DNA from: Cristatella mucedo
Lineage: Eukaryota; Bryozoa; Phylactolaemata; Cristatellidae
Assembly: GCA_009760855.2 (NCBI GenBank)
Contig: WPIO01000006.1
Span: forward strand, 310,001 to 374,000
Length of the DNA: 64,000 bases
Direction of reading: 5' to 3'
Position numbers and translations under genes: made by a program. This document shows, piece by piece, positions 1 to 64,000 of this stretch (position 1 is its first letter; each line of letters starts with the position of its first letter). The notes below the pieces were generated by a model. That model ran no database searches. It had not been told where the DNA came from and worked only from the letters and a program-made list of their open reading frames with translations.

Positions 1-73
1 TCGCACGCTCTCCGAAACCACGGACCCGAAAAAGGCGGACCCGACCCACACGGTGCAGCAGGTATTGGTGTAG
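1..73 (+). CDS. possible terminal exon fragment at left edge
   Basis: Frame 2 is open from base 2 to a TAG at 71-73. Of its first 20 codons, about 18 end in G or C, the same bias as the recognised host exons in this window and unlike the repeats. After CAG at 59-61 a GTATTG follows, so the exon could instead end at 61 as a splice donor. I recognise no family from these two dozen residues (they include SETTDPKKADP). This is a weak call based only on codon use and position. Confidence 0.25.
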   Translation, partial: RTLSETTDPKKADPTHTVQQVLV

Positions 74-135
74 CTGGAGCGCCGGCTTGGCCAGTGCTGT
101 CGTGCAGCGACGTTTGTCTGACTTACTAACGTGAA

Positions 136-660
136 TACTAGATTAGAATAATAACAATAGTAGATATAATAAATTTGATATAGTGCCCTCAGAGAACTCA
201 GTCTCTTTCTAGGCACTTTACATATGCTGCAATGGTAGCACGATCGAGTGGTCAGTGGAAGCATGCTCGATAAACAACATGAATAAAGTAGCCATTAAAG
301 ATTACGCGCACTATCTTCGGACATTCGGACTCGCTGCACATTCGTCCGGAAGCCTGCAGCGATTAGATAGCTTCGACTCGAGGGTCTGTTTTGGCGAGCT
401 TCGACACCGCTGCGGCCAGGCTTTCGACATTACCGAATGGATTGGTGGCAACATCCGCAAGCAGCAGGCACAGTGTAAGCAGGCGCATGCACATGAAGGA
501 CGAATCGCAAAGACTCAGCAAATGCAGTAATAAATATTATTTATGTATTTTTTAATTATTCATTATGATTTATTTATAATTCATGATTTATAATTATTTA
601 TGTATTTATTAATATTATTATTTATGTATATAAATAGGTGTACTTTAAGCTTCTTTTAAA
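136..660 (-). repeat. LINE-A 3' region, minus strand, with internal insertions
   Basis: Read on the minus strand, 136-300 is the LINE-A 3' UTR with its terminal stem-loop (minus-strand form AAGTGCC...GGGCACT) followed by an A/T-rich tail. Homology resumes at about 455-525 and again at 634-660, the end of the RT ORF (TTFK-like). Between these blocks lie about 150 bp of unrelated GC-rich sequence and about 95 bp of A/T-rich simple sequence (540-632). It abuts the plus-strand LINE-A copy head to head at about 660. Confidence 0.7.
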
Positions 661-1412
661 TGTCGTCTTATAAGGATACCGTGTCCAAGTTGGTCCATGC
701 ATTCATGACATCCCGTCTCGACTTCTGCAACTCACTGATTACTGGCCTACCAGCATGTGCGATTAGGCGATTGCAGCTGGTGCAACACTCTGCAGCTAGG
801 CTTGTCTGTCGTGAGCGTCGCAGTTGCCACATTACTCCACTTCTCGCCGACCTGCACTGGCTACCAGTCAAGCAACGGATTGACTTCAAGGTTTTGTCGC
901 TCACTTTTAGGTCCCTTCATTCTATGGCTCCATTCTATCTGTCAGATATACTACCCCATCAGGCCAAGCATCGTACCACTCGCTTTTCGGAATCCAACAG
1001 TCTGGAAATACCTCGTACAGACCTCAAATCCTTTGGAGACCGTGCATTTAGTTCGTATGCTCCCAAAGCCTGGAACTCCCTCCCGACCTGCGTCAGAACA
1101 TCCCCTGACCTGACCACATTTAAAAGGAACTTAAAAACACACCTATTTAAGACAGCATATAGTGGGTTCCTGTGATTCGACCTTCATGTGCTTATGCGTG
1201 CTGACACTGTGCATGCTGCCACTAACCACATTTGCATGCTGACCCTGTGCATGTCACCCCTAACCATATTATTCATTTTGTTTGTTTTTCAAGCATGATT
1301 TTACTTACCATTCAATTGCATTTCCCTTTGCAGCAAATGTAAAGCGCCTAGAGAGAGATTAAGTTCTCTGAGGGCGCTTTATCAAGTGCATTATTATTAT
1401 TATTATTATTAT
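661..1412 (+). mobile_element. LINE-A (L2/CR1-like), 5'-truncated, with 3' end
   Basis: The plus strand encodes the C-terminal part of an L2/CR1-type ORF2 up to the stop at 1173-1175. Typical blocks are [29 protein letters not shown] and [10 protein letters not shown] 3' UTR follows, ending in the stem-loop AAGCGCC...GGGCGCTTT at about 1341-1384 and a (TTA)n tail at about 1390-1411. The reverse transcriptase core and endonuclease are missing, so this is a dead 5' truncation. Confidence 0.88.
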
Positions 1413-1800
1413 GTCTTCTCTGCGGAGGCTGTGACTTGCGTCGGTAGTGAGTCCAGGCTTTGGGAGCTATACGAACTAAAGGCACGGTCTCCGAATGTTT
1501 TGAGGTTCGTACGAGATATGGCTAAACTATTCGAGTCAGAACAGAGGGCTGTACGATTCTTGGCCGCGAGGAGCAATTCTGATGGATAGGCGGGAGCCAG
1601 AGGGTGAAGGGACCTAAAAGTAAGTGACAGAACCTTGAAGTCGATCCGCTGCTTGATTGCAGGTCGTTAGTGCAGGTCGACGAGAAGCGGTGTGATGTGG
1701 AAATTGCGACGCTCGCGGCAAATGAGATAGCCTAGCTGCAGAGTTTTGCACCAACTGCAAGCGCCTGATTGCACACACGCGGGCGGGTAGACCAGCAAGA
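1413..1800 (-). repeat. LINE-A fragment, minus strand
   Basis: The reverse complement aligns by eye with the middle of the LINE-A ORF2 C-terminus ([28 protein letters not shown] equivalents). Frameshifts and stops break it, and both ends are missing. It starts right after the (TTA)n tail of the plus-strand copy, making three LINE-A pieces in alternating orientation in the first 1.8 kb. Confidence 0.7.
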
Positions 1801-2020
1801 AGAAAGACGACGTTTGCGCTCTCGCTCTCGCATCTCGTACTCTCGAATGGACGGCGAAAGAGCGAAAGGCGCGGGCCCTGACGCTGCACGCGACGCACGC
1901 GGCGCAAGGAAAGCAAAGAGCTAAGTAGCCGACGCTGTTGTCGTGCCTTGTGACCCGGGCGAGAATCGGGGGGGGGGGTTGTGGGGTTTCGGCCACGAGG
2001 CCAGGACTCACTCTCAAGCT

Positions 2021-2082
2021 TTACCTTTGGAGCTGCGGGTGAGCGACTCGACCACTCGCCCGCAGCTCCAAAGGTAAAACTT
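2021..2082. repeat. long hairpin (inverted repeat)
   Basis: Arms of about 26 bp at 2021-2046 and 2057-2082 are nearly perfect complements (core TTTACCTTTGGAGCTGCGGG) around a loop of about 10 bp. It may be the remnant of a small inverted-repeat transposon. No coding role is seen. Confidence 0.7.
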
Positions 2083-2299
2083 CGGGCGATCCGAATGCGG
2101 CCATGGTTTTTCAGCTTTACGCCTACGATCCCCACAAAGGCGGGGCTAGCGAAGGATGCGAAGAACGGCGGGAAACAGTGCACAAGCTCGCCGACATTCG
2201 GTAAAAGGTAGCTCGAAAAATAGCAGTCTTGCGAGTTCTTTTGACAATCAGATGAAGGAGATCGTTTGAAAGCCGCCGCCACCGCCGCAGTGCTGAACA

Positions 2300-3660
2300 C
2301 GCTGTCGCCGGCTTCGTACCGCATCCGGTCTCGCGGCGCCCTTTATGGCCGCGAACCTGTCGCCGCTTTCGATATTCTCGGCCGTCCGTTAACTCCGTCT
2401 ACGCCTCCTATTTATATGCGCACGCATTTGAGGTGAATCGTTCGCTGAGCTTCGGCGCAGAGACGATGGCTGCCGCGCAACTGCTGCTTTCATTAAGCGG
2501 CGTTTTTTGATGGTTAATGGAAGCTTGAGATGAGCAGCACTACCGCCTGTTTCCGACGCTAGGCAGCAGGAGCGTTGCCAGCCTCGCGTCCTCGTCGCAG
2601 AGAGCGCGACCCCGCGAGCGACGCGACGCGGCGCTCGGCAGACCAGCGCGAAGTTAGGCAGGCTCCTCGGCGAAATCTCGAAGGCGCCTATAGGATATCG
2701 GCAAGTGTGCGCGCGCGCGCGATAATGCAGGCGATTGAACGTCGCGTCGGTCGCAGCGGCAGCGGCGGCAGGTGCGCCGGCGGGCTGGGGCGGGGGTTTC
2801 CTTCTCCTCCTCGACGAGCTCGCTAGCGAAACTCTCGGCGGTAAATCGTGCGCACGCGCTGCCAAAAGCAAAGTGCGACGAAAGCTGCGAGACCTCGCGA
2901 GACCTCGCCGCCTGCGACTGCCACTCCCTGAGCACGGCAAGAGCGAGAGCCGGAGCGCTCTTTGAAGCCGTCGCGGCTGCGCCGGCTTTCGGTCGCGCAG
3001 CGCTGCTGCTGCCGCGAGCGCTCGAGGTCGTGCGCGCCCCGACGCGGCCAGCGGTCCCAGTCGCTCCGCTCTTCTCGTCCACCGGCCGCGCGGCTGCGGC
3101 CGTATCGGCCTCGTCGCCGGCCGCCGGGCCCTTATCGGGACGGCGCGATGGCCGTCACGTCGCTTCGCTGGAAGGCCGAAGGCGGCCGATGGCCGGCATT
3201 CGGCCGAGTCCGCGCCGCGGACGCCTATTTCGCAATGCGGAAAAAAGACGCCGCTTCGCTGCTGCTTCTTAGTCGGCACGTCCTCGCAGCGCCTCTGTCC
3301 TCACCATGCGCATCGGCCGGTCATCTGCATCGTCCAATCGGCTTCCACTTCGCAAGCGCCCGAACTCGAGGACTATTAAGGAGCGAGGTGTTTTTGCGGG
3401 GGGGGGGGGGTGGGTGAGTGGAGGGGTAACTCCCTTTAGCCCCGGCTGAAGCTGCCGGGCCGGGACGGGTCGGCCTGCCGCCAGAGCACCCTATTTGTCC
3501 GAGAGCATCCCGCAAACCCCACGTCGAAGCTCGCAGCCCCAATCCGAGGATGGAGGCCGGGCTTCTCAAGAGGAGCTGCCCGCCCCGCAGGAGAGCCGTC
3601 GTAGCGGCTATTTATTAGCGGCTATATATTCGGGGCGGGCGCCTTAGGCTAGCGCCGCTT
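2300..3660. other. GC- and CpG-rich stretch, no supported gene
   Basis: Very high GC with many CpGs. It carries long overlapping open frames on both strands (up to 296 codons) that are low-complexity Arg/Ala/Pro text, as expected by chance at this composition. A (G)n run lies near 3400. It could be a CpG island or an unmethylated promoter of an unseen gene, but no exon with a recognisable family was found. 3660-4800 holds nothing recognisable except a short (AAT)n at about 3979-4000. Confidence 0.5.
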
Positions 3661-4802
3661 CGTGCTCTCCGCCTCCGCACAGGCCTAGCGGGCTGCCAAG
3701 GAATTCTAAAAAGGCATTTCGTGCAGCGCTTCAGCTCCGCAACACCTCCGTTATGGCTAGGAGGCCAGAGGCTTCTCGAACCCTCAAGGAATTGCGAGTA
3801 CGACAAAAAACACAAACTTCTACATAGAATTGTGAGTACGGCACTGATCTTTTAAAAACACGGGCCGTCGCGACCTGTGATTAATTGCGGATGCTAACCG
3901 GCGCAAATCGTCTGCAAGGATGCTCACGTCCAGCATTGTAATTTCCGGTTGCGATAGCGCGGGTCCTCGCCGTCGGTCAAATAATAATAATAATAATACT
4001 AATACATTGGTACAGAAATCTCAGAGAATTTTCCGAAGCGGACATTTTTTCAAGACGATGACCAACCCCTATACAAAGCTAGGCTAGTTAAATCAGTTTT
4101 TCCGTCCGGTCAAATTTAAATTTGCACTTCTTGATGACTTGATAGTCACGCGACGAGGTTGCGCCAATGATTAATTGTGGTTTGACGCTTCGACGGCAAG
4201 TTAGCGACAGTAGGAAAGCAGTGAATGTCCAAGAACAACTGCGTGTTTGGGCTCGCAGGGCGACGGCTCACGTGACCGTTCTCGCCTGCACCCGCGTTCC
4301 CGCTGCTCCATCCCTGCAGGCCGCGACTCAACCTCAAATAAAACATAAATCCATAAAACCATACTCCTCAATAAAATATAAACTCATAAAACCATACAAC
4401 CACGGCAGCGCCGTAAGACCGCACGAATGTCAAAAAAGGCTAGGTTCTTTAGAACGCTGCATTCGGTAATTGTTTTAGCTCAGGTCTGAAGGCAGACCTG
4501 AGCGCAGGCTCAGGCCTGCCGAGCCGGGCCTGGGCGCAGGTTTAGCGCGCAGCTTTCCGAATGCTTCCGCTCTCCGAATCGCGATACGGTTAACTTGTAG
4601 AGTATCAAAAGAGGCTCCCGTACAGCTTCGGGCCTTTGTCGCACAGCTCGCGGCTCTTCTGAAATGCTGTAAGAGAAACTAACAGCGAAACTGAATAGCT
4701 GTAATAGAAGCAAGAGTTAAAATAACACGTTTTTAGAAGTGCCTAAGAACCTTGCCGAGCGGATTTCGAAGTGAAGCCCTAAGCCTAATGCAGTGTCCCG
4801 CG

Positions 4803-4805
<3 letters not shown>

Positions 4806-4851
<46 letters not shown>
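4806..4851. repeat. (AT)n microsatellite
   Basis: An uninterrupted AT dinucleotide run, directly followed by a minus-strand SINE1. Confidence 0.97.
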
Positions 4852-4854
<3 letters not shown>

Positions 4855-4860
4855 GTATAT

Positions 4861-5012
4861 AGTTCATTCGTAAAACGCGCTAAGAGAACTTAATCTCCAT
4901 TCAGGCGCTTCGCATATATCTCCGGCTTGAGCCCACGACCTCGGTCCTCAAATACATTCTCCTTGACCTTGATTCGAGGCTACCACCTGAACCGCTGTGC
5001 CAGACCGTCGAG
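4861..5012 (-). mobile_element. SINE1 copy (tRNA-derived), minus strand
   Basis: On the minus strand a tRNA-like head (GTCTGGCACAGCGGTTCAGG, then GTCGTGGGCTCAAGCC as B box) is followed by the SINE1 tail GAAGCGCCTGAATGGAG...TTCTCTTAGCGCG. Relative to other copies it has a short insertion in the middle of the head. Confidence 0.75.
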
Positions 5013-5648
5013 TCTTGGTCTCCATGTCCCAGTCATTTTCCCCGCACCTCAGCTACGCACATGGCAACCGAATGCTTTCGGCAATCGCAACCAACATGCT
5101 GAAAATGCTTAGACCCAGAGTTCCCTCGGGAAAACTCGTTGGCGTCTGCGCGAGCGCAACTTTCCGCCGCTTTGCAGATCTCCGATCGCCGATGCACGCA
5201 CGCGCACTAGACAATCCTCATTTCCCCTACCACTCCGCCACTCCGCCCGCTTTCATCGTCCCACCATTTCGTACCGCAGTTCTAGCAGCTAGTCAGCCAT
5301 GAATACCAGCGCGACAGTGCGGGTGCATCTGTCGGCCGTCACGCAGGGTAAGCTAATGCCAGCTTTAATTTAGCTAATTAAAAGCTTTAATAAAGCTAGG
5401 TCCAGGGCCCCGTCGACGTCGTCCGTCCAAGCAGACGCGTGCGATAGAATGGTCTCTTCTTCTTGAAATGCGCGAGCGCTACCGCCGCGGGTCGCTCTCA
5501 CGGCCGCGAACTCCCCGCTTTTTCCAGCGGAGACCGACGTTCTCTTCTCGCCCGCAGCCAGCAGGCGAACGGCCGGTGGACAGCGTATGATATGGTTCGC
5601 ATTTTTTTTTGCTGCCGAGCGCAGCTCTACGGCGCCGAGTCGCCGAGA

Positions 5649-5795
5649 GCCGCGCTGTTTTGGCCCAGCGATCGAGGCGCTCGCCCCGACCAAGGTCTGG
5701 CTGAGGTCGCGGGCTCGAGCCCCGTGGCACATGCGAAGCGCCTGAATAGAGATTAAGTGCTCTTTGGGCGCTATGCAAATGAATTATGTATTATT
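5649..5795 (+). mobile_element. SINE1 copy (tRNA-derived)
   Basis: The head has an A-box-like TTTTGGCCCAGCGATCGAGG and the B-box-like GCGGGCTCGAGCCCCG. The tail is GAAGCGCCTGAATAGAG ATTAAGTGCTCTTTGGGCGC, then an A/T-rich end. The tail matches the 3' stem-loop of the LINEs here. 5020-5640 upstream has no recognisable gene. Confidence 0.85.
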
Positions 5796-5887
5796 TTATG
5801 ATTAATCACCGCGGCGCTCGACAAGAAACGAGCGGAAGTTCGGAATCAATTCAGGCTTTAGCGCATGCACGAAGCTGCGAAAATGCC

Positions 5888-6370
5888 ACGTATCTGCGTC
5901 TGTAACTCCACAAAGTCATTAAGATCAAGTGGGTGTTACGCAGGAGAGTTTTGTATAGCGCACTCACAGCCTAAGCGGCTTTCGGTAGCCAAAAGACTTT
6001 GTCTCACAAAACAAAAAGAGAGTGGGAAGCATAGCAGAGTCAGGAGAGCAGTTGAGGTAGTGAGTAGCATGGAAGTAGCAGATCAGGACCGCTGAAAAGG
6101 ATGTGCCATAGTCGACAGTAGGAGGGTAGTTGTCGTTGCGTAAGAATTGTGGAAGCAAGTTCCACAGTCTAGGACCTGCAGAGCTAAAGCTTCTGTCACC
6201 GGCGAAATGCATCTTAGGTCTGCTATGCAGGGAAAGCGAAAGCCGGTTTGATGGATGTATCTGAATTGGGAGCGTCCGTTAAGATGACTGCATAGTCTAT
6301 GAGATATGGTTGTTGCACTACGGCAATAATGCGTTGAAGAGCAAGTTGGCAAACCAAACTCGTCAAGCTA
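5888..6370 (-). mobile_element. LINE-B 3' end, minus strand
   Basis: On the minus strand this reads the end of the LINE-B ORF (GDRSFSSAGPRLWNLLPQFL) and its 3' UTR, which ends in CTTTGTGGAGTTACAGACGCAGATACGT. It is 5'-truncated. An L2/CR1-like family, different from LINE-A by its (TACAT)n-type end. Confidence 0.8.
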
Positions 6371-8399
6371 AATCAAGTTTGAGAGAAAATAATGCACGAC
6401 TATAACTTTAGATATTAAACTTCAAGAAGCGATTTTAAGAATAAGAACAAAGGTCATCTGCCATCGAATTGAGAGCACAAGCATTTTACATCGAGCTATC
6501 TATCTCTCAAGCTGGTTTTCGCAACAATGCTCTTTCCAGCATCTGTTATCTTGCTTGCTCTGTACAAAGGACTTCAAGTCGTGGCCGTTACTGACCATAT
6601 TTGAGTTCAGAGTGGTTCCTGGTGCGCTGCATCAACCACATGCATCACCAATAGCGAACCATATCAGCAGCAGGTCCTGGAGTTCTTCCCTTACCTGGAA
6701 CAGCAGGTCAGAGAAGGCAATCTGGCACACGGCCGCACTCGAACGGTCACACTCTTTCTCTCACCTAGCTGTGACTGACAAAAAAAATTGATCAAATTAA
6801 CATCGACAAACAGTTAAAAGCTAGCTTTACCAATGCATTCAGGAGAACAGCTATAGGCCACTCTATTTCAGGATGTCAAAAAATGAGCCCACGCTTCGGC
6901 TTTCTGGTTAGATCACAGGCTAAATCGCACACACGCTCAGTATGATGTAAATCTTCTTACCGAGTTAAAAATATTTCTCCTTTATAGGAATAGCTAGCTT
7001 TTTGTGTTTGGTCTTCGCTCAAGGCTTCACTCTTTCGATGCTTTGCAAAAGAACCAATGAGCGATTCATCCCACAATGAGCGATTCATACGCCTTAACAT
7101 CGCGAACAAGCGACTTTGGGCATAGCCGTATAGGAAACAGATCTTTATTACAATGAGCTTATTCTTTGTAGTCAGAAGTAGCATAGCGAGAATGCTCGCG
7201 GCGGTAGAGCACGACGGGAAAATGCCAGACAGCCGTCGGCAGCCCTACATACAAGTTTCAATAGGAAAGCATGGTGCTGCCTTGCGAGGCACCGTCAAAG
7301 CTAATACAAGACGCGAGGCAAGCAATCACTTGGCCTTCAGATCTGTCATAATCACGATGTGCTGAAGGGTTGTGCAGGCAGCGCAGTGCAGCTGCCCCTG
7401 CACATGGCGAGTCGACACCTTTTACTTGCAGACAGCTTGTGGCAACAAGAAAGCACTATGACCAGTGTCGGTGCCACAGCAGTAACGAGTGAGAAGGCTC
7501 TGCATTGATTTAGGTAAAGGTTAGCAATTCGCTGGCTGGTGCCTCTTCTGGGAGTAGTGCCCAGCTCTGCACTGCCCGTACGCTCGCAGAGACGGTACGC
7601 CATGGGCTTTGCAGGTGGTAGGACTCTCTCTCTCTCCCTCGCTCGAGCTGACGTTGCATGCACTAATCGATTTATGGAAACCTTTTCCTTTCGCTGGTGA
7701 TACTTAGGCACCAAACTGGTCGGAGATTCACTTCGAGCCAGGATAAAAAAAACACGTGACAGTTCTTCGACGCACTACTGAATCAACGGCGCCCGCTCTC
7801 CCGTCCTCGTTCGCTCTGCAATAGAATGCAAACACCGAGCTCAGCGAGTGATGCACGAACGAGCTCAGCGCCTCGGCTGGGACTGGCGGAGTCACCTTAA
7901 CTGGAGTGCAGCACTTCAAGGGCAGACACACGCACAGGGACGCTGGGGGAGTAGGACAGCCACGCGACTCAGGAGGCACTTACTGGACCGATTTATGCCA
8001 GCATGGCCGCCGCCGAAGCAGACGACAAAAGAATCCCAGAGCACAGCTCGTAGGGAGCGATAACGGACAAAATGGTCGTCTGTAGGGGCAGAAGACTAGG
8101 GGGGGGGGGGGGCTGGGGGAAGGCTGCCGCGAGCATTCGCCTGGACACAGAGCTGCAATGTCGTATCGAATGTCGTGCAGAGCAACGGTGCCGTCTTCCG
8201 GAAGGCACACGCAGGCGTCGCGCGGCTCAAAGGAAAAACGAGCGTGCAGAGTCGAGAAGGCAGGGTCGGGGGGGGGGACGCACGCGCCCGACGACGAGAT
8301 GCACGCAGCGTTACCGAGCTGGGCGGCGGGCATGCTCAAAGGGTAACAAGTGGAAGGAAAAAACGGCAGAGAAAACAGCCGCGTCGACGCGGATGCTCA
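6371..8399. other. no recognised gene; downstream of or last intron of SLC35F6-like gene
   Basis: Mixed composition with poly-G at about 8100-8112 and 8268-8277. If the SLC35F6-like gene has an eighth exon (a hydrophilic C-terminal tail), it would lie here or lower on the minus strand. I looked for an AG acceptor followed by a short acidic or leucine-ending tail and could not support one. Open frames here look like chance. Confidence 0.4.
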
Positions 8400-8407
8400 C
8401 TACTTAC

Positions 8408-8479
8408 CGGTGGCGATGCGCCAGAGCTTGTTGAACGCTCCATTGTAGACCAGTGTGCCGGTCACGAGCAGCACGAAAC
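8408..8479 (-). CDS. SLC35F6: SLC35F6-like exon 7
   Basis: After a 140-bp intron (acceptor CTCGCAG), it reads GFVLLVTGTLVYNGAFNK to LWRIATG, matching human GFLILLIGTALYNGL. Bases 8402-8407 are GTAAGT in phase 1. If unspliced, the frame gives Gly-Lys-stop (TAG at 8402-8400), making a 361-residue protein. Either outcome is possible. Confidence 0.88.
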
Positions 8480-11400
8480 CTGCGAGAGCGATCATCCGCA
8501 CTAGCAGCAGCAGCAGCAAGGCTTCGAGCTCCTTTAACAGCGGCGGCTGCCGCCTCAGTGCGGGCGCCGCAGCCGCCGCGAGGGCCGGCTGCTTCGAAGG
8601 CGCCTGTGCAGCAGCGTACCAATGACTTGCAGGAAGTGAAAGCCCTGCCACCGCAGGCCGAGCGAGACGACGTAGACGACGAGCGTGCGCATGCAGTCGA
8701 GCACCATGCGTGTGGTGGCGCTGAGCTCGCGGGTCACGCTGATGCCGGCAAAGTTGAAGAACGCGATGCTCACGATGTTGCCTGCAACGTGGACAAGCGC
8801 GAGGCGATGAACGCAGCGGCAAAGGAGGAGGCGCCAGTGGCGATGGAGGCGCAGCACAAATGGGGTCGCAGCATCAGCGTGCAATCCACGAATGCCTGTC
8901 TGCTGCAGCTGGGCAAACCCGACACGGGAAACGCTTCGGCGCGCCTGCACCTCTATCTACTCTACGCACTATACTCTACCTGCACCTCTACCTACGTCTA
9001 TCTACGCACCTGCACGTCCAACACCTCTATGCAAGGGAGAGGTCAACGGCGAGGACCTAGGGGTAGGAGGCACGCCGCTCAATCGAAGTGGCTCACACGC
9101 ATGCGTGGCATGCTCAACGCAGGCAAAGGCAGCAAGTGAATTAAAGTGACAACCGGTATCGGCATGTCACCGTCCGTCTGCCAGTGCAGCTGCTCGACAT
9201 CTGGTTATCTCGCGTCCGGTTAACTGTTAGCACCGGGAAACCAGTATTGGTGCTGACGATTTGGCTGACACGTGCATCATAACACACTGCGGCCTCTGCA
9301 CGTGCAAGCGGGTGCACAACAATGATGATTTCTAGCATGCTGACACTCGGTTCCAAAAGGATCAAAATCACAATACATACACCCAAGTTGAAAACTGGGA
9401 GACAAGTCGAACTAGCTGTGATGCTAATACCGATAGCTAGGTGCAGATAGCCTACAGTCTTTGGCCGAGTAAAGGGAGCTCACTCTAAACGGCCAGGGTG
9501 GTGAATTCGAGTCTTGCAGAAGGAAATTATATGTTGCAGTGATAGCCGCCAAGGGTGTTCTGCTGTCATATAAATAAGGCTGCTGAATCATCCTACCTAC
9601 GCTTTTATTTTTGTTATTTGTTATTTTTGTTTTTATTTTAATTTAATTTTATCTTATATTTTTTATTTTATTATTTTTATTTATTTTTATATTTATTTTT
9701 TGAAGGGGGAGGTTTAAGAACCCTAAGAAATGCAGGTTCTCGCTAGCAAGAACCTTGTTTTAAAGGCAAGGCCAATTTCAGAAGCATCTGGACATTCCAC
9801 AACTATCACAAGTCAGATTGTCACATATGCTGACTTGGCTGGGTGAAGGATGTGATTTGGATGACAGTGGTCCTTCAACAGCGGCATACGGTACAATAAA
9901 GCCGGGATAGGAAACTAGAGGCAAACTATTGAGTCACCGATGGCCTGGAATCTCGAAAGCTGCAATTTAGAAATCCAGAATTATTCTATGCTAGGATAAC
10001 AGAGAGCCACTTTGCAAAAGTCAGCCGTCAAGTTATGACTGCATTTTAACTGGTGCGACTTAAGTCAATGTAAGCACCTTTGTTCATTCACTTCTCCCAG
10101 TCCTTGGTGTCCGGTCTAATAAAAAGAGCCACTAAAATAGTTTTAACCATGCTAACTGGTGCTTGGATGAGTATGCATGCAAGACGAAAAAAGACAGTTA
10201 TGGAAGACAGGACCGAAATAATTTCAAAGTAATTATCATTTCAAAGTTTCACTCAATTACACCTTAATAATGGCCATCCGTGAACGAGCCAGGTCAAATA
10301 CCTTGAAGGCGAACATATTTCCTCACAGCCTTTGCTCAGCCGGCGTGAATTATACTGGAATGTTCTCACGCAAGCATAAATTGTGCACAGCATCACTGGC
10401 TTCGTTTCCAGCATAAAGCGCCGAAGTAGAGAATTATTTTTCTTAGAGTGTTGTCACATGCACTATGCTTATGACGGCCAAAAGGTCGGCCGATTCACAG
10501 CCTCATTTATACAGCAACAGTAGAGCCTTAGCGGTCATCACCCCAGTTGCTGTTGGCAATAAAGGATTGCCTGCCGTAGGAATCGAACCCACGACCTAAG
10601 TAGCGAAGTGTGACAAGCAGTGACTGTCACGGCAACCTCGTTTGAACGAACTTTAATTAGTTGTTGCACTGCACACCAATGACATGCACGGCTTGCCTGC
10701 CAGATACAGGCGATGCCATGGAAGCACTTGGCGATAATGAACATCAATTAAAATTCTGATGCACTCGGCAGTAAGCTAAAAAAGCATGCAGAAGGATCGC
10801 ATGCTTGCCACTCAATGGAATTGTTGTGCGCCAGCACGCATGTCAAAGCATCAAACAGCAGGCGATATTAAAACCATAACTGTCATGCAGCACACGAAAG
10901 CAGGAGTCATCCGACACCAAAGATTGGACTGTCGCACTGACGACGAATTACTCTCGGTGAACGATTCCCCAAACCCCTGAAAATGTGGCCAAAAAAACTT
11001 CAAGACCAACGTGGAAATACATCTAATTAGGGTGCACCTCTCTCGTGCAGGAAACAACCAGCCACCCATCGGCCATGCCACTCAGCCGTCGGCCACGCTC
11101 GCAGAGGAGCAGGGGCACGAGCTTGTCGTCAGCCAAGCCTAAGAATGTCAGGGGTTCGGTGACACGCCTGTCCACACGTGACAGAGCCCGGCCTCGTCGG
11201 TCGCACTTCGTCGAAGAGGGTCGAGCCATGCAAGCAGACCTGCAGCCAATGCGCTGGCAGACTCGCGACGACACTTACCGCTGATGGCAAATGGAATGAT
11301 CCAGTTATTTTGCATCTGACAAAAGGCGTCCGGGACGTCCTCCAGCAGGTGACTCGGAGTCGAGCTGAAGCTCCCGACGCGAATGAAGTGCATCGGAATG

Positions 11401-14124
11401 AGGAGCAGTGACAGCGTAATGAAACCAAACACACCTAAATGAGAAAGGCATATGATGAAAGACTAAAGCTGCTAACTAAAAGCAGCGAAAGAATTCACGG
11501 ACTGCACTCATTTCACAGGCACTGGCAAGCATTGCTACGACGATGGACAAGCTATCCCCCAGACTCTGGTGTCATTTTGGCAGGGACCAGGCACTCACCG
11601 ATTGTTGTAGCTAACGGGGCTACATAGGTAGCCTACCTAGGCAATCATATACGGACCCCACACCTGTCCCTTCATTCAGAACGTCAAGATGCTTCGATGA
11701 CTCTTTTGGGGTCAAATTTGGTACTCGGCCAAGCAGGTTTCACTCATTCGTCTCACATCTGCAGAAGGTCCCCTTCCAGCCCCTTCCAGTGGCTCCATGG
11801 TTCGACAGGCTTGTAGGAAGGCTCGATTTGCAGCAGTCAGCAAAGCAATGTCTTCTGTGTGGGAGGGGGAGGCTTCAAGAACAAGACACCCACACGGTTT
11901 TCCTGGGACCCATGGCTTCTGATACGGCGCTGCCGCTGCAGCAGGCAGTCAGATCTCATATGGAAGGAGCTCGAACCGCATAACAATCAGGAAACCGAAA
12001 ACTCCTATTTTCGACTGTCAGGGCAGTCTATTAGCATGATCAGAGAAAGACCAGCTCGAGTGACTTACCGGCCGACATGCACCACCCCCCCCCCCCCGCA
12101 CCGATGTATGGGCTTTTAAAAAGACCATTCACAGTCGCACTCTTTCCTTGTCTGGCTGCACAGCCAACCCCTGCGGTTTTCGTAATTCGCAGAGCAAAAA
12201 GCAGGGCAGCAATCCGCTACAAGACTTGGCTAGGACTGGACCGAAATGATCCATAATGGCTATAAGTGTTAAAACGTCTTCTTCAAATTCTTGGTGATAG
12301 CAAACATCAAGACTTTCTTTTTTCCCCTGTATCAGGCTGTAAACATACAAGTATTATATGAATTAAGATTGATATTTAACTCATTCGTGTGTTGCCAGCC
12401 GAGTTCTTGTCGATCAAACAGTCAACCCGAAAATACAGCCAACCGTAGGCAAAAGTGTATGGTGCCGAGCATTAACGCACTACGCATGCGTACAAACACG
12501 TGCTTCAAAGCACGGCACCACACAGCCCAATTGCCTTTGCAGAAAGCAGACGAAGTTGGCATCGCTAATGCACAGCCGGCCTCAGTTCAAAATTCTGAGG
12601 CATCGAGCTCTGGCTGACTGAGAAAAGAAACGTTGCTGAACCGCGGGCCGAATTTATATAAAGGCCAGTTAAAAAAACACGGGAATATCGTAGAGCCAGA
12701 AAAGTGAAAGAATTTGCCTTATCCTCTTCGGGAGTTGAAGCGATGACCTCTGTGAATCAGAGCCGAGTCGTACCTTCTCAGCCACCAATTTGACCCGACG
12801 ACAAATCCTCTGAATGAATTATGAAGCTCTTTATGATAACCAGTTATCAAACTGCTAAAAGTTGCACACACACCACACCCCGTCTCCGCACAGGTCACGG
12901 AGAACAGTGAGAGAGTGCCGAGTAGTAATGTATCTCTGCCTGTAACTCCACAAAGTCATAAAGACTATGTGGGTGTTAAGCAGGAGAGTTTTGTATAGCG
13001 CACTCACAGCCTAAGCAGCTTTCGGTACACATTCGGTAGCCAACAGGAGAGCAGTTGAGGTTGTGAGTAGCAGCTCAGGACCGCTGAAAAGGATGAGCCA
13101 TAGTCGGCAGCAGGAGAGTAGTTGTCGTAAGAATTGTGGAAGCGAGTTCCACAGTCGATGACCTGCAGAGCTAAAGCTTCTGTTGCCAACGGTCTTTAAG
13201 CAGAGGAATGGAACAGCTAATTTATTGTCCACACAGGACCTGAGGGCGTGAAGAGGCTGAAACTGATGCAGCAGTTCAGCTAGGTACGAAGGAGCCAAGC
13301 CGTGGCAGGCCTTGTGGGTCAGCAAAGAACTTTGATCTGTATCCGTTGCTCAACCGGCATCCATCCTAGCTCTTTTAGCAAAGGAGACACGTGCTCAAAC
13401 CTCTGGGACTTGAATACTAGCTTTGCAGCCATATTTATAGTCAGCTGCAGTGGCCAAGTGGCTTTCTTTGGTAGCCCAGCCAAAATGGAATTACAATAAT
13501 CAAGCCGAGACAGAACTAAGGAGCTAGTTAAATTTTTTGCAAGCCACTGTGGAAGACAGCTCCTAACCTTGGATAGGGATAGTAGTAGAAGTTCAGCATT
13601 AGCAGGCAGATGCACCTAGCATGCTTGGGCACTATGACCATTGCAAGCTGGCCACATTCGTCGAGCAATACACCCTGGAGGGTCGGAGGCAAATGTCGGT
13701 CCAAGAAAGCCAATGCAGGCTAGCCACCTACGGTCACCCAGCACAAGTGGTCAAGTTGAGAGTAAAACGAACAGGTGCCACGGTTGGCAGGCATCAAACG
13801 ACAGCTGGGCCAGACCCGGCAGCGCCCAAACAGACCTTTGCGCAAAATGGGCTTCGGCAGACAAGAAGGGCTTCGGCCGACGGGAGGTTTATCAGCACAA
13901 GAAACTTGCTTCCTTTGCTTCAGCCCCGGCATAGAGATCATAGAGTGGAACAAAGTCGGCAGAGAATCCAGGCATCCTATTCTGGGCTTTCTTTTTACAG
14001 CTGCATTAGCTGGAAGTCATGACATGCACGACGGCTTGTGAGGCAGCCGTCACTTCCACTGCTTGTGGTCAACGTGCGACTTCCCGTCACAAATAGGGCA
14101 GCAATCGGAGAGCAAGAGCAAGAG

Positions 14125-14207
<83 letters not shown>

Positions 14208-17200
14208 AGAGAAGGCAGGTCAAAGCCTGACCACTTGACCATGTCACTGCACCCACACGTCGGAATGGTTGTAGTGGTGCCACGGCCCTCCCCCTCCTCA
14301 GCAGCAGCAGCTCAGCCACTTGCACACTCATGCCTATGCGGGAGGCGAGGCCCCCCCCTGCTCACCTTCCCAGCCGACAGCTTGCAGAGGGAGCACGTTG
14401 TATTTGGACACGAACCGCTCCTCGAGCACGACCTGCACGGCACCGATGATCTGCGCCATGATGATCAGCTCGTCACCGGTGATGACGCGATTGAGATCGT
14501 ATGTCGATGAGGCAGTGCTCTTTGGCAGTAGGAAGTCGGACGCGCCGACCGAGGCGAGGCCTAGGACGACGAGAGCGATTCCGATGCCCATGTGCAAGTT
14601 TATGGTCCTCTGAAGGAAGGCCACCGACAGCAGCGCCGTGAAGATGATGGCCGAACCTGAACGGAAATAGGTTCGACGATGGTGGCAAAGCGATCGCAAG
14701 AGGCAGGCCGCCACACCCACCCGGCGCTGACCCATCCGGCCCACCGCTGTTAGCAGGCTGTGCTGCAGCCAGCTGCGAGCGAGCAGGGCTGCAAACATGC
14801 CCATTGCAGCCGACATCGTTGCCGACGGAAGGGAGCGTGGGCGGTCGAGAAGACGGCCGAAGACGAAAGAAACCCGCATCCGGCAGCAGTCCGAAAGCAC
14901 TTAATGCTGCGCTTGGCAAGCGCAGCTTTGGTGCCTCCCCTCCCCTGGGTCACTCATTCAGTTGCCTTGCAGACGAGGGATAGATACCTCGCAGCATCTG
15001 GTAGCTGGAGGCGTAGGTCATGTTAAGGCCAATGTACATCAGCGACGTGGCCACGATGTCGCACATGGCCGGTGCGATGAACATCCACGGCCTGAAGTCC
15101 TGGTTGCCGTTCACCAGCAGCTCGACCCGCTGCGGCGTCGGCCGGCCGGCGGCAAGCCTCGACAGCCAGATGCGCCTCAGCAGTTGGAAGACGAGGAGGC
15201 ATAGCATCTCGCCGATGAACATGCCGGTCGCCTGGCAGCAAAAGAAGCATGGAGGTGGGCGGCATGTCACCAGAGCGCGATCACAACTGAATGAACACTT
15301 GCACCACACTGCAGGAGTTCATTTCGGATTTCGGCAAGTAACTTTTTCTATGCAAGTCATCAAACGACCCTGATCTGTATTATCTGCAACACGGACGTGC
15401 ACAGCAAGACCTATCCAGCTGCTGTGGTGCCCACGTGGGAGATGAACTTACATTTGAAATTTCAGGTTGATCCGTCAAGTACTGGCCGAGTTATGGAGTT
15501 TACAAATCACAAAGCTCCGCCGTGAATGAAGCTGTTTAAAAGTCACAAGCATGTACCTCAACAAGCTGCAAACATGTATCTCGATTAACCAAGGTGCAAC
15601 AAGTTGGAACACAAGTCGTGTGTGATGCAGAGATCAGTCAATTTGCTAGCAGCAGATTAGAGCAGCTGAACTTGCTTTGCTGAGTCATAGTAGTTCTATC
15701 ACTGAAGACGATGCCCCATCTAGCCACTTGACGGAAGTGCACCATCTTGCCACGTGACACAAGTGTACCATCTTCCGGCATTACAGACTTTCTTGCTTTA
15801 ATTAATAGAGATATGTTGCTTCCGTTTGACTTCTTGGTTATAGTTTGTCTAATCCTTTTTTTCATGCTTCCTTTTATGTGGAAATCGTCAAAACTTCAGA
15901 TTTATTTCTAATATGTTTGTCTACTCAAAGGTGCCACGAACAATTATTATATTGCTGGAACAGTCTTCTCAGTATTCTCTCGACATTTACCCTTAAGCCG
16001 ATTTAGAATGAGAGCACTACCACATCAACATTACTGCCTCTCACATGATCGGACGACTAGGGTAAGCTTCCGATCCAGCATGATCCTTGGCTGAATCCAC
16101 ACTATATTCCCACCTAAGCGGTATCACGCCCAACAAATCCTTGGGGCGGCACGACTTAGTGGAACGCCGACCAAGTGGAATGCCGATTTAGTGTAATGGC
16201 ACACTTGGTAAGGCGGTAAAGGCTCTTCTGTCGCTATACAAAAGAGGCTGTTTAATCAGCTAGTATTTTTTAATGCCCCCACTGTCAGAACAAAGCATGG
16301 CAGCAAGAAACTCCACGCTTGCAGAATGCAACACCCTTAGCCAGAGAGAATACTTCAGTAGATTTGGAACTGTATAATCAGCACCGTGGTCAAGCCAGCG
16401 TGCTATCAGTCTTAAAGGAAGTTAAACAGCCTAACGTTCGATAACAGAATCGCTGGCATAGACAGAATCTTAATCATAGAAAAGGTTTGGAAATGGCGGT
16501 CATCCAAAGGCTCAGACCTGATTGACTGACACCTCACAGGAAGAGATTGCGACAGAAATAGAAAGACACATTATACAAACAGGAGAGAGAGAGAGTGAGA
16601 GAGAGAGAGAGAGAGCGAACAGACCGACCTGATTGACTGACACCTCACAGGAAGAGATTGCGACAGAAATAGAAAGACACATTATACAAACAGGAGAGAG
16701 AGAGAGTGAGAGAGAGAGAGAGAGCGAACAGACAGACCAAACCCATACATGTACAAATGCAATAGAAAATATAAAACCGATGACACTAATAATGAAAAGA
16801 GTTATAACAATCACACTTTTGTATAGCATGCCCAGAGAGCCAAATTGCTACCCGGGCACTTTCTAACTCAGTACAAGAGAAGCACCAACCACGAGTTAAT
16901 GACAAGCAAGGTATCATGCATAGGCAAGCATGCCAAAGCATGCATGAAGACACGCGGCACCGCTGGTCAGAAGGATTAGCAATATGAACAGTAGAATCAC
17001 GTACAGGTGAGCACACAAAGCAGACAGGAAAAGAAAAAGGCATGCTGACTGGAGGTGCAGGGAAAGCAGAGCAAAACAGATGCGACTCGAGATAAGACTT
17101 AACTTATATGATGCCAATGCAAAAGTGGCGGTGACAGAAGCCCCAAGCAAGTTCTAGACTTTCAGTGCATACCAACCGAAGACCCCATTGCCGAGATTTT

Positions 17201-19321
17201 AATTTAGTGCAAGCAACAGCAAGGCGACTGGAAGCCGAGGTACAGGTGTTGCAAAAGCATACTGGAGGAGCAGAGGGTCGAACAAGGTGGTCATTAGCTA
17301 TAGCTTCCGATTGTAGCCCAGACATTCTGAGAATCGATCGATCGCTCGCTTGATGGCAGATGTAAATGGCTTACAAAAGACACATGCGCTGATGTGACTA
17401 ATGTAGTGAAATCTGGGGAGATGCTGAGGCAATCTCGAGGAGAGATTTCATTGATGAAAGAACTTAGTTCAGAAGCAGCAAAGGCAGCAGCCACAGTTAG
17501 GAGCATTCTCGACCCAGCAGGCTGGAGCCTTGAACAGGAGGAGTCATCACTAGTCCTGGTTTGGCCTAATGATCACAGTGCTTGCCTTTGACGACCGATG
17601 TCATGGGCTCGATCCATGCAGCATATATGAAGCTTTACGCAACGACAACTACTCTCCAACTGCCGACTATGGCACATCTTTTTCAGCGGTGCTGAACTGC
17701 TACTTCTATGCCACTCACTACCTCAACTGCTCTCCTGACTCGGCTATGCTTCCCACTTTCTCTTTGTTGCGTGAGACGAAGTCTGTTGGCTACCGAATGC
17801 GTACCGAAAGCCGCTTAGGCTGTGAGTGCGCTATACAAAACTCTCCTGCGTAACACCCACATGGTCTTTATGACTTTGTGGAGTTACTGACGGAGATACA
17901 CCTGGATAGAGATAAGTTCTCTTAGGGCACTGTATAAATAAATTATATTTATTTATATTTATCAAGGGCAGCTGATGGAGGCCATGCAGTTTTGCTTAGC
18001 TACACCAACCATGTTAGCTGCAATGCAACATCGTATCCTGTAGTCCAGCTGTTCCCAATGGGAAGCACAAAAGCTTAAAATAGGCTAGATGTACATTTGG
18101 AAAAGAAAACATTCCCTTACCCAGAGCATACAAATCTCTAGCAAATCACGGCTAGTCAGCCACCGACCCGTATAGAGTCCTGCTACAAGTTGGGCAGCAT
18201 TGGCTGTAACTCCTTCCAAGCCACCAGTGCACCGGCTGCTTACCTGCAGAAAGGGATGGTCAAACTCGCGCTCTGGCAGCGTAGTGTTGCAACCTTTCGA
18301 CATTGTGATATCAGCCCACCTGGAAACATATGAGGTTAACATCTGGGACCGCAGATCAGAACGTAAACTGAATATAAAGATTCTCGAGTGCATAGTTGAA
18401 TGACCATTGACTCTTATGGGATTCACCCTTCGTGAAGGCGGTAAGGTAGTTAACAGCATGCCTGCCAGTCTGAGATGGTTACTGGCGAGACTGTAACAAT
18501 TGTCATTGTATCAATCGCCCCTATTAAGCCCTTCATCAGCGACATCTCAAAAAGACGGCAGAAAGAGTGAGCCAAAGTGGCAGGCTTAGCTGATTAGGCT
18601 GGGCAAAAACAATCAATGGCTCAAAGAAGATGGGACTCGGGCACTATGAATTAGTCAGGCATCTGCAATGACGCGATCGCGAATGATCTCCAATGGCAGT
18701 CACGGGAGAGCGAAGTGACAAGCGGCATGTTTGGGGATGCTGGCCGATCGCATACGGACGTCAAGTGATTCATCCATAGGGCCAGCCCGGGTCAGCACGA
18801 GACGAAAGCCGACCTATCGGCCGCTAATGGGGGGGGGGGGGAAAGCTCAAAGGACGCTCGCCACAACCGCCCAAAGGCTTGTTGAGCGTGGAGACCTAAA
18901 ATTAATTATTGCACCGCGAGGAATGCACGTGAGCTGTAAAGCACTCTGAGGGGAGACAGAGACGTCGAGCGACCCCGGACGTTGTCAAAAACCACCTCCT
19001 GCTGGTCACTTGTCACGGTCCGTCGGATAGCCTTGACAATATTGACGTTCTATCAGTCGCGCAGCTGTCGGACGATCGCTAATGAGTACCGGAGGACACC
19101 CGAAGCTTTCTTCGAAGGAAGATGTGAGCGCAGCTGTCGCTGAGAGCAGGAGCTCGAAGCCGAAGTCCCGGCCAGAGCTCAGGAGAGAAGGGAAGAGGGT
19201 GAATGCGCGAGCATCCTGGCAACGCTACTAGCAGCAGGTCTTACTTGGTGGTCAGCGTGTTAAACGACCCGGCCACCATCATCAGTCCCGCGAGGAAAAA
19301 ATGGTACGGCGACCACGCCAT
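8408..19321 (-). CDS. SLC35F6: SLC35F6-like membrane transporter (gene span, 7 exons)
   Basis: A multi-pass protein of the drug/metabolite transporter superfamily, SLC35F subfamily. The human orthologue is a lysosomal/mitochondrial membrane protein reported to bind the adenine nucleotide carrier ANT2; its substrate is not established. Coding exons on the minus strand: 19245-19321, 18244-18319, 15988-style spacing then 14988-15231, 14366-14656, 11279-11434, 8620-8781 and 8408-8479. All junctions are GT-AG, phases run 2,0,1,1,1,1, and the total is 1,078 nt or 359 residues against about 371 in human. Blocks matching the family are HPFLQATGMFIGE, LNMTYASSYQMLRG, VITGDELIIMAQIIGA, DAFCQ, GNIVSIAFFNFAGISVT and ELSATTRMVLD. 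After exon 7 the frame either reads GK-stop or is spliced at GTAAGT to an unseen exon. Introns hold SINEs, LINE-B pieces and a half foldback element. Confidence 0.92.
8620..8781 (-). CDS. SLC35F6: SLC35F6-like exon 6
   Basis: Acceptor GTTGCAG. GNIVSIAFFNFAGISVTREL, SATTRMVLDCMRTLVVYVVS and FHFLQVIG; donor GTACGC, phase 1. This is the most conserved signature of the family. Confidence 0.94.
9440..9592 (+). mobile_element. SINE2 copy (degenerate)
   Basis: A degraded tRNA-like head with B-box-like GGTGAATTCGAGTCTTGC is followed by the SINE2 body GTGATAGCCGCCAAGGGTG and the end ATAAATAAGGCTGCTGAATC. A T-rich (TTTTA)n-like tract of about 100 bp follows at 9601-9700. It lies in intron 5 of the SLC35F6-like gene. 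Confidence 0.6.
10494..10645 (-). mobile_element. SINE2 copy, minus strand
   Basis: On the minus strand, a tRNA-like head with a good B box (GTGGGTTCGATTCCTACGGC) is followed by the SINE2 body GGGGTGATGACCGCTAAGGC and the end CTGTATAAATGAGGCTGTG. The rest of intron 5 (8782-11278) holds no other recognised feature apart from the copy at 9440. Confidence 0.75.
11279..11434 (-). CDS. SLC35F6: SLC35F6-like exon 5
   Basis: Acceptor ATTTAG. GVFGFITLSLLLIPMHFI, then SFSSTPSHLLEDVPDAFCQM and IPFAISG; donor GTAAGT, phase 1. Matches human GLFGFVILSLLLVPM and DAFCQ. Confidence 0.92.
12700..12810 (-). mobile_element. tRNA-like SINE head (uncertain)
   Basis: The minus strand reads GGTGGCTGAGAAGGTACGAC and then GAGGTCATCGCTTCAACTCC, spaced like A and B boxes. 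It may be a diverged SINE2 copy. 11435-12700 otherwise holds only intron sequence and a poly-C run near 12083. Confidence 0.35.
12925..13600 (-). mobile_element. LINE-B fragment with 3' end, minus strand
   Basis: On the minus strand the ORF2 C-terminus is readable in two frames: SRLDYCNSILAGLPKKAT, LKELGWMPVEQRIQIK, then [17 protein letters not shown] and RLWNSLPQFLR. The LINE-B 3' UTR follows, ending in AGTTACAGGCAGAGATACATTAC. One frameshift separates the frames. It lies in intron 4 of the SLC35F6-like gene. Confidence 0.88.
14123..14203. repeat. (AG)n microsatellite
   Basis: About 40 AG units, preceded by an AGAGCA-type transition, just downstream of exon 4 (intron 4). Confidence 0.97.
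14366..14656 (-). CDS. SLC35F6: SLC35F6-like exon 4
   Basis: Acceptor GTTCAG. Continues G-SAIIFTALLSVAFL, IGIALVVLGLASVGASDFL, RVITGDELIIMAQ and LEERFVSKYNV, then AVGWEG. Donor GTGAGC, phase 1. Several membrane helices; the best conserved exon of the gene. Confidence 0.94.
14988..15231 (-). CDS. SLC35F6: SLC35F6-like exon 3
   Basis: Acceptor TGCCAG, then ATGMFIGEMLCLLVF (membrane helix), a hydrophilic loop, FIAPAMCDIVATSLMYIGL and SSYQMLRG, donor GTATCT in phase 1. The cytosolic loop with PTPQRVELL is longer and more basic than the human one. Confidence 0.93.
15445..16005. mobile_element. foldback element, single-arm copy with insertion
   Basis: Homologous to the right arm of the elements at 32.4-33.6 and 58.8-60.3 kb. 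Shared blocks include GAAGCTGTTTAAAAGTCACA, the CAAGGT...CAAGTTGG segment, ACACAAGTCG, GCAGAGATCA, GTTGCTTCCGTTTGACTTC and TGGAAATCGTCAAAACTTC, ending at TCGACATTTACCCTTAAG. About 165 bp at 15640-15805 is an insertion resembling 49,940-50,068 (CGGAAGTGCACCATCTTGCC; GACTTTCTTGCTTTAATTA). The opposite arm is missing. Confidence 0.7.
16165..16275 (+). mobile_element. SINE2 copy, B box deleted
   Basis: The A-box half (TAATGGCACACTTGGTAAGG) joins directly to the 3' body (GTAAAGGCTCTTCTGTCGCT, AGAGGCTGTTTAATCAGC). The middle with the B box is missing. Confidence 0.65.
16513..16738. repeat. tandem duplication of ~112 bp containing (GA)n
   Basis: Two consecutive near-identical copies begin at GACCTGATTGACTGACACC (about 16516 and 16627), pass through AAATAGAAAGACACATTATA, and end in GA-rich microsatellite and GCGAACAGAC. 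Confidence 0.92.
16800..17360 (-). repeat. LINE-like 3' region shared with 22.5-22.95 kb
   Basis: Diverged partner of the repeat at 22,520-22,950: both have AACCACGAGT, AGGTATCATGC, GGTGACAGAAGCC and GGTGCATAC in the same order. On the minus strand the first part resembles a LINE-A-type 3' stem-loop (AAGTGCCCGGG...GGGCATGCTATACAAAAG). No intact ORF. Confidence 0.5.
17620..17905 (+). mobile_element. LINE-B 3' UTR fragment
   Basis: The 3' UTR starts near AACGACAACTACTCTCC and runs through GCTATGCTTCCCACTTTC to CTTTGTGGAGTTACTGACGG. It is immediately followed at 17906-17960 by a second 3' end of the SINE1/LINE-A type (GATAGAGATAAGTTCTCTTAGGGC). It lies in intron 2 of the SLC35F6-like gene. Confidence 0.85.
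18244..18319 (-). CDS. SLC35F6: SLC35F6-like exon 2
   Basis: Acceptor TTTCCAG, then WADITMSKGC...FDHPFLQ and donor GTAAGC. The WAD and HPFLQ blocks line up with human WAD..M..GC...HPFLQ. It ends in phase 0. Confidence 0.93.
19245..19321 (-). CDS. SLC35F6: SLC35F6-like exon 1 (start codon)
   Basis: ATG at 19321-19319 follows GGAGGA. It encodes MAWSPYHFFLAGLMMVAGS and on to NTLTTK, matching the human N-terminus (MAW..Y..FLAGLM.V.GS.NTL). Donor GTAAGA follows, phase 2 (AA|G, lysine). Confidence 0.93.
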
Positions 19322-19530
19322 TCCTCCGACGGTCGGTAGTCGACGTCCTCGTGATAAAACGGCCTTGACCGAAGCGTATACAACAAGCGCTCTCGTTAAC
19401 CAGCGCCCCTAGCTCTCAGCGGTCGGCCGTCCAAACCTCGAGAGGCTGCTCCCGACTTGTCAACGACGTAGCTGCGGGCTCTAGAAGTGTGATAATCGGC
19501 GGCTAGAGCGCCCCCAAATCGCGGTTGGAG
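19322..19530 (-). promoter_or_regulatory. probable 5' UTR / promoter zone of SLC35F6-like gene
   Basis: Sequence directly upstream of the ATG is moderately GC- and CpG-rich with no LINE or SINE matches. No TATA box or initiator can be defended. The call rests on position only. Confidence 0.35.
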
Positions 19531-19759
19531 CACGTGACCCTCATATCCGGGTCAAGGTGGCCTTTCTTACGACTATGGACAATTACCCACCGTTGTACAC
19601 GTCTTTACACGATTTCCGCGACCGCACATGCTCGCAAGCTCAACAAAGCACACCAGGAAGTTTCCAGGAATCTTATTGCTAACCAGAAAGTTCCAGACAA
19701 TTCTACAGACTCCATGTAACGCAAACGCTGTACACTAGCAACTAGACTGGCATACAACC

Positions 19760-19905
19760 GGCCGAGATGGTTTGGTCCAGTGGTTAAGGTGGTTGCCCCG
19801 ACTAAGATCTAGCTGAGGTCGTGGGCTCGAGCCCCGAAACATTTGTGAAGCGCCCGAATAGAGAATGAGTTCTATTGGGGTGCTATACAAATGAATTTTA
19901 TTTTA
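19760..19905 (+). mobile_element. SINE1 copy (tRNA-derived), best preserved head
   Basis: The tRNA-like head runs from GGCCGAGATGGTTTGG with A box TGGTCCAGTGGTTAAGG to B box GTGGGCTCGAGCCCCG. The tail is GAAGCGCCCGAATAGAG AATGAGTTCTATTGGGGTGC and then AAATGAATTTTATTTT. 19910-20870 holds no recognised gene. Confidence 0.88.
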
Positions 19906-20898
19906 GGCATAGCCTCCGGAAACACCTGTCGAAGATCTCGCGATGCATGTCGTTCATGACGGGCATTTAGTGCATAGATAGCTCATCATCTACTTTAAAG
20001 CTATCATTTATAAAAGAAAGTTCGTTTACCTTGGTGTGCTCGTAAATATTTTTCAGTCTATCAATGTGAATTGACATCGCGTGATTAATAAGAGGAGACC
20101 GTAAGCTCCCCCGTGGACAAAATATAAGATTTATTCTTATATGCTATGGGAACATGTGCGCCTGAGGCATACCGCTCGCGAAACTCAAGGTAGGTCTTTA
20201 GAGCTCTGATACGAGACGTTTATCGGAGGTGCGTCATGTGTAGTGAAGCACTGCAGCTTGTGAAGCAGCAGCTGTTGGCCAAACGTTGATAGCGCGACAC
20301 TAGGCGGCAGCGGCATTAAATACCTTATCTGAGCTGCGCTTATTTGGAAATCGACGTTGGCTGGCTAGCCACACTATATACGGAGGCTACATAAGTTGGA
20401 TTGTTGTCAGTTCCGGGGTTATCACGACTCGGTGCAGGCTGTATAATATACTTGGCTAGACAGCACAGAAGCCGAAGTCATGCAATAAGCAGTTAGTTAT
20501 ACCTTAGCAGTTGAGCTGAGTTGTGCCCTTGGCTTTTCGCCGTACGAGAATTGTAAGCCGTCGCTGCTATTGGACGCCTGTAACCAACCCTCCGTCGCTG
20601 TCGATTAAACTTCTCTAAACAAAGGACAAGGTCATGTTAACTTGTTAAGGCGTGGGCGCGCTCTTCTTCGCTGCGGTAATCCGCTACTGTCGGCTGCTAC
20701 CTGCGAGCACGGTTTACGACTCACTAGCTACGATTTCAAGGCTGAAGGCCTCGCTGGTATTCGTCGTGCGTCGGCTGGCACTAGCGTGATTTCGAGCACT
20801 GTTTATCGGCCTAGTTATGTCTGGACGAGGAAATATATAAATTTATTATTCATTTATATAGGAAGCTGTTTTTAATGAACACGCACGCACGCACACAC

Positions 20899-21362
<464 letters not shown>

Positions 21363-21364
21363 AT

Positions 21365-21407
<43 letters not shown>

Positions 21408-21475
21408 ATGTGTGTGTGTGTATGTGTGTGTGTCTGTGTGTGTGTGTGTGTGTTTGTCTGCTCGCGCGCGTGTGT
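21363..21475. repeat. compound (AT)n-(TG)n microsatellite
   Basis: AT repeats pass into TG repeats and then a GCGTGTGTG-type tract. Confidence 0.93.
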
Positions 21476-22519
21476 GTGCTTGCGAGCTCGTATGCGTGCT
21501 AGGTGAGTGTGTTTACTAGTGTTGGAGTGAGTGTACGTATTCGCGGGCCTGCAAGTGAGCACTGCTTGGTGATGGAGCTGCCATAGACAGTGCGGTGTCC
21601 AGGAAGCTGTTATAACTAGAAGTACTAGTAATGAAAAACCGGATCCTGGCGATGCCAGCCAGTACCAAGCGTGGAGTTTGAATACTAACATTCTCACCTT
21701 CATTAGCACGGCAGTGCAGAGAATCTAACGGGAGCCGTGCTGTCCGTAGGCGAGTGCTGAATGATATCGAGAGCTGAGATTTCCATGACCTCTCCATTCT
21801 CCAAATATAGCAACGACAGACGATACCTCGAGTCCTGGTTGTTCGCAGGGCTTGCGCCCTGTGCCCCCAAGCGACGGCAACCGTGCCGTAAGCTTTCGAC
21901 CGGACTTTGCTATATATTTTTTTTTCCAATAAAAATAGCCTGCGTCTTGAGGCCTTTCAAGGTTCTCTAATGGAGAGGAAAAGACAACGCAAGCGGCTAA
22001 AAGAAAGTCTGATGCTGTGAAAAGCACAAGCCTCTTTGATTTAATGAGCTTGCATGACATGGCTTATGTAACGCTGAAGCCCAAAGCAATGATACATTCG
22101 GTCCGTACTAATCGTAATGCCGGCTATAATGCGGGTATGGGTGCGGGTACCAAGTTGAGGGTTCTGCTGCAGAAGAATTGAGAATAAACTTTGATGGCAA
22201 CCAGAAATTAGGACCGATTACCAGCGACTTGCGCTTCGGCTCGAATGCAACAGGCAATAAAGTTAAAGCCAAGTAGAAGAGCATTTCCCTTCCGTGCCGG
22301 GATAAAAGAGTTTTCTACTGCGTAAGTAATACCAATAAATGATTCTATTGTGACTACATTGCAACTGGCTGCATTTCAAGCATAGCATGCAGCACTCCAA
22401 AACTAAAGTGGAGTTAACCTGACCTGGACATCTGAGGAAATGAAATCTCAGATTGGGTGCAAGAATTAATAGCCGACGGCGGCTTAAGAATTGGGGCAAC
22501 GACATCAGCACCTCTGGAT

Positions 22520-22950
22520 AATAAAAATAATAAGTCTTTTGTGTAGCGCCTTGGGAGAATTAAATCTCAATTCAGGTGCTTTACAAGTCGCTTCGAGAGA
22601 ACCAATAACCACGAGTCAAAGACAGGAAAGGTATCATGCTCAGATATTGCATTCGCAGAGCCCACAAGAAGACACTCACGGCCGCCGAATCTCTAGTCAG
22701 CAACGTGAACTGGATCATGCACAGGAAAACGTCTAAAGCACGCAGAGAAAAATATAAGTTCGCTAGGATACAGGGAAAGTTTAGCGGAGCAGATGCATCT
22801 TTAGATGAAACATATATAATGCGAAGCCAATTCAGGTGAAGTGTGGTGACAGAAGCCGAAAACGAGTTTCAGACCTTCGGTGCATACGAACTTATGGCCC
22901 GCCGATCATCGAGGAGAATCTTTTAATTTAATTAAGAAGAGGAAGCTGGA
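22520..22950 (-). repeat. LINE-like 3' region (relative of LINE-A / SINE1 tail)
   Basis: On the minus strand the end reads AAGCACCTGAATTGAGATTT AATTCTCCCAAGGCGCTACA and then ATTATTTTTATT. Its CCTGAAT..AGATT..GTTCTC order matches the SINE1 tail closely. The upstream part matches 16.8-17.36 kb. 21480-22520 shows nothing recognisable. Confidence 0.55.
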
Positions 22951-23019
22951 ACCGACGAAAAAAGCGACTCGAGACAAGAGTGAAGGCTGATGCAAGCGAG
23001 TGAATTAAATTCGCTGCAT

Positions 23020-23118
23020 GTAAAAGTAAGCACCAACTGCAGTATTTGAACCCACGACTTTTTGATCAGGGTCGTGAGAAGCAACCGCCTTACCTAGTGT
23101 GCCATCACGGCTCACCAA
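23020..23118 (-). mobile_element. SINE2 tRNA-like head, minus strand
   Basis: Minus strand: GTGATGGCACACTAGGTAAG (A box) and GTCGTGGGTTCAAATACTGC (B box). The 3' body is missing. Confidence 0.65.
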
Positions 23119-23119
23119 A

Positions 23120-24150
23120 TCAACTCCACAGTCAAGTCTGCCTACTTTCAGCTACACAACATTCTGAAGTTCGGTCTTGTTTAGACAGAGAAACCGCTGT
23201 AGTCTGAATTATCGTCGCAAATGGCAAAGAACGCTAGCCGACGTGCAGCACCACCAGTTTATTCCACCTCCACACGGAGCAGGGCGAAGCACGACTCTCC
23301 TCGCCCCTCTCGCCCACCGGAGTCCCACGACTCCCTTGTCAAAACAACCACTAATAGCACGTCCCGGCTGCTTACCACATCGAGTGTCACAGCCCACTCG
23401 TACAGCGATCAGGGGCAGTGTCATTAATTAAATAAAACCACAACCGCATCTAAGTTGATCCATGCATTTGTGACATCCCGTCTTGGCTTCTGTAACTCAC
23501 TGTTTGCTGGTTTATCGGCCTGTGCACTCAGGTGCTTACAGCTGGTGCAAAACTTGGCAGCTAAGCTTGTCTGTCGTGAGCGTCGCAGTTGCCATATCAC
23601 ACCACGTCTCGCCGACCCGCACTAGCTCCCAGTCAAGCAACGCATCGACTTCAAGGTTTTGTCTCTCACTTTTAGGGCCCTTCATTATTTGGCTCCAGCC
23701 TACCTATCAGATCTGCTCCCCCACAAGGCTACATGGTACCACCAGCTTTTCGGAATCTGTTTACCTATACCTCGTACAAATCTCAAATCCTTTGGAGACC
23801 GTGCCTTTAGTTCTTATGCTCCCAAAGCCCGGAACTCACTCCCGACCTGGGTCACGACATCTCCTGACTTGTCCATATTTAAAAAAAACTAAAAACGCAC
23901 GTATTTATGAAAGCGTGTAGTGGGTCTCTGTGATTCGTCCTTTATGTGCTTATGCATTCTGACACTGTGCATGCTGCCACAAACCGTAGTTGCGTGCTGA
24001 CCCTTTGCATGCCACTCCTAACTTGTTATTCTTGTTGTTTATTGAGCATGCTACCACTATCCATTCGATCGTGCTTCTTTTGCAGCAAATGTGAAGTGCT
24101 TAGAAAGTTATTGAGCTTTCCGAGGGCGCTATATTAAATGCATTACTATT
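23120..24150 (+). mobile_element. LINE-A copy, degenerate, interrupted
   Basis: 23,120-23,180 has the LINE-A block for [12 protein letters not shown]. About 250 bp of foreign sequence follows (to about 23,440), then homology resumes at LIHAFVTSRLGFCNSL and runs through [19 protein letters not shown] to the 3' UTR and a GAAGTGCTTAGAAAG...GAGGGCGC stem-loop near 24,090-24,135. It has several frameshifts and stops. Confidence 0.8.
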
Positions 24151-24189
24151 ATTTTTTCCCGTCTCCTAGAAACATGAATGCTTCGTGGG

Positions 24190-24385
24190 AGGGCTCAAGA
24201 CAGAAGAACGAGCCACAGGGGACGCATTGTCCTACTAATCAGCGTCCATCGAACGCTAAGAACCCTGTATTCAAACAAGCCTGAGCTGACAGTGCTGCTT
24301 GCTGGGCACTTCAATGCACCAGACGCGAACACTTCCAAGCAGTGAATCTTCACTGCCATGTAAAGACTCCCTCGCATTTAATGTT
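24190..24385 (+). pseudogene. LINE endonuclease fragment
   Basis: One frame reads LTVLLAGHFNAPDANTS, which fits the (L)xGDFNAPD active-site block of an APE-type retrotransposon endonuclease with the catalytic Asp changed to His. It is short and isolated. A following open stretch (24,397-24,672) reads MIHKNGEKWLRYPFEVAYK; I do not recognise it. Confidence 0.45.
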
Positions 24386-25284
24386 AATGAGCGGGTATGA
24401 GGATTCAGGAAAGAAAATGGTTTATACCAAATTGGTTTGCCGGGACAACGGCATACCTAAGGGACCTTCGATCTAAATGTCGCGCCGGAATGATCCACAA
24501 AAATGGAGAAAAGTGGCTAAGGTATCCCTTCGAAGTTGCATATAAACTGATACGTGAGTATTTATGCCATAACTTCAAGCCCGATACAGAAAACTGGCGA
24601 AGTCTCTTCGGTTGCCGACATAAATCTGCAGTAGGAGACGTTTGGATTTTTCTTGAACCTGGTAGTCAGTAGCTATAGAAATGGAAATTAATTTTTGAAA
24701 TCAAGTGAACCATTATAAAGTAGGATATAATCGTTGACAGCTTTTAAATTCTTACCAAGCTTAAGAGAAAGAGGATACATTTGCAGCTTGCGATCAAGGT
24801 TAAAACGTTTTCCCCGATCTGAAACACTAAATCTGGAGTCAGGTACTAGACAAACATACAGATGTGTGAGCTAAAATGTGCGTTCTAATAAACCTATAAT
24901 TATGGCAATCCATGCGCCTGCCTTAACGACTGAGAAAGATGAAAAGGCAGACTGGAAAGGTAATAAGTTAAGCGTTGTATAGCTGGTAAGAAGGCCACGT
25001 GATCACCGTCGAGCTGCACGAGCTCACATTTACTTGTTGGTGTGCGATAGAGCAGGGCAGCGGCCGCGGACTCTAGCTGCGATTGTAGAAAAGTCATCTA
25101 CGTCGGTAGTCTGTTATGCACCTTCTTCTATACAGACGCGTGCAACCGCCGACACAATCACTGCTTTTCGCTGGTCTCTCATTAGAGGTCCGCTGGGGGA
25201 GGGATGCATTGCTATTTCTTGGCTCCTTGTATGCTTTGCACCAAGCGCTGCATGCTATCAACGGCTGCTTGTAAGAGCCACAGA

Positions 25285-25345
25285 AGAGCTCAGAGCTCAG
25301 AGCACTAGAGTTCAGAGCGATAGAGCTCAGAGCACTTGATTTATG
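25285..25345. repeat. GAGCTCAGA-type short tandem repeat
   Basis: Repeated AGAGCTCAG/AGAGCACTAGAG units, about 15 bp period, imperfect. Confidence 0.75.
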
Positions 25346-25428
25346 ATTGCGAAGTGCCGGCGCTCCATAGTGCAGGGATCTTTTCAGAAAATGAGGCTAA
25401 AACTGGAGGCATTTTTTTGAGGCATGTG

Positions 25429-25596
25429 GTTGTGAGTCCTGCGAGCTCACTTAATCGTTGTGAGTATTGCATGAATGCTTTCTCGTTGTGAGCCCTGCAT
25501 GTACACTCGCTCGTTGTGAGCCCTGCATGGTCGCTTGCTCGATATGAGTCCTGCATGATCGCTTGCTCGTTGTGAGTCTTGCCTGGTCACTTGGTG
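25429..25596. repeat. 28-bp minisatellite, six units
   Basis: Six head-to-tail units of exactly 28 bp, each starting GTTGTGAG (one GATATGAG) and ending near CTTGCTC. No length variation between units. 24,680-25,280 and 25,600-26,280 show no recognised feature. Confidence 0.95.
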
Positions 25597-26284
25597 CAGT
25601 GCGATTTAGATAGCAATGCAATGGAGGTGAAAGTTAAGTACCTTTGATAGATTTATGAGCAACTACAAGTAAATATTTATAAGGTGCTAGGTGAGACTCT
25701 ACTCAGGTCCAGCCACAACGTGAACCCACATTTTCTATGGGTTATTTTCGATGAGTCAGCGATGTCGCGTAGCCATTCGCTACTTGAGAGAAATTGTGAA
25801 CGTTCATATTTAGCGGGTAAGACTTGAAAATTATTCGGCATAAAACGTCCAGAAGTTAGTCTTGAATGCAGATATATGTTGAGATCGCGATGTGAGAACG
25901 CATACCCCAGCCTATGACAGTGCCGCTCCTAAATGTTGTCTGCAGGTACTAAGCTGGAAGCTTCCTCCCGACCTTGGCTAGCCAATCGGAAAGCAGCGTT
26001 CCTGCTGCCAAGCGCTAGCAAAGACACTAGCCAATCGTAGCGAAGCGTTCCCGAACTGCAGATGGTGGAAATTCCAGTTAGCGTTAACTTATGACGTGAG
26101 TTAATGATTTAAACGTGATAAAGTTTGGTTGCTTCCGAATGTTAAAAGTCGTTGGCTGTTTAGCAAGACGCGCACACTCACACAAGCAACATTACGTGGA
26201 TAAATTTATGGTCGGCTAAATTGTGTTGACTGAGAGACTCGTCAAGTGTATACCAGAAACTAATAGTACAAATATCCACAATAA

Positions 26285-26680
26285 TAACAATAATAAGGCA
26301 TTTGTATAGCATACCCAGATAAATAAATATCTATTTAAGAACTTTACATATTCTGTAGGAGAAGCCATGGCTATGGTTAGCCATAACATGCACAGCACCG
26401 GCACGCATAAGGACACAACAAAATTCACACTGAGCCAGCAATTGCTGTGGGGAACGGGTGCGTATTTAGCTTCTTCTGAATGCCATCAAGCCAAGGGATT
26501 TTGTGACATCAGTCGGCAATGAGTTCCAGGAATTGGGAGCATGCGAACTAAAGGCAAGGCCTCCATGGATTTGAGGTTGGTTCGAGGCTAAGCTAAAGCA
26601 GCCTCTACACTGGTGAACGTTCGAAGTCGAGAGACCCATGCATCTGTCGCGAGTGGGAACTAGCATCGAACCAACCATGC
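26285..26680 (-). repeat. LINE-A-like fragment, minus strand
   Basis: Minus strand: GGLAFSSHAPNSWNSLPTDV matches the C-terminal block [19 protein letters not shown]. The 3' UTR ends at AAGTTCTTAAATAGATATTT and (ATT)n near 26,290. Strongly degraded. Confidence 0.65.
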
Positions 26681-27349
26681 CTACACTGTCAAGCCGTTCG
26701 AAGTCGAGGCTGGCCTCGTTGTCGGGCTGCGGCTGGTACTTTCGCTGTCAATTTGCTGCAAGAGAACTCTCAGAACTATGGAGGTCGTAAAGTTTTTCTT
26801 ACGGCGGCAAATGGAAATAGAGCAGCGGCTATCCACGGACGCGTAGCTGCTGCCGTCTATAACGCTCATGTACCAGTCGTCGAAAACTTAGCCGCTATCC
26901 TTCGAAAGCAGCTTTCTGCATCAATAAATTTCTAGATATCGAACTCTTGTAGAGTGCGCGAAATAGAGTTCGCGAAGAGATCTAACGGTAACAGCAGAAT
27001 AAAGTGCAGATTAAAGAATGACGTGACAGTAGCAGTGCAGCTTGCTTCACGCCTGGAGCCAGGATTAAATTTTGGAAGGTGGTTCAGAGGAGTGGTCAAT
27101 TAGTTTCGCCACCTCAATCGTTCTAGAAAGAGCTATATAGGCTCGGAGGAGCGGACGCGTTTTTGGCACTGAATTCCGCAACCAATGGCTAAAGGTGTGT
27201 TCTGGATTTAAACTCTCTGGGAAAAACGCGGGGCTTTGGAAATGCAACAGCGTATGTGCAGCGAGATGCAGCCAGAGCTGAGCCTGAGTTGTACAGCTCA
27301 AACTGGTTTAACATCTGGCAGCTCGAAGCACTGCAGCTGTTCCTATGTT

Positions 27350-29455
27350 ATACGCTGTATAAAAAAAATGCAACGAGACTTTAGAAAAACTGAATCTGCT
27401 ATAACCGTACCAGGTATAATGAGTTTACACCCGGAAGCCATAAAAAGCCAGGGCTTCTTTTCTCTCTCTCTCTCTCAAAAACTGAATTCCTGCCAGTCGG
27501 ACCCAAAACAGATTTACGAGAAAGTAAACAATTTACTGGCTGATGCTGAGAGGTCTGACTCCCCAGATATTAATGTCTCAGCCGAAAAGTTTCTAGCCTT
27601 TTTTACTGAAAAAATTATGCAAATTCGTTCCTCCATAACCCCCCCCCCAGTAAAGCAATTGAAGAATCACAACCTGTGACCTTACTTAAAAGATTTTCCG
27701 AGGTTTCTGCATGCGATGTGGCTACCTTAATAAGGTCTAGTAAAACGAGCTCGTCTCCTGAAGACCCTATACCATCATCTCTGTTGTCTTCACCGGCTGA
27801 TCAACTTAGCCCTGCCATAACCAAGATTGTTAATGCTTCTTTAGAAAAAGGGGTTGTACCCAAGTCCTTCAAAGCGGCAGTCGTTAGACCCATACTTAAA
27901 AAGACTGGATCAGATACGGACGTTCTTGCAAACTATCGCCCAGTTTCCCGTCTACCTTTTTTGTCAAAAATTCTTGAAAAAATTGTCGCTAAGCAGCTGG
28001 TTGAACATATTGAAAATAATGGAATGTCAGAAACATTTCAATCGGGGCTCAAGAGGCAGCACTCCTAAAACTGCTCTCCTCCGTGTTAACAATGACATTC
28101 TACGTGGCAACGACGACGGGAATGTCACTGCCCTAACTCTGCTAGATCTGTCTGCTGCCTTCGACACCAACGATCACGATGTTCTGCTTGAACAATTGAG
28201 AACAACGATCGGTCTGGCAGATGAAGCACTGGCATGGTTTAAATCGTACTTGTCTGATCGTATTCAATCCGTGTCGTGTGCGGGTCTTGTCTCACACCCG
28301 AGACGGGTCACCTGCAGAGTCCCTCAATCGTCTGCCCTCGATTCCTTACTGTTCGCCATTTATACTCAACCTCTGGAAAAAGTGATTAAGGCCAATGGAA
28401 TAGGATATCACTTTTATGCTGAATATACTCAGCTGTACTTGTCATTCAAACAGTCGGAATCTGCTGCAGCAACTGATAAACTGAATGCTTGCCTTGCCGA
28501 TATTCGATCCTGGATGTCGGAAAACTTCCTGAAATTAAATGACAATAAAACCAAACTGCTGCTCATAGGACACCCTAAGCGTGTGGCTGGATTAAACGGC
28601 TTTGCTGTTCTAATAGGTGATGCTGTTGAGCAACCATCACCACGTGCTTAAAATTTAGCTGTCATTTTCGACAGCTGCCTAAATTTTAAAAGCTTTATTC
28701 AGAAGACTGCTGCTACAGCTAGCCATCACGTGCGATCCCTATCTAAGACTAGGAGCTGTCTTCCACAGTGGCTTGCAAAATATTTAGCTAGCTCCTTAGT
28801 TCTCGGCTTGATTATTGTAATTCCCTTTTGGCTGGGCTACCAAAAAAGCAACTAGGCAACTGCAGCTGGCCATGAAAATGGCTGCAAGGCTATTTTTCAA
28901 CTTCCAGAGGTTTGACCATGCGTGTCCTTTGCTAAAAGAGTTAGAATGGCTGCCGGTTGATCAACGAATACAGAGCAAAGTTCTTACGCTGACCCACAAG
29001 GCCCGCCACGGCTTGGCTGCTCCATACCTCGCTGAACTGCTGCACCAGTTTCAGCCTCATCGTGCCCTCAAGTCTTGTATGGACAATAAATTAGGTGTCT
29101 TATTCCTCCACTTATAGACCGTTGGTGACAGAAGCTTTAGCCCTGGAGGTCCTTGACTGTGGAACTCACTTCCACAATTTTTACGGAACGACAATTACTC
29201 TCTTGCTTCCGGCTATGGCTCATTCTTTTCAGCGGTCCTGAGCTGCTACTACCATGCCACTCACTACCTTAACTGCTCACGTGACTCTGCTATGCTTCCC
29301 ACTTTCTCTTTGTTGCGTGGGATGAAGTCTATTGGCTACAAAATGCGACCGAAAGCCGCTTAGGCTGTGAGTTCGCTATACAAACTCTCTTGCGTAACAC
29401 CCACATAGTCTTTATAGCTTTGTGGAGTTACAGACGGATATACATTACATTACAT
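27350..29455 (+). mobile_element. LINE-B copy 1, 5'-truncated, with RT and 3' end
   Basis: Runs from the endonuclease-RT linker through the reverse transcriptase to the 3' UTR and (ACATT)n tail at about 29,445. RT blocks: [62 protein letters not shown], then YAEYTQLYLSF at about 28,414 where active families have a ...ADDTQLY motif, so both catalytic aspartates are lost. The GVPQGS block is CRVPQSS. A frameshift lies at about 28,045-28,070, and others near 28,650 and 28,860. About 1.08 kb of it is nearly identical to LINE-B copy 2. Dead element. Confidence 0.93.
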
Positions 29456-29459
29456 ATAT

Positions 29460-30330
29460 ATATCGCACTTAATTAGCTACCTAATAAATTGTGTGACTCT
29501 TTAAGGTTTTATTAATCATCATGGGAGCTTCCGACACGACTGCTAATAAATTAGCAATAAATCGACCGATCGAAGAATTAGCTGCCGAGTACAACCCCAA
29601 AGGCATCGACCAGACCCTCCGTGCTCCTAGAAGTGTGCTAAGTGTATGTTGTGCGACTCAAATTTCTTGCAGTGGTTACGATGTCTTACAGTCTCTTGCG
29701 TGCAGCTTGAAATCTCTTTCAGTGGCTGTGAACAGTATTTTACTGCTAGGAATTTTTCTCTTTGGTTGACAACTAGGATTTGGACATTTTCACCTTGTAC
29801 TACAGGTCGTCGATTCACGCTATACATATATATACAGCCTAGTTGATGCATGCTGGTCCACCCGTGAGGGTCTGACTGCCCCTCTGACGCCACACGTCTG
29901 AAAGATGTGGCAAGTAGGCGTCGCCGAGTGCTGGCCATGACTCGTACTTCAGAGATCGTCTCCACAAGCTCGGGCATGTACTTGTCAAATGCTGCAGCAA
30001 TTGCTATCCGAGCCAAAACGAAGCACACCTTCCACCTGCCTAGCTATTATCGATAAAATGACTATGTAGCAATCAATTTTTGTGCCCGGATGGTCAGGCT
30101 TAATTTCCTAATTTCTCATGCCTGATAAGTAAAAATAATTGCCATTATTCTGTAAGAGTATGACTTTTTTGGCTAGGACAATAATTAACGTACAAACAAT
30201 TATACCATTTCTGATGGAAATACTGACAACTTTGCGTCTTTTGGTCCTCATTTAGTCAGACAGAGCGAAAAATGAATCAAAATTGATACATATTTCCTCT
30301 GAAGTCATACGGAAATAACCCATCAAATTC
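29460..30330. other. no recognised feature
   Basis: A/T-rich sequence with short open frames (for example 29,627-30,028 minus) that look like chance. Some may be a degraded start of the neighbouring pseudogene. Confidence 0.4.
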
Positions 30331-31765
30331 AGAAATGAGCAAGATGTTCTATAGTTTCGGCTTTACTGCTAATTGCTTTCCGGAGAAGCCCCCACAAAAA
30401 GTCCCCCATTATGTTTTAGTTACTACGTTTTTGTTAATGGCGTTCAAATTCCAGTATACCTTAGCGAAAATATCTATCCTGCCTTGCTCCAGTGAGTATG
30501 CTCGCGCGATGTCATTGAATTTGTCAAAATGAACGTCAATAATGTATACTTTGAGGGACATTTTGATTCACACTGGTCACAGTTCTTAATGCAAGCCTGA
30601 GCCAGATCCTATGAAGTTTTTAGCCGTGCGATTGCCCAGAAAGCCAAGAACCATTGCAACGAAACTGTTCGAAGCCCTCTTCTCCGCAAAGTCTAGTTTC
30701 GCGGTGAATTCTTTTCAGTGTATGATCTTTAATTTCTGACATTGTGCATCCTTTTTTGTCAGTTCTTCATGAGTGCCTGAACTAGCCTCTCATATTTTTC
30801 AGTCTTGTGATTGGCCAGGAACTGCTGCAATACAAATGTTTCGATGCCGATTCCTCGGTCCTGTTGAGCTTTTTGGGCAAACTTGTCACACTTTATGATC
30901 TTCTTGGACTGTGATCCGATGGAGAGACTAGCTTTGACCTTTGCCTCCGATAGCTGTAAAAAGACTTCACGGAGTTAGTTGAAAGCTACTGACTCAGTGT
31001 CTAGAGCCGGAAAATATTGCTTGACGAGGCTTAAATTGATGTGCAGTGGTGGCAGCAGCACCTTCCAAAGGTCTAAGAGTGACTTCCACTTGATTTTATG
31101 CTTCTCTACAGAGACCTCGGTCCGTCTTGGTCAGTCCCTTTTGTGATGGTACGTCTTAGTATACGGTTGTCCCATTGGCAAAGAAAGCAAGGAAACTTCG
31201 TGAAACCACTTTGAGAGCCATTAAGTATGGATCGATTTTTAAGTCTGCAATGACCTCCTAGTCACATTCATTATTCTTCATAGCACTCAGAAACATCTTG
31301 ACACTGGTGTATTCCTCTTTGACGTGCATAGAATGAGGCGTAGGGAGAGACGGATACTTGTTCCCGTTATAAAACAGCACGGCTTTTATGCTCCAAGATG
31401 CACTGTCTAGTTATAGGCGCCATTCGCTCGGATTACAACTGATTCACCTAGCATTGGATAAACATATCACATTGTTGCAGGATCGTAGCCTATCTCACCG
31501 ACCGAAGAGGTTGGAACAAAGTTGACACTTTTTTCTCTTATATGTTACTTTTGCACTTTCACCCAACTAGCTAGCTCCGCTTCTAGCTCCGCTCGTTGAG
31601 CCTAGATGTAAGAAGCTCATCATCGGACTTGGTAAGACTGAGGTCTCTGATCAGAACGTTTGAGGACTTTCTGGGAGTGAAAGCGTGGCTTTTTCTCCTC
31701 AATCGTATCTATGAATTTTGAATCCGAATCTTCAAAATCTATCTCGCTGCCTGACAAGCTGCTCT
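30330..31765 (-). pseudogene. degenerate repeat-borne ORF (KMSLKVHI / NGNKYPS type)
   Basis: Read on the minus strand, a long protein can be traced through many stops and frameshifts. Recognisable blocks in order are KSDDELLTSRLNE, the NPSEWRL/LDSASWSIKAVL block, FYNGNKYPSLPTPHSMHVKE, GFLGNRTAKNF, KMSLKVYIIDVHFDKF and LEQGR. From memory, unchecked, these resemble a multicopy uncharacterised protein in arthropod and other animal genomes (MSLK.H.LD.HLDKF, ..EQGERFHQD). That protein is probably carried by a transposable element. I cannot name the element. There is no intact frame longer than about 65 codons. Confidence 0.65.
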
Positions 31766-32382
31766 CTCATTAAGATGGCTGATATCTCTCCGTTATGGTG
31801 GGGATGGGTAGCTCAGGACAATGTGACTGGGGCGATGAATGAAGAAATTCGTCGGTACATGAATGTTGAGGCGCGCTCATGCCATTTCGACGTTTGGAAG
31901 CGTCCAACATGTGGCAGTAGCCATTGCCTTGAGTGGTCAGTCGGCGGCTAATGCCAAATTCTTGGTATAGAAAACTTCACGGCTCCTTTTCCCCAGCACG
32001 AGATAGTAAGCATACCGGAATTATAAGCATTATTAAATGATATTTAAAATACTACATAATATTGTACTAGACATTCCCAATCACAAGCGAAAAATTGCTC
32101 TCCTTACCCCAAGAGCTATTTTGCAGTGTTTGCACCGTGAAATGATGTGCACAGGGGTTGTTTTGATCCCCGAGAGGTGTGCCGAAGTGTGCTTTTTATA
32201 CCTTGACAAAATCTGAGGATAGGATTTCACGGAGTACCTTCTCGCTCTTGGCTTGATACATTGTCCACACACGTAGCAAAATGCATGAGCTGCGTTTAAG
32301 CAACTTCGTGATGCCATGCCAGTCATTTATGGCTACTTACTGTACTCAGGCTGCAATAACAAAACTAAAATCTTTGTCCAAA

Positions 32383-33615
32383 AGTAAGTGTCGAGAAAAT
32401 ACTGAAAAAAATTTGATTTGTCCAAAAATCACATTTTTGTGTAGGCAACTTTCAAAAAACAAAGGTTTGGAAATGGGATCGGAAGTTTTGATGATTTCCA
32501 CGTAAAAGAAAAAATAATTATCCAAAAATGTCTAAGCCGGAAGTAAAACGGAAGCAAAATGTATACAAGTAAATAAATTGGCGATCACTGCAACGTATGC
32601 GACTTGCGTTCCAGCTTTTTGAACCTCTGTACATCGAGGTACTTGTTCGCATCTTGTGGAGATGCATGTTTGTGACATTAAAAAGCTTCAGTTACATTAT
32701 AGCAATGTGCCTTGTAAACCCAATAATTCAGGGAATACTTCACGGATAATCCGCAAATCTTTTTGAAATGAGAGCTCAGTGATGTTTGCGAATTTGTGCA
32801 AGAGTTTATTTTCGATTTTGTTTCGATAAGTATTGCTTTACATTTCAGCAGAAATTATGGAGCTTGCTTTTCTGAAACTATGGACACATTTAAATAATTA
32901 TCAAACTGAAATCAGAAATAAAATCATGCAGAGATTTTATTTGTAAGCACAAAAGAACTCAAATTTGAAATTTGATATTGATCCGTAAAGTATAGGCCGA
33001 GCTATGAAATTTACAAGGCTCAAAGCTACATAGTTAAACGAAGCTGTTTAAAAGTCACAATCATGTGATTCAAAAACCTGCAAGCATTTATCTTGGTGTA
33101 CCAAGATTCAAGAAATTAGGACACAAGTCACATACAATGCAGAATTTTTCTTTATAGATAATAAAAATAACAATAATGCACTTGATAAAGCGCCCTCAGA
33201 GAACTTAATCTCTGTCTAGGCGCTTTACATTTGCTGCAAAGGGAAATGCTGTTGAATGGTGAGTAATATCATGCTTGATAAACCAACAACATGAATAAAA
33301 TGGTTAGGGGTGACATGCACAGGGTCAGCATGCAAATGTGGTTAGTGGCAGCATGCACAGTGTCAGCACGCATAAGCACATGAAGATCGAATCACAGGGA
33401 CCCACTAAATGCTGTCATAAATAGGTGTGTTTATTGCTTTCGGTCTACCTCCGGGTCAGACTTGGTTTGTATGACCACTTTTTCTTTAGCGTCGAAATCG
33501 CCAAAACTTCCGATTGAATTTCTAACATTTTTTGTCTTTTTAAAGGTATTTTAAGCAAATAATTAATTTTTAGTGATTTCTTATGGTATCTTGCCGACAT
33601 TTACCCGTAGGGTAT
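32383..33615. mobile_element. foldback element, full copy with LINE insertion
   Basis: Left arm about 32,383-32,760 and right arm about 32,945-33,615 are inverted copies of one another. Left arm blocks TTGATGATTTCCACG, CCGGAAGTAAAACGGAAGC and GCATGTTTGTGACATTAAAAAG pair with AGCGTCGAAATCGCCAAAAC, CCTCCGGGTCAGAC and TTTAAAAGTCACAATCATG. The centre (about 32,820-32,925) carries a small inner palindrome (GTTTCGATAA...TTATCAAACTGAAA). A minus-strand LINE-A 3' end (33,160-33,430) splits the right arm. No transposase ORF. 31,765-32,380 holds nothing recognisable. Confidence 0.8.
33160..33432 (-). mobile_element. LINE-A 3' UTR inserted in foldback arm
   Basis: Minus strand: ACACCTATTTATGACAGCAT, the CTGACCCTGTGCATGTCACC block, and the stem-loop AAGCGCCTAGACAGAGATTA AGTTCTCTGAGGGCGCTTT followed by an A/T-rich tail. 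Heavily 5'-truncated; younger than the host foldback copy. Confidence 0.88.
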
Positions 33616-36420
33616 ATGTAAAATTACACTCCAATTGAAACTACTCGAGAGGGATATGAGGTTATGTCAGCCTAAACCTTACTGATTTAGACAGCAGCAC
33701 AACGCTTGCGAACCTGATGGTGAATGTTCGAACCTGACGTCAGCACCTTGCCAAGCAGAAAAATCCATCAAAGGATTTTCAAACATAATTATCCTTGTCA
33801 CAGAAGCAAAGTGTTACGGAAAAATAAAAAATTTGATTTGTCATGGAGATTCGGAAAACACACTTTTCGCACATAAGAAGCAAATTTAAATCAGTTACCT
33901 AATGAAATCATCCCGGTAGAGACAATTTTTTACGCTCAATCCCGACATCACCTATCTTTCCGTTTTGATTAATCAATTTCAATTCACAGCCCAAATTTGC
34001 TGAGAGAATTAAAGGATGCTACTATCATGTTTAAGTAAAGAAGACCCAAACAACGATACCAATGATGCTATGTTAATCTTAAGAGAAGAAGTGATGATAA
34101 ATAAATTCATAATGTAAAATCGCATTTATGCTTGCACTTATACAACTATTCTAATTATAGAGAAGGAGTCCTAAGCATATTCAAGGTGTATGGTTCTTTT
34201 GCCGCTTGACGTCACTTTTTATATGTACTAATCCTCAACTGAATGGATAGTATCAATGGAAATTTATAGCCTTATCAGTAGTACCCATATAATAATCATG
34301 CATAATTATGCAATAATAATGCATCAAAGCGTATTGCAGTCGGTCTGTTTCCTAGCCATAATGACAATGATTGTGACGCAATAACCGAGAAGCTCATAAT
34401 CCAAGCGTTGAAGATTGAAGCAGACCTCTTACAAGGTCCACTCTTTGCTCCAGACGTGAGTTATCACTTGCTTATTTGAAACGTCTGCCTTGATCTAACT
34501 TGCTGTGAGTCAGGAAATCTGCTCCGCTTACACTTATTCGGAAGGAACAGCCTGCCCTAAGTCCAGTACTACTAATTCGCTCGGTCGACCCGTTAACAAG
34601 CTTTGAAGAGATGAAGGAAGCCGCATTCAAGTCGGAGGCCCACCACTAACCACAGTCTCGAGTCGCTGCCATAACCGCCCACACTTCTTTTTCTATCGCT
34701 TCTGCTCGCGATACTTCGGATATTTGATTGATGGGGTGAACTATACTATATTCCTTGCCTGTGACGTGTGCAGTCGCAATGACATCCTGGATATTTCTTT
34801 CGGTGTCTGATCAAGTATACCAGCTTCGTGATCTACATGGCACCTATGACTAGTTGCTGTCGTTCCCCTACACATTTCGGCGCAGAATATAGCAATTTCT
34901 ACTTCAGAAAGAATACCGTCTGTTTTCTTATAGGGTTGTCTGATTCTGGTTTTTTGTCATACATTCAACGAAAAATAGCTATATTTAATTTTTATGTCAT
35001 TTTTAATGCAATGCTAGTCCATTCAATTCGGTTTTAGCCACCCAGCTCTTCATTGGCATTAGTACGTTTAAAACGCTTCTATAAGTTTTAAAAAAACTGC
35101 TCACAAATGTACTAATTTTGGTTGGAAAATAATTTTGGAGCGGAGTTTAGGGCCAGGTCTCTGTGATCTCGGCAAGCTACCTCGACCTGCAACCAGTTAC
35201 TAGCAATATTCTGGTTCTTCGTCGGGCCCATTAACGTGTCTGCTATGCCGCAACTATTTCATTACTTGGTTTCTAGCTGCAAGTTCGCGAGCTCCCCTCT
35301 CGGACCTACTCGGCAATATAAGTTATTAGCCACACCCACTGGTTTGCGGAAGGTAGATCTGCCCATTTTTGAGTAGCAGACAACGACTTAATGGCCGACT
35401 GACCCTCTAGCGATCGGCTGTCGACGAAGTGCTGCGGTGTGCATACTGTGCAAATCATGTTGCTGCGAAAAAAATGCGCCAGCGCTTTGTATACGCTCAG
35501 TTTCTTCAAAAGGGAGAGCTCCTGGTTCGTATCTTAAGATTAAATGCTTTTGCGACTAACCCGAACGAAGTTTGGTCAATGACTTGAGCAGATTGCAGCG
35601 TGCGTAAGGGATGGAACTTCGCGAGAGAACGTGGCGCCGACCATAGCAAAAACAGGAAGCTGGGTGACGAGAAAATCGAGATTGAACCTTAACTTTCTAA
35701 GTAAGCTGTGCCTAAGGGCGGTCGCTGGTGGGTGCAAGGGGAGCCATGCCAACTCTGCTCCAGCAGAGTGCGCTATAAAATGAAATATCATTATTAGTTA
35801 TACCTACAATTAGATGGTAGTTATGCCAAAAGACGGCAGCGATCCCTGCCCCTGCCCTGAGGATCTAGACCAAGAGGCCTGCCCTGCGGATTGACGCCGA
35901 ACGCACCGCTTCAGCCTTCATATGAGTGGTTGCAATCGGCAAGGTCAAGAGCCTATTTGTTTTATCTCCTTCGACTTAATCACGGCAGTGTTTCCTTCTC
36001 CTACCGTTTGGCGTATTTTGGTGCAGTCTTCAAAGTCTTTGTGGCTGCACATATTTGTTCGCATATTCACTTTATTGTCTGCTGCAAGCAGGGTGATGGC
36101 CGCAAAGGCTCATCTGCCGCTTTAAAAACAATGAGGCGATTGAATCAATCTTTATTTTACTTTGTATCATTTATATGCTTTCGCATGATACAAAGGGCAA
36201 GCGGAATTGCCTTTCACATTCTGTCGTAAATTCAAATTTCTCTGCGAATATACTTTATACTTTGGCACGTGCCCAGCCCTATTGTATTGCTTAAAGTCTT
36301 GAATGCTTGAATGTAAGCGTTATCAACTAGGCATTAAGATAAGCGCAACCATTTTTGAATTATGCACACAACAGAAAAGCACGGCTCCATAATGTTTGCG
36401 ATTGCTTTATTGCCGTGATA
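33616..36420. other. no recognised gene
   Basis: A/T-rich to mixed sequence with no conserved ORF. A perfect 11-bp stem hairpin is at 36,160-36,170 / 36,185-36,195 (CTTTGTATCAT...ATGATACAAAG). Open frames of 60-110 codons (34,828; 35,891) show no family features. Confidence 0.4.
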
Positions 36421-36423
36421 TGA

Positions 36424-36655
36424 GTGTGTGGGCCGGTGGCGTTTATGACCGCTGGTTTATGGGCTCAGTTTATGGGTTTATTTGTCGGTTTATTGGGAAA
36501 TGGTTTAATGAGAGTCACTGCCTGGATAGAATCAGGCAGCGGGAAACAGGACGGAGGGAAGAAGTGTGGTGAAGCTGTGTGGTATAGCACTGCGAGCGTA
36601 CTCGGAATACGCGAGTTTATGAGGCCTTTCTCGGTGCCTGCTTTCGTCACGTATG
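36424..36655 (+). repeat. direct repeat flanking CLIC gene, upstream copy
   Basis: Matches 40,499-40,715 in the same orientation: GTGGGCCGGTGGCGTTTAT, TGGTTTATGGG, GGGAAAT(A)G.TTT, GAGTCACT, CAGGACG, GCTGTGTGG, TACACGAG-type and GAGGCC..TCTCGGTG blocks in order. Unknown repeat family; about 70-75% similar by eye. Confidence 0.65.
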
Positions 36656-36737
36656 TATCGCCAGTGCGTCCGTCAACTTACAACGTTCGTGTGGTGTGTT
36701 TTCGTTCGCCTTGCCGGACTGCATAGAGAAATTTACG

Positions 36738-36778
36738 GCTTTTGATGATTTCCATCGGTGATGGAAATCATCCAAAGC
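36738..36778. repeat. near-perfect hairpin, 3-nt loop
   Basis: Arms 36,738-36,756 and 36,760-36,778 pair over 19 bp with one mismatch (GATGATTTCCATC / GATGGAAATCATC core) around GGT. The core resembles the GATGATTTCCAC block inside foldback arms. Confidence 0.85.
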
Positions 36779-37117
36779 TGTTAAATAGCCAAGAGGGCGC
36801 TTTATAACTTAGCCACGTTTCCTCATCAATTAGGTAGCTGATTGGGACTGACTGGGCCGATTTCGTAGTCTCATTACGCAATCGCATGCCGATGGGGTAG
36901 GAGCGCCGGCCGAGCCAGGGAATGAGCTAACGAGGCTCTTCTCTAGCGCGCTTAGCAATTGATGGCCGACTCTTCGAAACGCATCGCTTACTTACCCATT
37001 TGACCTGCCCCGGTCAAGGGTAGCAGCATCGATCGATTCACTCCGCCGAAACTGCTCGCCCACGGCTGAGGTTGTGCGAATTAAGTACCGCCCGTCTCTT
37101 TTTCTCTCGCATTGCAG

Positions 37118-38201
37118 CGGCTCAGAGGCGCTCCGGAAGGCACTCTGTCCATGGCGAGCTCTGGCGACGACGGAGCTGGAGCTTTGCCCTCACAGCTGCA
37201 GCTCTACGTGAAGGCGGGAAGCGACGGCGAGAGCTACGGCGCCTGCCCCACGTGCCAGAGGATCTTCATGATTCTCCTCGTGAAGGCGCGGGGCGGTGCT
37301 GCGCTCGACTTCGTCGTGAAGGCGGTGAACGCTGCGAGGCCGCCGGAGAGTTTCCGCCGCCTGGCGAGCCGAGTGCCGACACTCGTGCACGGCGACGTGG
37401 TGCTCACCGACTCCGACGAGATGGAGAAGTACATCGAGGCTTCGTGGCCCGATCCCAGGATGCAGCTCTCTAACCGGACGGCTGTCGATGCTTGCATCGA
37501 CTTCTTTTCAAAGTTTTCTTTCTACGTTAAAGACGTGGCTCAATCGCCCGCAGCGCTGTTGCATGAGCTGAAGAAAATAAACGATTACCTCGTCGACGAA
37601 GAGACAGTCTATCTGTGCGGCTCTGACGTGAGCGCTCTCGACTGCCTGGTGCTGCCCAAACTGCAGCACGTTCGAGTCGTCGCCAAGGCGCTCAAGGATT
37701 TCGACTTTCCGCCGGAATTCAGCGCTCTGTGGAGGTATTTGGCAGTAGCGTACTCTAACGAGGCGTTCAAGGAGGCTTGCCCTGCGGATCAGGAGATAGT
37801 GGCCGCCTGGTTAAGCAAATCCGATATGCATCACCAGCCACGAGAGGTCTGGCGCCATTACTACAAGGGTGGACCTCGCTCGCACAGCTTCGACGTGCCC
37901 TCGAGCGACTGAGCAGCTCACTTGGTCTGGCTTTCGGCTCGCTCGCTCGGCTGCTGCCTCAACTCGGAGTTTCCTCGGCGATCGCCTACAAGGGAAAGCT
38001 GCCAAACACATTGGCGCTGGATTAGCAGCGGGGGGGGGGGGCCAGCGCAGCATTGGCAAAGACTGTGGGCACCCGCCGCCGGCTCTCTTAATTACACGCG
38101 GGATTCCTTTGGCGCCGTAGGCTGTTTACCGTATGACCGGATGGAATTTTCTGCCCTGTAGCGATTGTAGTGTGCTCAGCTGCAATCCATGTATAATTAA
38201 A
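37118..38201 (+). other. CLIC transcript unit (terminal exon and 3' UTR)
   Basis: A pyrimidine-rich tract then ATTGCAG at 37,111-37,117 looks like a splice acceptor. The frame stays open from there to the ATG, so an upstream 5' UTR or N-terminal exon is likely but was not found in 36,780-37,110. ATTAAA at 38,196-38,201 could be the poly(A) signal, giving a 3' UTR of about 300 nt that includes a poly-G run near 38,031. Confidence 0.6.
37151..37912 (+). CDS. chloride intracellular channel-like protein (CLIC/EXC-4 family)
   Basis: A 253-residue protein of the GST-fold CLIC family. These are soluble glutaredoxin-like proteins that can associate with membranes; EXC-4 in nematodes shapes excretory tubes. 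The N-terminal thioredoxin-like half has LQLYVKAGSDGESYGACPTC at residues 16-35, so the active-site motif is CxxC (Cys32, Cys35), as in insect forms and unlike vertebrate CPFS. It continues with QRIFMILLVK and RVPTLVHGDVVLTDSDEMEK (cis-proline loop). The helical C-terminal half has FSKFSFYVKD, HELKKINDYL, LDCLVLPKLQHVRVVAK and ALWRYL..AY, then CPADQEI. A short hydrophilic tail follows. The ATG has G at +4; an upstream in-frame TTG is not a credible start. Intronless coding; third positions are very GC-rich, so it is not a decayed retrocopy. Confidence 0.94.
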   Translation: MASSGDDGAGALPSQLQLYVKAGSDGESYGACPTCQRIFMILLVKARGGAALDFVVKAVNAARPPESFRRLASRVPTLVHGDVVLTDSDEMEKYIEASWPDPRMQLSNRTAVDACIDFFSKFSFYVKDVAQSPAALLHELKKINDYLVDEETVYLCGSDVSALDCLVLPKLQHVRVVAKALKDFDFPPEFSALWRYLAVAYSNEAFKEACPADQEIVAAWLSKSDMHHQPREVWRHYYKGGPRSHSFDVPSSD

Positions 38202-38947
38202 GCCATGCATACCCTCATTCAGTTCAGTTCAGCTCTCTGACTCGTCGAATGCGCGCAACGCACAGCGCCCCCAGCCGACGCTCTGGCTGATATGTGCTTG
38301 TCGAGCTCTTTCGATGCCTGGGGGGGGGACGAATGGGTTCGCGAAGCTGCTCGAGGCTTTGTCGTACGCGCTTCTGCAGAGACGCGGTGCAGCGCTAAGT
38401 CTCGCACCAACTCGTGCTCGAGGCCTAGCTATACTGCACCATTTTTACTTGCTTTCTGTGCACACTGGGCCTACTCTGTGCAGCGGTCTGCTATGCCGAG
38501 CTCCGTTACGGCGGGGCATTAAACAGCCAAGCAGCTGCCGTGGGTCGCTACACATACTACGGAGATGGGTTCGCTGCTGATCCAGACGGCGAGTACGCGG
38601 CTCCATGTTTGGAAAGTTCATTTTATTTTGTTTTTAATCATTTTATTATTATTTTTTTAAATACTTTATTTTATTTGTAATTTAATTCCAGCACGTCTCG
38701 CTGTGAGCACCGCAAGCCGGATGAGGTGCCAGTTTTCAGCTAGCACCAGCACAGTTTCACGTAGTGGGAAATTTCTAGAGTCACTTCTCTAATCCTGCTC
38801 TTGCCCCGACCCCCCATTGCTCGGCTGAACAAGCCAGTTCTCTCACCTCCTCTCCTGCTAATAGCCCACTGAATGGCCAGCGACCGGCCTCGTAGAATAA
38901 TCTTTTTTTAAGCTTTTGAAGATCACAATTATGGTTTCAGCGGGCCC

Positions 38948-39145
38948 TCACAAAAATGTTTTCTCATGAAATCCAGATATTGTAAAAGTGGCGAAGTTAA
39001 TATATTTATAGAGCTCCCCAAATGTAGGTGAGAAGGTTAAGACGGGCCCGGTAAATTTGATTTGGCAGGGATGCTTGATAGTTGCACGAAGTTTCATAAC
39101 CGCTGCAGAGCAAAGATTTTCATCGGAGGAGGGGGAACTGTGCAC
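38948..39145 (-). other. unrecognised open frame with coding look
   Basis: A minus-strand frame of about 65 codons reads MKLRATIKHPCQIKF, TFSPTFGELYKYINFA and FTISGFHEKTFL, with balanced composition unlike chance frames nearby. I do not recognise it. It could be an exon or a transposon piece. Confidence 0.25.
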
Positions 39146-39399
39146 AACTTTTGCGTTTGGGGCAAAACCCGCAGGATTGTCATGTAGGTGGGCCTAGACC
39201 CAACAATTAAGGAAACATAAGAGCGCCAAATCAGAGTGTTTATTCGACACGAACTCGGCGGTTGCTCATTGAGTAGATATCGTTGATTAGGCTGCTCATT
39301 GAGACCTAGTTTCGTCATTGCTGACGGTCAGGGGCATTGGAATATGGGCGGCCCAGGTCGGTTTCCCGCTGTGGGGGGGGGGTGAGAAAATTACCCCTT

Positions 39400-39560
39400 C
39401 CCCCTGGCCCAGAGAGGCGGCAGCGTCCGACAGAGAGGCGGCAGCGTCCGGCAGAGAGCCAGCGCAGGCCGGAGAAGGACAGAACGGCTGGGGCGGCGTC
39501 CGCCAGAGATGCGGTAGTTGAGCCTGCAAAGGCGGCTGCAGAGCGTGCAGAGGCGGCGGC
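39400..39560. repeat. short GC-rich tandem repeats
   Basis: A 21-bp unit AGAGGCGGCAGCGTCCGACAG occurs twice and then decays into CAGAGGCGGC-type units. Long frames on both strands here (for example 39,391-39,942 minus) are repeat-driven. 38,215-38,940 shows no gene. Confidence 0.75.
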
Positions 39561-39932
39561 ATCCAGGAGCGAGACTGAGGCATAAGGCAACTCTGCGGAG
39601 GCGTGCAGAGGAAAAGAGGCTGTAGCGTCCACAAGAGATTCGGCACAGGACAGAAGGGCGATTGAGGTGCCAGCGACGAGCGATGTACGAGATGCGCCCG
39701 CTGAAGAGGCGGCGAGACGCCCGTCGAGCCGACTCGCGATTGGCTTCACGAGCGGCCGGAGGCAGGCAGAGAAGAGAAGCGGCAGAAACTGGCGGCGACT
39801 GAGCTACGGGTGGAGCGACCCCGACTTGCAAGACTTTGAGGCGACGTGCTGCGATGCGCCAGTCGCCGCGTGCAGCCAGATCTAGGTGCCGCTGACTTTC
39901 GTGGCAGTCGTACATGGGACCAGGCTCAAGGC

Positions 39933-40042
39933 CCTGCCTCACGAGCGACGCGCGAGGCGACCAGGATCGAGGACCTGCCTCGCGGGCGACGCGCGAGGCG
40001 ACCAGGCCCGAGTACCTGCCTTGCGGGGCGAGGCGATGCCGT
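39933..40042. repeat. 41-bp tandem repeat, ~2.6 units
   Basis: Units begin CCTGCCTCACGAGCGACGCG, CCTGCCTCGCGGGCGACGCG and CCTTGCGGGGCGAGG; each of the first two continues CGAGGCGACCAGG. Confidence 0.88.
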
Positions 40043-40498
40043 TTGCAGTCCCGAAGACGACGGCTGAGAATAGCGACACAGCGGCCGCGCTAGGGCGAAT
40101 GCCCGGGAGCCCCGTTCAGCGGCAGACGTACTAGTTCAGTAGCAGAGACTGGTACCGCATCGGAGGCTGGTGGCACGGCGGAAAGATTTATGGCTCGGCG
40201 ATGAGGGAAGGCTGGTGCTATACATGGCCGGCAGGTTAGCAAAGGCCGTGTTACCACCTGCCTCCTTCGAGCAGCCTTCATTTAGTCTCGTGCTAGATGG
40301 CAAGACTGCCTGTCAAAGAAGGCTGCGTGAACAGTTTAGCTGCCTACGAGGACTGGCTGTCTAATGCTAGTTTGTGTGCCCTTATTGCACTGTCGTGTTG
40401 TGCTTCAGTTTTGGCGTGATAGGCTTGCTTTCCTGTCATACTTTTGTTACAGCTCGGTTCATGTGAGTAAGGGAGAATGTTTTATTGCTATGCTGACT

Positions 40499-40715
40499 GT
40501 ATGGGCCGATGGCGTTTATTGCTACTGGTTTATGGGTAATGGTTTTGGAAAATGAAAAACTGGGAAATAGTTTTACGAGGTTGAGTCACTAACGGGAGAG
40601 GAGTAGGCGGTGGAAAGCAGGACGTAGAGGAGAACGGCTGTGCGGTGTAACGCTGCTAGCGTAGGCGGAGATACACGAGTTTTGAGGCCCCCCTTGGGTG
40701 TCTGCATTTCGTCGC
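40499..40715 (+). repeat. direct repeat flanking CLIC gene, downstream copy
   Basis: The second copy of the 36,424-36,655 repeat: TATGGGCCGATGGCGTTTAT, TGGTTTATGGGTAATGG, GAGTCACTAACGGGAG, AAGCAGGACG and GAGGCCCCCCTTGGGTG. The CLIC gene lies between the two copies. Confidence 0.65.
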
Positions 40716-41227
40716 TTTTGTACCGTCTCGAGCTGGGTGTCAGAGGGTCAGCTTGCAGAAAGGAATGGCTTACTTGGAGTTTTCGGCACGAGATGATTTA
40801 GGCTCGCTGAGCCTGACGAGGCACTCCCAAGAGCCAGCTCACTTCCACATCCACCCTGGCGAGTCATGGACGTGACTATCGACAGCTTGTCGAGTCGCTT
40901 TTCCAGTACTAAACGGCCCGTAGCCGGAGGAGCGACAGGGCGGCCGGGAAAATTTCGCAACCGACGATGGCTCGCAGGATATCCGGCCGTCGGTTGGCGC
41001 GTCAGGAGTTCGCGGTATCTTCGGTCCGGCTTCGCTAGTTCAGGAGCCGCTACGGGCTTTTGCAAATGCGAAACCTTCGCTAATTCGGGCAGCGGCACTA
41101 CTCGCGTACATTGTGTGCAAAGGCCTGATGCTAGCAATGCTCCGACGATGCGCAGCGTTTCAAACGCAGCGTGACTTCCACGTCCGATTGGAACGAGGCC
41201 CCAAACGCAGCGCTCGTAACGGTGCTA

Positions 41228-41432
41228 GTACTCACTACCTCAACTGCTCTCCTGACTCTGCTATGCTTCCCACTTTCTCTTTGTTGCGTGAGACGACGTC
41301 TGTTGGCTACCGAATGCGTACCGAAAGCAGCTTAGGCTGTGTGTGCGCTATACAAAACTCTCCTGCGTAACACCCACTTGGTCTTTATGACTTTGTGGAG
41401 TTACAGAGGGAGATACATTACATTCGTATAAG
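41228..41432 (+). mobile_element. LINE-B 3' UTR fragment
   Basis: Starts at CTCACTACCTCAACTGCTCT and runs to GAGTTACAGAGGGAGATACATTACATT. Very similar to the 17.6 kb copy. 40,716-41,228 and 41,433-41,877 contain no recognised gene. Confidence 0.88.
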
Positions 41433-41877
41433 CCGACACGCGACGAATACGGATGGCGACGCCTGAATTTTAAAAGCACGGCTAGTTACTTATAGGTACT
41501 GCATCAATGGACGCAGGTACGCCGGCAGTAACTAGAGCGCAGCGGCACCGAAGACGAGCGCTCGTATACCGTAACATGTCGAGTCCGTATTCATAATGAA
41601 GTCTATTGGACAACAGTCAACTGCTCTGTGGCCTAGAGTTAAAATCAGCTATGAATGTCTATGCAGAGCATGGAATTTCAACTGCTCGCCTATCTCGGGG
41701 CGCCGGCTTTAACCTCGGCCATAAACTGTCGCATAATTTCGTAATCGCAAATGATAATTATCCGCCGTAATTCGATTGGTTTAGCTGGTGAAGCCATTGC
41801 CACTGCACTCGAGATATTGCACGCAGCTCTAGCGACAATGCCATATTAGGAAAAGCGAAACGACAGCCTGCATATTG

Positions 41878-44800
41878 TGTAATGTAATGTAATGTAATGT
41901 ATCTCCGTCTGTAACTCCACATGTACCTCCGTCTGTAAGTCCATAAAGTCATAAAGACCAAGTGGGTGTTACGCAGGAGAGTTTTGTATAGCGAACTCAC
42001 AGCCTAAGCGGCTTTCGGTACGCATTCGGTACCCAACAGACTTCGTCTCACGAAGCAAAGAGAAAGTGGGAAGCATAGCAGAATCAGGAGAGCAGTTGAG
42101 GTAGTGAGTAGCATAGAAGTGGCAGCTCAGGATGGCTGAAAAGGATGAGCCAAAGTCGGCAGTAGGAGAGTAGTTGTCGTTGCATGAGAATTGTGGAAGC
42201 GAGTTCCACAGTCTAGGACCTGCAGAGCTAAAGCTTCTGTCACCAACGGTCTATAAGCGGAGGAATAAGACACCTAATTTATTGTCCATACAGGACCTGA
42301 GGGCACGATGAGGCTGAAACTGGTGCAGCAGTTCAGCGAGGTATGGAGCAGCCAAGCCGTGGCGGGCCTTGTGGGTCAGCGTAAGAACTTTGCTCTGTAT
42401 TCGTTGATCAACCGGCAGCCATTCTAACTCTTTTAGCAAAGGACACGCATGGTCAAACCTCTGGAAGTTGAAAAATAGCCTTGCAGCCATTTTCATGGCC
42501 AGCTGCAGTTGCCTAGTTGCTTTTTTGGTAGCCCAGCCAAAAGGGAATTACAATAATCAAGCCGAGAACTAAGGAGCTAGCTAAATATTTTGCAAGCCAC
42601 TGTGGAAGACAGCTCCTAATCTTAGATAGGGATCGCACGTAATGGCTAGCTGTAGCAGCAGTCTTCTGAATAAAGCTTTTAAAATTTAGGCAGCTGTCGA
42701 AAATGACAGCTAAATTTTAAGCACGTGGTGATGGTTGCTCAACAGCATCACCTATTAGAACAGCAAAGCCGTTTAATCCAGCCACACGCTTAGGGTGTCC
42801 TATGAGCAGCAGTTTGGTTTTATTGTCATTTAATTTCAGGAAGTTTTCCGACATCCAGGATCGAATATCGGCAAGGCAAGCATTCAGTTTATCAGTTGCT
42901 GCAGCAGATTCCGACTGTTTGAATGACAAGTACAGCTGAGTATATTCAGCATAAAAGTGATATCCTATTCCATTGGCCTTAATCACTTTTTCCAGAGGTT
43001 GAGTATAAATGGCGAACAGTAAGGAATCGAGGGCAGACGATTGAGGGACTCTGCAGGTGACCCGTCTCGGGTGTGAGACAAGACCCGCACACGACACGGA
43101 TTGAATACGATCAGACAAGTACGATTTAAACCATGCCAGTGCTTCATCTGCCAGACCGATCGTTGTTCTCAATTGTTCAAGCAGAACATCGTGATCGTTG
43201 GTGTCGAAGGCAGCAGACAGATCTAGCAGAGCTAGGGCAGTGACATTCCCGTCGTCGTTGCCACGTAGAATGTCATTGTTAACACGGAGGAGAGCAGTTT
43301 TAGGAGTGCTGCCTCTTGAGCCCCGATTGAAATGTTTCTGACATTCCATTATTTTCAATATGTTCAACCAGCTGCTTAGCAACAATTTTTTCAAGAATCT
43401 TTGATAAGAAAAAAAAGGAAAACTGGGCGATAGTTTGCAAGGATCTGTGTCTGATCCAGGCTTTTTAAGAACGGGTCTAACGATTGCCGATTTGAAGGAC
43501 TTGGGGACGACCCCTTTTCCCAAAGAAGCATTAACAATCTTGGTTATGGCAGGGCTAAGTTGGTCTGCTAGTGAAGACCACAGAGATGAGGGTATAGGGT
43601 CTTTAGGAGACGAGCTCTTTTTGCTAGACCTTATTAAGGTAGCCGCATCGCATGCAGAAACATCGGAGAACCATTTAAGGAAGGTCACAGGCTGTGGAAC
43701 CTTGATTGCTTTAGTCGGATGGTGCCTAATGGAGGCATGAACGTGCACAATTTTTTCAGTAAAGAAGGCTGAAAACTTTTCGGCTGAGCCCTTAATATCT
43801 GGGGAGTCAGACCTCACAGCATTGGCTAGTAAATGGTTTACTGTCTTATAAATCTATTTAGTGTCCGACTGGCAGGAATTCAGCTTTCGAATGAAAAAAG
43901 AAGCCCTGATTTTTTTAAGCTTTCGGGTGTAAACTCGAAGGTAGTGTTTGAAATTGACTAGATGTGCATCAGACTCCGATTTCTTGAAATGACGTTCAAG
44001 CCAGCACTTAACCCGGCGGATCTTGAGGAGTTTCTTTGTAAATTGAAAGAAATCTCCACGACTTTGAACATGGATAGCATGAACGGGTGTGATCCAGAGA
44101 TTGGAAAGGCTGACTTTCAAAATTGGCTCTGCCAGCATATCTCCTGTCGAATCAGCTCGGAATCTAGGTGTCATATTCCAAAGCGACCTCTCGTTAGACG
44201 ACCATATCAGCTCCACAGTCAAATCCGCCTATTTTCAGCTTCATAACGTTGCTAAAATTCGGACTTGTTAAGATAAAGATACCACGTCCAAGTTAGTTCA
44301 TGCATTCGTGACATCCCGTCTCGACTTCGGCAACTCACTGCTTACTGGCCTACCAGCATGTGCGATCAGGCGATTGCAGCTTGTGCAAAACTCTGCAGCT
44401 AGGCTTGTCTGTCGTAAGCGTCGCAGTTGCCACATTACTCCACTTCTCGCCGACCTGCACTGGCTACCAGTCAAGCAACGGATTGACTTCAAGGTTTTGT
44501 CGCTCACTTTTAGGTCCCTTCATTCTATGGCTCCAGCCTATCTGTCAGATATACTACCCCATCAGGCCAAGCATCGTACCACCCGCTTTTCGGAATCCAA
44601 CAGTCTAGAAATACCTCATACAAAGCTTAAATCCTTTGGAGACCGTGCATTTAGTTCATATGCTCCCAAAGCCTGGAACTCCCTCCCGACCTGCGTCAAA
44701 ACATCCCCTGACCTGACCACATTTAAAAGGAACCTAAAAACACACCTATTTAGGACAGCATTTAGTGGGTCCCTGTGATTCGTCTTTGATGTGCTTATGC

Positions 44801-46140
44801 GTGCTGACACTGTGCATGCTGCCACTAACCGTATTTGCATGCTGACCCTGTGCATGTCACCCCTAACCATATTATTCATTTCGTTTGTTTTTCAAGCATG
44901 ATTTTACTTACCATTCAATGGCATTTCCCTTTGCAGCAAATGTAAAGCGCCTAGAGAGAGATTAAGTTCTCTGAGGGCGCTTTATCAAGTGAATTATTAT
45001 TATTATTATTATTAACGGGAGCATGCTTGTCAAAAGCACTCCCGAGTGTCATGTTCATCGCATCAGTGACGGTATTGAGGCTGCCGGTCGAGTCTGAATG
45101 CAGATCAAGAAGGCCTGCATCACAAACAGATTTCAAAAACTTGTCCATGTCAATGCTTTGTAAGTTGCGTCGTTTGGCAAATTCGACATTGCCCTGCACG
45201 TACGAGGGAGCAGGAGCAGTAAACGAGACCGAACAATGATCTGAGAGGGTCAGTGGGCACACCACAAAGTCAGTGGGGAGGACATCCTTAGTGATCACGA
45301 GATCTAGAATGTGGCCACCGACGTGGGTGCTATGATTAACGTGTTGGGCCAAACCAAAATTCTTCAGACAGTCAAAAAATGAGCGGAACTGGCTGTTGTT
45401 AGGGTTGTCAACATGATTATTGAAGTCTCCTACAATCAGTAACGGCCTGTCACACACAAATATTTTAGCGAGGAACTGTGAAAACTCCTCTATAAACAAG
45501 TTTAGACAGCCAGAAGGAGGCCGGTATTTCACAACGGTGAGAGGCATTGTCTTTGATGAAGACCTGATAGCAACCGATTCAAACGATGACCCATGCGAGA
45601 AACTGCACATTCTATAGCCAAACGATTCGCGAACAACAATTGCAACCCCGCCACCAACCTTGTCAGAACGCATGGACTGATAGAATGAGAACCCGGGTGG
45701 GGTGGTCTCGAAAATACAGCTACTGGAACAAGGCGTCATCCAGGTTTCGGTAAGCAGAAATGCATCTAGCTTCTCCTGGACCACCTGATCGCGGATAAGT
45801 AACCCCTTGGTTTTTAGCGAGCGGACATTTAGTAGGCGGAATTTAAGAGGCTGTCCAACAACTGGGCGACGGCGATGAAGTGGCTCCTATTCTCTACCGT
45901 TTGCGTCCGGCCCGGCGGACGCTGGCTCTTCGAATTTGAATTGGACCTTGGTAACGGCCGTCGGACGACGTTTCACAACGTGCTGGGCTACGGCGAGTGG
46001 GCTACTACCGCAACAAGTACTATTCAGCGCTTTTATCTTACGGGTCGTGGGTTTGATAGCCGAGCTGTTGATAGGGCGAACGCAGGATGCAGGAAGGTTC
46101 TCACTGACCTGCCGGTAGGTATTGACTAATGGCGACATCG
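41878..46140 (-). mobile_element. LINE-B copy 2, longest copy, split by a LINE-A insertion
   Basis: An L2/CR1-like element read from about 46,140 down to the (TACAT)n tail at 41,880-41,900. 45,887-46,138 is an open stretch of unknown role (possibly ORF1-end or 5' part). 45,016-45,870 is the APE endonuclease: LLNVRSLKTKG, LLTETW, GGVAIVVRESFG, LLIVGDFNNHVD, LDLVITKD and SDHCSVSF. After DKHAPV the frame is cut by LINE-A (44,087-45,013) and resumes as the linker (LKIRRVKCWLERHFKKSESD) and RT ([33 protein letters not shown]). The RT lacks the catalytic Asp pair, and CRVPQSS replaces GVPQGS. Frameshifts near 43,400 and 43,330. The net element is about 3.3 kb. Confidence 0.9.
44087..45013 (+). mobile_element. 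LINE-A, nested inside LINE-B
   Basis: 5'-truncated: begins in the block before ESARNLGV-type sequence, carries an open ORF2 C-terminus (44,308-44,778; [20 protein letters not shown] to FRTAFSGSL), the 3' UTR, the stem-loop AAGCGCC...GGGCGCTTT (about 44,945-44,985) and (TTA)n to about 45,013. Both sides show AACGGG (44,081-44,086 and 45,014-45,019 approximately), a 6-bp target site duplication. Confidence 0.93.
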
Positions 46141-46334
46141 CACCTTACGCTAAGCAGGTCCTATTTTGTGCAGCATATCCGAGGACAGCTCATAAATAGT
46201 CACAGGGAAGATAGCAGCGGAATACCCGAAGGTATTACGGAGAAATCAAGTAAAGGTCCACAACACGCTAGGAGTCGCCCGAGGCCGCTCTCTAGCCCGG
46301 GGAGGAACTGTCGTATTGTGGCTGATACCAAAAA

Positions 46335-46515
46335 AAGAACAGCTGATTTAACGGCCTCGTTTGTATAACAGCAGAAGAGGCTAAATGGCTATCACCACCG
46401 CTTGCAGTTGGAAATGAAGGATCGCCCACCGCAGGATTCGAACCTACAACCTCGGTCGTCAGTGACGAGCGAACACCTTACCTCGTGGGCTATCGCAGGT
46501 GACTTCCATTTCAGC
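46335..46515 (-). mobile_element. SINE2 copy, complete, minus strand
   Basis: Minus strand: A box GATAGCCCACGAGGTAAGG, B box GTAGGTTCGAATCCTGCGG, body GCAAGCGGTGGTGATAGCC, and end ACAAACGAGGCCGTTAAATC. The best copy of SINE2 in the window. Confidence 0.85.
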
Positions 46516-46519
46516 CGAT

Positions 46520-48455
46520 TCGCTAGCAGGTTTACGGTAGTTCGCGCTCAGCGCTAAGACTCGCAGGACGACTGGCAGACCGTTGCTTCAAGAGAGCCAC
46601 TGCGGCCAGGCGGACCAATGGCCTTTCATTGGATTGATTATTGAGAGAATGGCGCTAAACCTCAAACATAGAGGTGCCTGACGCAACGTTTTCTCCTCGC
46701 ACTCTACTCGGAAGTGCTCTCCAGTCCCAATACAAATTTGCTGTTTTAATACTTTTGCATTAGCCTTTCACTGTAGCTGTCATTTTAACTCGTCAGACAT
46801 TTAGGAAAGCTTCTCTCCTTCGTGCCGAAGGAGCGCCTTCCGGAAGCCTACTTCGACGTACGCTGTACGCCGCTAACAAATTAATTCGAAACTCCGTTCG
46901 GAAAGCCGACGGCAGCAGCGCGCCGAAGGCGCACTGCCAGACAGACCTCGCCGTACCTGTCTACGCGTAGGAGTTACCTCCTGCAGAATCGCCGCTTTCA
47001 AAAGTAATGATAGTCTCTCTTTGAAACCGAACCCGGACGTGCGCACCATCCCAGCAGCCTTTAAATCTTCGTAAGAAGAGGTTTCCCCACCCCCTAAAAG
47101 GGATCTCGATTGTGCGGCAATAAAAAGCCGCCAGGCAGTTATTTAAATCAAGGTGTCTGCCCAAGACGGTTGTCGGGGGCGGGAAGTGAGGCTCAATAGA
47201 CCCCTCTCATTTCCTGCAGTGCGACTGTCGTGAGGCCACCCCAATAGACCAACATGGAGATATACATCTGAAGCGGCTCCGAATAAAATGTATTTTTAAC
47301 ATCTTTCTAAGCCTGCTGTAAAAGTGTGTCGCACTGCAGGCTCCAAAATCTTCAATTTCGCAAAAATTCTGAAGCAAATTTGAAACAGAAACAGCAATCT
47401 CTTCCGGAAGGATTTTCTGATTCTGAGCTCCGCAGAAGCGCCGTAAAGATCGAGGCTTTCAAGCCCCCAGTACAAAATTGCTCTCTCTGATTTTTGGGAA
47501 AATTTCACTAGAACCCGAGAAAGCGCCAACCGGAAGCCCTTTCACGCACCATCTAACAAGAGATTTCGCTGCCCCACTTTGTAGATCCAGAGTCTGCATC
47601 TCGAAGGCTGGCAATCCGACAGATTCATTCAACCAATCAAACAATATTAGTAGCTTTCCTTTAGATAAAGAGCTTCTTGAAGTTTTATGCCTAATTCGTC
47701 ACCCATAATAGCTCTTTAATGCCTGCAGAAGTTTTTAAACATTTAGCTCCATCTCCGGAAAAGTCACAAATCCTATCCGGAGAAAATTTTAATTCTGTGT
47801 GCCGAAGGAGCGAAGTCAGTTTAGCCTCCAGGATCCGCTCTCTAAGCCAAACCTTGCAAGTCTCTTCCTGCAAGTCGGGTGGCCACCTGGAGACGGCCGC
47901 CAGGCCTCCGGCCGACCTAAGGTTTTTTTTTGTTGCAAATAGAGGCTTGTAAAGCTGTAGTTTTGGTTGGGGAAGCTCGGTCCAGCCCCACTCATACAAC
48001 CAGATCTGTGGAGGTTTAGCTCCGCCTCCTCCTCCTCCTCCTAGCCCACCCTACGTCCATGTGAGTGGGATGGCGCGAAATAGTGGACAAACCTTCGTTT
48101 TGTCTGCCTGCGAAAACGTCAGCCATGGCGCATTTCGGGACAAGCCACCGAAATCTGTAGCTAGTGAGCATTCGCCGATGATCGTACTCGCATGCTCTGC
48201 GTTGTCATCCTGCAGCTTTCTGCTCAGGGCCAAACAAAAAGTGGCAAAAGACGTGGGCGTTGCTGATTTGTGAGCCATTTGGCAACCTCACTGATGCGAG
48301 TAGTACAATTACAATTATTTACCCGCGGGCCTTAGCCTGCAGGTAGGGTGCTCGTGCTTCGTGCTATGCTTCAGTCGCGAGAGCTCGCAGAGTGCTGCAG
48401 CAGAGTGCCACCCACTTATTGCCCACTCACTCCGAGCGGGCGAGAAAGCGAGATA
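46520..48455. other. no recognised gene
   Basis: Mixed composition. GTGCCGAAGGAGCG occurs near 46,820 and 47,800, hinting at a diverged repeat. A (TCC)n tract lies near 48,028-48,042. Open frames of 60-100 codons have no family marks. Confidence 0.4.
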
Positions 48456-48459
48456 GCTG

Positions 48460-49480
48460 GGCTACAATCACTTGCTGCATGTATTGATGACATCCGAGCA
48501 TGGATGGCAGCAAATTTTCTTTAAGTAAACGATGATAAAACTCACTTACTAGTGATTGGCAAACCCAGTGTGATTCAGAAATTAGAAAGGCTGACGCTCA
48601 AAATTCACTCAGTCGGCACATCTCCTGTTGAATCAGCTCGAAATCTAGGTGCCATGTTCCAAAGTGACCTCTCGTTAGACGATCACATCAGCTCCACAAT
48701 CAAGTTTGCCTACTTTCAGATACATAACATTGCTAAAATTCGGGCTTGTTTAGATAAGGATAGTACGTCTAAGTTGGTCCATACATTTGTGACATCCCGT
48801 CTTGACTTCTGTAATTCACTGCTTGCTGGCCTACCGGCATGTGCGATCAGGCGATTACAGCTGGTGCAATACTCTGCAGCTAGTCTTGTCTGTCGTGAGC
48901 ATCGCAGTTGCCACATCACACCACTTCTCGCCGACCTGCACTGGTTCCCAGTCAAACACCGCATCGACTTCAAAGTTTTGTCCCTCACTTTTAGGTCACT
49001 TCATTATTTGGCTCCAGTCTATCTGTCAGATCTACTCCCCCACCAGGCCAAGCATCGTACCACCCGCTTTTCGGAATCCAACAGTTTACCAATACCTCGT
49101 ACAAACCTCAAATCCTTTGGAGACCATGCATTTAGTTCATATGCTCCCAAAGCCTGGAGCTCACTTCCGACTTGCGTCACAACATCCCCCGACTTGACCA
49201 CATTTAAAAAGAACTTAAAAACACCTATTTAAGGCAGCATTTAGTGAGTCCCTGTGATTCGTCCTTGATGTGCTTATACGTGCTGACACTGTGCATGCTG
49301 CCACTAACCACACTTGGTTGCTGACCCTGTGCATGTCACCCCTAACCATGTTATTCATGGTGTTTATCAAGCATGACATTACTCACCATTCAATCGCTTT
49401 TCCCTTTGCAGCAAATGTAAAGCGCCTAGAAGAGAATGAGTTCTCTGAGGGCGCCTTATCAAGTGCATTACTATTATTAA
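48460..49480 (+). mobile_element. LINE-A copy, 5'-truncated, near-open ORF end
   Basis: Starts within the RT (LAACIDDIRAWMAANFL, then DDKTHLLVIGKPSV), followed by an open frame at 48,552-49,232 with [40 protein letters not shown] and [20 protein letters not shown], then the 3' UTR and stem-loop near 49,415-49,460. The tail (ATTACTATTATTA) is short. Confidence 0.9.
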
Positions 49481-49484
49481 TGTT

Positions 49485-49916
<432 letters not shown>

Positions 49917-49939
49917 AACTGCTCACTGCCTGTGGACTC

Positions 49940-50068
49940 ACATCGCTGAGTCGCAGTAATTTCGTCACGGAAGGCAACGCTGCACGATCTTGCCGAGTGA
50001 CGAAAGTGCACCATTTTGTCGCGTGTCGGAAGGAAGGAGGGACTTTCTCGCTTTAATTAGTAGAAATC
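49940..50068. repeat. short repeat shared with 15,650-15,805
   Basis: CTTGCCGAGTGACGAAAGTGCACCAT-like and GACTTTCTCGCTTTAATTAG blocks recur in the foldback copy at 15.7 kb. Unknown family. Confidence 0.5.
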
Positions 50069-50089
50069 CAAGCATGCACGCGCACGCAC

Positions 50090-50148
50090 GCACATACATG
50101 CTCAATATATATACACACATATATATATATTTATGTATATATATATTT
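50090..50148. repeat. (AT)-rich microsatellite
   Basis: ACGCAC repeats pass into ATATAT with interruptions. Confidence 0.85.
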
Positions 50149-50605
50149 TTGACGAGTATAAGTCGCACCCTAAATTTACGGAAACATTTTTTGAAAAAAG
50201 TTACATGGAAAAAATGTGATTACTGAATATATAGCTCATTTCTTATCAATATAAGTTTGCTTTAGTCATCACAGTTAGCAAGAAACTCGTCATCAGTATC
50301 ACTGCTAACATCTTCATAATCTTCTGCAACATTGTCGGTGTCTGAATCTCCACTTTCCTCATAGATTGAATCATCTTCAGATCCATTCAGCATGCGTGAA
50401 ATTCCAGTTTCCTTGAACGACTTTACAATGACTTCTGTCTGGATGCTTTCCCAAGCATGTAAATTTACAAACATATCAGATATTGGGTTTTCTAATTCTT
50501 CCTGCTGGGGTCAAATATTGACTTGCAGTGTATAAGTTGTAGGTTTATTTATTAAAAAAAATTGGAAAAAAGTGCGACCTATATTCGCAAAAATACGGTA
50601 TATAT
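50148..50605 (-). mobile_element. internally deleted pogo-like DNA transposon
   Basis: The ends are inverted: ATTTTTGACGAGTATAAGTCGCAC on the left pairs with GTGCGACCTATATTCGCAAAAAT on the right, resembling the TIRs of Tc1/mariner-pogo elements. Between them a minus-strand frame (50,262-50,474) reads HAWESIQTEVIVKSFKETGI, then an acidic tail rich in Asp, Glu and Ser. This fits the extreme C-terminus of pogo/Tigger/jerky-type transposases (W.SI..E.IVKSFKK.GIS...DG.EDD). The DDE domain is deleted, so it cannot move itself. Confidence 0.75.
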
Positions 50606-50789
50606 TGCTAAAGAGGAAGAGATTGAAAGATGATTGGAGACGCTTAGAGATGGAGGCTGCATATTCACGTGACTAACATGCAAAGAGCACTTGGATTTAT
50701 TTCATTTTTACGCGGCTAAAAGTCAAGACAAATGCAACTAAAAATTATATTATAAATCTCTGTCCCTAACCCTAAAAAGTCACAGGTGA

Positions 50790-50930
50790 GTCTTACGTAA
50801 AAAAGCGTGGGTTCGAATCCCAAAGGTGGACCATTCTGTATTGCCACAGCAAGCGGTGGTGATAGGCGTCAAGTCTCTTCTGTCTCTATAAAAACAGACT
50901 GTTAAATCAGCTAGAATTTATTTATTTATT
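50790..50930 (+). mobile_element. SINE2 copy
   Basis: B box GCGTGGGTTCGAATCCCAAAGG, body CAAGCGGTGGTGATAGGCG, end AACAGACTGTTAAATCAGC, and tail (ATTT)n. The A-box half is degraded. Confidence 0.8.
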
Positions 50931-50931
50931 T

Positions 50932-51440
50932 AGAGTTTTCTATAGCGCACTTAAGTCAAAGCTGCTTTCGGTGCGAACACGGTTGCCAAAAGACTTAGTT
51001 CACGCAGCATGCAGGAAGTGAGAAGCATAGCTGAGTGAAGAAGAGTCTAGTTCAGGAAGTGAGCAGCATGGAAGTAGCAGCTCAGGACGACTGCATAGAA
51101 TGAGCCAGAGCAGGAAGTAGTAGGAGAGCAAATGTCGTTTCGGTAAAATTGTGGATGTGTTCCACAGTTTAGGATCTGTAGAGCAAAAGTTTCGGTCGCC
51201 ACGGTCTTCAAGCGTGGAAATTGAACAGCTAATTTATCATCCATGGAGGAGCTGAGGGCTCGAGAAGGAGGTGAGAAATCGTGCACAAGTTCAGCTAGTA
51301 CGAAGCGAACGCGGGCAAGGTCTGCCAGAGTATAGAGACGTAAATCCACGCAATATACCTCTCATTTGCAATGCTGCAGCTAATAGCACCCATTCGGAGG
51401 GAAAATCCTCAGTATCGTACTTGTATTTTGTAAATTTTGA
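50932..51440 (-). mobile_element. LINE-B-like fragment, minus strand
   Basis: Minus strand: LVHDFSPPSRALSSSMDDKL, AVQFPRLKTV, then the 3' UTR through AGCTGCTACTTCCATGCTGC to GTGCGCTATAGAAAACTC. More diverged than the other LINE-B copies; the tail is replaced by (AAAT)n next to SINE2. Confidence 0.75.
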
Positions 51441-51534
51441 CGGGCAACACTAAATATTTCATGAGCACTTTTCAATAGTTTGTTCTTCCTGTGTCATTGT
51501 GACCTCATTCCGCATGGAGATCGTAGCTCTAGTA

Positions 51535-51660
51535 GTAATAATAGTAGAGCGTTTTTCATAGCACCTTAAGAGAACCAAATATATTTATAGGCACATTATT
51601 TATGCTGGAAAGTGAACGTGTCAACAATTAGTCAGCAATTGTAACATGCACAGTACCAGC
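51535..51660 (-). repeat. LINE-type 3' end fragment, minus strand
   Basis: Minus strand ends GTGCCTATAAATATATTTGG TTCTCTTAAGGTGCTATG and then (ATT)-like bases, the degraded stem-loop of a LINE-A relative. Confidence 0.55.
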
Positions 51661-52086
51661 CCGAAATTTCCACCGTGACCTAGAACTCTATCGCGGCTTA
51701 GCCCTTCAATTCCTAGCCGACTTGTGTATATTGTTATCAGCCTCATCGCGACCCCCCAGTAACAGCAGAAATTAACCGTCTCTTCATGTCGCTAAAAGAC
51801 ATATGGGGAGAGGTACATTTGTCCAAGGAGATGTCGGAAATAGAGTTCTTTCTTTTTCTCTCTCAGTTCTTAAGAAGCAGTACTGTATTTTCATTTCATT
51901 TTCATTTTCATCATTTCATCACTGTATTGTCATTACCTAAGGTCGTCTCAACGGTTTTCGTAAGCGATTCTTGTTACTTTTTCTTTGCTACCCAAGATGG
52001 CGGCTTTTGGCGACCGACTGCCAACCGCCGACAGCTGTTTAGGCTTCGAGTTAACCAAGTAAATTTTGGTGCCACACTTCCACTAG

Positions 52087-52984
52087 TTTATTACATACCC
52101 GTATTGCTAACAACGCACAACCAAGGCGATCTCATATGAAGTTGAATTTCTTTCTTTCTATCGAATCCTTCAAACGCTGTGGCTGCAAGAGTCAGCAAAT
52201 GCCACTTTTCGCCAAAGGGCGACGAGAAACCACGTAGTGGAAAAGCAAGAACCATCGGCTGCATCCCAGCCGGCCGGGTCAAACAAGTTGTGTTGCTATG
52301 AACAAGCGACAAAAGACTATACAAGAAACGGGCATTTTTGTTAACGGCATGAAAGCGTACGTGTGCACACAAGGGCTGACTGTTAGCCCAGCGATTCGGG
52401 GGCAGCAGCCTCACCGATCGCTGGCCCGCGGGCGGGGCTTCTAAAAGCGTGAGGGAAAATCGCCACCGAGGCTGCTCGTCGTCGCTCGATAATACAAAAA
52501 ACCTCGGTTCCGCAGCAGCTCAGGCCAAAGCGTCACACAGGCTGCCGGCTGACTTGGAATTCACAGAGTGCTGGATTCGAGCTGCATAGCCTGCCGATTT
52601 GAGCTCGTGCTGCTCGATGACTGAAAAGAGTGACGAAACGATGCCGACTGCCAGAGCTGCAGAGGCACGCCTTGCTTTGCATAGGAAGTCTTACAAAAAC
52701 CTGCGAGCAGCCGAACGATGCTCGCTGTCACAGTCACTTCGGGATTTGCTACGTGGAAAGAGGGAGAGAGAGAGACGCCTCAAGCAGCAGCGCTCGCTGC
52801 CCGCTCGCTCTTTTCGTGGCGATGACGATAGAAATAGATGACGCCGGCGTGACGTCGATGACGCCGGCTCTCGCCGCAGTAGCTGCTGCTGCTGCCGAGG
52901 CACGCTGCCGTCCAGACGGAGGGCAGGTCCGGCCGGCAGCACCCGAGCCGAGTCGGACGGGCCATCCATGCGCCGGGCGGCAGC
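52087..52984 (-). other. possible 3' UTR of NAD kinase
   Basis: Downstream of the NADK stop. The nearest AATAAA on the minus strand seen is at 52,092-52,087. No intervening gene was recognised. Transcript end unproven. Confidence 0.3.
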
Positions 52985-53204
52985 TCAGAGTTCGGCTTGC
53001 TCGAGCAGGTCGTCGCCGACGGACAGGTCGCTGAGCATGCTGGCTGCTGGCGAAAGGCTCTGGCTCGAGAGCCCGCTCGACAGGGGGCGCTGCTGGCGCC
53101 GGACGTTCCAGTGCAAGCACTCGGCGAGGCTTGAGAACCAGTCCGACAGCTGATTGCTGGCGCACACGCTCGGCAGAGGGTAGATGCTCGTCGTGATGCG
53201 CACC
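52985..53204 (-). CDS. NADK: NADK terminal exon
   Basis: Acceptor GTTCCAG, then [38 protein letters not shown], and a Ser/Leu-rich tail ending LLEQAEL and TGA at 52,987-52,985. Matches the human C-terminal block; the tail is longer and lacks the human poly-Glu end. Confidence 0.95.
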
Positions 53205-54955
53205 CTGGAACGAACGTCACGAGAAGGCGGCACTGTCCAGCCATGGCGAGCATGACCGCGTGACTGCGGCGAAAGCCACGACCGAAGCGGAGCGGAGCGG
53301 ATCACACGACGGGCGGCGGCCAGTCAGGCGGGACGGCAAGCTCGGCGAGGACGGCTCTGCAGAGACAGGAGGCGGACCAAAAGCACTCGTCGCCTCGTCT
53401 GGCTGGCGCGAAACGGCTGTCGGCGCCAAGCCGAGTAGGAGCCGACATGAAAAGCAAAAAGCACCACGATCTCTCGAACAGCAAATCTAACTCCGACTCC
53501 TACGTCCTACGGCAGAGTAGTCTTTCTTTTGTGACTCGGTTGCAGCGAACGATGGCGGAACGAGAGAAGTGCTTTCTGATGCACGCCGACCGTCCATTCC
53601 TCGAGACGACAGCAGAGAAGCGTTCTTTATTTTTCACATACCCGACTATTCACAGGGCTCAAGCTGCAGAGCTCTGAATGCAAAAGACTGATTACTTGGC
53701 TAGCATACCTCTATCGTACCTAGAGTCCTGTATACCCACAGCTATCCCGGGACAAAAATTCGAGGGCCACGACTCCACAACTGCGGTGCCACGCTCCAAC
53801 GGCGATGCACAACTCAAGATGTAGTGTATCGCGGTATCGGGCCAAGTTAGGTTACGCCATTTGCGGTTCTTTTAGATGTACGGAGCCGCTTCGGCTGAAC
53901 TCGATCAGCCAGGGAGCTAAGCGATAGGCTAGGGACAAGAGACTTCTCGGACTTGCTAGCACCAACCGACCCGACCCGATGTGCAGTGCCTCATGCAGTT
54001 GGCTGCTTAGCCGACTTCGAACGGGCACACCCAAGCAATCCCCACGTTAAGCATCGATTGTAGGCATCAACTGTCCAGATTAGCATTTAGAAATTAATTA
54101 GAAACCAACGACCTGGAACGTAACAGCTGGGGCGCTGCTGGAACGTGTCTGCCTGTCTGTTCGCAACACTAGCACCGCGACGGTCAAGGGCACGACCTCA
54201 TACCTCATACCTATACCAGCTCCGTTTGCAAAGCAATCGCCACCAAGCAGTGAGGGTCGGCTGAGGGCAGCACTCGGGACTTGTTCTACTTCAGCGGCAA
54301 TAGGGAGGAAGGCAAGAAGAGAGAGTGCCCGTACGAGAGTTCACGATTGAGAATTCAAGATTGCTATCCAAGCTATCATGTTCTCGAGCCTCCGAAAATT
54401 CCACCAACGGATAGCAGCTAGAAGCCACAAATCTACCTTTGCAGGGTGCTTGCCTTTGGCGGCCGAGGGGGTTCGCTCGAGCACTGACAGCACACAGGAA
54501 GTGCTTGGATGGAGATTCCGTTCTCTTAGGGCGCTCGCTAAGCAAATTAAATATATTCATTTACTTATGCATGCGTGTATCGATACCAACTATCTCGGCG
54601 TAGCTACCTTACCCCCCTTCCCTTCCCTCTCTGCATAGCTGAATGGGAAGCCGCCTACGAAGCAAGGAAGCCGACAAACTGCCACTATTCATCTGCACCG
54701 GTCGGACCTCACAGCCCCCGAGCTGCTCGAGCTAGCACAACGAAGCAGCTCGAGCTGTGAGGGCTGGCCGGCTCAGCTGGTCGGCAATCGCTGAGGACGC
54801 CGCTGCGCTAGACACCGGCTGCTTTTGGATGCAAAGACTTTGCTCGGCAGCAGAGCACCAAGCGCCCGGCGGCCCGCAGGACCGTCGCACGATCCATCGG
54901 CGGCCAGGAACGTCGTCGTCGCATCGACGGTCCTGGCGAGAGCGCTTTCTGAGTG

Positions 54956-55002
<47 letters not shown>

Positions 55003-58000
55003 CGGACGCTCGAAAGGCGATTGCACAAAGCCAAAGTCAGCACTCGCATCCGCAGATGCAGTCGCCGCTGCTGCCACCGCCGCCGCACGGCAGTCGATGC
55101 AAAGGAGGAGGCTGCGCTCTGATGGCTTTGAAGTGACTGCTGCCGCAGTCGCCCCTACAGCTACCGTTGCCTCCTACTCCTACTCCTCCGGAGCAGCAGC
55201 AGCTCGCACGGCCGCGAATTCGCTCCTACGGCGCTCGCTCTCTCCTCCGGCGCCGCAAACGCTTCGAGCGAGGAGAAGCGTCGGCAGCGCATCATGCTTG
55301 CTAAAATGAAAATAAAAAACCGGGGGCGGGGCTGGGCTGGCGAAAGGCCCTGCGAAGGTCTCCAACCCTCGGCCCAATCATTACTCGGCCCCCCCCTACA
55401 GTGCTTGTTTCAGGGCTACCAACGTGCTTCTGCTCCACAATCTTGATCGTGCCAACCGAGGGAGGAAGGGCCGTTGCGTAATGAGGCGGCGCTGCTTCGG
55501 CAGCGAAGGCAGTGCACTCGCTTTCGCGCAGCTGCTCTGCCTAGCAGCTCGGCCGCAGCCGAACGGCCCTGTGTCCGGTTTGGTCCAGCGGTCAAGGTGC
55601 TCGCCCCGACCAAGGTCTGGCTGAGGTCGTGGGCTCGAGCCCCGAGGCATATGTGAAGCGCCTGAATAGAGATTAAGTTCTCTTGGGGCGCTATATAAAT
55701 GCATATATTTTTTTGTCCCGTAGCACTCGCCAGGTGCCGACTTGCCAGGAGCGCTGCTGTCTGCCGTAGATGCGCGAGCATAGGCGTCGCGTGCAGCGCT
55801 AAGACCATTGCGGTAGCGGCTTAACCGTGCCCGTGCGAGCGAGCCGTCGCCGGAGAGCTTGCAGGCGCCAGCAGGTCTCGGCAAAGGGCGCCGGCTCACT
55901 CTCACCTGTCGCCGCTGCGAATCTCCTGCCTATTACGGCCATCAAATGATGCCCATGCGGTGTTCCTGGAGTCACCCGAGAGGACAACCTACAGCGTGAC
56001 ATCGAGGCGTCGCAGCCGCCACCGTCGAAACCGAACAGCTTCCCATAATGCAGGGTGCATGCATTGTGGGACTGCACGAGGCGCGACTCCCAAAAACCTT
56101 CAGGGGAAAATGCACAGACATATTGACGACGAAGAGCGTGCAGCACTACGCATGTCGATATGACGGAAGCTGCACGTGGATTGCAGATCGTGGATGCCCA
56201 GGCATCACACGATCTCGGACACGTTCACAGTGCTTGCTGCTCGGCTGTCCTCCTCAAAAAAAAGGCGTGACACTTAATTTCCGGGCTGGATGAAGAAGAG
56301 CCGCTTGAAACCAAGCAGATTCAATTGCGACCGACAAGCAGGAGAGACTTCCGTCCGGACTCGGTTCTACTCGGTGACGAAAAGCGATGCAGAAATGAGC
56401 TTCCAGTCATCCCCATTTATTCCCACAACACTCGCTTGTGGAGGCCGGCTCCTGTGCAACCGGAGCAATTCCCCAGAAACTGCCCTGCTTCGGGTAGTTT
56501 ACTGACCTCCTTAGCCATGCTCACTAGGATAGGGCCTCTCTGCTAGCGTTCTCCTAGACCTTTCAGCAGCATTCGACATAACTGACCAACAGATAATTCT
56601 TGAGAGCCTCATGACATGCCAACGTGTGATTAAGGTAAGGGGTACCGCAGGGTTCGGTCTTAGGCCCCTTCTTTTCAATATCTGCACTGTCCCTGTTGCC
56701 GATGTGATCGATAAAAAATCTTTGCTTTCATTCCTATATCCTATTCGCCCATGACACTCAGCTCTACCTGTCCTGTGATCCGTCTCTGCCTTGTTCTGCA
56801 CTTGACTGTTACTCAACTCTCTTGCATGATGCACCGACGACATTCCTGCTTGCATGGCCACTAACTTCCTGAAGCTTAATGACAATAAGACCAACCTAAC
56901 AGTTATGGTCAAGCTTAGTGTCACATTGAAATTGACATCATTCTCGAGACCGACTCATCAAGCATCAATCTCGCTCTATGCCTGTAATCCGGATGTGCTA
57001 TTCACCAAGTTGTCGCTGGATGAGCACACTGCCTGCAATGTCAAGTCGGCCTACTTTCAGCTGATAAGTAAGCCCTAATTTTAGAAGCTCTTCTAAAATT
57101 AGGACCTACTTTGATAACAGTTTGAAAAGTCTGACTAATTCCTGTGTTCTTATCGTTTCGTCTGTGTAACTTCAATTCATTTTATTCACGAATCGTGGCC
57201 TATGCCCATAATTGTCTGCAACTGGCGAAAATCCAGAAACTCGTCTGGTCTGTCATCAGCAGTTAGACACATCTATCTGAGCTTTACTGGCTCCCTATCG
57301 AGCACAGGATCAACTTTAGGATCCTCTCTCTGGCCAATAGGTCGTTTCACTCGCTTGCACCCACCTACCTATCCGACCTTCTTGTGTGCTAAAGTGTGCA
57401 ACGAAGAAGTGAAATCGTATGGCGATCGGGCCATCAGCTCATATGTACCAAAAGTCTGGAAATCGCTTCTGGCTTCTATCACAACCTTCCTTAACTTTAT
57501 GTCATTTAAATCGCAGGTAAAGACGCATTTACTCCGACTCAGCTTTCCTTATGCCCCTATGAACTTTGTGTTCCTGTGTACATTGGTGCAATCTGAGCTT
57601 GTTTCAATGCATGTTATTAACCAGGAGTCATACTAGCCAGTGGCTCTGAAGAGTCTGCTTGTGATCTTATGAATGTTAGAGTAAGCATGATCAAGTGTAC
57701 TCTTGCATGCTTATCTAAGCACCTTCGCAAATAAAGGTACCTTGCTTGTCATTAACTCTTGGTTATTGCTTCTCTTGTGGGTTATAAAGCACCTGGATAG
57801 CAAATTGATTCTCTCACTGCCAATACACAATGCTTATTATCATTTTTACAGCTGTGTATAATCTGCATTAAAATAAAAGCTTAGATTGTGCTCGGTGATT
57901 ATGCCGGCAATAGGTAGAGTATACATTGTGAAAGAAGTAGATCTAGAACACATCTTTGGAGTAGCCCATAGTTTAAAACCTCACCAGATGATCGTTGGCT

Positions 58001-60961
58001 GTTGAGATCTGTGCACTGAAATAGGACCTACACCATTGCAGTAATGTAATATATCTCTGCTCTTATAACTCAATAAAGCCACACAAACTATGAGGGTGTT
58101 ATGCAGGAGTTTTTTTATAGCACACTCACAACCTAAGCGGCTTTCGGTACACACTCAGTAGCCAACAGACTTCATCTCACGAAACAAAGCAAAAGTGAAA
58201 AGCAAAGCTGAGTCAGGAGAGCAGCTGAGGTAGTGAGTAGCCTGGAAGTAGCAGCTCAGGACGGCTGGAAAGGATGTGCCATAGTGGGCAGCACGAGAGT
58301 AGTTGTCGTTGTGTAAGAATCGTGGAACTGAGTTCCACAGTCAAGGACATGCAGAGCAAAAGCTTCTGTCGCCAACGATCTTTAAGCAGAAGAATAGAAC
58401 AGCTAATTTATTATCCATACAAGACCTGGGGGCACGAGGAGGCTGAAGCAGGTGAAGCAGTTCAGCTAGGTATGAAGGAGCCAAGCCGTGGTGGGCCTTG
58501 TGGGTCAGTGTAAAAACTTTGCACTGAATCGGTTGATCAACAGGCAGCCATCCTAGCTCTTTTAGCAAAGGAGACACATGCCACTATTGCAGTGCCAGCA
58601 TTACCCAGATGAGACTATTGGAACTTATCCTCGCAATATGCAACTCGCTTTACTTACAATCGCTAACTCTGGAATGATTACTTCTAAAGCCTGAGTGGAT
58701 CTTACTTTGTAGGTCTGAAGCATTGGTATGAGGCGGTCACAGTGGCAAGATGTAGAGATTTGTTTCTATTTCGGTTGGATACAGTTTGCTGCACCTGTCC
58801 ACGATTGCAGAAAATAAAGCTCGCGGATGTCTGATTGAGGTGTACAGCAAACATTATCCAACCGAAATCGGAAATTTTCTACAACACTGTGGTACAAAGA
58901 GAGTTTAGCTCGAATTCAAAATTTCGGACTGATAGGAGCAGTATTTGCCAAATTATGGAATTTACGAGGCATCAAGCTATACTGAAAATGAAGCAGTATA
59001 CAAGTCACAAGAATGCACATCAACAAGCTTTATGCATGTACCTCGATCTACCAAGGTTTAATAAGTTGAGTTGCAAGTCGCATGCAATGCAGAGATCAGA
59101 AAACATTTTGAAAAGTACCTTTATCAATTATTCGACTGTTCTACCAATTGTGTAAATATTTTCTTGACATGGCCCCTTAAGGGGGAAAGTCAAGAAAATA
59201 CCTATACAATTTGTCCGACAATCGAATATGTGTTTATGGTACCTTTCGAAAGACGAATATGTTAGAACTGGGATCTGAAGTTCTGACGACTTCCACATGA
59301 CAGGAAACATTCGTTATGCAAACCACGCCCAACCCGGATGTAAACCAGAAGCAACAAATCTACAAATAAAAAAGATTTATCGATCTCTGCATCATATGCG
59401 ACTTGTATCCCAACTTGTCGAATCTTGGTAGATCGCTATAGATGCTTGAAGCTTTTGAGGTGCATACTTGTGACTTTTATACAGCTTCATTTCCAGGGTT
59501 GGTTGGTGCTTTGTAAATTAAATAACTCAACTAATTTTTCACATACGGAGTGAAATTTGAAATGTGAGTTCAGCTCTGCTTTTTTACCCTAGTTTTTAAT
59601 ATTTTTTATTTTGGTTTGATACAATTGGTTCTATATGTCCACGATTACGGAAAATAAAGCTCCAGTACGTTTGATGACGTATACAGCCAAATGCATCAAA
59701 CCGAAATCACAAATAATAATAAATAAATATTAAACATAAATATTATATATAACGATATATATATAATATAATAAATAAATAATAAACATTAAAATATTAA
59801 TAATAATAAATAAATAAACACAAATATTAAACATAAATATTAAAACTAGGCTAAAAAAGCAGAGCTGAACTCGCATTTCAAATTTAATTCCGGTACGTGA
59901 AATATTAGTTGAGTTATTTAATTTACAAAGCACCAACCAACCCTGGAAATGAAGCTGTATAAAAGTCACAAGTACACACCTTAACAAGCTTCAAGCATCT
60001 ATAGCAATCTACCAAGGTTCGACAAGTTGGGATACAAGTCACATATGATGCAGAGATCGATAAATCTTTTATTTGTAGATTTGTTGCTTCCGGTTTACAT
60101 CCTGGTTAGACGTGGTGGGTATAACCTATTTTTATTTCACGTAGAAGTCGTCACAACTTCCGATCCCAGTTCTAACATATCTGTCTTTCGAAAGGTACCA
60201 TAAACACGTATTTGATTGTCGGACAAATTGCATAGGTATTTTTTTGACATTCCCGCTTAAGAAATAGCACCAGCAGCAGCATCTGATAACAGCAACGTCG
60301 ATTAGTAGCAATAGGATGATAGCAGCATTGAGTACTAGAAACATCAAGAAATTGATGCCGCAGCCCGGAGGAGGGCAGCATTGGGCAGCAGCAACATCTG
60401 GGAATGACTGTGGCAGTGCAGTGACAGCTAGTACTAATTTCTGAGCCGTTGCTATCAAGATGTGCGCTCATTGCCTCGCCATGTAGCCTTGCGAACCGAG
60501 CAGCCACGGCTGCACACATTACAAGGCTGCACATGCCCCTCTAAGCCTTCCCTCTGCACGGTCGAATACGTACCGAGACTTCGACACCGGCCGGCAGCAC
60601 AATCGGCCTGAATGACAGCGAGTGAGGGCAGATTGGCGTTATAAGTATAGCCGGCACGCTCGGATGAATCATCGATGCGCCGGCTGCAGCAGCGTATGCT
60701 GTGCTGCCGGTAGGCGTCGCGATGATCACACCATCGCCTTGAACGGAAGTGATCAGCTTCCCCTCGACATACAAGTCGACGTTGCATAGATAGGGTGAAG
60801 GTCCGCGGTCAACCACTACCTCGTTAAGTACCTGTAAGGGAAAGAAAGTCTGCTTTTTGGCCTGCGACAGAGCCACGCACGATGAACAGAAACGACAATG
60901 GCGGATGGATGCAGCCACCAGCGAGCAGGCACAGACGCACGATGTAATGGATGCCTGTGCA

Positions 60962-61051
<90 letters not shown>

Positions 61052-62265
61052 AGCACTCGATACAGGAAGCCAAGTGCAGTGCATATGCCCAACATGCACG
61101 CGTATGAAATACATCGTACAAGTCCTGCCTAGAGCACACCTGCGTGTGAGGGGAGAGGCTGCAATGATACGTTACCGCGCATTACAAACTCCCTTCTTGT
61201 TCTACAAACCCCGTTCTTGTTCTCACCAAGACCCAACATACTGTACCCTCTGTTTTCAGTTGCTCTAACGGTTAGAATTTTTGGACCGTATACATATCGC
61301 TGCCTTTTTTCACGGCAGCGATTTTTAGTCTTGTGCCAGTCTGCCGCTCCTAACAGCGGCGCTGAAATGAGAGCGACAAAAGCCTGCAAGGGGTCGGCCC
61401 ATGCAAGGGCGCGCTCTGGCGACAAATTCCAGATTGCCACACGTGCGTGCGTGAGTGCCAGAAGGTGCAGGCAGGGCTCACGCCCACATCGGCGGCAGAC
61501 GTATTGGAGGAGCAGGCCGCCCGTCGGTCGTTCATCTGTCTAGAGACTCTCGCCTCGAAACTCGCGACCTTTATTTCGAGGCGAGCAAGGCAGGCCGAAC
61601 GGCATTTCCGCATCCAAGAGCACAGTGAGATAAGAGTCGGGCAGAGAGCTCTGCTCGACTGGAGGCGACGACAAGAGGTCACAGAAGAGGCTTCAGCAAA
61701 GGTCATTCAAGCTTCAGCTAGCTGCTCACCCCTTCCAAGCCTGGCCAGCCACTCGAAGCGCCGCGCCCCCCCCCCCGTGCAGGCGTCTGCTGCAGCCGCT
61801 GCTTTACGCGGCCGGATATCCGGCCGCTCGGCAGTACTCACTATCGCATGGCTCGCAAAAAATCGCGAGCTACCGTCTCGCTTGCTGCCTCGCCTCGGGT
61901 GCTGTACGCGCCTCGAAGGCATCGAAGGAATCGCATCGCGACAGCGGCCTGTGTGCTGCTAGTTTACAAGATCATTCGTAGTGCCTCCATAACGCATGCA
62001 TCTAGCCCTTGTCTTGGGCTGCTCGATGTGCTTGCATCGGCTCGAAGTACCAGCACAGTCTGCCCTCCCCACACTTGGCCTGCTATCTACTTCACCCCTG
62101 CTAAAAAGAGCCTTTGCCGACAGCAGCTGCAGCAAGGAAGGAATAATCACGGGCTGCCTCCGAAGACAATGGCACCACTAATAGCCAACATAAAATCAAA
62201 CTCGCCATTACATTAGCAGTAACAGTAATAATAATAATAACAATAGTAAGACGTTTGCATAGCAC

Positions 62266-62344
<79 letters not shown>

Positions 62345-63169
62345 TAGAGATCTTTCTACGCACTTTACATATTCAGAGGTAGCTCGGAGCCTGTCCGCAC
62401 CATATCTGACCACATCGCTAGATGTGAGCGCAGCATGGCTGCGCTGGTGCCGTTGGCACAGCATGCAGGTCGTCGGCAGACCAGCCAGTAATAGCCAGAC
62501 GTGCCAGACTTGACCAGCCCAAGGTGGCACCTGCATACCGAAACTATTCAAACGCGTCATACTTCCTTTCTCAGTGTGGGCTCTTTGCATAATATGACAT
62601 ATCATTCCGAGATTCTGCACAAGCACAAACATCTATGCATTCCGGGAAAGTGTCAGCAAGTGTGGCAGACGAACGAGCAGCGACCATCACCACCACTACG
62701 TCTGCCACACTGGGTAGGGTGAGAGGTGTGGCCAGAGCCGCTGCCGACCACGCAGGTCCTTCATCACTCATACAGGCCAAACGCACAAGTCTCACATCGC
62801 GGTGGGCGGATGGATGGGTGGGGAATGAGTGGTGCTGGTCGGTACCAGTGCATGCAGTGGCACGTCATTGGAAGCGATTGCAATCTCGTGCATCGCACTA
62901 GAGCTAGGAGTAAAGCCCTTATAGGGCACGGCAATGAGCAGGCTACTCGCTGCTGCCGATGCATGCAGTGAGCTACTGACCAGGCAAGAAGTGGCACAGC
63001 TGCAAATGTCGGCAGCACATCGGCACAGCTTCCGACATCGGCTGCTGTGCTACTGCCGATGGCCAATGGTCAGGCCGAGGAGAGACTGTGCGAGACGAAT
63101 AAAGGGCAGGTCAAAGACGACAGGTGCAAGGAGAGATATATACAAAGTGAGAGGAGAGAGAGAGCAAGT

Positions 63170-63234
<65 letters not shown>

Positions 63235-63825
63235 CGTAGGTGGAGAGAGGAAGGGGAGAGAAGATGGAAGAAAGGTGAGGGAATGGAAGGGGAGAGATGG
63301 ATGGCATGTCCGGGGAGGATGAGAGCAAGTGAGGGGAAGGAACTGACATATAGCAACAAAGACAGACTCGGGAGATGGAGATGCACGTCGGTGAGACAAA
63401 GGCTGCTGCCGGTTACTTTGGTGCCCACTGCTGTATGTGCAAGCAAACGCAACGAGCTGAATGCAGTGATTGCATCATACTGACACTGTATGTTGAGTTG
63501 ACTGTCTCGGCAGTGTGCTTTACTCCAAAGCCATTCTCCAGGTCTTTCACGCGAAACGATGCATCTGAGCAGGCACCCTTACGGCACACGATGCACTTTA
63601 GCCGACTGCGCAATGTCAGACCAACGTCTCCTGCAAAGTGAAACAAAACTTGCGATGAGCAGCTACACAGAGGTAAGGCACTGGCCAGCTGCAGAATGCG
63701 CGACCACATGCTGCCGGCTTACCGAACACAACGCTCGAAATGTTCTCTTTGTAAGTTTCGTGAGCAAATGGCGTTAGAAAGCCGAGAGATCCCAAATTAA
63801 ACGCCAGAACCGGCGGAATGCTTTG
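52985..63825 (-). CDS. NADK: NAD kinase (gene span, partial; 5' exons beyond window)
   Basis: Cytosolic-type NAD+ kinase, which phosphorylates NAD+ with ATP to give NADP+. Exons on the minus strand: 63,723-63,825, then 63,524-63,630 (or ending at 63,583), 60,574-60,831 and 52,985-53,204. Family blocks: [32 protein letters not shown] (the NE/RG motif), [20 protein letters not shown] (conserved nucleotide-binding motif), [12 protein letters not shown], then YPLPSV and [19 protein letters not shown]. The N-terminal GGDG exon must lie past 64,000. One exon, carrying the AWVSFDGR-equivalent strand before the C-terminal exon, was not found between 53,205 and 60,573. The large introns hold foldback arms, LINE-B, LINE-C, SINE1 and TC/GA microsatellites. 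Confidence 0.93.
54959..55000. repeat. (TC)n microsatellite
   Basis: About 20 TC units in an NADK intron. 53,205-54,958 and 55,000-55,560 hold intron sequence, partly GC-rich with chance frames, and no exon I could support. Confidence 0.97.
55566..55712 (+). mobile_element. SINE1 copy (tRNA-derived)
   Basis: Head CCGGTTTGGTCCAGCGGTCA, B box GTGGGCTCGAGCCCCG, tail GAAGCGCCTGAATAGAG ATTAAGTTCTCTTGGGGCGC and ATATAAATGCATATATT. The least diverged tail of the four copies. Confidence 0.9.
56380..57760 (+). mobile_element. LINE-C fragment (third L2/CR1-like family)
   Basis: Scattered frames on the plus strand: [29 protein letters not shown], a GVPQG-like [47 protein letters not shown], and a C-terminal block [16 protein letters not shown]. 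It lacks the sequence around the RT catalytic motif and is broken in many places. It ends near CAAATAAAGGTACCTTGCTT. Diverged from LINE-A and LINE-B. In an NADK intron. Confidence 0.75.
58040..58600 (-). mobile_element. LINE-B fragment with 3' end, minus strand
   Basis: Minus strand: [37 protein letters not shown], then the 3' UTR and end (GAGTTATAAGAGCAGAGATATATTACATTA). 5'-truncated. Confidence 0.87.
58765..60265. mobile_element. foldback cluster: three alternating inverted arms
   Basis: Order: inner palindrome 58,768-58,868 (ATTTCGGTTGGAT...ATCCAACCGAAAT); arm R1 about 58,900-59,168; junction palindrome 59,157-59,200 (TATTTTCTTGAC...GTCAAGAAAATA, core CCCCTTAAGGGG); arm L about 59,189-59,605; inner palindrome 59,608-59,707 (ATTTTGGTTTGAT...ATCAAACCGAAAT); A/T-rich filler; arm R2 about 59,835-60,265. 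L and R2 are inverted partners over more than 400 bp. R1 lacks about 150 bp. No transposase frame. It sits in an NADK intron. Confidence 0.85.
60574..60831 (-). CDS. NADK: NADK exon c (catalytic core)
   Basis: Acceptor CTTACAG, 86 codons, phase 0 at both ends: [60 protein letters not shown] and [10 protein letters not shown]; donor GTACGT. All known NADK core residues visible here are kept. Confidence 0.96.
60962..61051. repeat. (TC)n microsatellite
   Basis: About 45 TC units with TTTC interruptions, 130 bp upstream (in gene sense) of NADK exon c. Confidence 0.98.
61052..62215. other. NADK intron, GC-rich part, no supported exon
   Basis: Contains a 171-codon plus-strand frame (61,447-61,962) that has no recognisable family and lies antisense in the intron. 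A perfect 12-bp hairpin is at 61,549-61,560 / 61,574-61,585 (CTCGCCTCGAAA / TTTCGAGGCGAG). A poly-C run lies near 61,768. Confidence 0.45.
62218..62400 (-). mobile_element. LINE 3' end with (GA)n expanded inside the stem-loop
   Basis: On the minus strand the LINE 3' end reads AAAGTGCGTAGAAAGATCTC, then (TC)n, then GGGTGCTATGCAAACGTC and (TTATTA). The GA run (about 62,271-62,342) sits exactly where LINE-A has its short AGAGAGAG/TCTCTG segment. Confidence 0.75.
63150..63231. repeat. (GA)n microsatellite with purine-rich flank
   Basis: About 35 GA units, followed by about 120 bp of strongly purine-rich sequence to 63,350. 62,400-63,150 shows intron sequence only. Confidence 0.97.
63524..63630 (-). 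CDS. NADK: NADK exon b (LTLRSRLK)
   Basis: Acceptor TTTGCAG, then [19 protein letters not shown]. Two donors are possible: GTAAGG at 63,582 (phase 1) or GTAAAG at 63,523 (phase 0, after DLENGFG). Only the second joins the next exon in frame, so I prefer it; otherwise a further small exon is needed. Confidence 0.75.
63723..63825 (-). CDS. NADK: NADK exon a (GSLGFLTPF)
   Basis: Acceptor GTTTCAG, then [20 protein letters not shown] and [15 protein letters not shown]; donor GTAAGC, phase 1. Matches human [18 protein letters not shown]. Confidence 0.93.
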
Positions 63826-64000
63826 CTGAAACGTAAAAGCATTACAGCACTTAGACGCGAAAGAAATACCTCAATTAAAGACTGGTAGGTAGGCAGGTGG
63901 GTGGATTGGGGTCGGCCTTAATTGCACCGATCGTGAGCAAACAACCAACGCATCTCTCTGTCTCTCCCTCTCTGTCTCTCTTCTTTCTGTCTGTCTGTCT
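63826..64000. other. NADK intron to window edge; (TCTC)/(TCTG) repeat
   Basis: Upstream intron of NADK exon a. The last 50 bp is TCTC/CTGT simple sequence running off the edge. Confidence 0.7.

Follow-up and report, generated by a model that had tools for sequence, protein, structure and literature searches.

How do two dead retrotransposons that differ at more than a tenth of the sites on either side come to be almost identical over 1.1 kb in their middle? We addressed this question in a window of 64,000 nucleotides (the whole stretch of DNA analysed: positions 310,001 to 374,000 of contig WPIO01000006.1 from Cristatella mucedo), which carries many LINE fragments, among them, by self-comparison, nine copies or fragments of a non-LTR retrotransposon family that we call LINE-B. 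Two of these, A and B, lie in opposite orientation and are 92.9% identical overall in the same self-comparison (A 27421-29445 on the plus strand, B 41921-43936 on the minus strand), an average that conceals a very uneven distribution of differences.

Copy A (27421..29445, plus strand) is dead and truncated at its 5' end, and only the reverse transcriptase (RT) part and the 3' end are detected in it. Copy B (41887..45886, minus strand), also dead, comprises an endonuclease part (44954-45886), a nested insertion, and an RT part that together with the 3' end runs from 41887 to about 44030 (a limit set by reading alignments and frames); the first-pass annotation put its 5' end at about 46.14 kb, and 45886 is the limit of the part described here. 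Pfam searches identify Exo_endo_phos in the endonuclease part (E 8.9e-11) and RVT_1 in both copies: in B with E 2.1e-12, and in A over two frames, with E 4.8e-13 and, in the upstream frame, an E of 0.0014 that falls below the Pfam cut-off. The domain order, endonuclease followed by RT, is that of a LINE with an APE-type endonuclease. Solved LINE-1 endonucleases match the element weakly by sequence (E 0.52-0.71), as does the solved LINE-1 ORF2 reverse transcriptase (E 0.061; the best match, a "Reverse transcriptase-like protein", has E 0.033). LINE-B may resemble CR1, L2, or a similar clade. An exact 35-base pattern of the element has no match outside the host in genome contigs or viral contigs, and the near-identical tract has none in phages. 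Two other copies on the minus strand overlap the region of interest: C (12925..13580, covering A 28735-29448), our gauge of the evolutionary rate of the tract, and D (58041..58580, covering A 28917-29453), which we used as an outgroup. A further LINE-B 3' end fragment lies at 41229-41424, separated from the 3' end of B by about 460 bp and oriented opposite to it; its positions 41230-41417 are 96.3% identical to 17713-17900.

Base-by-base alignment of A and B reveals a tract of 1083 bp (27988..29070 on the plus strand in A, 42298..43380 on the minus strand in B) with 3 differences, all of them transitions (at 28136, 28727, and 28749), and no gap column. The diverged 5' flank (A 27421..27987) differs from B by 81 substitutions in 555 sites and 13 gap columns, and the diverged 3' flank (A 29071..29445) by 45 substitutions in 375 sites and 2 gap columns, giving substitution rates of 14.6%, 0.28%, and 12.0% for 5' flank, tract, and 3' flank, respectively. 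With both flanks pooled (126/930, or an identity of about 86.5%), divergence in the tract is about 2% of that in the flanks (95% interval 0.4-6%). The flank differences nearest the tract sit at A 27987 and B 43381 on the 5' side and at A 29071 and B 42297 on the 3' side, so that the borders proposed from a first reading by eye are exact, as is the absence of length change, and the approximate partner span of 42,300-43,380 is now made precise. That reading had allowed for fewer than ten tract differences and had put the flanks at 88-90% identity; the near-identity and the divergence both stand, and the figures become exactly three differences and about 85% (5') and 88% (3') identity. The spacing of about 14 kb was an overestimate, the inner distance between the tracts being 13.2 kb.

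The clustering of differences outside the tract is far stronger than chance would produce. The longest stretch of the A-B alignment with at most three differences spans 1083 sites, a length reached in 0 of 20,000 shuffles (maximum 301), and the longest exact run, 590 bp, was likewise reached in none of the 20,000 (maximum 204). As a control set we took all 44 BLAST repeat pairs in the window with E up to 1e-10 and at least 250 alignment columns: for A-B, 0 of 2000 shuffles gave as long a stretch with at most three differences, and for each of the other 43 pairs 68 of 2000 or more did, leaving A-B as the only pair of the 44 with a tract of this kind. This uniqueness rests on the 44-pair shuffle test, a comparison filtered at 94% identity omitting A-B because of its overall 92.9%. 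The shuffles and the other 43 pairs together rule out chance clustering of differences, and identity along the two copies is far from uniform.

We further find that the tract carries the same damage in both copies. Both A and B have their frame shifted before 28066 and interrupted by a stop at 28649, and both carry YAEY in place of the usual RT catalytic motif of the ADD type (the frameshift and the broken motif had already been seen by eye); two gaps relative to C, of 4 nt at 28800 and 1 nt at 28844, are common to them as well. Outside the tract, A and B differ by six indel events, four on the 5' side and two on the 3' side, and none falls within it (read from the difference list). Lesions shared inside and indels that differ outside indicate that the tract derives from one copy that was already broken.

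The order of events can be approached through a nested LINE 3' fragment, N (44087..45014, plus strand), which sits inside B between endonuclease and RT and provides a relative clock for the residence of B. Over 44273-45014 it shows 95.4% identity to 670-1411 (P), and its family has other matches at 48568-49485 (Q), 23443-24156, and 33158-33432. Comparison of N with P and Q over 732 sites assigns 17 private changes to N (about 2.3%) and 14 to P, with 3 ambiguous; 12 of the 17 fall in the reading frame of N, 6 synonymous and 6 not, as would be expected for decay without selection. At the rate of N the tract should hold 50 differences, compared with the 3 in 1083 observed (P about 3e-18), and at half that rate 25 (P about 4e-8). 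These numbers suggest a long residence of B before its tract came to match that of A, with the clock an upper bound on age, as some of the private changes of N may predate its insertion. The 3' flank shows private change in both copies as well: with C and D for comparison, 17/310 in A and 9/310 in B; with C and E, 16/247 and 8/247; and with F and G, 13/187 and 7/187. Private flank changes and the nested fragment, the latter read as an upper bound, fit an exchange that postdates both insertions.

A tract kept alike by purifying selection, or one that simply mutates slowly, would also be near-identical, and the tract does lie within the coding part of the element. Other copies in the window serve as yardsticks here, comparable with the tract over 335 sites in C, 154 in D, and 50 in I. 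C shows 38/335 differences from the tract of A and 37/335 from that of B, about 11%, compared with 40/311 from the 3' flank of A and 29/313 from that of B, or 9-13%, and is about equally far from tract and flanks; D differs from the tract at 20/154 sites and from the flanks at 69/374 and 64/376, and I from the tract at 13/50. The tract part may be mildly slower-evolving, D being somewhat closer there than in the flanks, a point in favour of conservation, but the distance from D to the tract remains far above the 0.28% that separates A from B. In the tract the ratio of A-B differences to shared differences from C is 1:37, compared with a flank ratio of 34:17 (Fisher p about 1e-10). The stop and the frameshift that both copies carry are ill suited to a conserved sequence, and because 1080 of the 1083 sites are identical, divergence cannot have accumulated at synonymous sites either. 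Within the portion of the tract spanned by C and D, comparison with these copies contradicts regional conservation as the source of the identity, and we give this explanation a negligible place among those considered. Quartets of A, B, C, and D were also searched for a change of grouping between tract and flank, and none was found, the two regions differing in distance only: in the flank, too, A and B group together at 10 sites, while the two alternative groupings have 3 and 2 (with C and E, A-B at 1 site, A-C at 3, and the third grouping at none). The case for exchange therefore draws on distance and on the sharpness of the borders, not on a change of grouping. We considered a longer, older conversion extending to about 29179, up to which A and B differ at 7/109 sites, compared with 38/266 beyond; over the same segment there is no dip in A-C (17/109, then 23/202), a small one in A-D (17/109, then 52/265), and a partial one in A-E (5/56, then 36/255).

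Three other explanations were weighed. An assembler could have filled a gap or a collapsed repeat in one copy from the other, and a gap-filler would be expected to leave just such abrupt borders and near-identity; the identical runs, of up to 590 bp, would exceed short-read phasing. Suggestive points to the contrary are that the window is without any N base, that the 3 tract differences are unlike plain copy-paste, and that ordinary repeat collapse would not turn about 13% divergence into 0.3%; we regard an artefact as unlikely, while treating it as the main rival. LINE reverse transcriptases are known to switch templates, and a mosaic subfamily, or recombination of this kind at insertion, could give elements with the same middle and different ends. 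A tract made in that way could be no younger than the insertions, yet its total change is only 0.28%, set against private flank change of about 3-4% in B and about 5.5-7% in A, about 2.3% private change in the fragment nested in B, and the 11% that separates C from the tract over 335 comparable sites. The private flank change and nested N lead us to judge a mosaic made at insertion very unlikely. A third, younger copy might instead have overwritten A and B in two independent conversions, and with nine copies or fragments in the window the family could offer donors; such a history requires two events with the same two borders, self-comparison finds no such copy in the window, and we rate it a shade lower still.

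We consider interlocus gene conversion between A and B the best explanation of the tract in the assembled sequence, with a probability of about 0.78. A long near-identical stretch between paralogous copies, diverged on both sides, is the pattern by which gene conversion is recognised, and recent non-reciprocal exchange, as proposed in the first-pass annotation, is supported by the abrupt borders, the distances to C, the pattern of lesions and indels, and the nested fragment. A and B would be separate insertions of an endonuclease- and RT-bearing non-LTR retrotransposon, inactive, in opposite orientation, and 13 kb apart; a recent break or gap in one copy would have been repaired on the template of the other, replacing about 1.1 kb within the dead RT gene while the older, diverged sequence outside stayed as it was. 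The agent would be recombinational repair, with A and B the likely partners as opposed to both having been overwritten from a third copy. The exchange was presumably non-reciprocal, since copies that had traded segments in both directions would not have come to resemble each other. We infer a single event, although overlapping events in the same direction can mimic one long tract (PMC3924818). In a test with polarised sites, 8 of 153 tract sites have a state common to A and B but different from that of C and D, where 13.3 would be expected with A as donor and 9.4 with B, a weak lean toward B as donor.

Some features of the locus count against conversion. At 13.5% divergence, the longest exact run expected in 1083 bp is about 36 bp (95th percentile 54), far below the minimal segment of roughly 200 bp given for yeast, for which shorter ones are possible (PMC3924818). 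The flank identity of about 86.5% is below the >90% of human disease conversions, which is itself slightly higher than in yeast and rodent (PMC3924818), and the 1.1-kb tract exceeds most of the mean tract estimates in that source, which are mostly 50 to several hundred bp, with roughly 1 kb in one data set. The broader idea that ectopic repair in this genome copes with about 13% mismatch across more than 1 kb of transposon copies in opposite orientation, and that neighbours regularly overwrite dead retrotransposons so that divergence ages are unreliable, seems to us quite improbable; the other 43 repeat pairs in the window, which have no such tract, speak against "regularly".

The window has further features of its own. 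Upstream of copy B, ARAGORN predicts a tRNA-Ser (anticodon ACT) at 46422-46501 on the minus strand, and Rfam at gathering thresholds gives no match anywhere in the window, the tRNA included; a region overlapping this call (46333-46452) has relatives at 10480-10597 and 50807-50912 and may be part of a SINE. A perfect (AC)57 array is joined directly to an (AT)26 array at 49748-49914, and a 111-bp unit with GA runs occurs twice in tandem at 16513-16738 (96% matches). An open frame of 275 codons (37085-37909, plus strand), with CLIC-like and glutathione S-transferase domain matches, looks like a host gene, and a frame with the C-terminal domain of NAD-kinase (60544-61128, minus strand; E 3.1e-31), which runs through a long CT array, is probably an exon of another. 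Pfam also gives a weak SLC35F match, below the cut-off; taken with the CLIC-like and NAD-kinase pieces and the many LINE fragments, it fits a eukaryotic and probably animal origin for the window.

If real, the tract offers a clear-cut case in nature of conversion involving retroelement copies of low identity in opposite orientation. An element altered in this way may look very young in one part and old in the rest, misleading divergence-based dating, and a near-perfect inverted repeat pair of 1.1 kb could promote inversion of the intervening 13 kb.

Among known systems, non-allelic gene conversion is documented between Alu elements (PMC6598467, PMC8230782), where it is described as acting within about 10 kb and declining with distance (as cited in PMC8230782), and where 12 cases are given of young elements replaced by old inactive ones (PMC8230782). 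The likeness is that a dispersed retroelement copy is made like another; here, in contrast, the element is a LINE and not a SINE, the tract is about 1.1 kb, the spacing is 13 kb, and the flanks are about 86.5% identical. Copies in opposite orientation on one chromosome are also found in the human Y palindrome P6, with multi-kilobase conversion tracts and Y arms that are >99.9% alike (PMC3723533), and in the nearly perfect inverted repeats of C. elegans, with arm-to-arm conversion (PMC1803023), whereas our copies are separate insertions with a single island of identity. Interlocus conversion of duplicated genes (PMC3924818) would share the mechanism that we infer here, and the GENECONV signature described there, a long region of high identity judged by shuffling variable sites, resembles the one we found with our own shuffles; the cases in that source differ in having tracts mostly of 50 to several hundred bp and, for disease cases, more than 90% identity. 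A limited literature search, judged by titles and the start of abstracts, returned no conversion between LINE copies, and work on LTR elements came up. Conversion between transposable-element copies is already known, and the present case is a new example that leaves the understanding of the process unchanged; what is notable here is the length of the tract combined with the low identity of its flanks.
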